From NCBI RefSeq assembly GCF_003047105.1, contig NZ_CP028472.1:124001-188000 (forward strand): 64,000 nucleotides of DNA, written 5' to 3'. Of the stretch, positions 1 through 64,000 are shown one piece after another. This DNA is from Celeribacter baekdonensis (GTDB taxonomy: Bacteria; Pseudomonadota; Alphaproteobacteria; Rhodobacterales; Rhodobacteraceae). The position numbers and the translations under genes were made by a program. Each line of letters begins with the position of its first letter. The stretch's first letter is position 1. The notes beneath the pieces are model-generated. The model saw only the letters and a list, made by a program, of their open reading frames with translations, made no database searches and was not told where the DNA came from.

Positions 1-712
1 GACCTTGGTGTTTGGTGTTGCGGTCTACGCCATGCTTTATCGGCTGCGCACCGCGTATCTTGCGGTCGGGAGCTGGGTCGTTGCCGAAACTTTGATGCTG
101 ATTGCAAGCCGCCTTCCGGGCTTTGGTGGCGGGTCGGGTGCAAGCCTCCCGACGAGCCTGTTGCGCAGTTTGGGGGCGCGCGCGCCGGAACGGCTTTCGA
201 CGATCTACATTCTCGTCTTGGTCATGGCGGTTCTGGCTTTTGGTTTGATTTGGGGCTTAATGCGCTCGCGGATCGGCCTTGGCCTTGCCGCGTTGCGTGA
301 CAGCGAAGAGGGTGCCGCCGTTGCGGGAGTGAACACCCGCCTTGTGCGCGCGGCGAGCTTTATCCTCGCGGCTCCGATGGTTGGTCTCGTTGGTGTGCTC
401 ATCACGTTACAAAAGGGGCGGATTTCCCACATTGCCTCGTTTTCGATGCTCGATTGGACCATCTATGTGTTGTTCATCGTCGTGATTGGCGGGCTGGGGA
501 GCCTCGAAGGGCCGATCATCGGAACGCTGATCTTTTTCCTGCTGCGCGAACTGCTTCAGGATTACGGCACACTCTATCTCATCACGCTCGGCACGATCTC
601 GATCCTCGTTGTGCTTTTCGCGCCGAAAGGCGTCTGGGGGTTGGCACGGCGCAAATTGGGCCGCGATCTGATCCCGCTCACCCATGATCCGAAAACCGGA
701 GACTTGACATGA
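1..712 (+). CDS. Branched-chain amino acid-type ABC permease (LivM family), 5' end missing
   Basis: C-terminal part of an inner-membrane permease of the LivM family, the pore subunit of HAAT-type importers for branched-chain amino acids and other small carboxylates. The frame is already open at the window edge, so the true start lies upstream and about 235 residues are seen. Several hydrophobic helices alternate with short loops. The family's cytoplasmic coupling loop is visible (RIGLGLAALRDSEEGAAVAGV), followed by a GGLGSLEGPIIG segment typical of LivM. The stop overlaps the start of the next gene (ATGA), so the two are co-transcribed. It is a second Liv-type system, separate from the complete one on the minus strand at 7.5-13.5 kb. 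Family is clear; substrate is unknown. Confidence 0.85.
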   Translation, partial: TLVFGVAVYAMLYRLRTAYLAVGSWVVAETLMLIASRLPGFGGGSGASLPTSLLRSLGARAPERLSTIYILVLVMAVLAFGLIWGLMRSRIGLGLAALRDSEEGAAVAGVNTRLVRAASFILAAPMVGLVGVLITLQKGRISHIASFSMLDWTIYVLFIVVIGGLGSLEGPIIGTLIFFLLRELLQDYGTLYLITLGTISILVVLFAPKGVWGLARRKLGRDLIPLTHDPKTGDLT

Positions 713-1818
713 AAATCCAAGCCGCCATCGCCCGCGATCCAGGCAAGCTCAGCTACGAGACCCTGACACTCGACGTCCCTCGCCCCAATGAAATCCTTGT
801 GCGCGTCGTCGCCACCGGGATCTGTCACACCGATCTGTCCGCGATCAACCAGCTTTTGCCCGCGCGGCTGCCGATGGTGCCGGGCCACGAGGGCGCAGGC
901 ATTGTCGAGGCGGTCGGTTCGGCGGTCACCAAGGTCGCACCCGGTGATCATGTGGTGATGACCTATGATTATTGCGACGACTGCCGGGCCTGCCGGGATC
1001 ACGATCACACCTATTGTCATCACGCGGTGGAGCGGTGTTTCCTCGGCGATCGACCTGATGGCAGCAGCACACTTTTTGACGCTCAAGACGCCGTGGTCCA
1101 TGGTAGTTTCTTTGGCCAATCCTCTCTGGCCACCTATGCGCTGTGTTATGATCGCAATGTGATCAAGGTCCGTAAAGACGCGCCGCTGGATGTGCTCGGC
1201 CCACTCGCTTGCGGCATTCAAACCGGGGCGGGGGCAGTATTCAATGCGCTGGGGGTGACGAAACAAACGGATTTTGCCGTCTTTGGGGCAGGAGCCGTGG
1301 GGTTGAGTGCCGTCATGGCGGCGCATGTGGCGGGCGCGCCCACGATCATTGCGGTCGACATTTCCGAGGAGCGGCTTGAGATGGCCCGCGATTTTGGCGC
1401 AACCCATGTATTCAATAGCCGCACAGAAGATCCCGTCGCCTTTATTCAAAGTGTGACCGAGGGCGGTGTGTTACGCTCGCTGGACACAAGCGGCGTTCCC
1501 ACTGTCATGCAACAGGCGCTGGCCGCCACGGCTCCGCGTGGAACCTGCGGCTGGCTTGCGGGCGTTGATCCGGCGCTTGAAGTGCCAATCAATCCGACCT
1601 TTCTCTTGGCCGGGCGTAGTGTCAAAGGCATCATCGAAGGCGAAAGTCATGACGCACAGACGTTTATCACAAAACTTGTCGATCTTTACATGGAGGGGCG
1701 ATTTCCCTTTGATAAGATGTGCCAGTTTTACGAAATGGATCAATTGGAACAGGCTTTGGTCGACAGTAAATCTGGGGCGACGATCAAGCCGATCATTCGC
1801 TTTCACGCACAAAACTAA
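709..1818 (+). CDS. Zinc-dependent NAD alcohol dehydrogenase (aryl/benzyl alcohol dehydrogenase-like)
   Basis: Medium-chain dehydrogenase of 369 residues that would oxidise a primary or aromatic alcohol to the aldehyde with NAD+. The catalytic zinc ligands are visible: Cys in ATGICHTD near residue 38 and the GHEGAG segment near residue 63. The structural-zinc lobe has the spacing C-x2-C-x2-C-x7-C. The Rossmann motif GAGAVG lies near residue 195. Length and layout match XylB/AdhC-type aryl-alcohol dehydrogenases. The start overlaps the stop of the upstream Liv permease by four bases, so the two form the end of an operon that enters from outside the window. It converges with the aldehyde dehydrogenase at 1990-3435, which could use its product. 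Substrate is not determined. Confidence 0.88.
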   Translation: MKIQAAIARDPGKLSYETLTLDVPRPNEILVRVVATGICHTDLSAINQLLPARLPMVPGHEGAGIVEAVGSAVTKVAPGDHVVMTYDYCDDCRACRDHDHTYCHHAVERCFLGDRPDGSSTLFDAQDAVVHGSFFGQSSLATYALCYDRNVIKVRKDAPLDVLGPLACGIQTGAGAVFNALGVTKQTDFAVFGAGAVGLSAVMAAHVAGAPTIIAVDISEERLEMARDFGATHVFNSRTEDPVAFIQSVTEGGVLRSLDTSGVPTVMQQALAATAPRGTCGWLAGVDPALEVPINPTFLLAGRSVKGIIEGESHDAQTFITKLVDLYMEGRFPFDKMCQFYEMDQLEQALVDSKSGATIKPIIRFHAQN

Positions 1819-1947
1819 GTCCGCTTCTTAAGCTGTGCGGGAGCTTTCAAAGCATGCAGGAGATGAGATAAAGCGCCTTAGAACACTGTGGCAGTCTCGT
1901 GGATATGGTCTTTGTGCTCAATTGATCATACCCCACAGCGTGCAAGC

Positions 1948-1982
1948 TGCCTCTATATCAGCGGGGAGCCAACGTAGAGGCA
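1948..1982. repeat. Inverted repeat between convergent genes
   Basis: TGCCTCTA (1948-1955) and TAGAGGCA (1975-1982) form an 8-bp perfect stem with a 19-nt loop, in the 171-bp gap between convergent alcohol and aldehyde dehydrogenase genes. There is no T-run on either side, so it is at best a weak bidirectional terminator. Nothing else was recognised in this gap. Confidence 0.35.
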
Positions 1983-1989
1983 ACAAGGT

Positions 1990-3435
1990 CTAAAACGGAT
2001 AATGTTGTTTTGGATTCTCCACCGTAATCCAACGCAGATCGGTGAACTCGGCAATCCCAGCCTTGCCACCAAACCTGCCATAGCCCGAAGCCTTGACCCC
2101 GCCAAACGGCATTTGTGGCTCATCCGAAACCGTCGGCCCGTTGATGTGGCAAATGCCGCTCTCAATTCGGTTGGCAACTTCAAAAGCGCGCGTGATGTCT
2201 TGGGAAAACACTGCCGCCGACAGGCCATATTCGGTGTCATTGGCCACGCGCACCGCCTCGTCGGTGTCGCGCACGCGGATGATGGATTTCACCGGGCCAA
2301 AGCTTTCCTCGGCATAGATGCGCATGTCCGGGGTGACGCCATCCAAAAGCGTCGCGGAATGGATCGCGCCTGTGCGCGTGCCGCCCGCAACAAGGGTTGC
2401 GCCCTTGGCCGTCGCATCCGCAATCAACGCGTCCATTTTTTCGGCGGAGGCCTCTGTCACCAATGATCCCAAAACCACCTTGCCGCGTGGATCGCCATGG
2501 GGTAGCGCCGCCGCCCGTTTGGCCAAAGCCTCGACAAAGGCGTCGGCCATGGCGTCGACCACGATGATACGTTCGGTCGACATACAAATCTGACCTTGGT
2601 TCATAAAAGAGCCAAAAATCGCGGCGTTCACCGCGCCCTCCAAATCGGCGTCCTCCAAGATCACCAAAGGCGCTTTGCCACCGAGTTCCAACAACGCCGG
2701 TTTGAGGTTTTCCCCCGCCAAACGCCCGATGATCCGGCCCACGCCGGTGGAGCCAGTGAAGTTTACATGACGCACTTCGGGGGCTTCGATCAGCGCTTTG
2801 ACCACAGCGGCGGCGTCCGCAGGCGCGTTGGAGATCACGTTGATCGCCCCTTTTGGCAGGCCCGCCTCATTCAAACATTCGCCGATCAACCGATGGGTGC
2901 GCGGGCAGAGTTCGGAGGACTTCAACACCACTGTATTGCCACAAGCCAAAGCCATCGCCACTGCCCGCGTGCCTAAAATCACCGGCGCATTCCATGGTGC
3001 GATGCCAAGGCACACGCCTTTCGGCTTGGCCACGGCCATCGCCAAAGTGCCAGGTTTGTTGGCGGGGATCACCTCGCCGCCGATTTGAGTGGTCATCGCA
3101 CCCGCCTCGCGCAACATGCCCGCCGCCAAATGGGCGTTGAACCCGGCCCAGATCGTGGTTGCGCCGGTTTCCTTAACCATAGAGGCCACAAAATCCGCGT
3201 TGCGCGCCTCCATGATGTCGGCGGCTTTCATCAACAGCTTGCGCCGCGCTTCTGGCCCTGTGGCGGACCATTCGGCAAAGGCGGCTTGAGCGCTGGCCAC
3301 GGCTTTGAGCGCATCAGATATAGAGGCGGCTGCGGCTGTGGTCGCGATCTCTCCCGTCACCGGATCATGCCGATCAAAGGTCGCGCCGGCCTCGGCGGCC
3401 ACAAAGTCGCCCCCAATCAAAAAATTCAATGTCAT
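1990..3435 (-). CDS. NAD(P)-dependent aldehyde dehydrogenase (vanillin/salicylaldehyde dehydrogenase-like)
   Basis: Cytosolic aldehyde dehydrogenase of 481 residues that oxidises an aldehyde to the acid. Visible motifs are the cofactor turn FTGSTGVG at 226-233, the general base Glu250 in LLELGGKAP, and the catalytic Cys284 in NQGQICMS. Length and motifs are full and normal for the family. It resembles vanillin/salicylaldehyde dehydrogenases, which fits the alcohol dehydrogenases around it. It is the last gene of the long minus-strand operon that starts with the binding protein at 13470, and lies 11 bases downstream of the SDR gene. It would be the final oxidation step that turns the pathway's aldehyde into an acid. 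Substrate is inference. Confidence 0.9.
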   Translation of the reverse strand: MTLNFLIGGDFVAAEAGATFDRHDPVTGEIATTAAAASISDALKAVASAQAAFAEWSATGPEARRKLLMKAADIMEARNADFVASMVKETGATTIWAGFNAHLAAGMLREAGAMTTQIGGEVIPANKPGTLAMAVAKPKGVCLGIAPWNAPVILGTRAVAMALACGNTVVLKSSELCPRTHRLIGECLNEAGLPKGAINVISNAPADAAAVVKALIEAPEVRHVNFTGSTGVGRIIGRLAGENLKPALLELGGKAPLVILEDADLEGAVNAAIFGSFMNQGQICMSTERIIVVDAMADAFVEALAKRAAALPHGDPRGKVVLGSLVTEASAEKMDALIADATAKGATLVAGGTRTGAIHSATLLDGVTPDMRIYAEESFGPVKSIIRVRDTDEAVRVANDTEYGLSAAVFSQDITRAFEVANRIESGICHINGPTVSDEPQMPFGGVKASGYGRFGGKAGIAEFTDLRWITVENPKQHYPF

Positions 3436-3446
3436 CTCTCTCTCCC

Positions 3447-4235
3447 TTAGCTCAAACCATTGCTCGTTGCCTCGATATGCGCGCGCATACCGCCGTCACA
3501 GGCGATGTTGACACCGCGCAACCAAACCGAGCCCTCGGAGAGCAAAAACGCCACAACCGGAGCAATATCGGTCGGCGCCCCCGGACGGTCCATGATCCGC
3601 ATATCTTCTTCGGCACGTTCGCCCAGAGTTTCAAGGAAGTCACCTAAAATTGGCGTGTCCACCGGGCCGGGGCTGACCGCGTTCATCCGAATACCACGGT
3701 CGCGCCACATCCAACGCATTTCATGTGTCCAAGCCACAAGCGCTTGTTTCGTAAAAAAATAGCTGTTGTCCGTGGTGATGTCATGTGCCGCACAAAACCC
3801 GGGAACGCCAGCATGGGTGAGGCTGGCGGCGGCCTTGATTTTATCCACCTCATCTTCCCAGCCAAGCCCCGCCAAAGAGGCCAGATTGACGATAGACGCC
3901 CCGTCTTTCAGACTGTCCACCAGCCCCAGCGTCAGCTTTTTAAGCGCCACGAGATTGACCGTCACCACCACCTCTTTCGGGGCAGTCGGCGGCACGCCCG
4001 CGATATTGGCAAGCCCGTCAGCCTGTTCGGTCTTCAGCGTTTCGATCAGCGCCTCCAACCCCGCCTCATCAGTCAAATCGACCTGATGAAAGGCATCAAG
4101 CGCAACTGTCGGCGTATTGCGGTCGACACCAATGACGCGCGCGCCTGCGGCTTTGACTTGCTTGGCGGTTTCCTGTCCGATGCCAGAAGAGACGCCGGTG
4201 ATGATAATGGTTTTCCCTGTCAACATCTCGCTCAC
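3447..4235 (-). CDS. Short-chain dehydrogenase (coniferyl-alcohol / hydroxysteroid dehydrogenase-like)
   Basis: SDR of 262 residues with the NAD-binding TGVSSGIG at residues 13-20 and the catalytic pair in SYFFTK (Tyr-x3-Lys). A Ser is available in the preceding NLASLAG strand. The long insert before the active Tyr (about 25 residues rich in Ala/Asp) is typical of the coniferyl-alcohol dehydrogenase / 3-alpha-hydroxysteroid dehydrogenase branch. It likely interconverts an alcohol and a ketone or aldehyde. Its start overlaps the stop of the monooxygenase gene by four bases, so it is translationally coupled. Together with the monooxygenase, hydrolase and aldehyde dehydrogenase it forms a ring- or ketone-degrading set. 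The exact substrate cannot be read from sequence. Confidence 0.87.
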   Translation of the reverse strand: MSEMLTGKTIIITGVSSGIGQETAKQVKAAGARVIGVDRNTPTVALDAFHQVDLTDEAGLEALIETLKTEQADGLANIAGVPPTAPKEVVVTVNLVALKKLTLGLVDSLKDGASIVNLASLAGLGWEDEVDKIKAAASLTHAGVPGFCAAHDITTDNSYFFTKQALVAWTHEMRWMWRDRGIRMNAVSPGPVDTPILGDFLETLGERAEEDMRIMDRPGAPTDIAPVVAFLLSEGSVWLRGVNIACDGGMRAHIEATSNGLS

Positions 4236-5707
4236 TCCGCTGCCGTCAGGGATTGGGTGGTATAGCCTGCCGGGTGGAAACGGCCGTTCTCATCCCGGAA
4301 ACTATGGGCAAAATCCGGCCAGATCAGTGTCAAACGCCCCGAGCGTTCATCAACGTACCAAGATTTACAGCCGCCCGCGAGCCAGACCGTGCCCTGAGAC
4401 ATCACGTCGATTTTGTCCATGTAGGCCTCTTCGGCCTCGGGTTTGACCTCGATCACTGACACGTTTTGCGCCTCAATATGATCCAGCGCGCCGAGGATGT
4501 AATCAACCTGCGCTTCGATGATATAGACCACAGAATTGTGCCCCAGCCCGGTGTTCGGACCGTTGATGATAAACAGGTTCGGATAGCCATGCACTGCAAT
4601 GGAATCATAGGCCTGCATCCCCTTGTCCCAATGAGCATCCAAGCTGATGCCCTCGGCCCCAAAAATTCGCGCCGCAAACGGCGGGCGCACGGCTTCAAAG
4701 CCGGTGGCAAAGATCAACACGTCCAATTCATAGGCCTCACCCGATGCGCCAATCGCTTTGGTGCCGTCCACACGCGCCAAGGCTGAAGCTTCAAGTGTGG
4801 TGTTCTCGGCGGCAATCGCCGGGTAATAGGTGTTTGAAATCAAAAGACGTTTGCAGCCAATTTCGTAATCCGGCGTGAGCTTTTTCAAAAGCTCAGGGTC
4901 TTTGATATGGGTCTCGCGATGGCTCACGGCCAAGGTTTTGGCCTCTTCCAAAAACCGCGGTATGTTGCGGCGTTGGGCAAAGTTGAACTCGCCCGCCCAG
5001 AAAATTTCAGAGCGCATATCCTCGATCACGCTGGGATCGCGGCGGCACATCCGGCGTTCGCCCGCCGTGTATTCGCGATCCCACCGTGGCACCATATAGG
5101 GCGCGGAACGTTGAAACACGACCATTTCAGAGGCGCATTTTTGCATCTCAGGAATGATCTGAATCGCGGAGGCGCCAGAGCCAATCACCCCAATGCGTTT
5201 GCCATTGAGATCAACGGAATGATCCCAATCGGCGGAGTGGAAGACCTCACCTTTGAAGCTGTCGAGACCGTCAATTTTGGGCATATGCCCATCGGCCAAA
5301 TGGCCCGTTCCCGTGATCAGGATTTTCGCCCGGTAGGTGCCGTTGGAGGTCTCAACTACCCATTCATTGGCCTCGGCGTCCCAACGGCTTTCCAACATAT
5401 CGGTGTCGAAATGGATATGTGGGAGGATGCCCTCATCTTCGGCGCAGGTACGGATGTAGGATTGGATCTCCCCACCCGGCGAAAACACTCGCGTCCAGTC
5501 GGGGTTGGGCAGGTAGCTGTAGGAATAAAGGTGGCTTGGCACGTCGCAGGCGATACCCGGATAATGGTTGTCGCGCCATGTGCCGCCGACATCATTGGCG
5601 CGCTCAATCAGGACAAAATCCTCGCGGCCGGTGCGTTTTAATTGGATCGCCATGCCGAGGCCCGCAAACCCCGCGCCGATGATCAGGATCGGTGTGTTGG
5701 TGGTCAT
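4232..5707 (-). CDS. Baeyer-Villiger-type flavin monooxygenase
   Basis: FAD/NADPH monooxygenase of 491 residues that would insert an oxygen next to a carbonyl, turning a ketone into an ester or lactone. The FAD Rossmann motif GAGFAG starts at residue 11. The first family motif GGTWRDNHYPGIACD lies at 41-55. The type I Baeyer-Villiger fingerprint F-x-G-x3-H-x3-W-D is exact at 151-162 (FKGEVFHSADWD). The second nucleotide fold GSGASA is at 176-181. These separate it from plain flavin-containing N-oxygenases. It sits directly upstream of an SDR and downstream of an alpha/beta hydrolase, the usual partners that make the ketone and open the ester. Activity is well supported; the substrate is unknown. 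Confidence 0.88.
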   Translation of the reverse strand: MTTNTPILIIGAGFAGLGMAIQLKRTGREDFVLIERANDVGGTWRDNHYPGIACDVPSHLYSYSYLPNPDWTRVFSPGGEIQSYIRTCAEDEGILPHIHFDTDMLESRWDAEANEWVVETSNGTYRAKILITGTGHLADGHMPKIDGLDSFKGEVFHSADWDHSVDLNGKRIGVIGSGASAIQIIPEMQKCASEMVVFQRSAPYMVPRWDREYTAGERRMCRRDPSVIEDMRSEIFWAGEFNFAQRRNIPRFLEEAKTLAVSHRETHIKDPELLKKLTPDYEIGCKRLLISNTYYPAIAAENTTLEASALARVDGTKAIGASGEAYELDVLIFATGFEAVRPPFAARIFGAEGISLDAHWDKGMQAYDSIAVHGYPNLFIINGPNTGLGHNSVVYIIEAQVDYILGALDHIEAQNVSVIEVKPEAEEAYMDKIDVMSQGTVWLAGGCKSWYVDERSGRLTLIWPDFAHSFRDENGRFHPAGYTTQSLTAAE

Positions 5708-5721
5708 ATTTTAGGTCCTCC

Positions 5722-6564
5722 TTAGGGCTTTTGCGCCGGAATGATCGTTCCAGCCGGATAGGCGTCGGGCTTGGCGGAAAAACGATCGACGTAGTGGAAA
5801 AGTTCTGCGGCGCGTTCATGCACAACTGCATGGCCTGCGGGGATTTCGGCATACCGCGCGTCTTCAATAGCACCAAACAATTGTTTTGAATGATGTTTTG
5901 GCACCATCATGTCATAGGTGCCGCCCATCACCAGCGTCTTGGCGGTGATGGTTTCGCAGGCGGCCGTGATGTCGATCCTTGTGTTGAGATCCATCTGTTT
6001 ATCAACAAAGGGGCTCATTTTGAGCATCTCGGCCGCCGCGATCATGTCGTCCAGCGTTTTCATGTTCATGAAGGCGGGGGAAAAGGCGCAGAAGGTCATA
6101 TATTCCGTGATCAACGGGCTGTTTTGATCGCGCAGCGCACGCCAAACATGGTTGCGCATCTGTTGGTGGACGTCGGTTTTCAACCAGCCTGCGACCAAGA
6201 TTAAATTGGCGATTTTTGCGCCCATCTCAGAGGCGGCTTGCGCGGCGACAACCGCGCCAAGCGAATAGCCCATCAAGGTCACCGTCCCCTCAGGCACCTC
6301 AGTTTCAATCACCGCACGCACCTGCGCCACCAGATCGGACAGCTCAAGCGTGTCGCCCTTGGGCTCAGACCAATCCAGCGCTATCACCCGCTGGCGATAG
6401 GCCATCATCGGAAAAATATAGCCGTAATGGCCATCAATCGACCCGGCGGTGCCATGTATAAGCACAAGCGGTACGCGGGCATTGTCCGGTCCGGCCACGC
6501 GGTAGCGCACAGTCACACCATTCACGGTGATCTCGCCTTCACGGAAAGGTTGGGTGTCGAGCAT
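5722..6564 (-). CDS. Alpha/beta-fold hydrolase (esterase/lactonase-like)
   Basis: Hydrolase of 280 residues. The start at 6564 is chosen over the longer frame (to 6627) because a strong ribosome-binding site (GAAGGAGAG) lies just before it. The oxyanion HG motif (LIHGTAG) is at about residue 36, and the nucleophile Ser101 sits in GYSLG. A late Asp (GGTYDMMVP) and His (AGHAVVHE) complete the triad. It belongs to the broad lipase/lactonase/C-C hydrolase family. Placed just upstream of the Baeyer-Villiger gene in the same operon, it most plausibly hydrolyses the ester or lactone that enzyme makes. A meta-cleavage C-C hydrolase role is the main alternative but no ring-cleavage dioxygenase is nearby. 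Confidence 0.8.
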   Translation of the reverse strand: MLDTQPFREGEITVNGVTVRYRVAGPDNARVPLVLIHGTAGSIDGHYGYIFPMMAYRQRVIALDWSEPKGDTLELSDLVAQVRAVIETEVPEGTVTLMGYSLGAVVAAQAASEMGAKIANLILVAGWLKTDVHQQMRNHVWRALRDQNSPLITEYMTFCAFSPAFMNMKTLDDMIAAAEMLKMSPFVDKQMDLNTRIDITAACETITAKTLVMGGTYDMMVPKHHSKQLFGAIEDARYAEIPAGHAVVHERAAELFHYVDRFSAKPDAYPAGTIIPAQKP

Positions 6565-6688
6565 GTCTTCTCTCCTTCTCAACAAATCTTCCCCGTCCAC
6601 AGCCCTACACATGCAGAGCTTTGGCACCGTCTCGGGCGCGCCAGACGGGGGATTTAAGTTAATGATTGGGGGTACACCCCCGCTAAAG

Positions 6689-7456
6689 TCAGGCGGTCGG
6701 GATATGAAACCCGCCGTCTACGTAAATCGGTTGTCCTGTCACATAAGGGAGCGCGCCGGAGGCCAATGAGGCCGTCACCGTGCCAATGTCATGGGGCTCG
6801 CCCCAGCGTCTTTGAGCCACGGCCCCACTGTCGATATAGGCGTCGATCTTGTCGGCCGGCGCCGACCCGGTCATCTCGGTGCGGATAAAGCCGGGGCGAA
6901 TTTCATGCACCGCAATGCCATGCGTACCCAACCGGTCGGCATAGAGTTTTGCCACCATCGACAGCCCGGCTTTTGAAACGCAATACGGGCTGCGATCGGT
7001 CGAGACATGGCTTGCGGCAATCGAGGTGATGAAGGTGATCGAGCGGTAGCTGTCCACTTTGCGGCTCACCATGCGTTTGGCCAGTTCCTGGGTGAAAAAG
7101 AACGTCCCGCGCAGGTTCACGCCAAGGTTCATGTCAAAAGCCGCCGCTCCGATCTCCAACAGATCGGTCAAAGGCCGCGAGGCGATACCCGCATTGTTCA
7201 CCAGTGCATCCACCGGGCCAAGTGCGGCCTCGGCAGCGTCAATCGCACCTGCATGGCATCCAAGATCGGCCAAATCCATCGGACCAAACCACGCTTTCGC
7301 GCCCAAAGCCTCAAGCTCTCTCACCACAGCTTCGGCCTTTTTATCGACCACAAGGTCAAGCCCCGCCACGTCAAATCCGGCCTTGGCCAAGCCCAAAGCG
7401 ATGCCACGGCCAAGCCCCTGACGAGCCCCGGTGACTAGTGCAACAGGTCGGGTCAT
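6689..7456 (-). CDS. Short-chain dehydrogenase/reductase
   Basis: Classical SDR of 255 residues with TGARQGLG near the N-terminus, the NNAG structural motif after strand 4, and the active site Tyr-x3-Lys in SPYCVSKAG. It resembles 3-oxoacyl-ACP-reductase-like alcohol dehydrogenases. The start lies one base after the LivF stop, so expression is coupled to the transporter. A gap of about 120 bases separates it from the hydrolase. It probably oxidises the imported alcohol to the ketone used by the Baeyer-Villiger enzyme, but which of the three SDRs does which step cannot be told from sequence. Confidence 0.85.
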   Translation of the reverse strand: MTRPVALVTGARQGLGRGIALGLAKAGFDVAGLDLVVDKKAEAVVRELEALGAKAWFGPMDLADLGCHAGAIDAAEAALGPVDALVNNAGIASRPLTDLLEIGAAAFDMNLGVNLRGTFFFTQELAKRMVSRKVDSYRSITFITSIAASHVSTDRSPYCVSKAGLSMVAKLYADRLGTHGIAVHEIRPGFIRTEMTGSAPADKIDAYIDSGAVAQRRWGEPHDIGTVTASLASGALPYVTGQPIYVDGGFHIPTA

Positions 7457-7457
7457 T

Positions 7458-8186
7458 TCATACCTCCAGCCATTCGGCGCGCACGTCCGGGGCGTCCATC
7501 AACCCCTGCGGCGTGCCTTCAAACACGATTTCGCCATGGCCCATGACGTAAAGCCTGTGGGAAATATCCAAAGCGATGACCAATTTCTGTTCAACCAACA
7601 GGATCGACACGCCCTTGGCGGCGATCTGTTCCAACAACGCACCGACGGCGGCGACCATTTTGGGCGCGAGGCCCTCGGTCGGCTCATCGACCATAATCAA
7701 ATCCGGGTCGCCAATCAGAGTGCGGCAGATTGTCAGCATCTGTTGCTCACCGCCCGACAGCGATCCAGCATTGGTTTCCGCACGGGTGCGCAGCACCGGA
7801 AAAAGATCAAAAATCTCCTCCATAGACCACCGCCCTTCGCCTTTCGGTTTAAGCCCTAGGATCAGATTCTCACGCACCGTCAAATCCGGGAAAACATCGC
7901 GGCTTTCGGGGACATAGCCGATCCCGGCATGGGCGATTTTATGCGGTTTTTGCCCGCCCAAAGCGAGACCGGAAAATGCCACCTCGCCCTTGGTCGTCAC
8001 TGCCCCCATGATCGCCTTCAACAGCGTCGAGCGCCCGGCACCATTGCGGCCCAAAAGCGAAACGATTTCGCCGCGCTTCACCTCTAAATTGACGCCATGC
8101 AGGATGTGGCTTTTGCCATACCAAGCCTCAAGTCCGTGCACCGACAAAAGCGTTTCGGCGGTGATGGTCAACTCTGGCTTGCTCAT
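7458..8186 (-). CDS. livF: Liv-type ABC transporter ATPase LivF
   Basis: Cytoplasmic ATP-binding subunit of 242 residues that drives a HAAT-type importer together with LivG. Walker A at residues 46-54 reads GRNGAGRST, with Arg52 where the family consensus has Lys. The signature LSGGEQQ and Walker B (LIMVDEPTEGLAP) are intact. The Arg form is known from many LivF proteins, which usually pair with a Lys-bearing LivG, so it need not abolish function. Start overlaps the LivG stop by four bases (ATGA). Neighbours are LivG, LivM, LivH and a binding protein, a complete system. Confidence 0.92.
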   Translation of the reverse strand: MSKPELTITAETLLSVHGLEAWYGKSHILHGVNLEVKRGEIVSLLGRNGAGRSTLLKAIMGAVTTKGEVAFSGLALGGQKPHKIAHAGIGYVPESRDVFPDLTVRENLILGLKPKGEGRWSMEEIFDLFPVLRTRAETNAGSLSGGEQQMLTICRTLIGDPDLIMVDEPTEGLAPKMVAAVGALLEQIAAKGVSILLVEQKLVIALDISHRLYVMGHGEIVFEGTPQGLMDAPDVRAEWLEV

Positions 8187-8941
8187 GCCGCGTCCTCCTC
8201 GGTTGCGCCCAAATAGGCCTCTTGCACGGCCGTGTTGGCACGGATGTCCTCAGGCGTACCGGTGGCGATGATCTCACCGTAGACCAAGACCGAAATGCGG
8301 TCCGCCATCTCAAAGATCACGCCCATGTCATGTTCAACCATCAACAAAGTCTTGCCCTCGGTCACTTTCATGATCAACTCAAGCGCCGCGTCCGTCTCCG
8401 AATGGCTCATCCCGGCCATCGGCTCATCAAGTAACAACGTATGTGCGCCAGAGGCCACCGCAAGACCCAGTTCCAGTGCGCGTTGTTCCGGGTAACTCAG
8501 GCTTTCGGCGCTGTCATCGCGGCGATGGGTCAGGCTCAATTGCTCAAGAAGCCGATCACATTCCTCCGCCACATCGCGTAGTCCTGCGGTCGGCCGTAGG
8601 ATCGAATAGCGATGACCTAGTTTCCACAGCACCGCACAGCGTAGGTTTTCCAAAACCGTCATCTGCGGGAAAATATTGGTGATTTGAAACGATCGCGACA
8701 AGCCCATCCGTACGATCTCCGCAGGCGGCTTTCCGGCGATGTTATGACCGTCAAACAAGATCTCGCCCGATGTCGGCGCGATGCGCCCGGAAATCAAGTG
8801 AAACAACGTCGATTTTCCTGCCCCGTTTGGCCCGATCAAGGCGTGACGTTCACCTTTGCGCAGGTCCAGATTGACGCCGCGAATGATCTCGACCGGGCCA
8901 AAGGATTTACGCAATTTGCGCAGTTCTAACGCGGAGTTCAT
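8183..8941 (-). CDS. livG: Liv-type ABC transporter ATPase LivG
   Basis: ATP-binding subunit of 252 residues, partner of LivF. The open frame runs further upstream to 9328, but that part overlaps LivM and lacks similarity. The start is set at 8941, where ATG overlaps the LivM stop (ATGA). Walker A is canonical (GPNGAGKST, 37-45). The signature is the LivG form LSYPEQR, followed by Walker B (LLLDEPMAGM). The long Q-loop/insert region with SRSFQITNIFPQMTVLEN is typical of LivG. It forms the nucleotide-binding heterodimer that powers the LivHM pore. Confidence 0.92.
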   Translation of the reverse strand: MNSALELRKLRKSFGPVEIIRGVNLDLRKGERHALIGPNGAGKSTLFHLISGRIAPTSGEILFDGHNIAGKPPAEIVRMGLSRSFQITNIFPQMTVLENLRCAVLWKLGHRYSILRPTAGLRDVAEECDRLLEQLSLTHRRDDSAESLSYPEQRALELGLAVASGAHTLLLDEPMAGMSHSETDAALELIMKVTEGKTLLMVEHDMGVIFEMADRISVLVYGEIIATGTPEDIRANTAVQEAYLGATEEDAA

Positions 8942-10227
8942 GCCAGCTCTCCTTTTGCAACAGTTCCAAGCGCATGGCGCAACGTCGCGAGGCGGTCCAA
9001 CAGCATACGCAACACAAGCGCGCCCCCGCTCAGCACCCCGCCCCCAAGGCCCCAAGACCAAATCGCGCTTGCGTCCATTGGCAGGCCAAGGATCGACATC
9101 TTCGGCCCCAAAGCCGCATCCAACCCAGCACGATAGCCCAATTCGACCAGAACGATCAGACCAAACAGCATGGCGGCTCCGACCGCGCCGATGGCAGTCA
9201 AAAGTGGGGCTTGGCGGCCAAATGTACCCGAGCGCATCAAGGTGATGCCATTGACCAAAATGCCGGCCAAACCGCCGGGGGCGACCATCACCACAAAGAT
9301 GAACAACAGGCCGAAATACATCATCCACGCCGGGCTGATATCCGAGAGCCAGACCTTCATCATGCCGATCACGATCGCGCCCAAGACCGGGCCAAAGAAA
9401 TGCCGCGTGCCGCCGATATAAGTCATCAAAAGCACTAGGGTGGAGGTGCCAGCCCCAAGCTCATTGACGGTGATGATTTCGAAATTCAACGCCGCCAAGG
9501 AGCCCGCGACTCCGGCAATGCCAGCCGCGATGGCATAGGCCGACATCCGAATGCGCCGCGCCGAAAATCCCAAAAACTCAATGCGTTCCGCATTGTCTCT
9601 CACGCCATTGGTAAGCAGCCCAAGTGGCGTGCGAGTGAAATAGTAGAGCAGCGCGGCACAGATCAGGAACCAGACGGCAACGATGACATAAATGTCGCTG
9701 TTGGCACCATAAGCCATGCCAAAGGACGCGCCAAGGTCCATCCGGTCCATCGAAACGCCCTCTTCGGAACCGTAGATCGACGGGAACAGAGCAGCGGCGG
9801 CATAGACCAATTCGGCCAGCCCCAGAGTGATCATCGCGAACGGCATTCCGCCGCGACCCGACGACAACCAGCCGCCGAAAACACCCAAGGCAAAGGCCCC
9901 TAAACCGCCAATCAAAGGGATCAGGGGCAGCGGGAAATTCATCCCTGCCTCGGCCAAGCGCAACACCGCATGGGTGGCGACAAATCCGCCCAAACCAAAG
10001 AAGGTACCATGGCCCAGAGACAACAGCCCGGTTTGGCCCAAAAGCACGTTATAAGAGAGTGCGAAAATCGCCATGGTGCCAAGATAGTTCAGTGTCGACA
10101 TCATGGAATTGCTGGTGAACAGCATGGGTAACAGCACGAGGGTCAGCGCAATCCCCGCCCAAGGGAAGGCTGCGGCGACACGCAAATTGCGCTCTGGCGC
10201 TGTGGGTTCAACTGTGTTGATCGTCAT
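8938..10227 (-). CDS. livM: Liv-type ABC transporter permease LivM
   Basis: Inner-membrane permease of 429 residues, longer than the roughly 320-residue minimum for LivM. Extra hydrophobic segments lie at the C-terminus, after residue about 330. About ten hydrophobic helices are visible. The LivM coupling loop around PLGLLTNGVRDNAERIEFLG and the GGTRHFFGPVLGA segment are present. It pairs with LivH (10246) to form the translocation path. It is separated by 18 bases from LivH and overlaps LivG by four. Confidence 0.92.
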   Translation of the reverse strand: MTINTVEPTAPERNLRVAAAFPWAGIALTLVLLPMLFTSNSMMSTLNYLGTMAIFALSYNVLLGQTGLLSLGHGTFFGLGGFVATHAVLRLAEAGMNFPLPLIPLIGGLGAFALGVFGGWLSSGRGGMPFAMITLGLAELVYAAAALFPSIYGSEEGVSMDRMDLGASFGMAYGANSDIYVIVAVWFLICAALLYYFTRTPLGLLTNGVRDNAERIEFLGFSARRIRMSAYAIAAGIAGVAGSLAALNFEIITVNELGAGTSTLVLLMTYIGGTRHFFGPVLGAIVIGMMKVWLSDISPAWMMYFGLLFIFVVMVAPGGLAGILVNGITLMRSGTFGRQAPLLTAIGAVGAAMLFGLIVLVELGYRAGLDAALGPKMSILGLPMDASAIWSWGLGGGVLSGGALVLRMLLDRLATLRHALGTVAKGELA

Positions 10228-10245
10228 TGTTTTGATCCTTTCCGC

Positions 10246-11205
10246 TCAGGAGCGCTTGCCGATCAGCCCCATTGGGCGGAACAACAGCATGGCGACGAGC
10301 AGGAGATAGGGAATTACGGGGCCGACTTGCGACACGGAGACGTTCCAGACGTCAGACACCAACGCGCCGAACATGGCGGGTGGTTGATGGACGCCGATTA
10401 GGGCGAAAACATCCGCAATAGAGAGGTCGATGGCGACGGCGAAGGTTTGGATAAAGCCGACCAAAAGTGAGGCGATGAACGCCCCCGTCAGAGAGCCAAG
10501 CCCACCCACGACCACGATCACAAACAAGATCGGCCCAAGTGCTGCGGCCATGGACGGTTGGGTGATCAGGATCGGGCCACCGATCACGCCGGCCACCCCC
10601 GCCAACGCGGAACCAACACCAAACACCGACATGAACACCAAAGGCACGTCATGACCGAGCATCGATACCATTTCGGGATGGGTGAGCGAAGCTTTGACAA
10701 TCAGGCCAACACGGGTGCGGGTCAACAACAGCGCGAGACCAGAAAAAATCACGATCGACATCACCAACATGAACAGGCGAAACGCCGGGTAACCTGTGCC
10801 AAAAATCTCAAAAGCCGTGAAATTCAACGCGTCCGGCACCTGAAAATCCATCGGGCTGCGACCCCAAATCATCTGTACTGCTTCTTCGATGACAAACGCC
10901 AAACCGAAGGTGAACAGAAGCTCCCCCAAATGGCCGAATTTATGCACCCGGCGCAGGCCGTAGCGTTCGACCAGCGCGCCCAAAAGGCCCACACAAATTG
11001 GGGCCAAGAGCAGCGCCGGGAAAAAGCCGACATGTTTGGAAATCTCAAAGCCAAAATAGGCCCCGACCATGAAGAAACTGGCGTGGGCAAAGTTCAAAAC
11101 GCCCATCATCGAAAAGATCAACGTCAGGCCAGAGGCCAGCAAAAACAACAACATGCCGTAGAGCGTGCCGTTGAGCAGGGAAAAGGTGATAACTTCGATG
11201 CTCAT
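10246..11205 (-). CDS. livH: Liv-type ABC transporter permease LivH
   Basis: Inner-membrane permease of 319 residues with about eight hydrophobic helices. LivH hallmarks are the N-terminal GLTLIFSMMGVLNFAHASFFMVGAY region, the coupling loop around RTRVGLIVKASLTHPEMVSMLG and the GGLGSLTGAF segment. It forms a heterodimer with LivM. The gene begins three bases after the lactonase-like gene stops, inside the long minus-strand operon. Substrate is set by the binding protein encoded at 12235-13470. Confidence 0.92.
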   Translation of the reverse strand: MSIEVITFSLLNGTLYGMLLFLLASGLTLIFSMMGVLNFAHASFFMVGAYFGFEISKHVGFFPALLLAPICVGLLGALVERYGLRRVHKFGHLGELLFTFGLAFVIEEAVQMIWGRSPMDFQVPDALNFTAFEIFGTGYPAFRLFMLVMSIVIFSGLALLLTRTRVGLIVKASLTHPEMVSMLGHDVPLVFMSVFGVGSALAGVAGVIGGPILITQPSMAAALGPILFVIVVVGGLGSLTGAFIASLLVGFIQTFAVAIDLSIADVFALIGVHQPPAMFGALVSDVWNVSVSQVGPVIPYLLLVAMLLFRPMGLIGKRS

Positions 11206-11208
11206 CCG

Positions 11209-12141
11209 TTACAGTCCCGAAAAATTAGGTTTGAGGCCCGCGCGCGGCCAGTCCATAGCGATCAAACGCCCGCTGCCCGACAGGGTGATATAGGCAGTTT
11301 TCATCTCCGGGCCGCCAAAGGCGATATTGGTGGAAAACGGATCGGGCATGGCCACGGTTTCAACCTCTTTGCCCTCGGGCGAAATCACCGTGATGCAGCC
11401 CGGCGTCAGGCCCGCACAACAAATGTTGCCATTCTCTTCAACGGCCAGACTGTCATAGCGCTTAAAGCCCTCCACCTGCGCCAAAACGGCCGCACCCGGT
11501 TCAAACGGGTTTTGTGGCGCAATCTGGCCCGGCCCGATGATGTCATAGGCGTAGAGCCGGCCGGTTTCGGTGTCGGCGACATACACAGTGGCCTGATCTG
11601 GCGACAAGCCAACGCCATTGGCAGTTGTGATTGGATAGGCAATTTCACAGGCAAATGAGCCATCCGGCGCACCATAATAAAGCCCGCCATGGACAAATGA
11701 GCGTTCGGTGCGGGTGCCGTGATCGGTGAACCAAAGCCCACCGTCGCGATCAATCACGATGTCATTGGGCATCAACAGCGCATGACCGTCGATCTCACGG
11801 TAGAGCTCAGTGACCTCTCCAGTCTCAAGATCAACCCGTTCGATCCGACCGCCGTCATAACCGGGATTGCCGCCAACAGGCTGGGTCACGCCACCGGGAT
11901 TGCCCCAAGCAAAGCCATCGCCATTGTTACAAATATAAAGCGCGCCGTCTTTGCCGACGGCGGCCCCGTTTGGTGCGCCTTTGAGCGTGATCACAACTTC
12001 TTTTGTGCCGTCTGGATAGACTTTGGTTAGGCAGTTGTTTTTGATTTCACAGACAAGGACGGAGCCGTCTTTCATGACGACAGGACCTTCGGGAAAGCCC
12101 AGGCCAGATGTGATGTCGCGATAAGGATAGTCTATGCGCAT
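11209..12141 (-). CDS. SMP-30/gluconolactonase-like beta-propeller protein
   Basis: Protein of 310 residues of the SMP-30/gluconolactonase/LRE family, calcium-dependent six-bladed propellers that hydrolyse lactones. Visible are the early metal-site Glu in GLGFPEGPVV, the NDIVID segment typical of the second metal ligand (Asn/Asp), and GVGLSPD with a conserved Asp near residue 190. No signal peptide is seen, so it should be cytosolic. It lies between the binding-protein gene and livH in an operon that also has a Baeyer-Villiger enzyme. A lactonase would therefore fit as a ring-opening step alongside or instead of the alpha/beta hydrolase. Substrate is not known. Confidence 0.8.
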   Translation of the reverse strand: MRIDYPYRDITSGLGFPEGPVVMKDGSVLVCEIKNNCLTKVYPDGTKEVVITLKGAPNGAAVGKDGALYICNNGDGFAWGNPGGVTQPVGGNPGYDGGRIERVDLETGEVTELYREIDGHALLMPNDIVIDRDGGLWFTDHGTRTERSFVHGGLYYGAPDGSFACEIAYPITTANGVGLSPDQATVYVADTETGRLYAYDIIGPGQIAPQNPFEPGAAVLAQVEGFKRYDSLAVEENGNICCAGLTPGCITVISPEGKEVETVAMPDPFSTNIAFGGPEMKTAYITLSGSGRLIAMDWPRAGLKPNFSGL

Positions 12142-12234
12142 ATTTTTTCCTCCAAAACCCCGTGTCCGCTTAGGGCAATCGTGCCCCGACAGCGTGTCTT
12201 TGTCGCCATGGGGTGCACGATGCCTGTAGCAGGT

Positions 12235-13470
12235 TTACGGGCGGTCCATCTCGCAGGTGGAGGGCAAGGCGATGGTGTCAGCCGGGATCAACGCCACGTT
12301 GGTCCAGCCCCAGCCGGTGCCTTCTTCGTCAAGGCCACCCTCAGCGACAGGGGCAAATTTGGACACGGCCATTTGGGTGACGATCTGGTGATCTTCGGGA
12401 CGCATAAATGCGGGCGCGCCATAGACGGTTTCGAATTCGACCCCTTCGAGTGCGGCCACAAGATCATCCACCTCATTGGTTCCCGCCGCTTTTGCCGCCA
12501 TGGTGAGGGCGCGAATGGCAGAGGTGTCACCGGGAAAGGCACTGGCCGATGTGTTGGTGGCGGCGCGGAACTGAACCTCATAGGCGGCCAGATCGTCATT
12601 CACGATACCCGCATCCCCGTCAAAGGCGGAGTAGACCAATCCATCCAGACCCGATTGGGCCATCGCGGTTGGAGCCCCCGGACCGGTGGAAAAATAGGTG
12701 AACCATTCGGCTTCAAGCCCGGATTCACCTGCCGCTTTGAGTTCCAGCGCCAAATCTGCGCCCCAATCGGAGGTGATCACCGCCTGCGCGCCGGAAGCCT
12801 TGATTTTGGCGATATAGGGAGTGAAATCGGTGATTTTCTGCAACGGGTGGGTATCGTCGCCGACCCATTCAATGTCTGGGCGTGCCATGCCAACCATGTC
12901 GAGGATCGACTGACGGGTGGTTTGACCTGAGGAGCCTTCGGCATTGAGCAGGTAGACTTTGGTGATATCGTCACGCCCAGACAGGTAGGAGGCCAGACCT
13001 GCGGTTTTCATCTCGGCGTTGAGCACCCAAGAGAAGCTGTAATAACTGCATTTCTCGCCGGTGATCGCCGGGTCGTGGGAGGCCCCGTCAAACACGATGA
13101 CTTTGCTATCGGGGTTGCGGCGGTTGTATTTGCGCACGAAATCGACCAGCGCAAAGGTGTTCGACGAGGAAACCGAGGTTTGCAAAATACGCGCGCCAGC
13201 GTCGATGGCTTTCTCGGCCTGAATCGCGGTTTCTTGTGGCGACATTTTGTTGTCAAATGTCAGGATTTCGATCTGTTGGCCATTAAGGCCCCCCTTGCCA
13301 TTCACGTCATCGACAGCAAAGCGCAGAACCTTTTCGATCCGCTCGCTCACCACCGCGGCAGGACCGGAAAACGGATCGATCATCGCAAATTTGAATGTAT
13401 CCTCAGCAAAAGCGCCCTGCGCGGCCATCAAGGCAAGGCTGGATGCAAATAGGACGTTGGTTTTCTTCAT
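12235..13470 (-). CDS. Periplasmic substrate-binding protein of the Liv-type importer
   Basis: Periplasmic type I binding protein of 411 residues. The start at 13470 is preferred over 13548 because GGAGGATACC sits just before it and it opens a good signal peptide (MKKTNVLFASSLALMAAQGAFAED). The mature protein has the LivJ/AmiC-type fold pattern with GAAVVSERI-like first strand, DGASHDPAITGEKCSYYSF mid-region and a C-terminal ALPSTCEM. It is the first gene of the operon reaching to 1990 and decides what the system imports. Cys pairs and overall length fit the branch that binds aromatic or cyclic carboxylates as well as amino acids, so the substrate stays open. Confidence 0.88.
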   Translation of the reverse strand: MKKTNVLFASSLALMAAQGAFAEDTFKFAMIDPFSGPAAVVSERIEKVLRFAVDDVNGKGGLNGQQIEILTFDNKMSPQETAIQAEKAIDAGARILQTSVSSSNTFALVDFVRKYNRRNPDSKVIVFDGASHDPAITGEKCSYYSFSWVLNAEMKTAGLASYLSGRDDITKVYLLNAEGSSGQTTRQSILDMVGMARPDIEWVGDDTHPLQKITDFTPYIAKIKASGAQAVITSDWGADLALELKAAGESGLEAEWFTYFSTGPGAPTAMAQSGLDGLVYSAFDGDAGIVNDDLAAYEVQFRAATNTSASAFPGDTSAIRALTMAAKAAGTNEVDDLVAALEGVEFETVYGAPAFMRPEDHQIVTQMAVSKFAPVAEGGLDEEGTGWGWTNVALIPADTIALPSTCEMDRP

Positions 13471-13840
13471 GGTATCCTCCCGATGACAGTCGTCGATTGG
13501 TCCCGCTTTTATAAAAACAGGATACCGCGCAAGAGGCGGCTTGCCCAACTGAACTGTCGTTTGTTTCCAATGGCCGAAGCCACGTCACACCGCCCCATTG
13601 ATCTGTGCGTTTGGGGTCGATGTGCCTCCGTGTGTACATGGTGGCGTTTTTATCGGGTTTTGGTCAACTCAATGAGTTCGATATGTGGACTTTTTATAAT
13701 TTTTTTAATGCTGAAATTTTTCAAAGCCCGAAATATAATTTAATTTATATGATTTATATCAATCTATTAATGGAAAAATTCCCACCAATATTTTCTAAAT
13801 TTTTGGTGGGAATTTTATATATATAGACCGTATATTGGAC
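13471..13840. other. 370-bp AT-rich intergenic region, operon leader
   Basis: Non-coding stretch between the SDR and the start of the long minus-strand operon. From about 13660 to 13830 the base composition drops to mostly A/T, unlike its neighbours, and holds the hairpin at 13774-13817. The promoter of the eleven-gene operon must lie here. No confident -35/-10 pair could be chosen. Confidence 0.5.
13774..13817. terminator. Long AT-flanked perfect hairpin
   Basis: The arms AAAATTCCCACCAA-type, 13775-13788 and 13803-13816, pair perfectly over 14 bp around a 14-nt AT-only loop. It lies 25 bases after the stop of the minus-strand SDR (13841) and 304 bases before the binding-protein start. A terminator for the SDR transcript is the simplest reading, since the descending A/T end of the stem can act as the U-rich tail. 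The surrounding 150 bases are strikingly AT-rich compared with the rest of the window, so a protein-binding dyad is also possible. Confidence 0.6.
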
Positions 13841-14578
13841 TCAATAAGTCGCGCGCCCACCAGACATGTCGAAGACGGAGCCTGAATTGAACGAACAATC
13901 GGCGCTGATCATAAAGCAAATCATTGCCGCACATTCTTCAACCGTACCAAATCGACCCTGCGGGATTCGCGACAGTGAGAATTGCACCTGCTCAGGTGGA
14001 AGCTGGTCCATCAGTGCGGTTTTGATCAGGCCGGGGGCAAAACAATTCGCCCGCACCTCGCTCAGCGCAAGCTCCTTGCCTAGAGATTTGGTAAAACCAA
14101 TGATCCCCGCCTTTGCAGCGGAGTAGCTCGACGAATTCGGATTGCCCTCCTTGCCCGCAACTGAGGCCACTGTCACGATCCTCCCATAATTGCGCGCGAT
14201 CATGCCGTCAATCACGGCTCGGGCGCAGAGGAAAACACCTCCCAGATGGATGTCTATGACATGCCGCCAGGCGCTGTAATCATGGCCTTGAACTGGATGG
14301 GTGGGGCCAGTGATGCCCGCGGCAGTGACCAAAATATCGACCTTGCCAAAGGCCGCTTCTGTGCCTGCCTGTGCTGTCATGACCGAGTCTTCATTGCTGA
14401 CGTCAACACTAAGCCCCTGTGCTCCCACGCCAAGTTGGGTTGCCGCCTCCTGCGCGCCCTTCAAGTCCCAGATCGCCACCTGCCCCCCTTCGGACAGCAC
14501 CCTTTTCGCAACCGCAAACCCGATCCCACGCGCTCCGCCCGTGATCACTGCGACCTGATTTTCAAATCGTTTTGACAT
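13841..14578 (-). CDS. Short-chain dehydrogenase/reductase
   Basis: SDR of 245 residues from the chosen start at 14578 (AAGGAA a few bases upstream; a start at 14602 is possible). TGGARGIG is near residue 12, and the active site SSYSAAKAG gives Tyr-x3-Lys. The proline-glycine PG motif (APGLIKTAL) follows. It is a 3-oxoacyl-ACP-reductase-like alcohol dehydrogenase. It stands alone upstream of the Liv/Baeyer-Villiger operon on the same strand and diverges from the IclR regulator at 14749. It is likely controlled by that regulator and belongs to the same pathway. Confidence 0.85.
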   Translation of the reverse strand: MSKRFENQVAVITGGARGIGFAVAKRVLSEGGQVAIWDLKGAQEAATQLGVGAQGLSVDVSNEDSVMTAQAGTEAAFGKVDILVTAAGITGPTHPVQGHDYSAWRHVIDIHLGGVFLCARAVIDGMIARNYGRIVTVASVAGKEGNPNSSSYSAAKAGIIGFTKSLGKELALSEVRANCFAPGLIKTALMDQLPPEQVQFSLSRIPQGRFGTVEECAAMICFMISADCSFNSGSVFDMSGGRATY

Positions 14579-14748
14579 GCGCATTCCTTTTTTGCCGGAC
14601 ATTTTTGTCCACTATGTTGACTTTGTTCATGCGCTATCGCTTATGGATATAGATTGAATTTGCAAGTGAAGCGCTAAAATGGGCGAAAATTTAACAAATA
14701 ATCCATAAAAAAGTCCGCATAATGGTCTTCGTTAAGGGAAAAATAGGG
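14579..14748. promoter_or_regulatory. Divergent control region SDR / IclR regulator, with dyads
   Basis: Shared promoter region of 170 bp. Two dyads stand out. GGACA-TTTT-TGTCC (14598-14611) sits close to the SDR start. TTATGGAT (14641-14648) is matched by ATCCATAA (14701-14708), just before the IclR start, 52 bases apart. Either could be a site for the IclR protein, which usually binds such imperfect palindromes in its own promoter. No binding evidence beyond symmetry. Confidence 0.4.
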
Positions 14749-15534
14749 ATGGAGCAGATCAAAGAGACGTCGGGAAAAAGTCAGGTGGTGGAACGCACCT
14801 GCTTGATTCTGCGCGAGTTGGGCCGGCACGGGCCAAGGGGGGCGCGGTTGATTGACTTGACCCAGCGGAGTCGCCTGAGTCGCCCAACCGTGCATCGCAT
14901 TTTGGCCACGCTTTGCGCCGAAAATTTTGTGCAGCGAACCGAGGATCGGCGCTACCGCCTGTCCTCGGTGATGTATGAACTGGGCCTCAATGCGCCCAGC
15001 CCGGTGGGTGATCCGGAACGCCTGCGCCCTCTGATCCAAGGTTTGGCAGATAGATGTGGTGATACGGTCTATTTGGCGATGCGGACGGGGGATTTTTCTC
15101 ACTACTTGTTGCGCTGCGAAGGGGCTTATCCAATCCGCACCCATGTGGTCTCTGCCAATCAAACGCTGCATCTGGTCTCTGGTCACTCTGGGCGCGCACT
15201 ATTGGCCGCCATGCCCGAAGACGAGGCCGAAGACATCATCACCCGCGCCAGTCGCGACAGGAGCCTGTTTGGGGAAGCCTCGCCGGACAGTTTCCGCGAA
15301 GAAGTCGAAAACCTGCGCGAGCGCGGTTACGGCTGGGCGCGCGATGTGACCTTTATTGGCGTGGCAGGCCTGACGGTTCCGGTGCCCAATCCACGTGGCG
15401 CGGCTTATTTGGCGGTCACAATTTCATCTATCCCCCAGCGGCTTACTCAGGAGCGGGCGCAAAGTTTACTCAAGGACCTGCATGCCACAGCACAGGGGGT
15501 GTCAAATCTGATTGAAATAAACACTGCGATATAA
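14749..15534 (+). CDS. IclR-family transcriptional regulator
   Basis: Regulator of 261 residues from ATG 14749 (AAGGGA upstream; 14722 also possible). The N-terminal winged helix-turn-helix covers about residues 10-70 (LTQRSRLSRPTVHRILATL). The C-terminal IclR effector domain follows, with HLVSGHSGRALLAAMP near its centre and VAGLTVPVPNP near the end. IclR proteins typically sense an aromatic or organic acid. It diverges from the SDR at 13841-14578 and probably controls that gene and perhaps the operon downstream of it. Confidence 0.88.
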   Translation: MEQIKETSGKSQVVERTCLILRELGRHGPRGARLIDLTQRSRLSRPTVHRILATLCAENFVQRTEDRRYRLSSVMYELGLNAPSPVGDPERLRPLIQGLADRCGDTVYLAMRTGDFSHYLLRCEGAYPIRTHVVSANQTLHLVSGHSGRALLAAMPEDEAEDIITRASRDRSLFGEASPDSFREEVENLRERGYGWARDVTFIGVAGLTVPVPNPRGAAYLAVTISSIPQRLTQERAQSLLKDLHATAQGVSNLIEINTAI

Positions 15535-15665
15535 GGGACGCATTTACGACGTTTGGTTCGGAAGAGATTAAAGTGGAAAGGCCACGTTCCATCCGCATTA
15601 TGTGGGGTCTGATGCCAGCGGGGCAGAATCCTACACTTTCATGAGCGTTTTCAGGTTTCCTAGCA
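15535..15665. other. No gene recognised
   Basis: Stretch of 131 bases between the IclR gene and a transposase remnant. It has no ribosome-binding site, convincing reading frame or hairpin, and marks the start of the scar region. Confidence 0.5.
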
Positions 15666-15920
15666 CTATAAGCTATCCCGCTGACACGGGTTGGTCAAAG
15701 ATGTAGCCTGTGACGGCGCTGGAGGCGGTGTCTTTCGTTCGATGTTCCAGATGAAGCCTGCGAGTTCGCGCGGCTGAGGTTTGCCAGTGTTCGACAGATG
15801 GCGGAACCGCTTGCAAAGCCGGGTTTGTGCTTTCCAATCGATGGCCTTGATCTCTTGCGGCAGATGCGCTGAACGCTTCAGGAACGGCTGCCCCTCTTTT
15901 GGGTCTGCACCTTCGCCCAT
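15666..15920 (-). pseudogene. IS110-family transposase remnant (C-terminal end)
   Basis: The minus strand encodes a short stretch resembling the last part of IS110/IS116/IS902 transposases: EIKAIDWKAQTRLCKRFRHL, then GK and, after a small internal deletion, RELAGFIWNIER. In intact members this block is followed closely by the stop codon. Here a foreign tail follows, and no N-terminal DEDD domain is present. It is a dead fragment of under 85 codons. Similarity is by recall of the family pattern only. Confidence 0.55.
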
Positions 15921-16150
15921 GTGCCGATCGAACCGGGGGGCCTGGAGGGGAAGGGGCGCTCGACACCAACCTTTCCGAATACAACTGGCTGAACCGAACT
16001 CATGTAATCTGGTTCACCGGCAGTTTCTACGACACCAATGAGGATGGCCATATGTGGAGTTGGTCTGTGAAATCCTGTGATCGGGACAACCGCGCCTGCA
16101 CCTATCACCAGCGCGAACGGCGGTAAGGTCCGTCTTGGCCTGATGTAACT
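15921..16150. other. Unassigned DNA between transposase remnants
   Basis: About 230 bases with an open plus-strand frame (15899-16126) whose product (central part SEYNWLNRTHVIWFTGSFYD) was not recognised. It has no ribosome-binding site. It may be a gene fragment carried or cut by the neighbouring elements. Confidence 0.35.
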
Positions 16151-16240
16151 TGTCACTTAATTCTGAGACCGCGGGCTCAATGATTTCAGCATGTTGCGCT
16201 GGCACGTAATTTGAGACTGAGCCCTTAACTTGAGATTTTT
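16151..16240 (+). repeat. Putative end of a TniA/Tn5053-type transposon with three spaced repeats
   Basis: The segment begins TGTCAC, like the TGTC ends of Tn7/Tn5053-type elements. It holds three related repeats: CACTTAATTCTGAGAC (16154-16169), CACGTAATTTGAGAC (16203-16217) and CCCTTAACTTGAGA (16222-16235). Arrays of short transposase-binding repeats next to a TGT end are a hallmark of this group. The transposase remnant that follows on the same strand supports the reading. No matching right end was found. Confidence 0.5.
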
Positions 16241-16241
16241 T

Positions 16242-16901
16242 CTGCTGCATTCTGTGTTCGACAAGTCCGCCTGGCTGAAAGAGCGCGACATTGTGGAGCC
16301 GTGGCGTGTCGCCGGTCTTCCTGACAAAGTTCACGTCGACAACGGCGCGGATTTCCGCAGCCGCGCTTTCAAACGCGGCTGTGACGGCGCAGGAATCGCC
16401 ATTGGCTGACGGCCATCAGGCACGCCGCGGCTCGGCGGGCATATCGAGCGACTGATCGGCATGCAGATGGGGCGGCTGCATCTCCTGCCCGGAACGACCT
16501 TCAGCAATGAGCAGGATCTGGGTGACTACGACCCGAAGCGCCACGTGGCCCTGACATTGCGTGAGCTAGAGCGGTACATCGCGCTCGACATCGTCGGTTC
16601 CTATCATCAATCGATTCACGGCACCCTCAGTCGTCCACCACTGGCGGTCTGGTGGGAACACGAAGGAGACATCCCGCTCCGGCTACCGGAGGATCGACTG
16701 CGGTTCTGGCTCACCTTCCTGCTGGAACAAGAGCGGACCCTGCGGCTAACCGGCATTCATTTGTTCGGCCTGCGCTATTGGTCGGCGGCGTTGAGCGCCG
16801 ATTTGGGGCGGACCAAACGGCAATTGCTCGTCAAGTACGATCCCCGCGACATCTCGCGGGTGTTCGTCCGCCGCACCCTTGGAGACCCACCATCCGCATA
16901 A
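16242..16901 (+). pseudogene. tniA: TniA/Mu-type DDE transposase remnant with in-frame stop
   Basis: One open frame, broken by a single TGA at 16407-16409, encodes the second half of a TniA-type DDE transposase. Before the stop is VFDKSAWLKERDIVEPWRVA and the catalytic Asp strand KVHVDNGADFRS. After it comes GGHIERLIGMQMGRLHLLPG with the catalytic Glu, then the Mu-type C-terminal beta-barrel region (DIVGSYHQSIHGTLSRPP, LLVKYDPRDISRVFVRR). The N-terminal half with the DNA-binding domains and first Asp is missing, and the C-terminus ends early at 16901. It lies just inside the putative transposon end at 16151. Clearly inactive; the downstream ATP-binding partner TniB is absent. Confidence 0.72.
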
Positions 16902-16928
16902 GTTGGAGGGCAAATCGCTCCGTTAAAG

Positions 16929-16963
16929 TTGGCTGCGCAATGTTACTAACGTTGCGCGGCCAA
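16929..16963. repeat. 35-bp near-perfect palindrome
   Basis: Arms 16929-16945 and 16947-16963 pair around a single central C, with 15 of 17 pairs Watson-Crick and the other two G-T. The inner core is GTTA-C-TAAC, flanked by GCGCAA/TTGCGC and TTGGC/GCCAA. It lies 28 bases after the transposase remnant in non-coding DNA. As RNA it would form an almost unbroken hairpin with a minimal loop. As DNA it could be an element end, recombination site or operator. Confidence 0.6.
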
Positions 16964-17101
16964 ATCCTTGACATAGTGGTGGCTAAAGACGCGGTTTTTT
17001 GCAGCTGGTCGCGCCGGTGACGAAAAGTCGAGGCTGGTTGTCGTTTGCCATTTTGAGGTGGTTTCCTTTTGTCTTGGAGGCGTTGCCGTGCTTGGCGGCA
17101 C

Positions 17102-17470
17102 TCAGCGTTGTGCCGTGTGGAAGGTAAGGGCGTATCCATCGGGATCGCTGGCCACGAAGAACCTGCCAAACGGACCGTCACTCAGCGGGCTTAACACTTT
17201 CCCGCCGCGTGCGATGATCTGATCATGGAACGCGTCCGCATCGTCGCAGGCGACCCACAAGACCATGCCGGTTCCCAAGGGGCCGGTCTCAGGCAATGAC
17301 CGCAATGGTTCGCGAAGGGCCAGAGCGATCGGTTCGGTCGCGAAGATGGCCGCACCGGGCGGGTTGTGATCCCCTGCGGCAAAACCGAACACGTCTTTGT
17401 AGAACGCGGTGGAGGCTGCGAGATCACGAACTTGCAGGGCGACAAAGGATGGGCCGATTGGCATTGTCAT
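17102..17470 (-). CDS. VOC-family (glyoxalase/bleomycin-resistance-like) protein
   Basis: Small protein of 122 residues with the two-module beta-alpha-beta-beta-beta vicinal oxygen chelate fold. It opens with FVALQVRDLAASTAFYKDVFGF, carries VACDDADAFHDQIIARGG in the middle and ends FFVASDPDGYALTFH, where the last metal ligand of the family is expected. VOC proteins include glyoxalases, bleomycin/fosfomycin binders and small dioxygenases; the function here is not set. It diverges from the MarR regulator 55 bases away, and two palindromes in between suggest it is that regulator's target. Confidence 0.82.
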   Translation of the reverse strand: MTMPIGPSFVALQVRDLAASTAFYKDVFGFAAGDHNPPGAAIFATEPIALALREPLRSLPETGPLGTGMVLWVACDDADAFHDQIIARGGKVLSPLSDGPFGRFFVASDPDGYALTFHTAQR

Positions 17471-17487
17471 TTCTTATTCTCCGGCAT

Positions 17488-17507
17488 AATGTAAGGCTCC
17501 TTACATT
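17488..17507. promoter_or_regulatory. Operator palindrome 1 (VOC/MarR divergent promoter)
   Basis: AATGTAAGG-CT-CCTTACATT, a perfect 9-2-9 inverted repeat, 18 bases upstream of the VOC start. Size and symmetry fit a MarR dimer site. Confidence 0.72.
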
Positions 17508-17508
17508 T

Positions 17509-17526
17509 ATATCAGGAACCTGATAT
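17509..17526. promoter_or_regulatory. Operator palindrome 2, overlapping the marR start codon
   Basis: ATATCAGG-AA-CCTGATAT, a perfect 8-2-8 inverted repeat one base away from palindrome 1. Its last two bases are the A and T of the marR ATG at 17525. Binding here would block the regulator's own expression. The different arm sequence from palindrome 1 is unusual and may mean a second protein or a promoter element. Confidence 0.68.
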
Positions 17527-17974
17527 GTCAATGCGCAAAATGATCCCAACGGATCGGGAGAGTTGGATCGGCTACGATCTGAAAATGACCCAGCATCGTC
17601 TTCGGCAACGGTTGGAGGCGGAATTGAGCGGGACAGGCGTCTCCGCATCGCAAAATGCGGTGCTGCTTGCCATTCGTGGCAACCCTCGGATTTCGAATGC
17701 CGCCCTCGCCCGCACAGCCTTCGTGACGCCCCAATCCATGCAGGGTATGCTTGTCACCCTTGAGCGAGACGGGTTCATCCTGCGCACGCCGCACCCGGAG
17801 CATGGGCGGATCATCATGACGGAACTGACCGAAAAAGGCCGAACGGCGGCGCAGGCCGGCATGGTTGCCGCCGAGGCGGTCGAACGGCGGATGCTCTCGA
17901 AACTGACGGATGACGAGGCCGACGTGTTGAGAGATTTGTTGCAGCGCTGCGCAGATGCGCTTGAGGAGAGTTGA
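17525..17974 (+). CDS. MarR-family transcriptional regulator
   Basis: Winged helix-turn-helix regulator of 149 residues (ATG 17525 or 17531). The recognition helix region reads NAALARTAFVTPQSMQGMLVTLERDGF at about residues 58-84, followed by the wing (RTPHPEHGRIIMTELTEKG). Flanking N- and C-terminal helices give the usual dimer interface. MarR proteins are released by small phenolic or reactive ligands. The two palindromes before it point to self-control and control of the divergent VOC gene. An EVE-domain gene follows after three bases. Confidence 0.88.
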   Translation: MSMRKMIPTDRESWIGYDLKMTQHRLRQRLEAELSGTGVSASQNAVLLAIRGNPRISNAALARTAFVTPQSMQGMLVTLERDGFILRTPHPEHGRIIMTELTEKGRTAAQAGMVAAEAVERRMLSKLTDDEADVLRDLLQRCADALEES

Positions 17975-17977
17975 GCT

Positions 17978-18217
17978 ATGGCGTTTTGGATGGGTGTTGC
18001 ATCGGCGGACCATGCCCGCAGCGGACGTGATGGCGGTTTTGCACAGCTTGGGCACGACAAGCTCATCGCCGTAAAGTCTCTGAAAAAGGGGGGCTGGATC
18101 GTCTACTATTCTCCGCGCGAAGGCATGGGGCAGGGCGCAACGGTTCAGGCGTTCACAACCATCGGTCGCGTGACGTCGGATGCCCCCTACCACGCCGCGC
18201 AGGGGCGCGGATTTTGA
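17978..18217 (+). pseudogene. EVE-domain protein, C-terminally truncated
   Basis: 79 codons matching the N-terminal half of EVE-domain proteins (MAFWMGVASADHARSGRDGG, later VYYSPREGMG and VQAFTTIG, ending AAQGRGF). Intact members have about 140-150 residues and continue after this point. Here the frame stops at TGA immediately before the end of the next, oppositely oriented gene. EVE domains bind modified bases or RNA. The gene is in an operon with marR. The cut point at about 18215 marks a rearrangement joining unrelated DNA. Confidence 0.65.
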
Positions 18218-18218
18218 T

Positions 18219-19427
18219 TTAGTTGGTTTCCGGTGTGAAATGCTCGGCCAGATCAGGATTTGCGATCAGGTCACACATCTCATTCTCATAGCTTGGCGCA
18301 GCATCCTCGAACGTTTCGACAATGCTGAAACCGTGATCCGCATTACCTTCCGCGATATAAATGTTCTGACGAAGGTGGTGTGAACCGGGTTCCATCGTCA
18401 CTGTGCCGTTTGGCGCATCAAATGTAATGCCGCTTTCTAGCGCTGTGATCACCGCTTCCGGGGTCGCGTCGCCTGCTTTTTCAACTGCCGCAGCCCAAAC
18501 GTGGACAGCGTTCCATACATCTACGGCACCGGAAACGATGGGGGTGTCATCACCATATTTCGCGATCCACATTTCAACGAACTCGGCGTTGGCAGGGTTA
18601 TCCACTTGCATGAAATACCCTTGGCTGGCGATCAGGCCTTCACCGGCCGCCGGTGACACGACAACCTGCTGGTTGCCAGAGCCGTAATTGGACGACACGA
18701 CGCCGATGTCCTCTTTCAGACCGGCAGCGGCAAACTGCTCCAAGAACCCTGTCTGGTTCGCACCAACGGGCAGAGCCACGACAAAATCCGGACGCGACTG
18801 CTGAATTTTTTGAATTGTTGGCGAGTAGTCTGTGACCGTCAGTGCCAAGAAGTCTTCGCCGACGACCTGACCGCCGTTCTGCTCGGCATATTCGTGAATC
18901 CAATGCGCAGAAATCGTACCAAAGTTATAGTCCGGTGCCATGATGTAGATATTCGGGCCATACTGTTCGATTGCCCACTTAATCAACGGCTCAAGCTGTT
19001 GCGACGCGGACGATCCTGTCACGAATGTCTGTCGGTCACAGGCACCGCCCTCATAGAGCGAAGAGTAGAAGTAAGGAATATTTGCCTTGTGGAAAATCGG
19101 GCGGATCGCTTCGCGGGACGAACTGGTCAAGCCTGCAAACATGGCAGAAATGCCATCGCGCAACACTGATGTATTTGCATATTGGGTGTACTTGCTGAGT
19201 TCAGACTGCGAGTCGTAGCTGACGACCTCGATTTGTTCACCGAGCAGACCTCCGTTTGCGTTGATGCTCTCGACGGCAAGATCCAAGGCGTTGTCCTGCT
19301 AGATGCCGTAGATGTTCAGGCCACCAGTCAGATCGAAGATCGCGCCGACCTTGATATCTGCTGTTGCTGCGGACGCGGTCAGTGCCGCCGCCAGAGCAAT
19401 CACGCTGGATTTAAGATGCTTTTTCAT
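18219..19427 (-). pseudogene. Amide/urea-type ABC binding protein, interrupted by one amber codon
   Basis: Reading from ATG 19427 (AGGGAGA upstream) the frame gives a signal peptide (MKKHLKSSVIALAAALTASA) and a type I periplasmic binding protein of the FmdD/AmiC/UrtA kind, 402 codons in all. A single TAG at 19301-19299 (codon 43, where the family has Gln in a YGxQQDN-like segment) interrupts it. The rest is open and normal (DLAVESINANGG, SSREAIRPIFHKANIPYFY, EMCDLIANP). No permease or ATPase gene accompanies it. One base change (CAG to TAG) would explain the stop: true decay, or a base error. Confidence 0.75.
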
Positions 19428-19739
19428 TTCAGATAGTCTCCCTGTTATTTTTTTACAGGCTGAACATCTGAGGGCTGATTCGACACAAAAAAACGCAACG
19501 GAACAAATGTTCAGCTGCGATGCTTGATCATGTCAGGTGCGTCGTTGCACAACTCTTTGTAGCAGGTTGGGATATTCGGTGTCAACTCAGCGCTGGTGGC
19601 ATCTTGGCTCATCGGTATCGGGTTTTGCCCCAGCAGCAGTTAAGTGCTTGCATCAAAGCTGATAGAGTGGATGGCTCCTGTTCTAACCGGCATCGCAATG
19701 CGCCATACGGCAATGATTGATCCACTGTCGACAAGTTCT
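19428..19739. other. No gene recognised
   Basis: Stretch of 312 bases upstream of the binding-protein pseudogene. It should contain that gene's former promoter. No convincing coding frame was found; the frame running across it belongs to the transposase remnant's non-homologous tail. Confidence 0.45.
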
Positions 19740-19925
19740 GCCCCGGCGGAGGGGTACATTTCACCAGACGCGCCAATGCCAAGGCTCGTGCACGTCTCAA
19801 CCAGTATTCGAACGGGGTGAGGCCTTGCAGCGTCTTCAATCGGCGTGCGTCATTGTCGGCTGCAATGAAGTCGGTGACGTGCGTTTCAAGGTGAGAATGC
19901 GCTTCCTTTGGTCTTAGCGCTCCCG
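19740..19925 (-). pseudogene. Integrase-type transposase remnant (IS481/IS3 C-terminus)
   Basis: The minus strand reads ETHVTDFIAADNDARRLKTL followed by QGLTPFEYW, the pattern at the very C-terminus of IS481/IS3-type transposases (N..RR.K.L.GLTP.E). No catalytic domain is present. Fragment of about 60 codons. Confidence 0.6.
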
Positions 19926-19951
19926 TGAAGAATGTGTCCCATAATCCGTCT

Positions 19952-19985
19952 TTCTGATGGTCACAAGATCAGTAGACCATCAGAA
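19952..19985. repeat. Perfect 11-bp inverted repeat after the CoA-transferase gene
   Basis: TTCTGATGGTC (19952-19962) and GACCATCAGAA (19975-19985) with a 12-nt loop. Outer arms GTCCCA (19936-19941) and TGGGAC (19988-19993) extend the symmetry. It lies 16 bases after the stop of the minus-strand CoA-transferase and next to a transposase remnant. It can be a terminator (no U-run) or an insertion-sequence end. Confidence 0.45.
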
Positions 19986-20000
19986 TCTGGGACTAAACAG

Positions 20001-21244
20001 CTAGACAACTATACCTGTTTCACACGTGCGGCCACCAATCACCGCGCGATCTCGCATCCCGTCGATCTTCTCTTCGGAATAACCCAATAGGTCTCGCAGA
20101 ACCTCTTGCGTGTCCTCGCCCAGACGCGACGGTGCCGTGGCCGCCTTTGGCCCTGCGCCGTCAAACCGGATCGGACCGCGCACCACTTTCATATCTCCGT
20201 CCAGCGGATGCGTGACCGTTTCGATCAACCCTTGAGCCGCCACATGGTCTTGCTCCAAGGCCTCGCCAATGGAGAGAATCGGCGCATTGGGGACATCAAA
20301 CTCGGTCAAACGTGCCAACCAATAGTCCGTGGTGTCTTGGCCCATGCGTTCGTGGATGATCGGCGTCAACGTGTCGCGGTTGGCCAGTCGTGCCTCGTAT
20401 TTGGCAAAACGCTCATCCTCGATAAGGTCCTCTCGCCCGAGTGAGCGCGCAAAGTTATGCCAAAAGCGCTCCACCAAACAGGCTACGATCACGTGTCCGT
20501 CCGAGGTCGGGAAGGAGCCATAGGGGACAATACTGGGGTGTTGCGTGCCTACAGGCTGCGGACTTTCACCCGTAACGAAATAGATTTGCGACAGGTAACC
20601 TTGAAGCGCAATGAGGCTGTCGAGCATCGCGATCTCGACATGCCGCCCTTGCCCTGTGACATTGCGCTCATGAAGAGCCGCCAACACGCCGAAGAGCGAA
20701 AAGATACTCCCCGCCATATCTCCCATCGGAATGCCGAGTTTGTTCGGTGCCTGTCCGGGTTCGCAGTTCACGCTCATAACCCCTGAGAGCGCCTGAGCGA
20801 CAATGTCGAAGGCGGGCTTGTTGCCATGCGGGCTTTCTTTCCCGAACCCCGTAATGGAACAATAAATCAGCGCCGCATGGTCAGCCTTGAGCCGCTCATA
20901 GCCCAAGCCCAGGCGATCCATCACGCCCGGTCGAAAGTTCTCCAAAACGATGTCGCTTTGAGCCGCAAGCTCTTTGGCGATTTGCACGCCTTCGGGGATT
21001 TGAGGTCAAGTGCGATGCTCTTTTTGCAACGGTTCAGGGCGATGTAGTAGTGGCTCATGCTGCCTTGAAAGGGTGGGAAGTTACGGGTCTCGTCGCCGTG
21101 CTCAATCGGTTCGACTTTGATGATTTCGGCCCCAAGATCCGCGAGCACCATGCTCGCGTAGGGACCAGACAAGATGCGGGAGAAATCGAGTACTTTGACG
21201 CCCGCGAGCGGGCCTTGATACTGCTCTGTCGGTTGCGTGGTCAT
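20001..21244 (-). pseudogene. CaiB/BaiF-family CoA-transferase, frameshifted
   Basis: Class III CoA-transferase that would move CoA between organic acids. The first part, from 21244, reads [20 protein letters not shown] and ends correctly at LDLKSP. The frame then shifts and resumes as [20 protein letters not shown]. The join is at CCCC on the coding strand (20997-20994), where one more C restores a 414-residue protein of normal family length. The catalytic Asp region (GxGDMAGSIFSLFGVLAALHER) is intact. It is first to be read after PaaI and IclR in a minus-strand cluster divergent from the acyl-CoA ligase. It could be a live gene with a sequencing error. Confidence 0.8.
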
Positions 21245-21652
21245 TTACATGGCCTTTCGAATGATTTTCATGACGGCACTGGCGAGGGCGATACTGCGCT
21301 TGCCGTCCACCACTTCGGCGTCCAAAAACAGCATGGAACCGGTCTTCTGACGCAGCACGGCCCGCGCTTCCAAACGCGTGCCGGGCTCGGATGCCCCGAC
21401 AAAACGCGTATCCATTTGTACCGTAACGCAAGGCGCGCGGTCGGCGGCATTCCACGCAACTGTTGCGATCACCTGATCGAGCAACGCAGTGATCGTCCCA
21501 CCGTGAACCAACCCCAAAAGATTGGCGTGTGCCTCTGTCGTCTCAAGCGCAAACAGTGATCCACCGTCCGCATCACGCGCCATCTTAATCGGCCCAATTG
21601 TCTGCATGAAAGCCCCCGCCTTTAGCGGCTTCCAGTTGCGCTCCTCCCTCAT
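21245..21652 (-). CDS. PaaI-family hotdog thioesterase
   Basis: Thioesterase of 135 residues that would hydrolyse acyl-CoA esters. The hotdog signature NLLGLVHGGTITALLDQVIA is clear, with the conserved His-Gly-Gly and an acidic residue on the central helix. The C-terminal strands follow (CVTVQMDTRFVGASEPG). It lies directly upstream of, and abuts, the CoA-transferase gene. In a pathway module it usually rescues CoA from dead-end thioesters. Confidence 0.82.
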   Translation of the reverse strand: MREERNWKPLKAGAFMQTIGPIKMARDADGGSLFALETTEAHANLLGLVHGGTITALLDQVIATVAWNAADRAPCVTVQMDTRFVGASEPGTRLEARAVLRQKTGSMLFLDAEVVDGKRSIALASAVMKIIRKAM

Positions 21653-21665
21653 GATCGTTCCTTTC

Positions 21666-22451
21666 TTATGTTACGTTTGTGATTTGCATTGCTTCGATGT
21701 CGTTACGGGTCTCGATCAACGCGCGTGCGAGCTTGGGAATTTCGTCGTTGCTCACGCGCTCGGAGATGCCGATGGCGACGAGGGAACGGATCATTTCTCC
21801 GCGCGCGTCGAACATCGGAACGGCGACAACGGTGACGCCGGAGATATAGGTGCCCACATCCACAGCATATCCGCGCGTTCTGGCCATCTCGATTTCGGCG
21901 ATCCAGTCCGCATATGTCGGCGGGTGATCCCAGACCAACCGCGCGAACTCCGACTTCAACCGGTCTTCGCCAAGGTTGTTGAAAGCCGCGAACAAACGGC
22001 CGGTCGCGGAAATCAACGGCGGAAAGCGTGAGCCGAGGTCCACCTGAAGGCGGAATGGCAACGAGGATTGCGACAGCGCGATGACGACCATCTGTCCCGG
22101 TTCCGCAAGCTGCGTTGCGATGGTCGTCACCCCATACCGAGACGACAAGTCAGACAAACGCGGCTGGATCATAACGGAAAAGGAATTCTTCTGCAGCGCG
22201 GCGCGCGCGAGCGGCAGAATGCCGATTCCAATCGAATAGCGCTTGGTGTGCGAATCAAATTCGACAAGCCCCTCGTCTTGCAACACGCGCAGGATGTGCA
22301 TGCAGGTGCTTGGCACCAACCCCAACTCCCGCGCCATCGGGTTGACCCCAACCGGATCACTGGCGCGCGCCAAGAACCTTAAGATTGCAACGGCTCGCGT
22401 CACTGCGGGCACCTGCCGCTTGGTCGTTTCTTTTGCTTCATTTGTAGACAT
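21666..22451 (-). CDS. IclR-family transcriptional regulator
   Basis: Regulator of 261 residues from ATG 22451. The N-terminal winged helix-turn-helix spans about residues 15-75 (NPMARELGLVPSTCMHILRVL), and the IclR effector domain follows (ISATGRLFAAFNNLGED, ISGVTVVAVPMFDARGE). It is the leading gene of the minus-strand trio with PaaI and the CoA-transferase. It faces the acyl-CoA ligase operon across 148 bases. It most likely senses the acid handled by that operon and controls both directions. Confidence 0.88.
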   Translation of the reverse strand: MSTNEAKETTKRQVPAVTRAVAILRFLARASDPVGVNPMARELGLVPSTCMHILRVLQDEGLVEFDSHTKRYSIGIGILPLARAALQKNSFSVMIQPRLSDLSSRYGVTTIATQLAEPGQMVVIALSQSSLPFRLQVDLGSRFPPLISATGRLFAAFNNLGEDRLKSEFARLVWDHPPTYADWIAEIEMARTRGYAVDVGTYISGVTVVAVPMFDARGEMIRSLVAIGISERVSNDEIPKLARALIETRNDIEAMQITNVT

Positions 22452-22483
22452 TGTCAGCCTCATCGTTCGCCATTTTCATTGCC

Positions 22484-22512
22484 TATATACAATAATAATA
22501 GCGTATTGACAA
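22484..22512 (-). promoter_or_regulatory. Probable iclR promoter (and overlapping divergent -35)
   Basis: On the minus strand, TTGTCA (22512-22507) is followed after 17 bases by TATATA (22489-22484), a good sigma-70 pair for the iclR gene. On the plus strand a perfect TTGACA sits at 22506-22511, almost the same bases. Its -10 (near 22529) is poor, so forward transcription may need activation. An IclR dimer here would touch both promoters. Confidence 0.45.
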
Positions 22513-22599
22513 TAACATATCCACATCCTTACCCTTGATGTCAACGAGCACGGCATCCCTGGGAGGGGCGAGCCGATGCACCAAGGGAGGAATTTGATT

Positions 22600-24159
22600 A
22601 TGGGTCGATTGACCGATTACACGTCCTATGCGGACGCCCAGTCGAAGTTTGCCAAAGAGGCGCTTTGGGACCTTTTTGACGGTACCCGTGAGCAGTTCAA
22701 CATTGCGCATGAGTGCATCGACCGCCACGTCGACGGAGACAAAGTGGCGATCCGGGTGGCCCATTCGAACGGACGTGACGAGATCATTACCTTTGCTGAA
22801 ATCGCGGCGCATTCTTCACGGATCGCTCATCACCTCACATCGCTCGGCTTGAACAAAGGTGACCGTGTTGCCGTGATGATCGAACCCTCGCTCGGCTTCT
22901 ACTGCGCCATCTTTGGCGCGATCAAGGCAGGCTTCGTCGCCGTGCCGATGTTCACCTTGTTCGGTCCTGATGGCATCAAGCTGCGCGTTGGCGATTGCCA
23001 GCCCGAAGTGTTTTTCACCAATGCCGAAAAAGCGGCCGAAGCCATCGAAGGCGGCGCGAAGAACGTCACCGTCGTCGACGCGGACTTTCTCGCCAGCCTG
23101 AGTCATCTGCCCGACACGTTCGAGTGCGCGACCGCAGGCACCGATCTGGCCGTGCTGCAATACACCTCCGGCACAACCCGCGCGCTGCCCGCCGCCGTGC
23201 ACCACAATCACCGCTCGATCGTGACACTGATGGTGGCAGCACTTTATGCCACGGGCATTCGACCCGGTGACCGTTTTTTCTGTCCCTCCTCGCCCGCATG
23301 GGGGCATGGCCTTTGGCACGGGACGCTTGCACCGTTGGCGATGGGCGTCTCCAGCGGCACGTTCTCGGGCAAGTTCGACGCCGAGCGCCTGTTGAGAGCG
23401 CTCAGTGAGTTCAAGATCACCAACCTTACCGCCGCCGCCACCCACTATCGGATGATGCGAAACTCTGGCGTCGCAGAGGACTACACATACTGCTTCGACA
23501 AGCTGTCTTTTACGGGCGAGCCGATCGACAGTGAAACAGCCGCGTATGTGGAGCGCATCTTCGGCACGAAAGTGCGTTCCATGTATGGCACCACCGAGAT
23601 CGGTGTGATCATCGCCAACTATCCGGGTGCCGATGACCTCGAAGTGCGTGATGGCGCCATGGGCAAGGCCGTTCCAGGCGTCGAGGTCGAAGTTCAACGC
23701 GACGACGGATCACGCTGTGACCCAGAAGAGATGGGCGAGATGATGGTCAAAAAGGGCGGCAAGTGGTTCCCGACCAAAGACCTCGGACGCGTCGACGTCG
23801 ACGGGTATTTCTACCACGGTGGCCGCGCAGACGACGTCATAATCTCTGCAGGTTGGACGATCGGTGCCGTCGAGGTCGAGGATGCGATCCTCAGCCACCC
23901 CGCCGTCTCCGAGTGTGGCGTGATCGGTGCCCCCGACAGCCTACGCGGCTTGGTGGTCAAAGCGTACATCATCCTCAAAGCGGCCGAGACCGAAGGCCTC
24001 ACGCAGAGCATTCAGGACCATGTGCGCGCCAAACTCGCGCGCCATGAATACCCCCGCCAAATCGAATTCGTCACCGAACTGCCCAAAACACCGGCAGGCA
24101 AGGTGAACCGCAAGATCCTGCGAGACCAGCAGGCCGCAAAGCTCGCTTCGGCTCAGTGA
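22600..24159 (+). CDS. AMP-forming acyl-CoA synthetase
   Basis: Ligase of 519 residues that activates a carboxylic acid with ATP and CoA. The start at 22600 follows AAGGGAGGAATTTGATT; an ATG at 22576 has no such site. The P-loop-like motif is YTSGTTRALPAAV, the variant form lacking the usual PKG. YGTTE, the hinge region GRADDVIISAGWTIGAVEVE, and the catalytic Lys501 in TPAGKVNRK are all present. It resembles acetyl/benzoyl-CoA ligase-type enzymes. As first gene of the operon with a TRAP importer and methylcrotonyl-CoA carboxylase-type enzymes, it probably activates the imported acid. Confidence 0.88.
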   Translation: MGRLTDYTSYADAQSKFAKEALWDLFDGTREQFNIAHECIDRHVDGDKVAIRVAHSNGRDEIITFAEIAAHSSRIAHHLTSLGLNKGDRVAVMIEPSLGFYCAIFGAIKAGFVAVPMFTLFGPDGIKLRVGDCQPEVFFTNAEKAAEAIEGGAKNVTVVDADFLASLSHLPDTFECATAGTDLAVLQYTSGTTRALPAAVHHNHRSIVTLMVAALYATGIRPGDRFFCPSSPAWGHGLWHGTLAPLAMGVSSGTFSGKFDAERLLRALSEFKITNLTAAATHYRMMRNSGVAEDYTYCFDKLSFTGEPIDSETAAYVERIFGTKVRSMYGTTEIGVIIANYPGADDLEVRDGAMGKAVPGVEVEVQRDDGSRCDPEEMGEMMVKKGGKWFPTKDLGRVDVDGYFYHGGRADDVIISAGWTIGAVEVEDAILSHPAVSECGVIGAPDSLRGLVVKAYIILKAAETEGLTQSIQDHVRAKLARHEYPRQIEFVTELPKTPAGKVNRKILRDQQAAKLASAQ

Positions 24160-24192
24160 CGCCGAAGCTCCCACCATTTAAGGAGAACGAAC

Positions 24193-25329
24193 ATGAACGA
24201 GATGACACGGAAGTTTCCGAAAATCACCGAAGAGGGTCTCGATGATCTTCGCAAGCGCATTGGCGTAAAGATCGAAAAGACCGTCGAGCCCTGGTGCTAT
24301 GAAGCCACCCGCGACAACATCCGCCACTATGCCCACGGCATTGGTGATGACAACCCGCTGTGGTGTGACCCCGAATACGCCAAGACCACCAAATACGGTG
24401 ACGTTATTGCGCTGCCGAGCTTCTTGTTCGCAACAAACCGCATCATCTCCGGCTATGTCGGCGGTCTGCCGGGTGTGCACGCGATGTGGTCGGGGGCCAA
24501 CTGGAACTGGCACAAGACAATCACACGCAACATGGAGTTCCGTACCGAAGCTGTGCTCAAGGACCTCATCGAGCACGACACCCGTTTCGCAGGCAAAGCC
24601 GTCCAGCAAATCTACCATGTGGACTTCTATGACGCGGCGACCGGTGATCTGGTCGCAGACGCGGATAGCTGGTGCTTCCGCACCGACCGCGACCAAGCAC
24701 GCGAAAACGGCACCAAGTACACAGCGGCCAAAGAGAACGGTCGTAAGGTTTGGACCGAGGACGAGCTCAACGAGTACTACAAGTACTACGAGCAAGAGGA
24801 AGTCCGTGGGTCCGAGACGCGGTACTGGGATGACATCAACGAGGGCGACGATCTGCCCACGATGGTCAAAGGTCCGATGACCGCAACCGGTTTCATCGCC
24901 TACGCCCAAGGCTGGGGTGGTCTTTACATCCGCGCCAACAAGCTCGCTTGGCAGTTGCAGCAAAAGCATCCCAGCGCCGGACCCAAAAACAAATTCGGCA
25001 TCCCCGATTGTCCTGAGCGCGTTCACTGGGAAGAAGAATTTGCGCTCGAAGTTGGCGCTCCGGGTGCCTATGACTACGGTCCCGAACGCACATCGTGGCT
25101 CACCCAGCAGGTTACCAACTGGATGGGCGATGATGGCTTCTTGCGTCAGGCAAAATGTGAGGTTCGCCGTCACAACCCCGAGGGTGACGTGATTCTCATC
25201 AACGGGTCGGTGACCCGCAAGTTCGAGGAAGATGGTAAGTATCTGCTCGAAATCCAGCAACGCGCCGAGCAGCAGGACGGGGAACTCTCCGCCAAGGGCT
25301 CCGCCATCGTCGAGCTTCCCAAACGCTAA
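24193..25329 (+). CDS. MaoC-like double-hotdog dehydratase
   Basis: Protein of 378 residues of the MaoC/FAS1-type dehydratase group, with two hotdog domains (about 20-180 and 215-370). The first has a hydratase-2-like segment, HYAHGIGDDNPLWCDPEYA, with the Asp and His expected for enoyl-CoA hydration or dehydration. The next block is YGDVIALPSFLFA. It follows the ligase by 33 bases with GGAGAACGAAC before the ATG. In this operon it could dehydrate a 3-hydroxyacyl-CoA, for example 3-hydroxyisovaleryl-CoA to 3-methylcrotonyl-CoA, the substrate of the carboxylase downstream. That role is inference. Confidence 0.8.
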   Translation: MNEMTRKFPKITEEGLDDLRKRIGVKIEKTVEPWCYEATRDNIRHYAHGIGDDNPLWCDPEYAKTTKYGDVIALPSFLFATNRIISGYVGGLPGVHAMWSGANWNWHKTITRNMEFRTEAVLKDLIEHDTRFAGKAVQQIYHVDFYDAATGDLVADADSWCFRTDRDQARENGTKYTAAKENGRKVWTEDELNEYYKYYEQEEVRGSETRYWDDINEGDDLPTMVKGPMTATGFIAYAQGWGGLYIRANKLAWQLQQKHPSAGPKNKFGIPDCPERVHWEEEFALEVGAPGAYDYGPERTSWLTQQVTNWMGDDGFLRQAKCEVRRHNPEGDVILINGSVTRKFEEDGKYLLEIQQRAEQQDGELSAKGSAIVELPKR

Positions 25330-25363
25330 TGGGAGCCGGCGCGTCAACCATAGGGAGGATGGG

Positions 25364-25855
25364 TTGCACGTGTTTGGAAGCATACTAAAAAAAATCGAGG
25401 ATTCCCTGCATCTTGTAGGGTGCCTCGGCCTTATTGCAGTCGTGGCGCTGATCAATGCGGACATTCTGCTCCGGTTGTTTTTTAACCATCCGGTGCAGTT
25501 CCAGTTCGAGCTCACAGAGCTTTATCTGATGCCCGCATTGGCCACTCTGTCCGTGTCGCGGGTATTCCGCGATGGTGGACATTTGGCTCTCGACTTCATC
25601 CCCGAGCTCCCCGGACAGATCGGGCGTTGGATTAGATTCACACGCCTGATCCTACCGGCTGCCTTCTTCGGTGCCGTGACTTACATGTCCGGACGCTTTG
25701 CGTTGCACGCATTCGTCAACTCAGACGTGGAATTCGGTGTCGTCGATTGGCCACTCGGATGGGCCTATGCCGTCGCCCCGCTGGGGTTCGGAATTCTGGC
25801 GCTGCGCCTCTTTCACGACGCTTTCGCAAAAGAGGTGCGTGTTCCAACAGATTAA
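25364..25855 (+). CDS. TRAP transporter small permease (DctQ family)
   Basis: Small integral membrane subunit of a TRAP importer, about 163 residues with four hydrophobic helices and the family's NPxxFxxE-like segment (FNHPVQFQFELTELYLMP). No ATG is available. AGGGAGGA at 25352-25359 points to TTG at 25364 or GTG at 25370. The gene sits just before the binding-protein and large-permease genes, completing the set. The rare start codon suggests low translation, common for DctQ. Confidence 0.85.
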   Translation: MHVFGSILKKIEDSLHLVGCLGLIAVVALINADILLRLFFNHPVQFQFELTELYLMPALATLSVSRVFRDGGHLALDFIPELPGQIGRWIRFTRLILPAAFFGAVTYMSGRFALHAFVNSDVEFGVVDWPLGWAYAVAPLGFGILALRLFHDAFAKEVRVPTD

Positions 25856-25882
25856 AAATATCGTTTCAGGGAGGAGACAGAT

Positions 25883-26884
25883 ATGACTATCGCAAAAAAC
25901 CTATTCGCCACTTTGGCAAGCGTCGCGGCTCTGTGCGCCACGACGGCCCACGCAGAAACCTTAAGCCTCGGGGATTTTCAATCCACAAGCCACATTGTGT
26001 CTGTCGAGGGCACAAGCAAATGGATGGCCGCAGTTGAAGAAGCCACCGACGGTGCAATCACCTTCAACCACTTTCCCTCGCAACAAGCGGCCAAGGCCAA
26101 AGCGCAGCTTGATGCCGTCAAAAGCGGCATCCTTGACGCCGCTCTGTTGGGGGCCTCTTATCACGCGGAGACAATGCCGTTGAATTCCGTGATCGGCCTT
26201 CCCGGCTATTACGGGTCGGCTGTAACGGGCACGATTGCACTGCAGGAAATGCTCGCCGAAGGCCCCCTGCGTGACGAAGTTCTGGCGGCTGGCGTGACGC
26301 CGATCTTCGGCTTTACGCTACCGCCGTACCAAGTCCTCGCCAAAAAACGCCTCGGCGCAACGTCCGACTGGAATGCGCTTGACGTGCGCACCTCCGGCGC
26401 GACACAGGCCATGACGGCCCGCGATCTGGGTGCTGTCGGGATCTCGATCCCTGGCCCAGAGGTCTACACTGCCGTTGAACGCGGTCGCCTTGATGCGGTT
26501 CTGTTCCCGCTGGCGTCGGTGCCCGGATACAAGCTGAACGAAGTCGTAAGTCACATTTCGACCAACGGCTCTTTTGGTGGCTACAGCTTCATCATGGTGG
26601 TGCGCTCCGAGGTCTTCGACACCCTCGACGCGGACGTGCAAAAGACAATGGTCACTCTCGGTTCCGAGGTCGCAACCCATGTGGCCCAAGTGCAAGACGA
26701 CATTGTTCTCTCTCTGATTGATGAATGGAAGGCCGAAGGGATCGACACCTACAGCTTTACGGAGGCCGAGCTTGATGAACTCCGCACCAGCATGTCGCCC
26801 GTGTCTACCGATTGGGTCACCCGCATGGGCGGCGAGAACGCGCAAGAGGTGCTCGAAATCTATAGCACCCTGACTGCCCAGTAA
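25883..26884 (+). CDS. TRAP transporter solute-binding protein (DctP family)
   Basis: Periplasmic protein of 333 residues. A signal peptide is visible (MTIAKNLFATLASVAALCAT, cleavage after AHA). The DctP fold follows, with AAVEEATDGAITFNHFPSQQ early and VRTSGATQAMTARDLGA in the ligand region; the conserved Arg that binds the solute carboxylate is expected there. It captures an organic acid for the DctQM channel, driven by the sodium gradient. Ribosome-binding site GGGAGGAGA precedes the ATG. The partner enzymes suggest a short branched acid as substrate. Confidence 0.88.
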   Translation: MTIAKNLFATLASVAALCATTAHAETLSLGDFQSTSHIVSVEGTSKWMAAVEEATDGAITFNHFPSQQAAKAKAQLDAVKSGILDAALLGASYHAETMPLNSVIGLPGYYGSAVTGTIALQEMLAEGPLRDEVLAAGVTPIFGFTLPPYQVLAKKRLGATSDWNALDVRTSGATQAMTARDLGAVGISIPGPEVYTAVERGRLDAVLFPLASVPGYKLNEVVSHISTNGSFGGYSFIMVVRSEVFDTLDADVQKTMVTLGSEVATHVAQVQDDIVLSLIDEWKAEGIDTYSFTEAELDELRTSMSPVSTDWVTRMGGENAQEVLEIYSTLTAQ

Positions 26885-26908
26885 CGCAAGGCTCAGTTAC
26901 GACACATC

Positions 26909-26936
26909 GAGTGGCCGGCCGTTGCGCCGACCACTC
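26909..26936 (+). terminator. GC-rich hairpin between TRAP binding-protein and large-permease genes
   Basis: GAGTGGCCGGC (26909-26919) and GCCGACCACTC (26926-26936), 10 of 11 pairs, 6-nt loop, 24 bases after the DctP stop. No U-run follows. It probably stabilises the upstream message or reduces read-through, giving more binding protein than permease. Confidence 0.5.
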
Positions 26937-26970
26937 TCCCCCCACGTCCTCAGGGAGCTCGCACCGTCCA

Positions 26971-28260
26971 ATGCTGACATTTGCCGCTATTTTGGCCCTT
27001 CTGGCTTTGTTCATGATCTTTCGAATGCCGATCGCATTCGCCATGGGCTTGACTGGGTTTCTCGGCCTCGCAATCCAACTCGGCCCGCGCCCCGCGTTTG
27101 CCGTGTTGGAGCGCACTTTCTTCGACAGCTCAGCCTCTTTCATTCTTGTGGCCATCCCGCTTTTTATCCTGATGGCAGAACTCTTGACCGCCGGTGATGT
27201 CACCCGTCGCGCCATCATTGCCTGTCAGGCATGGATCGGCCACGTTAAAGGCGGACTTGCGATGGCCACCGTCGGAGCTTCTGTCATTCTCGCCGCCCTC
27301 GTCGGCAGTTCGACGGCCTCCACCGCCGCGATGGCCTCTTCGGCCTTTCCGCAGATGCGCGATCACAACTATTCTCAACGTCTCGCCGCAGCCGTCGTGT
27401 CTGTGGGCGGCACGCTGGCTGTCGTTGTCCCGCCTTCGATCGTCCTGGTCGTCTACGGCGTGCTTACCGAGACCTCAATTGGCAAACTGTTCATTGCAGG
27501 CATCATTCCCGGCATACTAACAGCGCTTGGGCTAGCCGTGGTGATCAAGCTCATCGCCCACACCACTGACCAAGCCCCAAAAGGCGATCCGTTTCATCTC
27601 AAAACTGCCGTAAAATCCAGCCGCCATGTCTTTCCGATGGTTGCGTTGATGATCCTCGTGATCGGCGCGATCTACGCCGGCATCGCGTCACCCTCAGAAG
27701 CCGCAGCGCTCGGTGTCATGGGATCTCTGGTCATCGTTTTGCTGCAACGCACCTTGTCTTTTGCGGCGTTCAATCACTCGGTCTCTCGCGCCATCCGTGC
27801 GACCGTTATGATTGTGGCCATTGTCGCCTGTTCTGCGATCTTCTCCAACTATCTCGCCTTCACCCGCATCACTCACACATTGTTGGAATTTGTAGCAAAC
27901 ACCGAGATGTCACGCGTATCGATCATGGCGATCATCATCCTGGCGCTGTTGATCATGGGCATGTTCATGGACCAACTCGCAATTCTTTCGCTGGCCATGC
28001 CGCTCGCGTTTCCCACCGCGATGGCACTCGATTACGACGCCGTGTGGTTCGGGATCGTGGTGACCAAAACCGTGGAAATTGGACTCTTGACCCCACCACT
28101 TGGGTTGAACGCCTATGTTGCGGCGGCCCAGACGGGCGTGCCACTGGGCAAGATTTTCCGCGGCATCCTGCCCTTCCTAGCGATGGAGATTGTGGTCCTG
28201 TTGATCCTGCTCTCCTTCCCCGAACTGACCTTGTGGCTCCCGAGCCTGATGTCGTCCTAA
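26971..28260 (+). CDS. TRAP transporter large permease (DctM family)
   Basis: Integral membrane subunit of 429 residues with about twelve hydrophobic segments, the ion-coupled transport channel. The start at 26971 opens directly into helix 1 (MLTFAAILALLALFMIFRMP); the longer frame from 26911 crosses the hairpin and is unlikely. Family landmarks: GSSTASTAAMASSAFPQM, PPSIVLVVYG, MGMFMDQLAILSLAMPL, and LTPPLGLN near the end. It completes the DctPQM set. Confidence 0.9.
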   Translation: MLTFAAILALLALFMIFRMPIAFAMGLTGFLGLAIQLGPRPAFAVLERTFFDSSASFILVAIPLFILMAELLTAGDVTRRAIIACQAWIGHVKGGLAMATVGASVILAALVGSSTASTAAMASSAFPQMRDHNYSQRLAAAVVSVGGTLAVVVPPSIVLVVYGVLTETSIGKLFIAGIIPGILTALGLAVVIKLIAHTTDQAPKGDPFHLKTAVKSSRHVFPMVALMILVIGAIYAGIASPSEAAALGVMGSLVIVLLQRTLSFAAFNHSVSRAIRATVMIVAIVACSAIFSNYLAFTRITHTLLEFVANTEMSRVSIMAIIILALLIMGMFMDQLAILSLAMPLAFPTAMALDYDAVWFGIVVTKTVEIGLLTPPLGLNAYVAAAQTGVPLGKIFRGILPFLAMEIVVLLILLSFPELTLWLPSLMSS

Positions 28261-28285
28261 ACGACACTTAACCCAATCCGACGGC

Positions 28286-28318
28286 CCCCCTCCTGCGCGC
28301 TATGCGTGCAGAAGGGGG
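28286..28318 (+). terminator. Hairpin between TRAP and carboxylase genes
   Basis: CCCCCTCCTGC (28286-28296) and GCAGAAGGGGG (28308-28318), 10 of 11 pairs, 11-nt loop, 25 bases after the DctM stop and 30 before the carboxylase start. No U-run. It may be a partial terminator or processing site that separates the expression of transport and enzyme genes. Confidence 0.45.
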
Positions 28319-28347
28319 AGGTTTGCCCCCCACGACAGGAGAGACGA

Positions 28348-29955
28348 ATGACAATATTGCGCAGTAGCATCGCCTCGGGATCGCCCGCGTTCGCCGAGAA
28401 CCGAACCGCAATGGAGGCCCATTACGCTGAGATCGAAATCGAGGCCATGCGCGTGATGCAAGGTGGTTCGCAAGCCTCACGCAGCCGCCACGAAGCCCGC
28501 GGCAAACTCCTGCCGCGCGACCGCATTGCTGGCCTACTCGATCCCGGATCATCCTTTTTGGAAGTGGGTCTTTTTGCCGCCAGCGGGCACTACAATGACG
28601 AGATTCCCGCAGCAGGGGCTATTGCGGGCATTGGACGCGTCGAGGGGCGGGATTGCATGATCTTGTGCAACGATGCGACGGTAAAGGGCGGCACCTATTT
28701 CCCGCTGACGGTCAAGAAGCACCTGCGCGCGCAAGAGATTGCCGAGGAGTGCGAACTGCCTTGTCTCTACCTCGTCGACAGTGGCGGCGCGAACCTCAAC
28801 AACCAAGACGAAGTGTTTCCTGACCGTGACCACTTTGGTCGCATTTTTTACAACCAGGCCCGCATGAGCGCCAAAGGCATCGCGCAAATCGCGGTTGTTA
28901 TGGGATCATGCACCGCCGGCGGCGCCTATGTCCCCGCGATGAGTGATCAGACCATTATCGTGCGCGAGCAAGGCACGATTTTCCTCGCGGGTCCGCCACT
29001 TGTGAAGGTGGCGACAGGTGAGGAAATCGACGCCGAAACTCTGGGCGGGGGCGATACGCATACGCGCTTGTCAGGCGTTGCCGACTATCTGGCCGACGAT
29101 GACCGCCATGCTCTGGCGCTCGCCCGCGAGATCATCGCAAACCTCGGTCCTGCACCGCGTCCCAATATCGACCTCAAGACGCCTCGTGCCCCGCTTTTTC
29201 CTGCCGACGACATTATGGGCATCGTGCCCGCCAACGACAAATCGCCCTATGATGTGCGTGAAATCATCGCACGGATCGTGGACGGATCGGACTTTTCCGA
29301 ATTCAAACCGCGCTATGGCAATACTTTGGTCACGGGGTTTGCCCATATCGACGGCGTGCCGGTCGGCATCATCGCCAACAACGGCGTGCTGTTTTCGGAA
29401 AGCTCCCTCAAAGGCGCACACTTCATTGAGCTGTGTTGCCAGCGCAAAATTCCGCTCCTGTTCCTACAAAACATCACCGGCTTCATGGTTGGATCAAAAT
29501 ACGAGGCAGGCGGGATTGCAAAGGACGGCGCGAAACTTGTCAACGCAGTATCCACCGCGGACGTCCCCAAGATCACCGTCATCATTGGCGGCTCTTATGG
29601 CGCAGGCAACTACGGCATGTGCGGGCGTGCTTTCGGCCCGAACTTTGTGTGGATGTGGCCCAATGCGCGGATTTCCGTGATGGGCGGTGCGCAAGCATCC
29701 GGCGTGCTCGCAGGCGTCAAACGCGCAGGGATCGAGGCCAAGGGCGGAACGTGGTCACAGGAAGACGAGGACGAATTCAAACGTCCGACCATCGAGATGT
29801 TCGACCGTCAATCGCGCCCGCTCTACGCCTCAGCACGGCTGTGGGACGACGGAATCATTGATCCGCGTAAAACCCGAGACGTCATTGCGCTTTCACTACG
29901 GGCAACGCTCAACGCGCCCGTTAAAGAGACCTCCTTCGGCCTGTTCAGGATGTGA
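28348..29955 (+). CDS. Methylcrotonyl-CoA carboxylase-type carboxyltransferase (beta) subunit
   Basis: Biotin-dependent carboxyltransferase of 535 residues that moves CO2 from carboxybiotin to an enoyl-CoA. Start 28348 follows ACAGGAGAGACGA. The sequence closely follows the methylcrotonyl-CoA carboxylase branch: [59 protein letters not shown], and the C-terminal [20 protein letters not shown] oxyanion region. The biotin carboxylase subunit overlaps its end. Geranyl-CoA carboxylase is the alternative, but the HMG-CoA lyase downstream favours 3-methylcrotonyl-CoA. Confidence 0.88.
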
Positions 29956-29957
29956 TC

Positions 29958-31949
29958 ATGACCCCACCATTTGCAAAAATACTGATCGCCAACCGTGGCG
30001 AAATCGCATGTCGCGTCATCAAAACCGCCCGTCGTATGGGTGTCCAAACTGTGGCTGTGTTCTCCGACGCCGATCGCCATGCGTTGCATGTCGAGTTGGC
30101 CGATGAAGCCGTGCACATCGGTGCCTCCCCTGTAGGCGAAAGCTACCTTGTGGGCGACCGCATCATTGCAGCGGCCGTAGACACAGGCGCCGAAGCCATC
30201 CATCCAGGCTACGGTTTCCTCTCCGAGAACCCCGACTTCGTAGATGCCGTCGAAGCGGCCGGACTTGCCTTCATCGGCCCGTCGGCACGCGCGATCCGCG
30301 CCATGGGCCTCAAGGATGCGGCCAAAGACCTGATGGAGGAGGCGGGCGTACCCGTCGTTCCCGGCTATCAAGGTGCGAACCAAGACCCTGACTTCCTCGC
30401 CAACGAGGCCGCACAGATCGGTTACCCCGTTCTGATCAAGGCCCGTGCAGGCGGGGGTGGTAAGGGCATGCGCAAAGTGGATCGCCCAGAAGATTTTCGC
30501 GACGGTCTGGCCTCTGCAGTTCGCGAGGGCCAATCCGCATTCGGAGACCCACATGTTCTGATCGAGAAATTCATTACGTCTCCGCGGCACATCGAAGTGC
30601 AGGTTTTCGGGGACAACTACGGCAACGCAGTCCATCTGTTTGAACGTGACTGTTCGCTGCAGCGCCGTCACCAAAAGGTCATCGAGGAGGCCCCGGCCCC
30701 GGACATGACCGAAGAGGTGCGCGCGGCCATGACTGACGCCGCCGTAATGGCCGCAAAGGCCATCGACTATGCGGGCGCGGGCACCATCGAGTTCATCGTC
30801 GACGGATCAGGTCCGCTGCGCACAGACGGCTTTTGGTTCATGGAAATGAACACGCGCCTTCAGGTCGAACACCCCGTGACGGAAGCCATCACCGGCGTCG
30901 ATCTCGTGGAGTGGCAACTGCGCGTGGCCGCAGGGGAGCCTCTGCCTGTTGCGCAATCCGACCTGTCGATCAACGGGCACGCGTTTGAGGCACGCCTCTA
31001 CGCCGAAGACCCCGTGAACGGCTTTTTGCCAGCGACAGGGACACTCGACCACCTCTCCTTCTCAGACGCCGCCCGCAATGACACAGGCGTGCGCACCGGC
31101 GACAACATCAGCCCGTTCTACGATCCGATGATTGCTAAGGTCATCACCCATGGCGAAGACCGCTCCGAGGCGCTGGGGCGGTTGGTCCATGCGCTGCGCG
31201 GCACCCATGTTGCGGGAACCACGACCAACGCCGAGTTCCTCACCACGCTGGCACTGCACGAAGGATTTCAGACATGCCAGTTCGATACCGGACTGATCGA
31301 GCGCGATCTCGACGCGCTGACAACTCCCGCGCCGACCTCCGAAATCCATCTGGCCTTTGCAGCCATTGCGGGCCTCGGCATTGATCCCCAAAACCCCCGT
31401 TTAGGTTGGCGCCTTTGGGGGGACGCATCGCATCACGTTCTCTTACGCCAAGGCCCTGAACTTCACGAACGCCGCTTGATCTTGCATGCGGATGGGGCAA
31501 TCACCTTGGCCGGTGGCGAAGAGGCTCTAACCCTGCGTAATCTTACCCTCGAGGGGGCGCATGTCCGCGCCCGCACTGGCCCAACGAATGCGCAAGTTGA
31601 AGCCTGGATCATCCTCACACCAACTCCAGATGGGCTCTCGGCTTCTGTCCGTACGGGCGGCACTGTCCGCGATTTCCTGCTCTTTGATCCACGGGCGGGC
31701 CGCGCCGCCGATCTTGATCAGGGGCACGCGGTGGTGGCGCCCATGACAGGCACGATTGTGGCACTCGACGCCGCAGTCGGAGACACGGTGGCGGCGGGCG
31801 AAAAGCTCGGCGTCATCGAGGCGATGAAGATGGAAACCGCGCTGACCGCGCCACGCGCGGGCCGTATCGCCAGTGTGCTCTGCGCGGCGGGCAGTCAGGT
31901 CGAAGGCGGCGCTATCCTTGTCACACTTGAAGACGAGGAGACCACATGA
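29958..31949 (+). CDS. Methylcrotonyl-CoA carboxylase-type biotin carboxylase (alpha) subunit
   Basis: Biotin carboxylase plus biotin carrier, 663 residues from ATG 29958 (GTG 29952 also possible). The N-terminal LIANRGEIACRVIKTARRMG, the ATP-grasp glycine loop KARAGGGGKGM, EKFITSPRHIEVQVFGD and MNTRLQVEHPVTE mark the carboxylase domain (about 1-450). The carrier domain ends the protein with the biotinylation motif EAMKMETAL, target Lys near residue 624. A single-chain alpha subunit with BCCP fits acyl-CoA carboxylases rather than acetyl-CoA carboxylase. Nearly overlaps the beta gene and overlaps the lyase by four bases. Confidence 0.9.
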   Translation: MTPPFAKILIANRGEIACRVIKTARRMGVQTVAVFSDADRHALHVELADEAVHIGASPVGESYLVGDRIIAAAVDTGAEAIHPGYGFLSENPDFVDAVEAAGLAFIGPSARAIRAMGLKDAAKDLMEEAGVPVVPGYQGANQDPDFLANEAAQIGYPVLIKARAGGGGKGMRKVDRPEDFRDGLASAVREGQSAFGDPHVLIEKFITSPRHIEVQVFGDNYGNAVHLFERDCSLQRRHQKVIEEAPAPDMTEEVRAAMTDAAVMAAKAIDYAGAGTIEFIVDGSGPLRTDGFWFMEMNTRLQVEHPVTEAITGVDLVEWQLRVAAGEPLPVAQSDLSINGHAFEARLYAEDPVNGFLPATGTLDHLSFSDAARNDTGVRTGDNISPFYDPMIAKVITHGEDRSEALGRLVHALRGTHVAGTTTNAEFLTTLALHEGFQTCQFDTGLIERDLDALTTPAPTSEIHLAFAAIAGLGIDPQNPRLGWRLWGDASHHVLLRQGPELHERRLILHADGAITLAGGEEALTLRNLTLEGAHVRARTGPTNAQVEAWIILTPTPDGLSASVRTGGTVRDFLLFDPRAGRAADLDQGHAVVAPMTGTIVALDAAVGDTVAAGEKLGVIEAMKMETALTAPRAGRIASVLCAAGSQVEGGAILVTLEDEETT

Positions 31950-32806
31950 GCGACCATATTCGTGTCTACGAAGTAGGCCCCCGCGACGGCTTGCAAAACG
32001 AAAAGGCCCTCATCCCGACGGCGGCGAAGATCGGGCTTGTCGACATCTTGTCAACGGCGGGGTTCGAGAAGATCGAAGCCACAAGTTTCGTCTCCCCCAA
32101 ATGGGTGCCGCAACTGGCCGATGCCCGCGATGTCATGGATGGGATCTCTCGGGTGCCGACCGTGGACTATGCTGTTTTGACCCCGAACCTCAAAGGCTTC
32201 GAAATGGCACGCGCGGCGGGTGCGGACGAAGTTGCGATCTTCGCGTCCGCCTCCGAAGGGTTCAGTCAACACAACATCAACTGCTCCATTTCCGAGAGCC
32301 TTGAGCGGTTCACCCCCCTCATGGACGCCGCCCGCGATGCGGGCATCCCTGTGCGCGGCTACGTCTCCTGCGTGGTGGCCTGTCCCTATGATGGCGCTGT
32401 CGCACCCGAAGCTGTGCGTGATGTGGCTCACGCTCTCAAACAGATGGGCTGTTACGAGATCTCCCTCGGCGACACCATCGGAGCTGGCACTCCCGAAAGC
32501 GTGTCTCGAATGCTCAAGACAGTGCTCGAACGCATTCCTGCGCAGAGCCTCGCGGGACACTTTCACGACACGGGCGACACCGCGCTCGGCAATGTAGAGG
32601 CATCTCTTGATCTCGGCTTGCGCACATTTGACAGCGCGGTCGGCGGCCTGGGTGGTTGCCCCTATGCCCCTGGCGCGAAGGGGAACCTTTCGACCCTTAC
32701 CTTGGTGGAGCGCCTAGCCTCACTCGGCTACGACACGGGCATTGACATAGACGTCCTGCGCGCTGCTGAACGCCTTGTAAGCGACATGACCAAACTGACA
32801 GTATGA
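31946..32806 (+). CDS. Hydroxymethylglutaryl-CoA lyase
   Basis: Lyase of 286 residues that splits 3-hydroxy-3-methylglutaryl-CoA into acetoacetate and acetyl-CoA. It has a TIM-barrel HMGL-like domain. The N-terminal EVGPRDGLQNE carries the metal and catalytic Arg/Asp. FHDTGDTALGNV gives the metal-binding His. The active-site loop GGLGGCPYAPGAKGN includes the catalytic Cys. All key residues are present. ATGA overlap with the carboxylase gene shows tight coupling. It is the last carbon-splitting step of the leucine-type branch. Confidence 0.92.
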   Translation: MSDHIRVYEVGPRDGLQNEKALIPTAAKIGLVDILSTAGFEKIEATSFVSPKWVPQLADARDVMDGISRVPTVDYAVLTPNLKGFEMARAAGADEVAIFASASEGFSQHNINCSISESLERFTPLMDAARDAGIPVRGYVSCVVACPYDGAVAPEAVRDVAHALKQMGCYEISLGDTIGAGTPESVSRMLKTVLERIPAQSLAGHFHDTGDTALGNVEASLDLGLRTFDSAVGGLGGCPYAPGAKGNLSTLTLVERLASLGYDTGIDIDVLRAAERLVSDMTKLTV

Positions 32807-32816
32807 GGACACGACC

Positions 32817-33617
32817 ATGAGCTATGAAACAGTGCGCCTGACCATAGACGCGCGTCAGGTTGCGACCGTCACTCTTGCCCGCTCCGCCAAACACAATGCG
32901 ATGGACGCAGTAATGATCGCGGAGTTGACCGCCGTCGCCGAACGGCTCGCCAACGATGAAAACGTGCGGGTTGTTGTGTTGGAGGCAGAGGGCAAGACTT
33001 TCTGTGCGGGAGGAGACCTTGGCTGGATGCGAGCGCAGGCCAATAAGGACCGCGCTGGCAAGATGGAGGAGGCGATGACTTTGGCCCGCATGTTGGGCTG
33101 TTGGAACGCTCTACCCAAACCCGTAATCGGGCGCGTCCACGGCGCGGCCTATGGGGGCGGACTGGGGCTGATCTGCGTCTGTGACATCGTCATCGCCGAA
33201 GACGCGGCCCGGTTCGCGCTCACTGAAACACGCCTCGGCTTGATCCCCGCAACCATCGGTCCGTTCGTGGTGAGCCGCCTTGGTGCGTCTTTCGCGCGTC
33301 AGGTCTTTTTCAACTCGAAACCTTTTGATGTGGGCTTTCTGATCCGCGCAGGTGTCGTGGCGAAAGCTTGCCCTGCGGCTCATCTCGACGATGCAGTCGA
33401 GGCCGAAGTCGTGCAGTTTCTGCAATGCGCACCGGGAGCGGTGGCCGAGGCCAAGGCGCTCTGCCTTGCGCTTGGTGGAGCCGATCCCATCGCTGCTGCG
33501 GCGTTCTCTGCGTCGGCATTGGCCGACCGTTGGGAAACCACCGAAACCCGTGACGGCATCGCCGCCTTCTTTGCAAAGGAAGAACCAGCATGGCGCAACG
33601 GAAGCACAGATGCGTAA
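32817..33617 (+). CDS. Enoyl-CoA hydratase, methylglutaconyl-CoA hydratase-like
   Basis: Crotonase-fold protein of 266 residues. The oxyanion-hole motif is FCAGGDLGWM and the second is GAAYGGGLGLICVCDIVIAE. The catalytic Glu lies in ALTETRLGLIPATIGPFV. These forms match LiuC-type 3-methylglutaconyl-CoA hydratases, which supply HMG-CoA to the lyase just upstream. It follows the lyase by ten bases with GAGGACACGACC before the ATG. With the carboxylase and lyase it gives a complete path from 3-methylcrotonyl-CoA to acetoacetate plus acetyl-CoA. Confidence 0.88.
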   Translation: MSYETVRLTIDARQVATVTLARSAKHNAMDAVMIAELTAVAERLANDENVRVVVLEAEGKTFCAGGDLGWMRAQANKDRAGKMEEAMTLARMLGCWNALPKPVIGRVHGAAYGGGLGLICVCDIVIAEDAARFALTETRLGLIPATIGPFVVSRLGASFARQVFFNSKPFDVGFLIRAGVVAKACPAAHLDDAVEAEVVQFLQCAPGAVAEAKALCLALGGADPIAAAAFSASALADRWETTETRDGIAAFFAKEEPAWRNGSTDA

Positions 33618-33708
33618 GATTTTCTGCACCGCCTCCGAGGCCCTTGGCGGGCTTTTGACCGACGGCATGTTGATTGCGTCAGGCGGGTTTGGGCGCGGCA
33701 TCGTTTAA
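33610..33708 (+). pseudogene. 3-oxoacid CoA-transferase subunit A, N-terminal remnant
   Basis: The reading frame overlapping the hydratase stop encodes 32 residues beginning MRKIFCTASEALGGLLTDGM and reaching IASGGFG, the typical start of succinyl-CoA:3-ketoacid CoA-transferase subunit A. Homology ends around 33695 and a stop follows at 33708. The intact gene would have activated the acetoacetate produced by the HMG-CoA lyase. The operon's 3' end has therefore been lost, replaced by unrelated fragments. Confidence 0.65.
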
Positions 33709-33820
33709 TTTGCGGGTCGCGATCAATGAAGCGATGACGCCCCAGTTTGCGGCTCCTGCGCCCGCGAAGAGCAGTCTAATCGGGCGCTGCAAGCTGAACG
33801 GGGCGAACCTCATGCATATT
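33700..33820 (-). other. Unrecognised gene fragment in the scar
   Basis: The minus strand holds an open stretch ending at TGA that reads like the C-terminus of a protein ([20 protein letters not shown], then [15 protein letters not shown]). It was not recognised and starts abruptly at the next fragment. Possibly a third broken gene. Confidence 0.3.
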
Positions 33821-33823
33821 TCA

Positions 33824-33943
33824 CATGGGTATCTTCATGAGTTTTCCGGCGGGCAAAGACAACGGGTCTGCATCGCACGCGCGCTGACCCTTGAGCCAAA
33901 TTTGATCGTTGCTGACAAAGCGGTATCTGCGCTCGACGTCTCC
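33824..33943 (+). pseudogene. Fragment of a peptide ABC-transporter ATPase (DppF/OppF type)
   Basis: Forty codons cover only the signature and Walker B region: [35 protein letters not shown]. In working proteins Walker B ends DEP; here DK replaces it, so even this piece has drifted. It continues without a stop into the Tn3 fragment. Confidence 0.7.
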
Positions 33944-34235
33944 GATCAGTTTGGCCCATTCGCCACCCAGAACATTCCGGCGACCGTGAACGAAGCGCCC
34001 TGCATCCTGGACGGTCTGCTCATGAACGAGGTCGGGCGAAAAATCAAAGAACAATACGCCGACGCCGGAGGCTTCACGGATCACGTCTTCGCCATCACTG
34101 CGCTGCTGTCATATCGGTTTATTCCCCGGATCCGTGATCTGCTGTCCAAAAGGCTCTATCTTTCGACCCAGCTGCAGCCCCAAAGCAATTGCAGGGCCTG
34201 ATTGGCGGCAAGATCAGGGAGAAGGTGGCATTCCG
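33938..34235 (+). pseudogene. Tn3-family transposase fragment
   Basis: From [20 protein letters not shown] through [20 protein letters not shown] to RFIPRIRDL the frame matches the catalytic region of Tn3-type transposases. It then shifts frame near 34190, where [13 protein letters not shown] continues the same protein. About 95 of nearly 1000 residues remain. The join to the ABC fragment falls in a shared Val-Ser. Confidence 0.72.
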
Positions 34236-34360
34236 CTCTCAGTACTCAAAGAAACATTTTTCACACATAAGCGCAATAAAAACACATTTTTCGAGTGACG
34301 AGAACAAAATTCATGGATATCAAGCTCCGTAGCAGGAAGTCACGCTAAGGAACGAAATTC
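34236..34360. promoter_or_regulatory. AT-rich leader upstream of the Fic gene
   Basis: This 125-bp leader is rich in A/T. It holds the nonamer ACATTTTTC at 34254-34262 and 34284-34292, and a third copy lies inside the coding start at 34381-34389. Spacing of 30 bases between the first two is close to three helical turns. AAGGAACGAAATTC precedes the ATG. Regulatory meaning is a guess. Confidence 0.35.
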
Positions 34361-35908
34361 ATGTCATCCGACCAAGGAGTACATTTTTCGGGATCGAGGA
34401 CCGTTTTTCAGGAACGCCGCCTTCCAGAGACCGCCACCCTGGCAGGCTACGGCGCACTGATCGACGCCTACGGATTGTCTGTGCCCCTGCCACGCAAACT
34501 TTCGGCAATCGGGAACCATCACCGGGTCGTTGAGGATGAGATATGGCGCATCCTGACGCCACGCCACGCCCCGAGTGCAGACTTAGATGGCCACCTCACC
34601 TTCGCGCTCAAGTACGAAGGGCTCGATCTGGCCGTCCTCACGACGCTGTTCGCGGCCACCGGGCCTGACGCCATTGTTGACATCGTGCGCAACAAGCCGA
34701 CCGGCAGCTACGCAAGGCGCATCTGGTTTCTGTATGAATGGCTAACAGGCAGCCGATTGAATCTGCCAGATGCAGAGGGCGGTCGCTACGTGCCAGTCGT
34801 TGATCCCGAACAGCAGTTCGCGACAGAAGGTGAAAACGCGCCCCGATACCGCTTGAAAAACAACCTGCCGGGGACGAGAGATTTCTGCCCACTGGTCTTT
34901 CGCACGCCAAGACTCGAAGAATTCATCGCGATGGACCTGGCCAGTCGCGCCCGTGCGGTCATCGCTGATGTCCCCCGAGACTTGCTTGCGCGCACGGCTG
35001 CATTCCTTCTGCTCAAGGACTCGCGGTCCAGCTACGCCATCGAAGGCGAGCGCCCGCCACAAGACCGCATTCAGCGATGGGGTCGTGCGATCGGCGAAGC
35101 CGGGCGCAAACCGCTCGACCGCGATGAGTTGCTACGATTGCAACAGATCGTCATCGGTGATGCCCGGTTCATCAAGCTGGGTTTTCGCGACGAGGGCGGT
35201 TTTGTTGGCGAGCATGACCGCGAAACACGGATGCCGTTGCCTGATCACATAAGTGCCCGACATGAAGATCTTCCGTCCCTGACCGATGGGATGATCGCGT
35301 TTGATCAGGGCGCGTCTCGGCACTCCGACCCGATCGTGTCCGCTGCAATCCTTGCATTCGGTTTTGTCTACATCCACCCGTTTGAGGACGGCAATGGCCG
35401 ACTGCACCGCTACCTGATCCATCATGTTCTGGCGGAACGCGGTTTCAACCCGCCAGGGGTTGTCTTCCCGGTGTCCGCCGCGATCTTTGAGCGCATAGAT
35501 GAGTATAGAACGGTCCTTGAGAGCTATTCCGCACGGCTGCTACCGTTGATCGAGTGGGAGCCGACGGAGAAATTCAACGTTCAGGTCTTGAATGACACAG
35601 GCAATTTCTACCGCTTCTTCGACGCGACCCCACATGCAGAGTTTCTCTATTCATGCGTCCAAAAGACAATCGAAGAAGACCTGCCGTCCGAGACGGCGTT
35701 CCTGCGAAATTACGATGCGTTCCGCGGCCAGATCGAAGCCATTGTTGATATGCCTGCCCGCACCATTGATCTTTTGTTCCGCTTCCTCCAACAGAACGGC
35801 GGTACCCTGTCGCATCGTGCCAGAGCCATTGAGTTCAAGGCATTGACCGACGATGAAACGGCGCGGATTGAACGCGCATATGCTGAAACAATGATGGTGC
35901 CGCATTAA
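34361..35908 (+). CDS. Fic-domain protein (class II, N-terminal inhibitory motif)
   Basis: Protein of 515 residues that probably transfers AMP from ATP to a protein target. The Fic core motif is exact: HPFEDGNGRLHR at 339-350, with catalytic His339. The inhibitory motif Ser-x3-Glu-Gly is at 224-229 (SYAIEG), N-terminal to the core in the same chain, which defines class II. The N-terminal 200 residues carry the DUF4172-like/winged region usual for this long type. Residues after about 420 form a C-terminal helical part. No antitoxin gene is adjacent, as expected when inhibition is built in. It stands alone beside a Tn3 remnant, so it was probably gained by transfer. Target unknown. Confidence 0.88.
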   Translation: MSSDQGVHFSGSRTVFQERRLPETATLAGYGALIDAYGLSVPLPRKLSAIGNHHRVVEDEIWRILTPRHAPSADLDGHLTFALKYEGLDLAVLTTLFAATGPDAIVDIVRNKPTGSYARRIWFLYEWLTGSRLNLPDAEGGRYVPVVDPEQQFATEGENAPRYRLKNNLPGTRDFCPLVFRTPRLEEFIAMDLASRARAVIADVPRDLLARTAAFLLLKDSRSSYAIEGERPPQDRIQRWGRAIGEAGRKPLDRDELLRLQQIVIGDARFIKLGFRDEGGFVGEHDRETRMPLPDHISARHEDLPSLTDGMIAFDQGASRHSDPIVSAAILAFGFVYIHPFEDGNGRLHRYLIHHVLAERGFNPPGVVFPVSAAIFERIDEYRTVLESYSARLLPLIEWEPTEKFNVQVLNDTGNFYRFFDATPHAEFLYSCVQKTIEEDLPSETAFLRNYDAFRGQIEAIVDMPARTIDLLFRFLQQNGGTLSHRARAIEFKALTDDETARIERAYAETMMVPH

Positions 35909-36230
35909 AGCGTTCCGGGAATGGCCCGGGCTTTAGGAAACTCAGGGGATTCCCACGTCAGCAGCTATGGGTCCAAATAGGGTGATTTGTGTAAAACCAC
36001 TGTAGGGAGCTGAGACTTGGCTATGACCACCCGGCTCGCGCAATTTGAAGGCTGCGCAGGTGGCCAGAGCCCCTCAATCAGCGTCATTCCGAAGGTGTTA
36101 TGGCGCAGAATTTATCGCCAAGAAAGTGCGCGCCTACGCAAATCAGAAGACAGAAGCCAAAATTGGGTCCGGGTTGCAGTCGATCTAACAAGGTCAGCCG
36201 AACACCATGACAAAGCCGTCAAGACCTGCA
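35909..36230. other. Non-coding region, possible tiny IS3 transposase remnant
   Basis: This 322-bp stretch lies between the convergent fic and lacI-type genes. The only hint of a gene is at 36099-36188 (+), reading YGAEFIAKKVRAYANQKTEA to a TAA, which weakly resembles the GPEFIAK.V block around the second catalytic Asp of IS3-type OrfB. No terminator hairpin was recognised. Confidence 0.3.
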
Positions 36231-37253
36231 TCAAGCACTTTCACGAATAACAAGCTTGCCCAGAAAATGGCGGAGCTGCTCGTTTTCGGCCGTTCCTTTC
36301 AGAACGTCGACCAATCCTTCTGCCATTGCCGAGAGGGGTTGGCGATATGTGGTCAATTTGTAATTCGCGCTATCGGCTTGAGGAATGTCATCAAACCCGA
36401 TGACGGCGATATCTTCGGGGACGCGGAGCCCCAGTTTCGTGCGGATTGCATCAACGGCCCCAACGGCAAGCGCATCGTTTTCACAAACGATGATATCAAC
36501 GTTATTCAACGCCGAGTGATCCGCAAAATAACCTACAACCTGATCATACGCCAACTGCGGATCGTAGCGGGTCACTGAAATAAAATCCGGCGTCGCGCCG
36601 AATGCCTCCTGCCAGCGTTTGAGAAATGTCTCCTTGCGCCCCAAATGTGCCGACGTTGACTGCGGACCCGCAAGAAAGAGCGGCTTTCGATAGCCTTTCT
36701 CTACGATGTAATCCGTGATTTCGTTCATTGCCGCACGGTCGTCACAGCAGATCGAAATCGTATCGGGGTTCTCGGAACTGCGTGCGAAGACGATCAACTT
36801 ACGCACGCGGCGCGCCCCCAAGGCGGTCGCGAGGCTGCGATCCGTGAATTGTATGCCGATGAGAACCGCGGCATCTACACGCCTTTGACTGGCATTGAGC
36901 AATGCAGCAGAGGTGTCCTCTTCATCGAAGGTGTTCACCAGAAGCGTATCCAAGCCGTTTTTGCGCAGAACTCGGGTTAATCTTTCCAACATGACAAGTT
37001 TGTGCGGATTGGCGAAATCGTCGATCAACAGACAGACAAGATTGCTGCGATCGGAGGCGAGGCTTGAGGCCAGAAGATCGGGCACATAGCCTAACGTTTG
37101 CGCGGCCCCCATCACTTTTTCCCGACTTTTTCTTGAGATTGAGGCGTCTTTTTTAAAGGCGCGATTGACCGTCCAGCGCGATACGCCTGCCAGCTTTGCG
37201 ACATCGTCTGCGGTCACTGTCTCGTCCGACTTCTGGTTTTCTATCTGGCTCAT
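36231..37253 (-). CDS. LacI-family repressor of the inositol locus
   Basis: Repressor of 340 residues. The LacI helix-turn-helix with hinge lies at about residues 14-65 (TADDVAKLAGVSRWTVNRAF, then LGYVPDLLASSLAS). The periplasmic-binding-protein-like effector domain follows, with a ligand-region Asp in IAVIGFDDIPQAD. It diverges from iolG. Two identical 14-16-bp palindromes of LacI type lie between the two genes, so it almost surely controls the iol operon and itself. Inosose or a phosphorylated inositol intermediate is the likely effector by analogy. Not homologous to the DeoR-type IolR of Bacillus. Confidence 0.88.
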   Translation of the reverse strand: MSQIENQKSDETVTADDVAKLAGVSRWTVNRAFKKDASISRKSREKVMGAAQTLGYVPDLLASSLASDRSNLVCLLIDDFANPHKLVMLERLTRVLRKNGLDTLLVNTFDEEDTSAALLNASQRRVDAAVLIGIQFTDRSLATALGARRVRKLIVFARSSENPDTISICCDDRAAMNEITDYIVEKGYRKPLFLAGPQSTSAHLGRKETFLKRWQEAFGATPDFISVTRYDPQLAYDQVVGYFADHSALNNVDIIVCENDALAVGAVDAIRTKLGLRVPEDIAVIGFDDIPQADSANYKLTTYRQPLSAMAEGLVDVLKGTAENEQLRHFLGKLVIRESA

Positions 37254-37307
37254 TCGGCCCTCCGTTCATCTGAGTGTATCGTGATGGGGTCGAAAAAGAC
37301 AATGTGT

Positions 37308-37323
37308 TTGCACGCGCGTGCAA
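37308..37323. promoter_or_regulatory. LacI-type operator O1
   Basis: TTGCACGC-GCGTGCAA, a perfect 16-bp palindrome with the central CG of LacI-family operators, 55 bases upstream of the repressor start. Confidence 0.85.
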
Positions 37324-37331
37324 TTTATTCT

Positions 37332-37345
37332 TGCACGCGCGTGCA
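37332..37345. promoter_or_regulatory. LacI-type operator O2
   Basis: TGCACGC-GCGTGCA, identical core to O1 with 23 bases between centres. It lies 52 bases upstream of iolG, so a dimer here would cover the iolG promoter. Confidence 0.85.
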
Positions 37346-37396
37346 GCTTGCCGTTATGACTCCATACATACCCAAGATTCGGGAAAGGGAGGATGT

Positions 37397-38407
37397 ATGT
37401 TGAAGGTTGGACTTCTCGGTGCGGGACGGATTGCGACAGTGCACGCAAAAGCCATCACCGCACACCGCAAGAGCACACTGGTGGCGGTTTCGGACATGAT
37501 TGCCGAAAACGCAAAACAGCTCGCAGCGAACTTTGGTTGCGAGGTGCGCACCACGGACGAAATCATCGGCGATCCAACGATTGACGCGGTGCTCATTGCG
37601 ACATCGACCGATACGCATTCGGATTTGATTGAGCGCGCAACCGCTGCCGGCAAAGCGGTGCTGTGCGAAAAACCTGTTGATCTCAGCCTTGAGCGGGCCC
37701 GCGCCTGTCAAGCGGCAGTCGCTCAGTCTGGCCGACCAGTCATGATCGGCTTTAACCGCCGCTTTGATCCGAACTTCTCGGCCGTAAAAGCCGCGCTGGC
37801 TGGCGGTGAGATCGGCAAAGCAGAACTGTTGTCGATCACGTCGTTTGATCCATCCCCGCCACCAGTTTCTTATATCAAAGTGTCTGGCGGGTTGTTTCGT
37901 GACATGATGATCCATGATTTCGACATGGCAACCTTCATTATGGGGGAGGCACCTGTCAGCATTTCTGCCGTTGGCTCGTCTATCGTAGACCCCGAGATCG
38001 GGATTGCGGGTGACGTTGATACCGCAGTGGTGACGATGACATATGCCGACGGCAAAATTGCCGTGATCAAAAATTCGCGGCGCGCCGTTTATGGCTATGA
38101 TCAACGTCTCGAACTGCTGGGCTCGGAAGGGCTGCTTCAGGCGCAAAACATGCTGGAAAACACCATGGTGAAATCCACAGTGGCGGGCGTGACCGGAGCC
38201 AAGCCGACCTACTTCTTCCTCGAACGCTACATGCCAGCATACGAGGCGGAATGGGCCGCATTTGTCGAAGCTGTTGAGACAAAATCGGCGTTCCCTGTCA
38301 CCCTTGAGGATGGCGTGACGGCTTTGGCAATGGCTGAGGCTGCAAATCGGTCGTTAGAGTTTGGTCGGGCGGTCTTGCTGGAGGAGGTTGCGCCAGTCTT
38401 GGCGTAA
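37397..38407 (+). CDS. iolG: myo-Inositol 2-dehydrogenase
   Basis: Gfo/Idh/MocA dehydrogenase of 336 residues that oxidises myo-inositol to 2-keto-inositol (inosose) with NAD+. The start at 37397 follows AAAGGGAGG; the frame extends upstream but across the operators. The N-terminal Rossmann motif is GLLGAGRIATVHA and the family's EKP motif is CEKPVDL. The catalytic His region (GGLFRDMMIHDFDMA) carries the conserved Asp-x3-His. First gene of the plus-strand inositol operon. Confidence 0.9.
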   Translation: MLKVGLLGAGRIATVHAKAITAHRKSTLVAVSDMIAENAKQLAANFGCEVRTTDEIIGDPTIDAVLIATSTDTHSDLIERATAAGKAVLCEKPVDLSLERARACQAAVAQSGRPVMIGFNRRFDPNFSAVKAALAGGEIGKAELLSITSFDPSPPPVSYIKVSGGLFRDMMIHDFDMATFIMGEAPVSISAVGSSIVDPEIGIAGDVDTAVVTMTYADGKIAVIKNSRRAVYGYDQRLELLGSEGLLQAQNMLENTMVKSTVAGVTGAKPTYFFLERYMPAYEAEWAAFVEAVETKSAFPVTLEDGVTALAMAEAANRSLEFGRAVLLEEVAPVLA

Positions 38408-38459
38408 CAGCGAGCGCTCGAAACAGATTTCTCCGACCGACAAAGGCCGGGGATACGAA

Positions 38460-38495
38460 ATCCGGTACAGCCGGATGAACGCGGGGCCTCGCCCC
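38460..38495 (+). repeat. Two small hairpins in the iolG-binding-protein gap
   Basis: ATCCGG-tacag-CCGGAT (38460-38476) and GGGGC-ctc-GCCCC (38483-38495) lie in tandem 30-60 bases before the binding-protein start. They may act on message stability or partial termination. Confidence 0.35.
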
Positions 38496-38527
38496 AAATA
38501 ATCAGTGGAACCTAAGGGAGGAGATCC

Positions 38528-39448
38528 ATGAAAAAATTTGTAAAAGCTGCTCTGGCCGCGAGCGCATTGGCGTTCGCAACGCCAGTTCTGGCACAGGACA
38601 TCGTTGTTGTCGCCCATGGTCAGGCCAACGATCCGTTTTGGTCAGTTGTAAAAAATGGTGCCGAACAAGCGGCCAAGGACGCCGGCGTTAACGTCGACTA
38701 CCGCTCGCCGGAAACGTTTGACATGGTCGCCATGTCACAACTCATCGACGCTGCCGTAAATCAGGAACCCGCTGGTCTGATCGTGTCAATTCCCGACGCA
38801 GATGCGCTCGGGCCATCAATCCAACGGGCTGTTTCGGCTGGTATTCCGGTCATCTCGATCAACTCCGGCTCGGATGTCTCCAAGGGCCTTGGTGCCCTTT
38901 TGCATGTGGGTCAGGACGAGTTCGATGCGGGGAAATCCGCGGGTGCGAAGCTGGCTGAGATGGGTGGCAAGACAGCAATCTGTGTGAACCAAGAAGTCGG
39001 CAATGTCTCGCTTGATCTGCGCTGCGAAGGTTTCGCTGAAGGTTTTGGTGGCTCTGTGACCGTCTTGCCAACCAGCAACGATCCAGCGGAGATCGAAGCC
39101 AAGGTCGCCGCAGCTCTGTCTTCGGATACCGCTATTGACACTGTGATGGCCCTCGGTGCCTCGACTGCGGGCGAGCCTGCAGTGGCCGCAGCCAAAGCAT
39201 CTGGTCGTGACGTAAACGTTGCTTCGTTCGATATGTCGGCCAGCTTCCTTCAATCCATCATTGATGGCGATGCCGCTTTTGCGATCGACCAGCAGCAGTT
39301 CTTGCAGGGCTATCTGTCCGTTAACTTCATGGCGCTGCATGCCAAATTTGGCCTGATGCCCGGCGGCAATGTTCCCTCGGGTCCGAACCTGATTACGGCT
39401 GACAAGGCTGCTCAGGTTATCGAACTGTCGGCAAAAGGCATCCGCTAA
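38528..39448 (+). CDS. Sugar/inositol ABC transporter periplasmic binding protein
   Basis: Periplasmic protein of 306 residues of the RbsB/IatP-type family. A signal peptide is clear (MKKFVKAALAASALAFATPV, cleavage after LAQ). The mature domain begins DIVVVAHGQANDPFWSVVKN, the usual ribose/inositol binding-protein start, and has LIVSIPDADALGPSIQRAV and a hinge-type C-terminus. GGAGGAGATCC precedes the ATG. It supplies substrate to the permease and ATPase just downstream. Inositol is inferred from the locus. Confidence 0.88.
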   Translation: MKKFVKAALAASALAFATPVLAQDIVVVAHGQANDPFWSVVKNGAEQAAKDAGVNVDYRSPETFDMVAMSQLIDAAVNQEPAGLIVSIPDADALGPSIQRAVSAGIPVISINSGSDVSKGLGALLHVGQDEFDAGKSAGAKLAEMGGKTAICVNQEVGNVSLDLRCEGFAEGFGGSVTVLPTSNDPAEIEAKVAAALSSDTAIDTVMALGASTAGEPAVAAAKASGRDVNVASFDMSASFLQSIIDGDAAFAIDQQQFLQGYLSVNFMALHAKFGLMPGGNVPSGPNLITADKAAQVIELSAKGIR

Positions 39449-39474
39449 CTTTGGATGGCACCAAGCACAAGAAC

Positions 39475-39498
39475 GGAGCGGCGCAAAAGTGCCGCTCC
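39475..39498 (+). terminator. GC-rich hairpin after the binding-protein gene
   Basis: GGAGCGGC-gcaaaagt-GCCGCTCC, an 8-bp perfect stem, 27 bases after the stop and 22 before the permease start. No U-run. It likely protects the upstream message or lowers read-through into the permease. Confidence 0.5.
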
Positions 39499-39519
39499 AC
39501 TTGAAAAAGGGAGGTCAGA

Positions 39520-40626
39520 ATGAATGATACCGTCCAAAGCGCTGCGGACGAACGGCTCAAGGCCGAACCGTTATTTGCGCAATTGATCAAACGTCCGGAA
39601 CTTGGGGCCGTCGCGGGCGTCATACTGGTTGTAATTTTCTTTTCCATCACCGCTGACAGCTCGATGTTCAGCCTGTCGGGTATCATAAACTTTATGACCC
39701 CCGCATCCCAGTTGGGCATTCTGGCCATTGGTGCGGCGATGTTGATGATCGGCGGGGAATTCGATCTGTCTATTGGCTCTATGGTGGCCTTTTCGGGTTT
39801 GTTTTTCGGTGTCTGTGCGGTCACATGGCACTTGCCGCTGATCGTCGCCATTCCGCTGACATTTATCTTTGCGGGCGCTGTTGGCGCGTTGAGCGGAAAT
39901 CTTGTTATTCGCTCGGGTTTGCCGTCGTTTATTGTCACTCTGGGCTTTTTGTTCATCCTGCGCGGCTTGTCGCTTGTTGGGCTGAAATGGGCCACAGGTG
40001 GCTCGACACAGTTGCGCGGTGTACGTGAAGCGGTCGAAAACGATTGGCTGGCACCGGTCTTTTCCGGGGACGCCTTTCCGGGGCTGTTTGCGAAGCTTGC
40101 CGATATGGGCCTTGTGGCAACCTTCAATAATGGCACGCCAAAAGTGCCTGGCATCCCAGTCGAAATCCTCTGGTTTGTCGCTATCGCTCTGATCGCCACC
40201 TATGTGCTTTTGCGCATGCCGGTCGGAAACTGGATCTTCGCCGCTGGTGGGGACCGGACCGCGGCCTCGAACTCCGGTGTTCCGGTCAACAAGGTCAAGA
40301 TTTCGTTGTTCATGCTGACCGCATGTTGTGCGGCATTGGTGGCCATCATCACCGTGATGGATGCGGGCTCCACAGACGCACGGCGCGGATTTCAAAAGGA
40401 ATTTGAGGCGATTATCGCAGCAGTGGTTGGTGGGTGTTTGCTGACTGGCGGTTATGGATCGGCCATCGGCGCGTTCTTTGGGTCGATCATTTTCGGCATG
40501 GTCGTCATCGGGCTGACCTATACCAACTTCGATCAGGACTGGTTTCAGGTGTTTCTCGGTGGAATGTTGTTGATCGCCGTGATGTTCAACAATGCCATCC
40601 GCAAACGAGTGACGGGAGAGCGCTGA
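39520..40626 (+). CDS. Sugar/inositol ABC transporter permease
   Basis: Inner-membrane permease of 368 residues of the RbsC/XylH/IatC family with about ten hydrophobic helices. Landmarks are [20 protein letters not shown], where the family has GGIDLSVG, and [20 protein letters not shown]. The coupling loop is [30 protein letters not shown]-type end motif appears as [18 protein letters not shown]. The ATPase gene follows after one base. Acts as a homodimer. Confidence 0.9.
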
Positions 40627-40627
40627 G

Positions 40628-41449
40628 ATGACACAAGACACCAAGTTCCATCATGGCGACGCCACACAAAACGACAGTCCGATTGTCGAAATGAAAAACA
40701 TTGAAAAGCATTTCGGGAATATCATCGCTCTTGCCGGGGTCAGCTTTGATGTTCGGCCCGGCGAATGCCACTGCCTTTTGGGTGATAACGGCGCGGGCAA
40801 GTCGACCTTCATCAAAACAATGTCGGGCGTGCACCGACCGACAAAGGGCGAAATCCTGTTTGAAGGCAAACCGTTGAATTTCGCCACCCCGCGTGACGCG
40901 ATGGAGGCCGGGATTGCGACCGTGTTCCAAGATCTGGCGATGATCCCATTGATGAGCGTGACACGAAATTTTTTCATGGGACGCGAGCCAACGACAGGAC
41001 GGGGGCTGATGAAGCGGTTTGACGTGGCCAAAGCCAATGAGGTGACCGTCAAAGCCATGCGTGAGATGGGCATCAACCTGCGTGGTCCCGATCAAGCCGT
41101 CGGCACGCTGTCCGGGGGTGAACGTCAGACCGTCGCCATCGCGCGTGCTGTCCACTTCGGGGCCAAGGTTCTGATCCTTGATGAGCCGACCTCGGCGTTG
41201 GGTGTACGCCAGACGTCAAATGTGCTGGCAACCATCGACAGGGTGCGCAAGCAGGGCATCGGCGTTGTCTTTATCAGCCACAATGTGCGTCATGCGCTGG
41301 CTGTTGGCGACCGGTTCACAGTGCTCAATCGAGGTAAAACCTTGGGGACAGCCAAGCGGGGAGAAATCACTCCCGAAGAGCTTCAAGACCTCATGGCGGG
41401 CGGTCAAGAAATGGCCGCACTCGAAGGGTCGCTTGGTGGCACCATCTGA
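40628..41449 (+). CDS. Sugar/inositol ABC transporter ATPase (single domain)
   Basis: ATP-binding subunit of 273 residues. Walker A is GDNGAGKST at about residues 56-64, the signature is LSGGERQT, and Walker B is [11 protein letters not shown]. Unlike RbsA/XylG-type proteins with two fused ATPase halves, it has a single half, as in FrcA and several alphaproteobacterial sugar systems. It probably works as a homodimer on the permease. Confidence 0.9.
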
Positions 41450-41453
41450 ACGC

Positions 41454-41493
41454 CTCCCGGGATGGGCTGCGTGCGCGCAGCTCATTCCCGGAG
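41454..41493 (+). terminator. Strong hairpin after the ATPase gene
   Basis: Arms 41454-41471 and 41476-41493 pair at 15 of 18 positions around a TGCG loop, starting five bases after the stop. No U-run. Probably a processing or read-through-limiting hairpin between transporter and enzyme genes. Confidence 0.5.
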
Positions 41494-41564
41494 AGTTTGC
41501 CAAGCCCTTGGACAGTAAGGCGCGGAACGACCTTCCGAACGCACTCTAGGAAATTGTGTGTAAA

Positions 41565-42673
41565 ATGTACAAAATGCCGGATAAATCGCTTGGTGTGGCC
41601 CTGATTGGCACAGGCTTTATGGGAAAGTGCCATGCGCTGGCATGGCGTCAGGTTGCGGCGGTGTTCGGAGGCGAACCGCCCCGACTGGAAATTCTGAGTG
41701 ATGTCACAAAAGACTCCGCCATGCGTTTTGCTCGCCAGTTTGGATTTCAGCGAAGCACCGATGATTGGCAGGCCGCCATTGCCGATCCTGCGGTCGACGT
41801 GGTGTCGATCACAACGCCCAATGGTCTGCACCGACCGATGGCAGAGGCCGCGCTGAAGGCTGGCAAGCATGTCTGGCTGGAAAAGCCGATGGCACTGACG
41901 CTGAAAGATGCCGAAGCAATGACCGCCTTTGCCGCGCGAAATCCCGATCAGGTGACGCTCCTTGGATATAATTATCTGCGCTCACCGGCCTTTCAGATGG
42001 CGCGCAAAATACTGGCGGAGGGGGGATTGGCGCGCCGCTGGCCTTTCGCGGGGTCTATGACGAGGACTACAGCGCTGATCCGGACCTGCCTTGGTCATGG
42101 CGAATGACGAAAAAAGCGGGCGGTCTTGGGGCGCTGGGTGATCTTGGGTGCCACTTGGTCAGCGTGATGATCCAGCTGATGGGGGATGTGTCCGAACTGA
42201 CCGCCCAGACCCAGATCGCCATTCCCTTGCGGCACTCTCCCGAGGGCCCCAAGGCGGTGGAAAATGAAGACAGTGCGCTGGCATTGATCCGCTTTACCTC
42301 CGGCGCGCAGGGCGTGTTTGCGACCTCTCGGGTCGCACGCGGGCGCAAGTGCCGCTTGCAATGGGAAGTGCAAGGATCCGATGGCACGATCATCTTCGAT
42401 CAAGAGAATATGAACGAACTTTGGGTCCACAAAACAGATGAGGCGGGCTTTACCCGCCACCTGAGCGGGCCGGAGCAACCCGATTACGCGGCCTTCTGTC
42501 CTGCCCCGGGCCATAATTTCGGTTTCAACGAGCAAAAAGTGATCGAGGCCCGCGACTTGATCCGGGCCATAGCGGGCGATGCGCCCTGCGGTCCTGATTT
42601 TGCCGAGGGCCTGAAAATCGAAAAAATCATTCACGCGATGGCGACCTCGAACGGTCGCCCGGTGGCGCCTTAA
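41565..42673 (+). pseudogene. Second Gfo/Idh/MocA dehydrogenase of the inositol locus, frameshifted
   Basis: NAD(P)-dependent sugar or inositol dehydrogenase. The first part reads [20 protein letters not shown] and has the EKP motif (WLEKPMAL). At six Gs (42020-42025) the frame is lost; one more G restores [17 protein letters not shown] and runs into [20 protein letters not shown], where the conserved Asp-x3-His lies. With the base added the protein has about 370 residues, full length. It may act on another inositol isomer (scyllo or D-chiro) or on a linked sugar. A sequencing error in the G run is as likely as true mutation. Confidence 0.8.
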
Positions 42674-42685
42674 GGAGAGAGACAT

Positions 42686-44596
42686 ATGACCAAGCTTGAC
42701 GTAATCACGATTGGCCGCGCGGGCGTAGACCTCTATGGGTCTCAGATTGGCGGACGGCTCGAGGATATGGGGTCATTTGACAAGTATATCGGGGGATCTC
42801 CAACCAACATCGCTTGCGGCACTGCACGTTTGGGCCTGAAGTCTGGCCTGATCACGCGCGTTGGTGATGAGCATATGGGCCGCTTCATCCGTGAAGAGTT
42901 GGAGCGTCATGGCGTCTCGACCCAAGGTGTCAAAACCGACAGCGAGCGTCTGACTGCGTTGGTGATCCTTGGCATCCGCGATGAGACGCAATTCCCTCTG
43001 ATTTTCTACCGTGAGAACTGCGCGGACATGGCGCTGTGTGAGGAGGACATCGACGAGGCTTTCATCGCGTCAGCGCGATCGGTCCTTGCGACCGGCACCC
43101 ATCTGAGCCACCCGCGCACAAAGGCCGCCGTCATCAAGGCGTTGAAACTGGCACGTCAGCACGGATTGAAGACGGCGCTGGATATTGACTATCGCCCAAA
43201 CCTTTGGGGACTGGCCGGTCATGGCGATGGCGAAAGCCGCTTCGTCGAAAGCGCTGAGGTCACGGCTAAGCTGATGGAGACGCTGCATTACTTCGACCTG
43301 ATTGTTGGGACGGAAGAAGAATTCCATATCGCGGGTGGCTCGACCGATACGATCAAAGCGCTGCGTGCCGTGCGCGAGGTCTCGAAGGCGACGCTGGTGT
43401 GTAAGCGCGGAGCGGACGGTGCGGTGGCGTTTGACGGTGATATTCCTGACAGTCTGGACGATGGCCAGACCGGGCCAGGCTTTCCGATTGAGGTGTTTAA
43501 TGTTCTGGGCGCGGGCGACGGTTTCTTTTCGGGGCTGCTCAAAGGCTGGCTTGATGGTGAAGATTGGTCGACCACTCTTAAATATGCCAATGCCTGTGGG
43601 GCTTTTGCGGTCAGTCGGCACGGCTGTACCCCGGCCTATCCAAGCTGGGATGAGCTACAGTTCTTCTTTGATCGCGGTATCGTGCGCAAAGACCTACGCA
43701 ACGACGTCGAATTGGAACAGGTGCATTGGGCCACAAATCGGCATGGCGACTGGTCGAGCATACGCACCTTCGCCTTTGACCACCGCCTGCAACTTGAAGA
43801 GATGGACGGCTACTCGAAAGACAAAGGCAGCCTGTTCAAAGAGCTTTGCCTCGCGGCGGCGCTCAAGGTCCAGAATGGTCAGCCCGGGTATGGCATATTA
43901 TGCGACAATCGCATTGGACGGTCCGCCCTGCACGCCGCGTCCGGCTCTGGCCTGTGGATCGGTCGCCCGACCGAGCTGCCGGGGTCGCGCCCGATTGCGT
44001 TTGAAGAGGACCTTGGGCTTGATCTCGGCCGTTTCAAAGAATGGGCCCGCGAGAATGTGGTAAAGCTTTTGGTTTTTTGCCACCCAGACGACACACCCGA
44101 AACCCGCGCGTTGCAGGAAGGTCGCGTCAAGCGCCTGTTCACGGCGGCGCGCCGCAACACTCTTGAATTTCTGCTGGAGGTGATCCCCTCCAAGGTCGCC
44201 CCCGTGGATGACACCACAAGCGCGACCCTGATCCAGCAGTTCTACGATGCGGGTGTTTACCCTGACTGGTGGAAACTTGAGCCGTTTAAGACGGACGCCG
44301 CATGGCAAAACGCGGTGGCCGCGATCGAACGCAATGATCCGCGGACGCGAGGGATCGTTGTGCTGGGTCTGGACGCGCCCGAGGCCGAACTCGCGCAGAG
44401 CTTTGCTTTGGCTGCCAAACAGCCGCTGGTCAAAGGCTTTGCCGTCGGCCGGACGATCTTTGGTGACGCGGCACGGGCTTGGATGAAGGGCGAGATGAGC
44501 GATGCAGAGGCCGTGACACAGATGGCGACACGCTATGAGGCTCTGTGTTCGGTGTGGGACAAGGCACGGGCAGATGCTCGTCTAAATATGGAGTGA
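42686..44596 (+). CDS. iolC: 5-Dehydro-2-deoxygluconokinase fused to a DUF2090 aldolase-like domain
   Basis: Protein of 636 residues. The first about 330 are a PfkB-type kinase (IolC) that phosphorylates 5-dehydro-2-deoxy-D-gluconate. It carries GGSPTNIACGTARLGLKSGL near the N-terminus and the anion-hole/catalytic Asp motif NVLGAGDGFFSGLLKGWLDG. The rest is DUF2090 (COG3892), a TIM-barrel related to LacD-type aldolases. It is thought to replace IolJ by splitting the phosphorylated product into DHAP and malonate semialdehyde. No separate iolJ is present, which fits. RBS TAAGGAGAGAGACAT. Confidence 0.92.
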   Translation: MTKLDVITIGRAGVDLYGSQIGGRLEDMGSFDKYIGGSPTNIACGTARLGLKSGLITRVGDEHMGRFIREELERHGVSTQGVKTDSERLTALVILGIRDETQFPLIFYRENCADMALCEEDIDEAFIASARSVLATGTHLSHPRTKAAVIKALKLARQHGLKTALDIDYRPNLWGLAGHGDGESRFVESAEVTAKLMETLHYFDLIVGTEEEFHIAGGSTDTIKALRAVREVSKATLVCKRGADGAVAFDGDIPDSLDDGQTGPGFPIEVFNVLGAGDGFFSGLLKGWLDGEDWSTTLKYANACGAFAVSRHGCTPAYPSWDELQFFFDRGIVRKDLRNDVELEQVHWATNRHGDWSSIRTFAFDHRLQLEEMDGYSKDKGSLFKELCLAAALKVQNGQPGYGILCDNRIGRSALHAASGSGLWIGRPTELPGSRPIAFEEDLGLDLGRFKEWARENVVKLLVFCHPDDTPETRALQEGRVKRLFTAARRNTLEFLLEVIPSKVAPVDDTTSATLIQQFYDAGVYPDWWKLEPFKTDAAWQNAVAAIERNDPRTRGIVVLGLDAPEAELAQSFALAAKQPLVKGFAVGRTIFGDAARAWMKGEMSDAEAVTQMATRYEALCSVWDKARADARLNME

Positions 44597-44600
44597 TCTG

Positions 44601-46445
44601 ATGAGCGGAACAATCCGACTGACCGCCGCGCAGGCCATGGTAAAATGGCTGAGCGTGCAACTCACTGAAGAGGGTGACCGATTTATCGACGGCATTTGGG
44701 GGATTTTCGGTCATGGTAATGTGGCGGGGCTCGGTGAGGCCTTGCAAGACGCGGGCAACAGTTTCCCGACATGGCGTGGCCAGAACGAGCAAACCATGGC
44801 ACATGCAGCCATTGCCTATGCCAAGGGGCTGAAACGCCGCCGCGCACAGGCGGTGACCTCTTCCATTGGACCGGGCGCCACCAACATGGTGACCGCAGCC
44901 GCACTGGCGCATGTCAACCGTCTGCCGGTGTTGTTCATACCCGGCGATGTCTTTGCCAACCGCCGCCCTGATCCGGTTTTGCAACAGATCGAAAGCTTTG
45001 AGGATGGCACCGTTTCGGCCAATGATTGCTTCAAACCCGTGGTGCGCTACTTCGACCGGATCACCCGACCTGAACACCTTTTGACGTGCTTGCCGCGCGC
45101 CCTGACGGTGATGACTGACCCGGCCAACTGTGGGCCTGTCTGCCTCGCCTTCTGTCAGGATGTGCAAGCCGAGGCCTACGACTATCCGGTTGAATTCTTT
45201 GAACCCAAAGTCTGGCGCGTGCGCCGCCCCGAGCCGGACAATCTCGAACTCGCCGAAGTGGTCTCGATGATCAAATCCGCCTCCAATCCGGTTATCGTCT
45301 GCGGCGGGGGCGTGATCTATTCCGATGCTGAGGCCACTCTCGCTGCGTTCGCCAGCACGCACAACATCCCTGTCGTTGAAACGCAGGCCGGCAAGTCTGC
45401 GTTGGCGCAGGCTCACCCGATGAACTTTGGCGCGAGCGGTGTGGACGGCTCTGCCGCCGCCAACGCCGTTTCGAAAGATGCGGATCTGGTCATCGGTGTA
45501 GGGACCCGGTTTCAGGATTTCACCACCGGGTCGTGGACGTTGTTTGAAAAGCCCGGTCGTAGGCTGGTGTCGATCAACGTGGCGGCCTATGACGCGGTCA
45601 AACATGGTGCAATTCCGATGGTCTCGGACGCCAAAGTGGCGCTGGAAAAGATCTCCGCCGCCCTGGGCGATCACAAAGCCCCCGTGGTCGATGCCGCATG
45701 TCGGACAGAGTGGTTGGCCGCCGTCACGGCCCATTGTTTGCCGCGCGAGGCCACACAAGACGGTCGCCCTCTGGATGCCGAGGTGATCGGCGCGGTTCAG
45801 CGCGCGACGGGGGAGGACGCCATCGCGATGTGTGCCGCGGGCACCATGCCGGGAGCGCTCAAGCTGCTGTGGCAACCATCCCAAGGCGGCTATCACATGG
45901 AATACGGCTATTCTTGCATGGGCTACGAAGTTGCGGGCGCCATGGGGCTCAAATTGGCCCGACCCGAGCGCGACGTGATCTGTTTTGTCGGTGACGGATC
46001 CTACATGATGGCGAATTCGGAACTGGCTACGGCGGTGATGCGCAAAGTGCCTTTCACGGTGATTTTGACAGACAACCGTGGCTACGGCTGTATCAACCGC
46101 CTGCAAACGCTCGGCTGTGGTGGCGCGCCGTTCAACAACATGTATGCCGATTGCAATGTCGAGGCCCAGCCCGAGATTGATTATGTTGCCCATGCGGCCT
46201 CGATGGGGGCCTATGCGGTCAAGGCCGAGAGCATCGCCGATTTGCAAGTCCAGATTGCACATGCCCGCAGTCGCGACATTCCAACCGTCATCGTGATCGA
46301 GACCACCGCCGAGGAGGGGCCGGGTTTCGGCGCTGCGGGGCATTGGTGGGATGTCGCTGTTCCGGCAGTGAGCAAAACGGAAAAATCGCGTGCCGCCTAT
46401 GCCGACTACCTTGAAAACATGACTCGCCAACGGCTGATAAACTGA
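44601..46445 (+). CDS. iolD: 3D-trihydroxycyclohexane-1,2-dione hydrolase
   Basis: Thiamine-diphosphate enzyme of 614 residues that opens the six-membered ring of 3D-(3,5/4)-trihydroxycyclohexane-1,2-dione. The N-terminal PYR domain carries the catalytic Glu in WRGQNEQTMAHAAIAYAKG, and SSIGPGATNMVTAAALAHVN follows. The C-terminal PP domain binds the cofactor with GDGSYMMANSELATAVMR and an NN-type end (ILTDNRGYGCINRL). Ring-opening is the committing step of inositol breakdown. Five bases after iolC. Confidence 0.92.
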   Translation: MSGTIRLTAAQAMVKWLSVQLTEEGDRFIDGIWGIFGHGNVAGLGEALQDAGNSFPTWRGQNEQTMAHAAIAYAKGLKRRRAQAVTSSIGPGATNMVTAAALAHVNRLPVLFIPGDVFANRRPDPVLQQIESFEDGTVSANDCFKPVVRYFDRITRPEHLLTCLPRALTVMTDPANCGPVCLAFCQDVQAEAYDYPVEFFEPKVWRVRRPEPDNLELAEVVSMIKSASNPVIVCGGGVIYSDAEATLAAFASTHNIPVVETQAGKSALAQAHPMNFGASGVDGSAAANAVSKDADLVIGVGTRFQDFTTGSWTLFEKPGRRLVSINVAAYDAVKHGAIPMVSDAKVALEKISAALGDHKAPVVDAACRTEWLAAVTAHCLPREATQDGRPLDAEVIGAVQRATGEDAIAMCAAGTMPGALKLLWQPSQGGYHMEYGYSCMGYEVAGAMGLKLARPERDVICFVGDGSYMMANSELATAVMRKVPFTVILTDNRGYGCINRLQTLGCGGAPFNNMYADCNVEAQPEIDYVAHAASMGAYAVKAESIADLQVQIAHARSRDIPTVIVIETTAEEGPGFGAAGHWWDVAVPAVSKTEKSRAAYADYLENMTRQRLIN

Positions 46446-46482
46446 CACCCCGGCGGGCATTCCGCCAAAGGAGAGACAACCG

Positions 46483-47397
46483 ATGATCCAGTTCGGGACC
46501 AATCCCATTGCATGGGCAAACGACGACGACCAAACCCTTGGCGCCGATATTCCGACCGCACGTATCCTGGACGAGGCGGGTCGGCAGATCGGCTTTGACG
46601 GAATCGAGAATGGCCACCGCTGGCCGCAGGATGACCCAGAGGCTCTGCGTGTGCTTTTGGCCGAATACGGGCTCGTCTTTATCTCGGGCTGGCACTCGCT
46701 CAACCTGCTTTCGCATTCGATCGAGGACGAGAAAGCTGCAATCCAGCCGCATTTGGACAAGCTCAAGCACAACGGCTGCAAGGTCTGTATTGCATGCGAA
46801 ACGTCGAATTCGGTTCAGGGGCTGGATCTGCCGCTGTCGGATCGCCCGCTGCTTGATCGTAGCGGGATGGCCGAGTTTGCGGCTAAGGTGGAAGAGATTG
46901 CGCAATATTGCTCCGATCAGGGGATTGATCTCGTCTATCACCACCATATGGGCACTGTCGTGCAGTCGCCTGAGGATATCGACGCCTTCATGGCGGCCAC
47001 GGGGCCTGCGACGAAGCTTCTGTTTGATGCCGGTCACTGCTTTTTTGGTGGCGGCGATCCTGAGGTGGTGTTGCGCAGACATATCGGCCGTGTCCGCCAT
47101 TTTCACGCCAAGAACGTCCGCCCCGTGATCCGGGACAAGGTCGAGGGAGACGCGCTGTCGTTCATGGATGGCGTGCGTGCCGGGGTCTTTACCGTGCCAG
47201 GCGATCAGGAAGGAGGGGTGGATTTTGCACCGCTTCTGAAAATCCTCGCCGAGCATGAATATGACGGCTGGATCGTCATCGAGGCCGAACAGGACCCCGA
47301 TCAGCGCAATCCGCTTCTCTACCAGACCCTTGGTCTGGCCACTCTCAAACGGCTCGCACGCGACGCCGGTTTATTCGACGGAGGCGCACATGCCTGA
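46483..47397 (+). CDS. iolE: myo-Inosose-2 dehydratase
   Basis: Xylose-isomerase-like TIM barrel of 304 residues that dehydrates inosose to the dione used by IolD. The typical start is visible (FGTNPIAWANDDDQTLGADI). Metal ligands fit YHHHMGTVVQSPEDIDAFM, LLFDAGHCFFGGGDP and the late Glu in IVIEAEQDP. AAAGGAGAGACAACCG precedes the ATG. It overlaps iolB by eight bases. Confidence 0.92.
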   Translation: MIQFGTNPIAWANDDDQTLGADIPTARILDEAGRQIGFDGIENGHRWPQDDPEALRVLLAEYGLVFISGWHSLNLLSHSIEDEKAAIQPHLDKLKHNGCKVCIACETSNSVQGLDLPLSDRPLLDRSGMAEFAAKVEEIAQYCSDQGIDLVYHHHMGTVVQSPEDIDAFMAATGPATKLLFDAGHCFFGGGDPEVVLRRHIGRVRHFHAKNVRPVIRDKVEGDALSFMDGVRAGVFTVPGDQEGGVDFAPLLKILAEHEYDGWIVIEAEQDPDQRNPLLYQTLGLATLKRLARDAGLFDGGAHA

Positions 47398-48184
47398 TCT
47401 TTTGAAACGTCCGTTTGGAACGCACGGAAAAGTGCATCAGATCACGCCCACGTCGGCGGGCTGGCGCTATGTCGGGTTTGACCTGTTCAAACTGCGTGCC
47501 GGTGAAAAGGCTTCGGACGCGACGGGCGAGACCGAGGTGATCGTTGTGATGGTTGAGGGGAAGGCCCGCTTCACCGCGGCGGGTCAGGACTGGGGTGAGC
47601 TTGGCCATCGCATGAATGTCTTTGAAAAGACCCCGCCGCATTGCCTGTATGTGCCGAACGGAGAAGACTGGGAGGCAGAGGCCACGACGGATTGCACGAT
47701 TGCGGTCTGTCGGGCGCCCGGTCACTCCGGGTACAAAGCGCGGCGGATCGGCCCCGATGGCATCACTCTGACCCAACGGGGCGAAGGGTCAAATTCCCGG
47801 TTTATCAACAACATCGCAATGGAGAATGAGGATTATTGCGATAGCCTTTTGGTGACCGAGGTTTTCACCCCAGCCGGCAATTGGTCGTCATATCCCTCGC
47901 ATCGTCATGACGAAGACGACTTCCCGAATATCACCTATCTTGAGGAAACCTATTACCACCGGATCAACCCGGCGAATGGTTTTGGGATTCAGCGGGTCTA
48001 TACAGACGATTTGCAGCTCAATGAGACGATGGCGGTTCATGATGGCGACGTTGTTTGCGTGCCGCGTGGCCATCATCCTTGCGGTGCACCGCATGGGTTC
48101 GAGATGTATTACCTGAACGTCATGGCTGGGCCGCTGCGCAAATGGCGGTTTATCGCAGCCCCTGAAGTTGAACACCTTATGTAA
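47390..48184 (+). CDS. iolB: 5-Deoxy-glucuronate isomerase
   Basis: Cupin-fold isomerase of 264 residues that turns 5-deoxy-glucuronate into 5-dehydro-2-deoxygluconate, the IolC substrate. ATG at 47390 lies inside the end of iolE with GGAGGCGCAC just before it. IolB marks are SSYPSHRHDEDDFPNITYLEETYYHR with the metal-binding His and Glu, and VVCVPRGHHPCGAPHGFEMY near the end. Full length. Confidence 0.92.
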   Translation: MPDLLKRPFGTHGKVHQITPTSAGWRYVGFDLFKLRAGEKASDATGETEVIVVMVEGKARFTAAGQDWGELGHRMNVFEKTPPHCLYVPNGEDWEAEATTDCTIAVCRAPGHSGYKARRIGPDGITLTQRGEGSNSRFINNIAMENEDYCDSLLVTEVFTPAGNWSSYPSHRHDEDDFPNITYLEETYYHRINPANGFGIQRVYTDDLQLNETMAVHDGDVVCVPRGHHPCGAPHGFEMYYLNVMAGPLRKWRFIAAPEVEHLM

Positions 48185-48209
48185 TCCGCCTTTGGGTGGT
48201 CCCGGAGAT

Positions 48210-48995
48210 ATGAATATGACCCAACCTTTTGCACTGGCCGCATGCGCCGAAATGCTGTGGCAGGACAAGCCGATTGAATGGCGCGCATCGCGCCTCAAAG
48301 AGATGGGATTTGGAGTTGGCCTATGGAATTGGCCCGACCATGATCTCGCCAAGCTGGAAGCCACGGGGGCGAACTTTACGATCATGAATGGCTACCTCCA
48401 AGGCCGCTTGAGCGACGCAGAAGGTGCCCAAACCCTTCTCGCGTCGGCCCGTGAATCCGCTCACGTTGGCAAACGGCTTGGGGTTGATCGGCTTAATCTG
48501 CATGGCACCGGTCTGGGCGATGGCGGCATTCCGATCCCGCGTCATGGTGTGTTTTCCCCCGGCATGGTGCAGCGTGCCATTGAGACGCTGCACCGCATTT
48601 GCGACATGGCCGAGGAAGAAGGCGTTACCTTCACACTGGAAAACCTGAATCCGCTGGATCACCCAGGGTGCCCTTTCGGGTCTACGGCTGATGTTTTGGC
48701 GCTGGTTTCAACCGTCAACCGCCCCCAACTGCGGATCAATCTGGACCTGTATCATACCCAAATTGGCGAAGGCGATCTGGTGCGGTGGTGCGCGGCTTGC
48801 TTGCCGTGGATCGGGGAAGTGCAAGTCGCAGACAATCCGGGCCGCTGCGAGCCGGGCACGGGCGAGATCAACTATGCGGGTGTTGCGCGGGCGCTCGACG
48901 AGATGGGATATCGTGGACCTGTTGGCATGGAGGCCTTTGCCGCCAACGATCCAGATGCCGCGCTTGCCGCTTTCCGCGCCGCATTTACAATATAA
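48210..48995 (+). CDS. TIM-barrel isomerase (hydroxypyruvate isomerase/IolI-like)
   Basis: Protein of 261 residues of the xylose-isomerase-like TIM-barrel family. It contains FTLENLNPLDHPGCPFGST with the first metal Glu, LRINLDLYHTQIGEGDLV as in hydroxypyruvate isomerases, VQVADNPGRCEPGTGEINYAG, and the last Glu region GPVGMEAFA. The pattern is that of Hyi-type proteins rather than IolI proper. Placed last in the iol operon it may isomerise inososes or handle a side product. Ends near 48995, where foreign DNA begins. Confidence 0.82.
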   Translation: MNMTQPFALAACAEMLWQDKPIEWRASRLKEMGFGVGLWNWPDHDLAKLEATGANFTIMNGYLQGRLSDAEGAQTLLASARESAHVGKRLGVDRLNLHGTGLGDGGIPIPRHGVFSPGMVQRAIETLHRICDMAEEEGVTFTLENLNPLDHPGCPFGSTADVLALVSTVNRPQLRINLDLYHTQIGEGDLVRWCAACLPWIGEVQVADNPGRCEPGTGEINYAGVARALDEMGYRGPVGMEAFAANDPDAALAAFRAAFTI

Positions 48996-48999
48996 TTAT

Positions 49000-49329
49000 T
49001 TCCGGTTGGGACCCACGCGGCTGTTCGAGGCTCTGCGTGGACCGCACTTTACCTTGCTGGCTTACGGACCGGGTGCCGCCGCTGATCTGGCAGCGGTGGC
49101 TTGGGCGGGGCAGGGGGCACCGCTCAAGCGGGTGGCGATAGACGCCGGACCCGGCGCATTTTCTGACCTGTGCCTTGCCGACGCCGCCGGATCGTTCCGT
49201 GAAGGATACGGTGTCGATCAGTCCGTTCTGCTGCTGATCCGACCTGATGGCTACATCGCAACCTTCGCTGTTCATGACCGCGTTGCTACGATTGAAAATT
49301 TTGCGGCACGGGTCACCGCGCAGGCCTGA
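49000..49329 (+). pseudogene. Flavin aromatic hydroxylase, C-terminal remnant
   Basis: An open frame right after the isomerase encodes about 110 residues matching the thioredoxin-like C-terminal domain of PheA/TfdB-type FAD hydroxylases: RLFEALRGPHFTLLAYG, then YGVDQSVLLLIRPDGYIATF. The flavin and substrate domains are absent and no start is present. It marks a deletion join at the end of the iol operon. Confidence 0.62.
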
Positions 49330-49394
49330 TGACAAAATATCTGACCTTAAGAACCTCTCGCCAAAGGAAATGATAAAATGCTGACTGAAACCTC

Positions 49395-49582
49395 TCCCAA
49401 CACCAATGCGCCGCCGGATGAACTGAACGGCAAGTAGCCGAGTTCCACGGTCGAGTAGAAGCGTACCTTGCCTCTGTGATGCTCGATGGCCTGAACGCCG
49501 ATGGCGGTTGCCATGTGGCTTTTGCCCGTGCCTGGTCCGCCTATCACCACGACGTTCTCGGCGTCTTCGTCGTGGTGCAGAA
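49395..49582 (-). pseudogene. istB: IS21-family istB remnant with internal deletion
   Basis: The minus strand reads ENVVVIGGPGTGKSHMATAI (Walker A), VQAIEHHRGKVRFYSTVEL and then directly GYLPFSSSGGAL. In full IstB proteins about 30 residues including Walker B lie between VEL and DELGYLPF. The gap fits recombination between two GAACTC copies (join at 49440-49445). The N-terminal part is cut by the IS3-type element beside it. Confidence 0.7.
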
Positions 49583-49626
49583 CCAGGGGTAATCCCCCCA
49601 TTTTTAGAGGGGCGTATCAGTAGAAT

Positions 49627-50485
49627 CTAAGCTGCTGTCAGTTTCTGTATCGGGGTCATCCCGCCGATGCCCATGTTTGGCCTTTCGTTGTTGTATGTCC
49701 AGAGCCAACGTGTTGCGTGATCCTGCACGTCTTCGATGCTTTCGAAGTGGTATCGCCCGAGCCATTCGGTGCGGACCGTCCGATTGTAGCGTTCGATATA
49801 TGCGTTTTGCTGGGGCTTGCCCGGCTGGATGTAAAGCAGCCCGATCCCCGCCTTCTCAGCCCAGGTCTGCAGGCGCCCACTGACATATTCGGGACCGTTG
49901 TCCACTCGTATTGCCAAAGGCTTGCCTCGCCAGGCAATGATCTGGCCGAGCGCCCGAACCACGCGCTCGGCGGGCAGGGAGAAGTCCACTTCAATGGCCA
50001 GTCCTTCACGATTGAAGTCATCCAGAACGTTCAATGTCCGGAACGCCCGCCCGTCAGCCAGTTGATCGGCCATAAAGTCCATCGACCACACCTCATTCGG
50101 GGCCTCAGGCACGACCAGCGGTTCCGGTTTCTCGCGCTGCAGCCGTTTCCGAGGCTTAATCCGCATGTTCAGCTCCAACTCGCGGTAGATGCGATAGACG
50201 CGTTTGTGGTTCCAGCCAAAGCCTTTGACGTTCCGCAGATGCAGGAAGCAGAGGCCAAAGCCCCAGCTCCTCTTGGCTGTCGTCAGCGTAACCAGCCAAT
50301 CGGCGATCAGTTCATTCTCATCGCTGAGCTTTGGCTGATGCCGATAGCACGTCTCACTGATGCTGAATGCCCGGCAGGATGAGACCATTTCCGCCATTGG
50401 TCCGAGGACAATGGTCGAATGCAATACTGGCGGACCGGTGCCGAACCGCCCATTCGGCCATCTCCTTGCGCTGAGACGGCCTCAG
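49627..50485 (-). pseudogene. IS3-family transposase OrfB, frame broken near its N-terminus
   Basis: The DDE integrase domain is complete: [19 protein letters not shown] (first Asp), [12 protein letters not shown] (second Asp), [12 protein letters not shown] (Glu), and the end [18 protein letters not shown]. The expected N-terminus, [20 protein letters not shown], is reached by -1 slippage on AAAAAG at the end of orfA. It lies in a different frame from the body, with about 40 extra bases (about 50375-50420, including a near-palindrome CCATTGTCC/GGACCAATGG) between them. No full OrfAB can be made as written. Confidence 0.65.
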
Positions 50486-50748
50486 CGCTTTTTCCAAGCG
50501 GCCTCCTTCAGCAAGTCGTTCTGCATGCTCATCTCAGCACACATGCGCTTCAGACGGCGGTTCTCCTCCGCCATATCTTTCATCTCTGATATCAAGGACG
50601 CGTCCATGCCGCCGAACTTCGCCCGCCATTTATAGAAATTCGCGCTGCTCATCCCATGCTCGCGGCACAGTTCAGAAACCGGCACGCCGCCCTCGGCCTG
50701 CTTCAGGATCGCAATGATCTGCGCGTCGCTGTATCGTCCATTGTTCAT
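50482..50748 (-). CDS. IS3-family transposase OrfA
   Basis: Helix-turn-helix protein of 88 residues from ATG 50748: MNNGRYSDAQIIAILKQAEG, SELCREHGMSSANFYKWRAK, then a leucine-zipper-like helix (EENRRLKRMCAEMSMQNDLL). It ends at AAAAAG-CGCTGA, the usual slippery site for -1 frameshifting into OrfB. Confidence 0.8.
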   Translation of the reverse strand: MNNGRYSDAQIIAILKQAEGGVPVSELCREHGMSSANFYKWRAKFGGMDASLISEMKDMAEENRRLKRMCAEMSMQNDLLKEAAWKKR

Positions 50749-50820
50749 CGTAAATGTCCTCAGATATCTTGCCGAGAAAATTCTACTTTTGAACACCACT
50801 AATTTTAGGGCGGATTACCC

Positions 50821-50959
50821 TTTCTCAATCATTCCCCATCCACCGTTCGGCATGAGGTCTTCTCCTGTTTGATCCAGCCTGCGGTGCGGGATGCCGCGTT
50901 TCAGCACCACAGAACAATGTATCAAACCAAGTGGCACCTCTCACTTGACGCGCTAATCC
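50821..50959. other. No gene recognised
   Basis: 139 bases between the IS end and the GntR gene. The minus strand can be read as LKRGIPHRRLDQTGEDLMPN, not recognised. No terminator hairpin was found. Confidence 0.4.
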
Positions 50960-51742
50960 CTAACCGATCGAAGACACCGACAAGTGTAGGCGGGATCGGT
51001 CCGTTAGGAAGGTTGCCACATAGTATTCGATAGGGTGCCCGGCTTCGTTCACGCAAACCGACTCGACCTTGAGCGCCGCCTTGCCTGCCTCGACCCCAAG
51101 CAATTCTGCATCTACCGACGATAGGGACACGGCTTCGATCCAGCGATCTGCGCGCACAAGGCGGACCCCGAACTGCCGATTGATCGTGTCATACAAAGAG
51201 CGGCTTTCGAGCTGAATCCGTTCCAGCCCCGGAACGGATTCTTGCAGCATGGCCCACCTGACGATCATACGCGGCACGCCTTCGACCGACATGACGCGGT
51301 CCACCGCCACAATCGGGTGGGTGGGGTCGATGCGCAACATCCGGCTGATCCGGGGCGTCGGATAAGTCACTTCCTGACGCAATATTTTGCGGGTCACGTC
51401 CTGTTTCTTTTCCGCCATTTCCCCGCTGAACCCCATGGTGGTCCCAACGAATTTCTGTTCGTCGCGGCGACCCCGCACAAAGGCACCCTTGCCCTGAAGG
51501 CGATAAATCAAACCCTCGTTCACCATCTGTGAAAGCGCTTCGCGAATAACAGTGCGGGACACGCCAAAGGATTTGCACAGCTCACTTTCTGAAGGCAGGC
51601 GATCATGTTCCTTTAGGCCGTCTTCGCGGATCAGCGTCGTCAGCGTGGCCCTGACCTGAGACCAAAGCGGCATGGCAGTGCCGCGTTCTATGCGGCCAAT
51701 CCTATCTTGCAATGTCTCAGTTTTGCTACCGGGCAAAGGCAA
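50960..51742 (-). CDS. GntR-family (HutC/UTRA) transcriptional regulator
   Basis: Regulator of 260 residues. The N-terminal winged helix-turn-helix lies at about 25-90 (LPSESELCKSFGVSRTVIRE, ALSQMVNEGLIYRLQGKGAF) and the C-terminal ligand-binding domain is of UTRA type (ALKVESVCVNEAGHPIEYYV near the end). UTRA domains bind small sugars or phosphorylated sugars. It follows the GlpD-type gene by 21 bases on the same strand. It probably controls the divergent dehydrogenase and kinase promoters, where a repeated 15-mer is found. Confidence 0.87.
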   Translation of the reverse strand: MPLPGSKTETLQDRIGRIERGTAMPLWSQVRATLTTLIREDGLKEHDRLPSESELCKSFGVSRTVIREALSQMVNEGLIYRLQGKGAFVRGRRDEQKFVGTTMGFSGEMAEKKQDVTRKILRQEVTYPTPRISRMLRIDPTHPIVAVDRVMSVEGVPRMIVRWAMLQESVPGLERIQLESRSLYDTINRQFGVRLVRADRWIEAVSLSSVDAELLGVEAGKAALKVESVCVNEAGHPIEYYVATFLTDRSRLHLSVSSIG

Positions 51743-51763
51743 TCGCCTCCATTCATGATTATG

Positions 51764-53467
51764 TCATAGCGAAGCTCGTATAAGGGCGCGGTGGTGATCC
51801 CGCAATAGTTGAGTGGTTTGGGCGATCTCCGTGGCGCGGCGATCCTCTGTCCAGCCTAGGGCTGCGGCAGCGACGTCTGCCAGTTCGTTTATGCCGCTTT
51901 CGCTCAGGGCGCCCTCGAACCCCATCAACGTTCGGCGCAGCACGATATCATCAAGACGCGTGACGCGCTCTTGTGTGCAGATCAGGGAAATTTCCGCCGG
52001 GCTGTACGCCCGGATCGACGCGAACTGGCGGGGGTCTGCGCATTCTGCTTCTGCGACCGCACTTGCCCGCGCGCCATAGCGCTGCGCAAGTATGGCGCAC
52101 CGCTCACGCGTCAGGCCGGTATCTCTGGCCAGACGATTGGCCCATGCCTGACGCTCCGTGGTCGCAAAGGGATACCCGGCGGCCCCGCCAATTGCGCGAT
52201 CTGCGGTGCTGGCCAGACGCGGCCGGTTTTGTCGCTGCAAAACGACATCGCTGACCTGCTCGGCAAAGGCGCGATAGGTTGTCCATTTTCCGCCGACCAA
52301 GGTCAGCGTTTCGAACGGGCGATCCGCCGTTGCGGCAAAGGTGTCAAGCCGGTGGTCGCGGCTGATTGAGCCTGTGACGCCGGCCTCTTGCAAGGGCAGG
52401 GGACGGACGCCCGCGATGGTGAAAATGATGTCCTCGCGTCGTAAGTCTTCATTCGGCATGATTGGGCGCAACACATTGAACAGGTAATCAATTTCGGCAT
52501 CGGTACAGAAATTGTCGCCGGGGTCGTCGCTGCGAATGTCGGTGGTCCCAAGGAACACCCGATCGTCGCCCATCGGGTAGATCAGACAGGCGCGGTGATC
52601 GTCGGTTTCGAAATAGAGCATCTTGCCGTTCATCTTCTGCGCCAGTGCGGGCTGTTTCAGCACCACATGCGATCCGCGGGTGCCGCCCATCAAGCGACCG
52701 GAGAACCCGAGGCCAGATTGCACCTCGTCCACCCATGCGCCAGAGGCGTTGATGACCAAGCGCGGCGCGACATCAAAGGTTTCACCGCTCGCCATATCGC
52801 GCAGGGTGACGCGGCCGTTTTCCTGACTGATGGCCTTGAGGTAGGGGATCGCAAGGCTGTCGGGGCACTCGGTCTCGGCATCCGCCACAAGCTCCATCAC
52901 GAGGCGTTCGGGATGGGTGATGCGCGCATCGTAATATTCCGCCACGGCGCGAATGTCCGGCGCAAGCACCGGCATCTCCGCGCGGGCCTGTCGTTTGGTC
53001 AACAAGCGGTGGTCGGGCATGGTTTGCCGTGTGCGTCCGAAGGCATCATAGAGCATCAGGCCAAGTTTGACGGGGATCGCGCCTTTGCGGCCCGGCGTGC
53101 GCGTCAGTTTCAGAAAGCGGGCGATGGCTCCAAACGTGCCGCCAAACCAGCTTCGCAGGGGCACCCAGACTGGCAAAGGTTGCACGACATGGCACGCGTT
53201 TTTCAGCAACAGATTGCGTTCGGTCAGTGATTCGCGCACCAGTGCCGCTTCGCCTGTTTCCAGGTAACGCAAGCCGCCATGGATCAGGCGCGAGGGCGCG
53301 GCGCTGGTACCGGATGAAAAATCCCCGGCCTCAACCAGCAGGGCGGGGACGTTCTGGGCTGCCAGATCTCGGAATGTCCCGACGCCATTGATTCCCCCGC
53401 CGATAATTAGAATGTCGGGCAGCTCTCCAGAGCGTAGCCTGTCTATTATCTCTTCCCGTCTGCGCAT
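51764..53467 (-). CDS. glpD: FAD-dependent glycerol-3-phosphate dehydrogenase family protein (GlpD/EryB-like)
   Basis: Flavoprotein of 567 residues that oxidises a polyol phosphate to the keto phosphate and feeds electrons to quinone. Start 53467 follows GGGAGGGGCAGG. The FAD motif is IIGGGINGVGTFRDLA, then SSGTSAAPSRLIHGGLRYLE, the GlpD signature. The substrate-domain segment VINASGAWVDEVQ, the C-terminal VGGKWTTYRAFAEQ, and a DAO_C domain follow. Divergent from an FGGY kinase that is not a typical glycerol kinase, so an EryB-like role on erythritol phosphate or a related polyol is possible. The symbol is given for family only. Confidence 0.82.
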   Translation of the reverse strand: MRRREEIIDRLRSGELPDILIIGGGINGVGTFRDLAAQNVPALLVEAGDFSSGTSAAPSRLIHGGLRYLETGEAALVRESLTERNLLLKNACHVVQPLPVWVPLRSWFGGTFGAIARFLKLTRTPGRKGAIPVKLGLMLYDAFGRTRQTMPDHRLLTKRQARAEMPVLAPDIRAVAEYYDARITHPERLVMELVADAETECPDSLAIPYLKAISQENGRVTLRDMASGETFDVAPRLVINASGAWVDEVQSGLGFSGRLMGGTRGSHVVLKQPALAQKMNGKMLYFETDDHRACLIYPMGDDRVFLGTTDIRSDDPGDNFCTDAEIDYLFNVLRPIMPNEDLRREDIIFTIAGVRPLPLQEAGVTGSISRDHRLDTFAATADRPFETLTLVGGKWTTYRAFAEQVSDVVLQRQNRPRLASTADRAIGGAAGYPFATTERQAWANRLARDTGLTRERCAILAQRYGARASAVAEAECADPRQFASIRAYSPAEISLICTQERVTRLDDIVLRRTLMGFEGALSESGINELADVAAAALGWTEDRRATEIAQTTQLLRDHHRALIRASL

Positions 53468-53515
53468 TTGCCTGCCCCTCCCGTATTGTCTTGTCGTCGG
53501 CCTCATAAGGCACAA

Positions 53516-53530
53516 CCTGTAATAACAAGT
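53516..53530. promoter_or_regulatory. Direct repeat copy 1 (candidate GntR site)
   Basis: CCTGTAATAACAAGT, identical to 53662-53676. The TGT-AATA-ACA core is partly symmetric, as in GntR-family operators. It lies 49 bases upstream of the dehydrogenase start. Confidence 0.65.
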
Positions 53531-53573
53531 AGATACAACTCGAAAAACCCTACGTCAATTGGGTTTATCCCAC

Positions 53574-53604
53574 GTACAAAGGCCGTCATCTACGACCTTT
53601 GTAC
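53574..53604. promoter_or_regulatory. 9-bp inverted repeat in the divergent promoter
   Basis: GTACAAAGG (53574-53582) and CCTTTGTAC (53596-53604), perfect, 13-nt spacer, midway between the two GntR-site copies. Possible site for a second regulator. Confidence 0.45.
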
Positions 53605-53629
53605 CCCAAATGTCCGACCACAAGGGCAA

Positions 53630-53657
53630 TTGACAGGCCATTTTAACCTCCTATTGT
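53630..53657 (+). promoter_or_regulatory. Promoter of the kinase/transporter operon
   Basis: Perfect -35 TTGACA (53630-53635), 16-base spacer, -10 TATTGT (53652-53657). The expected start of transcription (about 53664) falls inside the second repeat copy, so a bound GntR protein would block it. Confidence 0.6.
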
Positions 53658-53661
53658 TGAT

Positions 53662-53676
53662 CCTGTAATAACAAGT
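53662..53676. promoter_or_regulatory. Direct repeat copy 2 (candidate GntR site)
   Basis: CCTGTAATAACAAGT, second copy of the 15-mer, 146 bases from the first and placed at the expected transcription start of the kinase operon. Confidence 0.65.
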
Positions 53677-53721
53677 TGGCGGTGCGTTGTTGAGGAGTGA
53701 CGCCCGCCAAGGGAGGAGACA

Positions 53722-55260
53722 ATGGGACAGTATGTAATCGGCATTGATGCCGGTGGCACAATGACGAAGGCGGGGCTGTTTGATCTGGCCGGCGTCGAAA
53801 TCGCCTGTGCGCATAGCCGAAATGTAATGCAGGCTCCCCATCCCGGCTGGACCGAACGAGATCCAGACGGGATGTGGCAGGCCGCGACCGTAGCTGTACG
53901 AGAAGTGTTGGAGCGTAGTGGCATCTCGCCGTCAGAAATCGAAGCGGTGTCCGTGGCCGGGTATGGCGGCGGCCTATACCTGTTGGACCGCGACGCGCAT
54001 CCGGTGCGGCATGGGATCATGTCGACAGACGCGCGCACCATCGACATCATCACCGAATGGCAGAGCAATGGCACCGCTGATCAGGTTGAGGCCTTGATCG
54101 GCCAACACCTCTGGGCCGGTCAGACATTCGTTTTGCTGGCATGGTTGGCCCGCAATGAGCCCGGCGTGTTGGACCGGACGCATCGCGTGTCATTTTGTAA
54201 GGATTTCCTGCGCGCCCAACTGTGTGGGGATATGTCGACCGATCTGACCGACGCGGGGTCAGCCGGTTTGCTGGACCCGGACACCGGCACCTATTGCGAT
54301 GCGCTTTTGGAGCTTTTGGGATTGGTCCATCTGCGCGATAAACTTCCGGAACTTGGTCCTTCGGATGAGGTTGTGGGCCGGGTCACGGCAAAGGCTGCGG
54401 CGCTGACGGGCTTGCAAGAAGGCACGCCGGTTGTGCGTGGCACAGTAGATATGAGCGCGGCTGCACTGGCCTCACATATCTCTAAACCCGGACAAATGAG
54501 CGTCGTTGCGGGCACGTTCAGCATTGCATCAACGCTCAACACGACGCCAAGGCGCAGCTATGTGCCGATGTTGCAATTTCCCTATCCCCTCGGCGGATAT
54601 ATGGCGGTCGAAGGATCTCCGACTTCGGCCAGCAATCTGGAATGGGTCGTCAAAACCGTTCTTGCCCAAGGACAACCCCTTCCGAACGAAGGGTTTTCCG
54701 ACATCTACGAGCGTCTGAACGAAGCTCTTGCGCGGCGTTTGGGAAAGCCCGGACCGGCTTTATTCTTTCCCTTTCTGTTCGGCGGTCCAGACGGCGCCCC
54801 AGCAGGATTGCTGGGCATGACGGCACAATCTGACTTTGACGACATGGCTATCGCGATATTCGAGGGCATCGTTTTTGCCCATAAACTGGATATCGACAAG
54901 GTGTTGTCCGGCGACGATGCCGCCCCCGTTGATCTGATCCGCCTGACGGGCGGCGCAACCCGAAGCCCGTATTGGTCGAAACTTTTCGCGGACATTCTGG
55001 GATTGCCGATCGAAGTGCCCACAGGGTCGGAATTCGGCGCGCTTGGTGTTGCCATTTGCGCGGCATCGGCCATCGGCGCTTATCCCTCTTTGGCCGATGC
55101 AGTCGCAGGGATGACCGGCATCGCGCGCCGCCACGATTGCAACGCAGAGCGTCACGCCGCCCATATCGCAAAATTTCCTCGGTTCGTTGCGATGGCACAC
55201 GCAATGGCCGCAATCCCGGCGGTCCCGTCAGTCACCGAAACGGAGGCCTGTTATGCTTGA
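53722..55260 (+). CDS. FGGY-family polyol/sugar kinase (EryA/LyxK-like)
   Basis: Kinase of 512 residues with the two actin-like ATPase domains. It starts YVIGIDAGGTMTKAGLFDLA, where glycerol kinases have GIDQGTTSSR, so it is not a canonical GlpK. It resembles L-xylulose kinase and erythritol kinase: PGWTERDPDGMW, then VAGYGGGLYLLDRDAHPVRH, EGSPTSASNLEW and the C-terminal LTGGATRSPYWSKLFADILG. Leads the plus-strand operon with a GlpSTPQUV-type importer and faces the GlpD-type dehydrogenase. It likely phosphorylates the imported polyol. Which polyol is not known. Confidence 0.83.
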   Translation: MGQYVIGIDAGGTMTKAGLFDLAGVEIACAHSRNVMQAPHPGWTERDPDGMWQAATVAVREVLERSGISPSEIEAVSVAGYGGGLYLLDRDAHPVRHGIMSTDARTIDIITEWQSNGTADQVEALIGQHLWAGQTFVLLAWLARNEPGVLDRTHRVSFCKDFLRAQLCGDMSTDLTDAGSAGLLDPDTGTYCDALLELLGLVHLRDKLPELGPSDEVVGRVTAKAAALTGLQEGTPVVRGTVDMSAAALASHISKPGQMSVVAGTFSIASTLNTTPRRSYVPMLQFPYPLGGYMAVEGSPTSASNLEWVVKTVLAQGQPLPNEGFSDIYERLNEALARRLGKPGPALFFPFLFGGPDGAPAGLLGMTAQSDFDDMAIAIFEGIVFAHKLDIDKVLSGDDAAPVDLIRLTGGATRSPYWSKLFADILGLPIEVPTGSEFGALGVAICAASAIGAYPSLADAVAGMTGIARRHDCNAERHAAHIAKFPRFVAMAHAMAAIPAVPSVTETEACYA

Positions 55261-56338
55261 GCTTCAGGGAGTGAGCAAAATCGTTGCTGGAAAACCCCAT
55301 ATCAACGCAACCGATCTGATCTTTCAAAAAGGCACGATGAATGTCCTTCTCGGACCAACGTCGGCGGGGAAAACCAGTCTGATGCGGCTGATGGCGGGTC
55401 TGGACCGCCCCAGCACCGGCAAGGTGTTTTGGAACGGCAAGGATGTGACCGGACAACGGGTGCAAGACCGGCGCATCGCGATGGTCTATCAGCAGTTCAT
55501 CAACTACCCGTCCATGAGCGTGTACGACAATATCGCCTCGCCCCTGCGGTTGGCGGGTTGTGATCAGGGCGAGATTGACAAGCGCGTGCGCGAGACAGCC
55601 GCGATGCTGCAATTGACCCCGTTGCTTGATCGAATGCCTCTGGAGTTGTCGGGAGGTCAGCAACAACGTTGTGCGCTGGCCCGCGCCTTGGTCAAAGATG
55701 CGGGGCTGGTGCTTTTGGACGAGCCACTGGCCAACCTCGATTACAAGCTGCGCGAAGAATTGCGTGACGAGATTCCGCGGATCTTCCGCGAGTCTGGCGC
55801 GATCTTTGTCTATGCCACGACTGAACCGGAAGAGGCTTTGCTTTTAGGCGGCAACACCGCCTGTCTTTGGGAAGGCCGCGTGACCCAGTTCGGCCCGGCG
55901 ACAGAGGTCTACCGCCACCCGATCGACACCACCACGGCCCGCGTTTTCAGTGACCCGCCGATGAATTTCAGTGCCTGCACCAAAGCGGGCGGCACGTTGA
56001 CATTCGAGGTCGGCTCCAAGGTTGCGGCAAGCGGCAATCTGTCGACGGTCCGCGACGGCGACTACGTTGCCGGGTTCCGCCCCAATCACCTGCGGTTCGA
56101 AAAGCCGAATGGTCCGGCGCTGGAACTGACATGCCAACTTGTTGCATCCGAAATCACTGGATCAGAGACGTTTTTGCATCTGCGGCAGGGCGCGTCACGG
56201 TGGGTCGCACTGGTCCACGGCATTCACCATTTAACCGATGGGACGGACGTCTGCCTCTGGCTCAGCACTGCGCATTTCCATCTGTTCGACACCCAAGGGC
56301 AATTGGCGGTTCAGGCTGCCTATGCCGCAGCAGCCTGA
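55253..56338 (+). CDS. glpS: Polyol ABC transporter ATPase 1 (GlpS-like)
   Basis: ATP-binding subunit of 361 residues of the MalK-like (CUT1) type. The start at 55253 overlaps the kinase end by eight bases. Walker A is GPTSAGKTS, the signature LSGGQQQRCALARAL and Walker B LVLLDEPLANLDYK. The C-terminal 120 residues form the OB-fold regulatory part (GDYVAGFRPNHLRFEKPNG). It pairs with the second ATPase downstream, as in the glycerol transporter of Rhizobium leguminosarum. Confidence 0.85.
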   Translation: MLELQGVSKIVAGKPHINATDLIFQKGTMNVLLGPTSAGKTSLMRLMAGLDRPSTGKVFWNGKDVTGQRVQDRRIAMVYQQFINYPSMSVYDNIASPLRLAGCDQGEIDKRVRETAAMLQLTPLLDRMPLELSGGQQQRCALARALVKDAGLVLLDEPLANLDYKLREELRDEIPRIFRESGAIFVYATTEPEEALLLGGNTACLWEGRVTQFGPATEVYRHPIDTTTARVFSDPPMNFSACTKAGGTLTFEVGSKVAASGNLSTVRDGDYVAGFRPNHLRFEKPNGPALELTCQLVASEITGSETFLHLRQGASRWVALVHGIHHLTDGTDVCLWLSTAHFHLFDTQGQLAVQAAYAAAA

Positions 56339-56350
56339 GGTTCTGACATC

Positions 56351-57445
56351 ATGGCAAAAATTACCCTTTCCAATCTGGCGCACAGCTATTTCCCCTACCC
56401 TCGGGGCGAACAAGACTATGCGCTGAAAACCATCGACCTGACTTGGGATGACGGCGGTGCCTATGCGCTTTTGGGGGCGTCGGGGTGTGGGAAATCTACA
56501 CTTCTCAACCTCATTTCGGGTCTGCGGCGGCCCAGTCAGGGGCGCATTCTGTTCGGTGAAAACGATGTGACAAACGCGCCAACGGCCGAACGCAATATCG
56601 CGCAGGTGTTCCAGTTTCCCGTGGTCTACGACACCATGACCGTGCGCGAAAACCTTGCTTTTCCGCTGCGCAATCGCGGCATGAAAAAGGACTATATTCA
56701 GTCGCGCGTCGATCAGGTGGCACAGATGATCGGCATGGAGGACACGCTCTCGCGAAAGGCGCGTGGCCTGACGGCGGATGCCAAGCAAAAGATCAGCCTT
56801 GGGCGTGGCATGGTGCGCGAGGATGTGAATGCGATCCTGTTCGATGAACCGCTGACCGTGATCGACCCTCACCTGAAATGGGAACTGCGCACGCAGTTGA
56901 AAAAGCTGCATCAGGACTTTGGTCATACGATGATCTACGTCACCCACGATCAGACCGAGGCGCTGACCTTTGCCGATAAAGTGGTGGTCATGCATGACGG
57001 GCGCATCGTGCAGGTGGGCACCCCCGAGGAACTGTTCGAACGGCCTGCGCACACATTTGTAGGGTATTTCATCGGATCTCCGGGGATGAACCTTCTGGAT
57101 GCCGCCATCGACGGGAATGTCGCGCGCATCGGCGACCATGAAGCGCCGCTGGGTGGCACGTTTGGCCATCTCACCGGGCGCACGCAGATCGGCATTCGTC
57201 CTGAGCATGTGACCCTCAGCAAAACCGACGGACTGCCCGCCACCATCCTGCGTGTCGATGACGTGGGCCGTCACCGCATTTTGCGGGCTGACGTGGCCGG
57301 CGCGCCCGTGGCCGTCGTTTTGCCCGAAGGCGCGGAGCTACCCGCAGACACCTGTCGCCTCATTTTCCAGCCGGAAAAGATAGGCGTCTTTGCCGACGAT
57401 TGGCGCATGACCCCGGAACATCCCCAAGACAGGAGTGGCTCGTAA
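56351..57445 (+). CDS. glpT: Polyol ABC transporter ATPase 2 (GlpT-like, degenerate signature)
   Basis: ATP-binding subunit of 364 residues. Walker A is canonical (GASGCGKST). The LSGGQ signature is replaced by LTADAKQKISLGRGMVR, followed by Walker B (ILFDEPLTVID) and the switch His (YVTHDQTEAL). The replaced signature means only one of the two ATP sites in the GlpS-GlpT pair is likely to be fully active, a pattern known for this transporter type. An OB-fold regulatory end follows (GRTQIGIRPEHVTLS). Its stop overlaps the permease start by one base. Confidence 0.85.
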   Translation: MAKITLSNLAHSYFPYPRGEQDYALKTIDLTWDDGGAYALLGASGCGKSTLLNLISGLRRPSQGRILFGENDVTNAPTAERNIAQVFQFPVVYDTMTVRENLAFPLRNRGMKKDYIQSRVDQVAQMIGMEDTLSRKARGLTADAKQKISLGRGMVREDVNAILFDEPLTVIDPHLKWELRTQLKKLHQDFGHTMIYVTHDQTEALTFADKVVVMHDGRIVQVGTPEELFERPAHTFVGYFIGSPGMNLLDAAIDGNVARIGDHEAPLGGTFGHLTGRTQIGIRPEHVTLSKTDGLPATILRVDDVGRHRILRADVAGAPVAVVLPEGAELPADTCRLIFQPEKIGVFADDWRMTPEHPQDRSGS

Positions 57446-58326
57446 TGCTCAAGACACAAAACAACAAGGCATGGTTTCTGGTGCTTCCGGTGCTGCTGCT
57501 TGTCGGATTTTCGGCGATCCTGCCCCTGATGACGGTGGTGAACTATGCCTTCAACGACACCTTTGGCAACAATGCGTTTTTCTGGGCGGGTTTGGAATGG
57601 TTCCGCGAGGTGATCCGTTCAGAGCGGATGCACGATGCCCTGCAACGCCAACTTATCTTTTCGGCAATCATCCTGGCGATTGAGATTCCGCTGGGTATTG
57701 CCATTGCCCTGACGTTGCCGAAACGCGGCGTTTGGGCCAGCCTGACCTTGGTGCTGCTGGCGCTGCCCTTGCTGATCCCATGGAACGTGGTTGGCACAAT
57801 CTGGCAATTGTTCACCCGTGTCGACATCGGCTTGCTCGGCTCGACATTGGTGGCGTTGGGGGTTGATTTCAACCTTGGGCGCGACGCAATAGACGCTTGG
57901 GCGACGCTGATCGTGATGGATGTCTGGCACTGGACCTCGCTTGTCACGCTGCTGTGTTACGCTGGTCTGCAATCCATTCCAGAAGCCTATTACCAAGCGG
58001 GCCGCATTGATCAGGCCAGCCGTTGGGCCGTGTTCCGGTACATCGAATTGCCCAAGATGCAGGGCGTGTTGCTGATCGCTGTGCTGCTGCGCTTCATGGA
58101 CAGTTTCATGATCTACACCGAACCTTTCGTCGTCACCGGCGGCGGCCCCGGTTCGACCACGACATTCCTGTCGGTCGATCTGGTGAAGATGGCAATTGGT
58201 CAGTTCGACCTCGGTCCCGCAGCCGCCTTCAGCCTGATGTATTTCCTCGTGATCCTTTTGATTTCATGGGTGTTCTACACCGTCATGACAAATCTCGACC
58301 AAGAAAAAGAAGAGGTGCCGGAATGA
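57445..58326 (+). CDS. glpP: Polyol ABC transporter permease 1 (GlpP-like)
   Basis: CUT1-type permease of 293 residues (MalF-like) with six hydrophobic helices: FLVLPVLLLVGFSAILPLMT at the N-terminus, LVLLALPLLIPWNVVGTIWQ mid-way. The coupling motif EAYYQAGRIDQASRWAVFRYIELP matches EAA-x3-G-x9-I-x-LP. AGGAG lies before the ATG at 57445. It overlaps the second permease gene by four bases. Confidence 0.9.
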   Translation: MLKTQNNKAWFLVLPVLLLVGFSAILPLMTVVNYAFNDTFGNNAFFWAGLEWFREVIRSERMHDALQRQLIFSAIILAIEIPLGIAIALTLPKRGVWASLTLVLLALPLLIPWNVVGTIWQLFTRVDIGLLGSTLVALGVDFNLGRDAIDAWATLIVMDVWHWTSLVTLLCYAGLQSIPEAYYQAGRIDQASRWAVFRYIELPKMQGVLLIAVLLRFMDSFMIYTEPFVVTGGGPGSTTTFLSVDLVKMAIGQFDLGPAAAFSLMYFLVILLISWVFYTVMTNLDQEKEEVPE

Positions 58327-59192
58327 CCGTTCTCGACCCGACCTTAACCATAGCGACCCGTTCGAGACGGCGGCGCGACACTACGAAACTTCACAAGACC
58401 GCGTCGCGCGGGATGCTGATCCTTTACATCTTGTTCCTGCTGGTGCCGATCTACTGGCTGGTCAACATGAGCTTCAAGACCAATGCCGAGATCCTGTCGG
58501 GCGTGTCCTTGCTGCCGCAAGACTTCACATGGCACAACTACGTTGTCATCTTCTCTGACAGTACGTGGTACATGGGCTACGTCAATTCGCTGATCTACGT
58601 GCTTTTGAACACGCTGATCTCTGTGACGGTGGCGCTGCCTGCGGCCTATGCATTCAGTCGCTACAGCTTCATGGGCGACAAGCACCTGTTCTTTTGGCTG
58701 CTGACCAACCGGATGGCCCCCGCTGCGGTGTTTGCCCTGCCGTTTTTCCAGCTCTATTCCAGTGTCGGCCTGTTTGACACGCATATCGCGGTGGCGCTGG
58801 CGCATTGCCTGTTCAACGTCCCTCTCGCGGTCTGGATCCTCGAAGGTTTCATGCGCGGTGTCCCAAAAGAAGTGGACGAGACCGCCTATATCGACGGTCA
58901 CAGCTTTGGCGGCTTTTTCCTCAAGATCTTCATGCCCTTGATTGCCAGTGGGATCGGCGTCGCCGCGTTCTTCTGTTTCATGTTCTCATGGGTCGATCTT
59001 CTGATCAGCCGCACGCTGACGTCGGTCGAGGTCAAAACCATCGGCGTCGCCATGACGCGCACGTCCTCGGCCACCGGCCTTGACTACGGTGTGCTGGCCG
59101 CGGCCGGGGTTCTCACCATCATTCCGGGCGCTTTGGTGATCTGGTTTGTCCGCAACTACATCGCAAAGGGCTTTGCCCTGGGGAGGGTGTGA
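58323..59192 (+). CDS. glpQ: Polyol ABC transporter permease 2 (GlpQ-like)
   Basis: CUT1-type permease of 289 residues (MalG-like). A basic N-terminus (TRSRRRRDTTK) precedes helix 1. LPAAYAFSRYSFMGDK and the coupling loop PKEVDETAYIDGHSFGGFFL match EAA-type loops, and the end YIAKGFALGRV is standard. The start at 58323 overlaps the previous stop (ATGA) and its end overlaps the small membrane protein gene by four bases. Confidence 0.9.
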   Translation: MTVLDPTLTIATRSRRRRDTTKLHKTASRGMLILYILFLLVPIYWLVNMSFKTNAEILSGVSLLPQDFTWHNYVVIFSDSTWYMGYVNSLIYVLLNTLISVTVALPAAYAFSRYSFMGDKHLFFWLLTNRMAPAAVFALPFFQLYSSVGLFDTHIAVALAHCLFNVPLAVWILEGFMRGVPKEVDETAYIDGHSFGGFFLKIFMPLIASGIGVAAFFCFMFSWVDLLISRTLTSVEVKTIGVAMTRTSSATGLDYGVLAAAGVLTIIPGALVIWFVRNYIAKGFALGRV

Positions 59193-59593
59193 TGCGCACG
59201 ACCCGTTGGATCACGATTTATACCATTCTGACCGTTGTCATGGGCGGCTCCCTTGGGGCGCTGATCCTGTCGGTGCCGCGCAAGGATGGCGCACTGGATT
59301 GGACCGGGCAAATGATCGCGGGCGGCTGGATGGCCTGGTCGTTCCCCGTGGCCCTGTTCTTTTGGACCATCGCCGGTCTGCTCATCCTGTTCACGGTTTT
59401 GGCGGTTCGCTTTCCCGAAACGCCGCGCCTTGGCGCGCTGCGGATCGAAACGACGCGCGGCGACCGGCTTTTCATCACTTTGCTTGGCTCGGCCTTTATC
59501 AATCTGGCCTGGCTGGGACTGAGCGACCTTGCTCAGTGGGGCGCTTTTGTCCCCTGCCTGATCTACGCCTTTGCGGTGTTCCGCTGGCTTTGA
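59189..59593 (+). CDS. glpU: Small membrane protein DUF2160 (GlpU-like)
   Basis: Protein of 134 residues with about four hydrophobic segments (TIYTILTVVMGGSLGALILS; WSFPVALFFWTIAGLLILFT) and GDRLFITLLGSAFINLAWLG. It matches the predicted membrane protein found between permeases and binding protein in GlpSTPQUV-type loci. Function is not known; it may be an accessory subunit. Confidence 0.78.
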   Translation: MMRTTRWITIYTILTVVMGGSLGALILSVPRKDGALDWTGQMIAGGWMAWSFPVALFFWTIAGLLILFTVLAVRFPETPRLGALRIETTRGDRLFITLLGSAFINLAWLGLSDLAQWGAFVPCLIYAFAVFRWL

Positions 59594-59610
59594 TCCGGCC
59601 TGACCGGGTG

Positions 59611-59631
59611 TTGCGCGCCGCGTGTGCGCAA
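59611..59631 (+). repeat. Small inverted repeat before the binding-protein gene
   Basis: TTGCGC (59611-59616) and GCGCAA (59626-59631), nine-base loop, in the 73-base gap before the binding-protein start. Confidence 0.3.
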
Positions 59632-59666
59632 TGCCGCCAAACTAGAAATCTTCAGGGAGGAAGAAA

Positions 59667-61390
59667 ATGAAACTTAACTTTAAATCCACCACGGCGGTGG
59701 TCGCGGCGTTGGCGTGTTTCGCAAGCCCGTCCTTCGCCGACATGGAGGCGGCAAAGGAATTCCTGGACGCTGAGATTGGCGATCTGTCCAGCCTCAGCCG
59801 GGCGGAACAAGAACAAGAAATGCAGTGGTTTGTCGACGCCGCCGCCCCCTTTGCTGGCATGGACATCAAGGTCGTGTCGGAAACCATCGACACCCATATC
59901 TTTGAATCCAAGGTTCTGGCCGAGGCGTTTACCAAAATCACGGGCATCAACATCACCCACGACTTGATCGGCGAAGGTGATGTTGTTGAAAAGCTGCAAA
60001 CCCAGATGCAGTCCGGCGAAAACATCTATGACGCCTATATCAATGACTCCGATCTGATCGGGACGCATTGGCGCTATCAACAGGCGCGCAGCCTGACCGA
60101 CTGGATGGCGAATGAGGGCAAGGATGTCACCAATCCCGGTCTTGATCTGGCCGATTTCATCGGGACTCAGTTTACCACTGGCCCTGATGGGGAACTCTAT
60201 CAATTGCCTGACCAACAATTCGCGAACCTGTACTGGTTCCGGTACGATTGGTTCAACGACGACAAGAACAAGGCCGATTTCAAAGCGAAATACGGCTACG
60301 ATTTGGGTGTTCCCGTCAATTGGGCCGCCTATGAGGACATAGCCGAATTCTTCACCGGACGCGATCTGAGCCATATGGGTGTCGAAGGCGAAGTCTTTGG
60401 CAATATGGACTACGGGAAGAAAGATCCTTCGCTTGGCTGGCGCTACACCGATGCGTGGATGTCCATGGCAGGCATGGGCGATGTGGGTGAACCCAATGGT
60501 TTGCCCGTCGATGAATGGGGCATTCGTGTGAATGAGAAGTCCCAGCCCGTCGGTGCCTGTATGACGCGTGGTGGCGCGACCAATTCCCCTGCGGCGGTCT
60601 ATGCTGTGGACAAGGCGATCAAGTGGCTCAAGGACTACTCCCCGCCCTCCGCCCAAGGCATGACATTCTCTGAGGCGGGTCCGATCCCGGCGCAGGGCAA
60701 TGTGGCGCAGCAAATGTTCTGGTACACCGCCTTTACGGCTGCGACGGTTCTGCCCGACCTGCCTGTGATGAACGAGGATGGTACGCCGAAATGGCGCATG
60801 GCCCCCTCGCCGCACGGTGCCTATTGGGAAGACGGCATGAAGGTCGGCTATCAGGACGTGGGGTCCTGGACGCTGATGAAATCCACTCCCGTGGATCGCG
60901 CCAAGGCGGCGTGGCTCTATGCACAGTTCGTCACCTCGAAAACCGTGGACGTAAAGAAAGCGCATGAAGGGCTGACCTTTATCCGCGAGTCCACAATTCA
61001 GCACCAGAGCTTCACCGATCGCGCCCCAAACTTGGTGGCCTGGTGGAATTCTACCGCTCGCCAGCCCGCACCCAGTGGTCGCCGACGGGCACCAACGTGC
61101 CTGACTATCCCAAACTGGCACAGCTGTGGTGGCAGAACATCGGTGACGCCATGTCCGGCTCCAAATCCACGCAAGACGCCCTCGACGGCCTTTGCGGCGA
61201 TATGGAATCGGTTATGGCCCGTATCGAACGCTCGGGCGTTCAGGGCGACATCGGTCCCAAGATGAACCCCGAACAAGGTGCCGAGTATTGGCTGGAACAG
61301 CCGGGCGCACCCAAGCCCAAACTCGCAAACGAGCGCCAGGAACCCAAGACCGTCGCTTATGACGAGATGATCAAATCCTGGAGCAAATAA
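59667..61390 (+). pseudogene. glpV: Polyol ABC transporter binding protein (GlpV-like), frameshifted
   Basis: Periplasmic binding protein. The signal peptide is clear (MKLNFKSTTAVVAALACFAS, cleavage after FA). The large CUT1-type domain runs to TIQHQSFTDRAP, after which the frame breaks. One more A in AAA (61028-61030) restores KLGGLVEFYRSPARTQWSPT and continues to the stop at 61390, giving 574 residues, normal for GlpV. The C-terminus reads EMIKSWSK as expected. GGGAGGAAGAA precedes the ATG. Loss would disable the whole importer while its other genes look intact, which makes a sequencing error plausible. Confidence 0.85.
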
Positions 61391-61397
61391 CCCCTGC

Positions 61398-61424
61398 GAC
61401 CCGGCGGTTATGCGCCGCCGGGTC
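61398..61424 (+). terminator. Strong GC-rich hairpin after the binding-protein gene
   Basis: GACCCGGCGG (61398-61407) and CCGCCGGGTC (61415-61424), ten perfect pairs, 7-nt loop, seven bases after the stop. No U-run follows. Likely an mRNA-stabilising or read-through-limiting hairpin before the ThDP enzyme gene. Confidence 0.6.
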
Positions 61425-61482
61425 GGTCCACCCTGAAACCCGGTCGGCCGCTATGGCACCGGAACCTTTTGGAGAAACTCAT

Positions 61483-63276
61483 ATGACTGATCCCAAGCCC
61501 CATATCGGCGACCTCGTGGCTGAAATGCTTGCAAAGTCCGGCGTCGAATATGTTTTCGGTATGCCGGGCGGGCAAACCACGGCCCTGCATGACGGAATTT
61601 CCCGACGCCAAGACCGGATTAAACACATCCTGATGCGCGACGAACGCAACGCCGCCTATGCCGCCGACGGCTATGCCCGGATCACCGGCAAGCCCGGCGT
61701 GTGTGACGTGACGGTTGGCCCCGGTTCCAACCTATTGCCCGCCGGATTTCTTGAGGCGCTGAACGCCTCGATCCCGATGCTGGGCATCATCGGGGAATTG
61801 CCCCTGGACTGGTTGCCGCTGAAGGAAAAAGGCATCGCCAGCCAAGGTTACGATCAGCTCTCCTTTTTCAAGACCTGTTCGAAAGAGGCGTTTTTGGTGC
61901 CGTCCATCGCCGCCCTGCCGGAACTGATCCGCACCTCGTTGCGTATCGCCACCGCTCCGCGTCCCGGCCCTGTGGCCCTCATCATCCCGCATGACATCTT
62001 TGATGCGGATTGGGACATGGATACCCTGCTGACCAATGTCGATGATCGCAGCGTGCGCACGCCCTACCTGCGTTCGGTTGCACCGCCCAGTGAAATCGAC
62101 AAGGCGATTGCCCTGATCAAAAAGGCCAAGCGCCCTGTCCTGGTCTGCGGCGGCGGTGTGCATGGCGCAGATGCCTGCGACGAGGTGACTGCATTTGCCG
62201 ACCGTTTGGGCGCGCTGGTGGTCACCAGCCTGTCCGGCAAAGGGTCCGTGCCCGAAACTCGCGATTATGTGGCGGGCGTGCTCAATCCGCTTGGGTCTAA
62301 GGCGGCAATTGATCTGGTTCCTGAGGCGGATTTGGTGATCTGGTGCGGGTCCAAGGTCAGCCAGAACACCGGCATGAACTGGTCTTTGCCGACAGCGGAA
62401 CAGGCCACCATAACCATCGACTTTGATCCGCTTGAACATGGCCGCACCTTCCGTCCGACAGTGCCGCTTTTGGGCGATGTGCGCAGCATGGTTCAGGCGC
62501 TGGATGCCGCCCTTGGCGAAAGCCGCGCCGATGCCAACCCCGAGTGGATGGCCCGCATTGCCGAGGTCAAGGCGGAGTGCGACAAACTCAAGGCCGTTGA
62601 AATGGCATCGGATCAAATTCCGGTCCTGCCGCCGCGCGTCATGGCCGAACTCGACAAACGCTTGGGTGAAAAGGACATTGTGGTCTCAGACGCGTCCTTT
62701 TCTGCCGGGTGGATTTCCGGCTATCTGCCCGCGCGCAAAACGGGGCGAAAATTCGTCTTTGCCCGCGGCCAAGGCGGGCTTGGCTATTCCGTTCCCGGTG
62801 CCATCGGCGTTGCGTCGGTCATCGAAGAGGGCGGGCACGTTGTGACACTGGCTGGCGACGGTGCCTTTTCCTACACCATTGGCGAGCTGGCCACGCAGGC
62901 GCAGTACAACATGCCGATCGTGAACATCGTCATCAACAATGGCACATTGGGTTGGATTAAGCTGTGGCAGGAAATCTTTTTCAAGAACCCGCAATCCTGC
63001 GCCCTGGAAAAGCAGGATTACGTTCCCGGATATGCAGCTGCGGCGGCGGGGCTTGGGCTGAAAGGCATCTATGTCGAAAAGCCCGATGACATCGGTAAGG
63101 CACTGGACGAGGCCTTTGCCCATGACGGGCCCTCGGTTGTCGAGGTGCGTATTGATGATCGTGCCACACCGATCCATTCCTTCAAGCGCCGTATGCGTGA
63201 ACCCGAAGACAAGCCGCGTCCGCGGCCCGGCACGGTCTATAAGCTGCGCGAATGGAAAATCTCTCCGGATTTGTAA
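61483..63276 (+). CDS. Thiamine-diphosphate-dependent enzyme (acetolactate synthase-like)
   Basis: Three-domain ThDP enzyme of 597 residues. The N-terminal PYR domain is AEMLAKSGVEYVFGMPGGQT with the cofactor-activating Glu in MRDERNAAYAADGYARITG. The central domain follows (RPVLVCGGGVHGADACDEV). The C-terminal PP domain has GDGAFSYTIGELATQAQ ending in an Asn-Asn (IVINNGTLGWI). It is of the ALS/oxalyl-CoA decarboxylase/sulfoacetaldehyde acetyltransferase superfamily. Being next to polyol genes and not to ilvN or ilvC, it is unlikely to be biosynthetic ALS. It may act on a keto product of the polyol path. Reaction unknown. Confidence 0.83.
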   Translation: MTDPKPHIGDLVAEMLAKSGVEYVFGMPGGQTTALHDGISRRQDRIKHILMRDERNAAYAADGYARITGKPGVCDVTVGPGSNLLPAGFLEALNASIPMLGIIGELPLDWLPLKEKGIASQGYDQLSFFKTCSKEAFLVPSIAALPELIRTSLRIATAPRPGPVALIIPHDIFDADWDMDTLLTNVDDRSVRTPYLRSVAPPSEIDKAIALIKKAKRPVLVCGGGVHGADACDEVTAFADRLGALVVTSLSGKGSVPETRDYVAGVLNPLGSKAAIDLVPEADLVIWCGSKVSQNTGMNWSLPTAEQATITIDFDPLEHGRTFRPTVPLLGDVRSMVQALDAALGESRADANPEWMARIAEVKAECDKLKAVEMASDQIPVLPPRVMAELDKRLGEKDIVVSDASFSAGWISGYLPARKTGRKFVFARGQGGLGYSVPGAIGVASVIEEGGHVVTLAGDGAFSYTIGELATQAQYNMPIVNIVINNGTLGWIKLWQEIFFKNPQSCALEKQDYVPGYAAAAAGLGLKGIYVEKPDDIGKALDEAFAHDGPSVVEVRIDDRATPIHSFKRRMREPEDKPRPRPGTVYKLREWKISPDL

Positions 63277-63317
63277 GGACGGTTCAGAAAATCATGTCGT
63301 TTGACGCGATGGACATT

Positions 63318-63342
63318 AAGGGCGGGGGATTTCCCCGCCCTT
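63318..63342 (+). terminator. Rho-independent-type terminator of the polyol operon
   Basis: AAGGGCGGGG-gattt-CCCCGCCCTT, ten perfect pairs with a 5-nt loop, then GGTTTGTT. It lies 42 bases after the last gene of the operon and faces the convergent MFS gene. Confidence 0.75.
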
Positions 63343-63453
63343 GGTTTGTTCTGTCACAGTAACATATTGGCAGAGAACCAGCGATCAGAGGGTCACTGTT
63401 GTGGGTGCACGCAGGTGAGAGTTTGCGCCTGTTCACAGCGTTGAAAGCATCCC

Positions 63454-64000
63454 TTAATGCGCTGCGCCGCTTACCCCTTTGCCCGGTTTGCGCATCAACA
63501 GAGCCGCCAAAGCCAAGCCGGCAAAAAGCACGGAGATCAACACAAAAATGTCGATGAAGGACATCACGGTCGCCTGCGTCTTCAGCCGCCCCGCCATTTG
63601 CACAAGCGCGCCCGCTTGACCGTCATACCCGCGTGCCGTCAAATTGGCTGCCATCATGTTGAGTTGGCGCATCGCTTCGCTGCTGGACCACGTGATCGCC
63701 TCGCTGAGCCGCGCGTAATGCAATTCCCCCCGGTTTGTCAGGATCGTGTTGATCACCGCAAGCCCCATCGCACCGCCAAGGTTTCGCATCAGGTTAAACA
63801 ACCCCGATCCCCCCTTCATTTTGTCCGGGGATAAGGTGCTTAGTGCCAAATTGTTGATCGGCACCATGGACAGCATCAGGGACATGCCTCTGAGGATTTG
63901 TGGCCAAAGCAGTTCGTGAAAGTCCCAGTCGTCGGTCATGCCGGTCAACATCTTTGTTGACGCCGCAAAGCCCAAAAATCCAACAAGCAGCATCAGGCGC
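63454..64000 (-). CDS. MFS efflux transporter, DHA2/EmrB type, 5' end outside window
   Basis: C-terminal about 180 residues of a 14-helix drug:proton antiporter. Helices are visible (MLLVGFLGFAASTKMLTG at the window edge; FIDIFVLISVLFAGLALAAL near the end). The DHA2 loop GGSGLFNLMRNLGGAMGLAV is present with PINNLALSTLSPDK before it. EmrB-like exporters move hydrophobic compounds out of the cell. The start lies beyond base 64000. Confidence 0.85.
   Translation of the reverse strand, partial: RLMLLVGFLGFAASTKMLTGMTDDWDFHELLWPQILRGMSLMLSMVPINNLALSTLSPDKMKGGSGLFNLMRNLGGAMGLAVINTILTNRGELHYARLSEAITWSSSEAMRQLNMMAANLTARGYDGQAGALVQMAGRLKTQATVMSFIDIFVLISVLFAGLALAALLMRKPGKGVSGAAH

Follow-up and report, generated by a model that had tools for sequence, protein, structure and literature searches.

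Which acid is taken up and consumed by an operon that carries the lower leucine pathway together with its own importer, and how does that acid enter the pathway? The question is raised by a 64,000-nucleotide stretch of Celeribacter baekdonensis DNA (the window), in which genes for an acyl-CoA ligase, a double-hotdog protein and a TRAP transporter precede those for methylcrotonyl-CoA carboxylase (MCC), HMG-CoA lyase and a hydratase. The genes were identified with Pfam and NCBIfam profiles and lie where a preliminary description had placed them:

20001..21244, minus strand: CaiB-type CoA transferase (family III), split into the ORFs 20921-21244 and 20001-20987
21245..21652, minus strand: hotdog (4HBT) thioesterase (PF03061, 42.8 bits)
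21666..22463, minus strand: IclR-type regulator (PF01614 and PF09339)
22479..22513: conserved divergent-promoter sites, TTGNNTATATACAAT at 22479-22493 and GTATTGACAAT at 22503-22513
22576..24159, plus strand: acyl-CoA ligase, AMP-forming, acetate/MbcS-like (PF00501 and PF13193)
24193..25329, plus strand: double-hotdog hydratase/dehydratase-like protein ('MaoC'), FAS1_DH/MaoC-like, proposed beta-elimination enzyme
25343..25855, plus strand: TRAP small permease DctQ (PF04290, 63.6 bits; probable start)
25883..26884, plus strand: TRAP solute-binding protein DctP (PF03480)
26911..28260, plus strand: TRAP large permease DctM (PF06808, 289.8 bits)
28348..29955, plus strand: MCC beta subunit (784.6 bits to Pseudomonas aeruginosa MCC beta, 3u9r)
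29952..31949, plus strand: MCC alpha subunit, biotin carboxylase and biotinyl domain (Pfam; EAMKM biotin site)
31946..32806, plus strand: HMG-CoA lyase (NF004283, 434 bits, cut-off 246)
32817..33617, plus strand: enoyl-CoA hydratase (NF005675, 359 bits, cut-off 350)

The TRAP transporter set is complete; the DctQ ORF opens at 25232, and comparison with relatives places its probable start near 25343. Likewise, the alignment of MCC beta begins at the ATG at 28348 and not at the ORF start at 28306. The divergent arm of CaiB, thioesterase and IclR genes had been described correctly as to content, but CaiB is not one ORF: PF02515 is divided between two, the first matching profile positions 1-80 and the second 76-366, and the N-terminal part and the remainder lie in different frames in the source assembly. 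The protein is a single 413-aa ORF in the congeners G003 and G017; the CaiB gene of the window, which had been proposed as an alternative activator, looks broken by a frameshift. The best NCBIfam match of the thioesterase is PaaI-like, under the cut-off. The gene order of the operon was found again in other species, so the arrangement is not due to chance; environmental Celeribacter strains such as PS-C1 carry the operon as well.

Judged from its sequence, the carboxylase is of the MCC type. Its beta subunit aligns with that of P. aeruginosa (PaMCC) over 535 residues without gaps and with 785 bits, against 473.5 bits for geranyl-CoA carboxylase (GCC). Acyclic terpene utilisation clusters combine a carboxylase of the same lineage with a hydratase and a lyase; the operon differs from them in its beta subunit, which is much nearer MCC, and a geranyl-CoA carboxylase or terpene cluster was ruled out (785 bits for MCC and 474 bits for GCC). 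PMC4673880 sets MCC apart from GCC by a three-residue insertion, whose presence here is implied by the gap-free alignment. For the Phe191 criterion (PaMCC numbering), counting from the native Met puts a Gly at 191, so the numbering of that paper differs; nearby Phe residues are conserved relative to PaMCC. This MCC is the only one in the source genome, where the one further match, a carboxyltransferase at 36% identity, is presumably PCC-like. The lyase reaches 377 bits to the solved HMG-CoA lyase 1ydn, and the hydratase, which forms a block with MCC and lyase repeatedly in relatives, is probably a LiuC-like 3-methylglutaconyl-CoA hydratase on the basis of context and the NCBIfam match.

The MCC block had been described as lacking isovaleryl-CoA dehydrogenase (IVD), and this holds genome-wide: no IVD was found in the operon or the source genome (best of 10 candidates 36% identical to the IVD of a relative), nor in the congeners G003 (best 41%) and G017 (best 33%), both of which carry the same operon; every candidate was scored in these three genomes. 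An IVD is present in G002, G022, G024, G086 and G100, and the same comparison gave 64-84% identity in four other genomes that have one. The operon shares MCC alpha and beta, 3-methylglutaconyl-CoA hydratase and HMG-CoA lyase with the liu operon but differs from it in having its own importer, ligase and hotdog protein; an ordinary liu operon was rejected, as the IVD is lacking. Among the genomes bearing the hotdog gene, an IVD occurs elsewhere in 9 of 10 within the family (first 3-4 candidates scored per genome) and in 12 of 15 within the class (up to five scored), so its absence is a trait of the Celeribacter carriers and not of the genes that accompany the hotdog protein; the IVD search covered six of the 20 Celeribacter genomes.

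By their recurrence in sequenced genomes, the ligase, double-hotdog, CaiB, thioesterase and IclR genes belong together as a module that is widespread among alpha- and betaproteobacteria. In 80 loci fetched by means of the hotdog protein and judged over flanks of limited length, a ligase ortholog is present in 79, which hints at an obligatory step, and an IclR relative with at least 40% identity is found in 73; in the gene orders compared, the ligase gene lies immediately 5' of the hotdog gene. The ligase and the hotdog protein are supported as the replacement entry that had been proposed. A TRAP receptor is present in 35 loci and the unrelated TctC in 25 others, and these 60 of 80 loci agree with the idea of a dedicated uptake system. 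MCC beta lies inside the fetched flank in 17 loci, 14 of them with no IVD in the fetched DNA, and the remaining 63, with that of Mameliella alba among them, have no MCC in the fetched flank; 20 of 84 tree rows, none of them with an observed link, did not extend far enough for a verdict.

The MCC tree points to repeated coupling, with the linked MCCs scattered over several places and at least three changes of linkage forced. Ten linked MCCs, including that of the window, form one clade (SH-aLRT 100) on a long stem, and the MCC beta of the window falls outside the resident Rhodobacteraceae group. In the betaproteobacterial locus L107, ligase, hotdog, CaiB and TctC genes are joined to an MCC block with no IVD. 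In G126 and G153, the 14 kb surrounding the IVD contain no MCC, and the module-linked MCC is the only one of either genome (all MCC candidates were scored in eight hotdog genomes). All 29 genomes in which the hotdog protein has a clear ortholog contain an MCC, a count that includes the G773 match at 44% identity and excludes the weak matches of G036, G038 and G071 (E 2e-5 to 6e-4). The corresponding values are 10/10 hotdog genomes versus 308/394 in the family (again with the first 3-4 candidates scored) and 17/17 versus 18/38 controls in the class (P 6.6e-5); this co-occurrence is weak evidence, and in the class it fades once controls under 2.5 Mb are dropped (15/18, counted by hand). Of the 30 PLSDB records hit by a megablast of the operon, not one spanned 80% of it; the 20 matches listed are carboxylase genes or unannotated stretches with 70.5-74.4% identity, and one further record outside the matches listed shows 90-95% identity.

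The 'MaoC dehydratase' of the preliminary description is indeed FAS1_DH/MaoC-like, but it is a double-hotdog protein of 378 aa and not a short MaoC. Its model is similar to enzymes that hydrate or dehydrate branched C5 acyl-CoAs; the model confidence is moderate and drops below 50 near the presumed active site (31-53 and 274-277). The catalytic motif of MaoC proteins and double-hotdog (R)-type hydratases is an Asp-His pair with standard spacing. In the window protein, the motif His of the MaoC proteins 4rv2_B and 5i7n corresponds to H278, which is invariant (50/50), the nearest Asp of the second half (272) is one residue off the usual spacing, and in the first half Trp57 occupies the His column of related hydratases in 49 of 50 sequences. 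Compared with known double-hotdog hydratases and dehydratases (4v12, 5i7n, the itaconyl-CoA hydratase PaIch and the mesaconyl-CoA hydratase MeaC), it is 11-17% identical and its catalytic motif appears altered. Members of the ligase-hotdog pair are called, for example, 'FAS1-like dehydratase domain-containing protein' or 'acyl dehydratase' in the sources that give names.

The DctP model has a pLDDT of 73.5. Several of its nearest solved relatives, a group that includes 4nap, 4p56 and 4n6d, bind aromatic monocarboxylates; the identities are only about 17-24%. Among the ligands of the close solved relatives are cinnamate, coumarate, caffeate, ferulate and 4-hydroxyphenylacetate, and one relative is titled as specific for aromatic acids. 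The comparison is suggestive of aromatic acids as the ligand class but is not decisive.

Taken together, we read the locus as a self-contained import-and-use operon that joins the lower leucine pathway, with a probability of about 0.5. The point of entry is the firmer part and is likely to be 3-methylcrotonyl-CoA, whereas 3-hydroxyisovalerate (3-hydroxy-3-methylbutyrate), the leading candidate, has slightly less than even chances of being the main substrate. The TRAP system would import a C3-substituted 3-methylbutanoate, a monocarboxylic acid that the ligase would convert to its CoA ester with ATP, and the double-hotdog enzyme would then eliminate the C3 group, water in the case of 3-hydroxyisovalerate, to yield 3-methylcrotonyl-CoA. 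MCC would form 3-methylglutaconyl-CoA, the hydratase HMG-CoA, and the lyase acetoacetate and acetyl-CoA. CaiB may normally exchange CoA between product and incoming acid, the thioesterase may release trapped CoA, and IclR probably controls both divergent arms through the conserved sites. The earlier proposal of 3-hydroxyisovalerate or 3-methylcrotonate as the substrate is not established, given the aromatic ligands of several DctP relatives, the unusual Asp-His spacing of the hotdog protein, the fit of beta-valine to the same chemistry and the 63 of 80 module loci with no nearby MCC.

The cai carnitine system uses a ligase, CaiB and a dehydratase on a 3-hydroxy acid; its dehydratase fold and the fate of its product are different, and the CaiB family provides the sequence link. 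3-Methylcrotonate is also reportedly an intermediate of tert-amyl alcohol degradation in Aquincola. A closer parallel is the beta-valine cluster of Pseudomonas sp. SBV1, in which a transporter, a CoA ligase (BvaA) and beta-elimination enzymes (the crotonase-type BvaB1/B2) stand beside MCC beta, hydratase, MCC alpha and HMG-CoA lyase, a C3-substituted acid gives 3-methylcrotonyl-CoA, and Table 1 contains no IVD (PMC4619459). By analogy, the operon may be a variant of this import-and-eliminate layout with other entry enzymes. Given the same layout and product, and a hydratase-like enzyme that takes off ammonia in SBV1, the substrate might be beta-valine (3-amino-3-methylbutyrate) or another C3-substituted 3-methylbutanoate such as a thioether, with the hotdog protein as a CoA-dependent ammonia (or thiol) lyase. 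We consider this unlikely, as the amino-acid transporter, the phenylacetate-CoA-ligase-like ligase and the crotonase-like elimination enzymes of SBV1, compared by description, belong to other families (PMC4619459) than the TRAP system, acetate/MbcS-like ligase and double-hotdog protein of the window, which also has CaiB, thioesterase and IclR. Genes of nitrogen metabolism show no consistent pattern near the module: among the 20 recurrent neighbour families scanned with Pfam, an ornithine-cyclodeaminase-like family occurs in four loci, and three loci have a Cys/Met PLP enzyme.

In the same scan, thiolase occurred in five loci, acyl-CoA dehydrogenase in three and no ring-cleaving enzyme was found. 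The last result argues against a module that acts on a larger, perhaps aromatic, monocarboxylic acid and was joined by MCC for a branched C5 piece or for unrelated reasons. The ligands of the DctP relatives, the long stem of the MCC clade and the many module copies with no nearby MCC would suit such a function; it is nevertheless improbable in view of the low DctP identities and of non-MCC carboxylase matches near the module in L098, L141 and L049 only. Import of 3-methylcrotonate itself would need just the ligase and the MCC block, both present, and leave the hotdog protein to deal with a side product (e.g., rescue of 3-hydroxyisovaleryl-CoA); the near-constant pairing of ligase and hotdog, in loci collected through the hotdog protein, makes this doubtful as well. 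The least probable reading is an ordinary leucine or isovalerate operon after loss of its IVD, with another acyl-CoA dehydrogenase of the genome performing that step. The operon has the MCC block known from liu operons and a Paracoccus yeei plasmid does carry the order IVD-MCC-MCC-lyase-hydratase-AMP ligase, but the 36% identity of the best dehydrogenase and the IVD-free MCC-linked loci oppose it, and it leaves the hotdog protein, the receptor and the existence of the module apart from MCC unexplained.

As to novelty, no locus for the use of 3-hydroxyisovalerate or 3-methylcrotonate was found in the open-licence literature searched; the earlier statement that no dedicated uptake-and-use locus had been described should nevertheless be qualified, since the beta-valine cluster shares the layout with different entry enzymes (PMC4619459). 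We tentatively propose a widespread alpha- and betaproteobacterial 3-hydroxyisovalerate system, undescribed in the literature searched, that would comprise a new double-hotdog family of 3-hydroxy-3-methylbutanoyl-CoA dehydratases (shifted active site, tertiary alcohol as substrate), a TRAP or TctC receptor and, in hosts with no leucine breakdown, a dedicated MCC block. If this is true, 3-hydroxyisovalerate would be a routinely exchanged metabolite, the ligase-hotdog pair would gain a function and one TRAP and one TctC receptor family an assignment, and bacteria without the usual entry enzyme could use the lower leucine pathway as a terminal for acids taken up from outside.

The sites at 22479-22513 are probably an operator, since 34 of the 36 gaps between IclR and ligase genes in alphaproteobacteria contain ATTGACAA on one strand or the other. 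A regulon scan of 13 genomes, aimed at distant liu operons, gave no sign that this operator controls a distant MCC. The exact pattern was found at 11 places in 8 of the 13 genomes; 10 of these lie, by coordinates, at the module locus, including two pairs in which a single palindrome was counted on both strands, and the eleventh is close to a contig end in the congener G017 (contig C16).

Pfam and NCBIfam scans recovered all of the genes named in the preliminary description, which had proposed an importer-fed operon entering the lower leucine pathway without isovaleryl-CoA dehydrogenase (IVD). The plus strand carries an AMP-forming ligase, a FAS1_DH/MaoC-like double-hotdog protein (the hotdog protein, the proposed beta-elimination enzyme), DctQ-DctP-DctM, the beta and alpha subunits of a methylcrotonyl-CoA carboxylase (MCC) type enzyme, HMG-CoA lyase and enoyl-CoA hydratase, while IclR, thioesterase and CaiB are encoded on the minus strand. 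The identity of the lyase is clear from its sequence (377 bits against 1ydn), and the hydratase is predicted to be LiuC-like from its NCBIfam match and its place in the block. CaiB occupies two reading frames in this assembly (4.44 Mb, 6 contigs), for which a real split and an assembly error are both possible; it is a single ORF of 413 aa in the congeners G003 and G017. The window spans positions 124001-188000 of contig C1 in the source genome G000. The operon is flanked by transposase fragments, of Tn3 type at 33674-34201 (in a single ORF that also contains part of an ABC ATPase) and Mu type at 16461-16901, which suggests that the block sits in a rearranged, perhaps mobile region. A Fic-domain protein of 515 aa (34361-35908) adjoins the operon. 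The profile match of a urea-type ABC binding protein (18219-19286) begins at residue 25-26, and this protein is perhaps truncated or its start mis-called.

The observation made on this locus is sound and more general than could be seen from the window. Among the best 80 of 567 loci from a profile search of genome contigs with the hotdog alignment, the ligase was present in 79, IclR in 73, CaiB in 66, thioesterase in 52, TRAP DctP in 35 and MCC beta in 17, all of these being lower bounds, as contig ends cut some loci. The TctC receptor, of a family unrelated to DctP and assigned by clustering with a Pfam check of one representative, was found in 26 of the same 80 loci (in one together with DctP) and lies no more than 3 kb from the hotdog gene in 25 of them. 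A Ketobacter locus with the module encodes a second double-hotdog-like protein (L121:6105-7283, 27% identical) beside a weak ligase match, possibly a sister module with another substrate. In locus L064, an HMG-CoA-lyase-like match (67%) lies downstream of dctM, and no MCC match was found in that locus.

Entry into the pathway at 3-methylcrotonyl-CoA is well supported, with a probability of roughly 0.75. The strongest argument for the module supplying an MCC substrate is its repeated joining to MCC. If each locus belonged to a 4.5 Mb genome with a single, randomly placed MCC, we estimate that about 0.36 of the 80 loci would have MCC within 10 kb by chance; the Poisson probability of at least 5 such loci is 3.7e-5, a guide only, since the loci are related. 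On the hotdog tree (84 rows, 19 of them MCC-linked, i.e., with MCC beta near the module), linkage takes 13 changes, either gains or losses, of which at least 8 are forced by well supported branches, and 12 changes after the removal of 20 short loci. The MCC beta tree (48 rows, 46 different, 18 linked; L092 was excluded as too short) requires 4 changes, 3 of them forced. A single clade (SH-aLRT 100, stem 0.5) comprises ten of the linked copies, that of the window among them, and L107, L112/L113/L125, L093, L099 and L091/L095 are placed outside it. The MCC genes of L091 and L095 are inverted and stand at the opposite side of the module. In the betaproteobacterial L107, an MCC block that lacks IVD comes after ligase-hotdog-CaiB-TctC. 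L084 has MCC beta and alpha, but neither a lyase nor a hydratase gene was seen there, and the loci L063, L092 and L095 are truncated where the DNA examined ends. No IVD was found in the flanking DNA examined of 14 of the 17 MCC-linked loci; the three with IVD (L112, L113 and L125) belong to Alcaligenaceae, and an acyl-CoA dehydrogenase stands before their MCC. All 29 genomes with a clear hotdog ortholog have MCC (10/10 in the family, 15/15 more in the class, plus G086, G100, G003 and G017), but so do 15 of 18 size-matched control genomes, and genome co-occurrence alone is therefore weak.

The window beta subunit aligns with MCC beta of P. aeruginosa without gaps from the first to the last residue (784.6 bits, versus 473.5 bits for geranyl-CoA carboxylase). 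This implies that it has the MCC-specific insertion, which separates the two enzymes by the criteria as outlined in PMC4673880. For the Phe191 of that paper, more than one Phe is a candidate. With all candidates scored, the sole MCC of genomes G126 and G153 is the module-linked copy (85-86% identical to that of the window; next match 35%), while G212 has both MCC kinds and weaker carboxylases. IVD is present in G126 and G153, with no MCC gene in the 14 kb examined around it. This pattern fits the module-linked enzyme being a true 3-methylcrotonyl-CoA carboxylase. The two ORFs that follow IVD in G153 (L144:6646-9733) are not MCC; going by the N-terminal residues alone, they resemble 3-hydroxyisobutyryl-CoA hydrolase and 3-hydroxyisobutyrate dehydrogenase.

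The search for IVD in ten genomes, with all candidates scored, used the copy adjoining the ordinary MCC of the congener G002 as the query. No IVD was found in the source genome G000 or in G003 and G017 (best matches 36, 41 and 33% identity, respectively), nor in G001 and G007, while it was present in G022, G024, G086 and G100 (64-84% identity). As none was found in G000, the MCC block of this species apparently cannot take part in leucine breakdown along the known route. Among 20 Celeribacter genomes, MCC occurs in four (G000, G002, G003 and G017) and the hotdog protein in three. IVD is encoded elsewhere in the genome of most hotdog carriers (9/10 in the family, 12/15 in the class), so its absence is a trait of the Celeribacter carriers and not of the module. 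In the family sample (394 genomes, about one per genus, the first 3-4 candidates scored in each), MCC beta and IVD were each found in 308. MCC without IVD was found in nine of the 308 genomes with MCC (G000, G027, G041, G125, G157, G227, G254, G279 and G402), of which only G000 and G125 reach a completeness of at least 99%. In G125 (99% complete), the hotdog protein found no match at the thresholds applied, and this genome possibly has a further IVD-free entry.

As to the substrate, 3-hydroxyisovalerate is our best single guess, a tentative one, and 3-methylcrotonate, beta-valine and a larger acid are open alternatives. The case for beta-valine comes from Pseudomonas sp. SBV1, whose cluster, as outlined in PMC4619459, comprises MCC beta, hydratase, MCC alpha, HMG-CoA lyase, an amino-acid transporter, the CoA ligase BvaA and the elimination enzymes BvaB1/B2, and was proposed to serve beta-valine use; BvaA with BvaB1 or BvaB2 produced 3-methylcrotonyl-CoA in vitro (PMC4619459). 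The logic of that cluster is the same as that of the window locus; the protein families are different, and the leaving group probably differs as well. The nearest solved relatives of DctP in Foldseek include many aromatic-acid binders (about 17-24% identity), which counts against a C5 acid as the ligand, though not decisively; VIA-align ranked TRAP receptors with no ligand shown slightly higher.

The divergent promoter region between IclR and the ligase shares its sites among the alphaproteobacterial loci: ATTGACAA occurs, in one orientation or the other, in 34 of the 36 gaps. The conserved promoter sites of the window in this gap are:
22479-22493, conserved promoter site
22503-22513, conserved promoter site
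The exact long site was found in 8 of the 13 genomes tried, and 10 of its 11 places fall at the module locus. In G017 the operator-like palindrome occurs a second time (G017:C16:12109-12123), close to the end of a contig and apart from the module.
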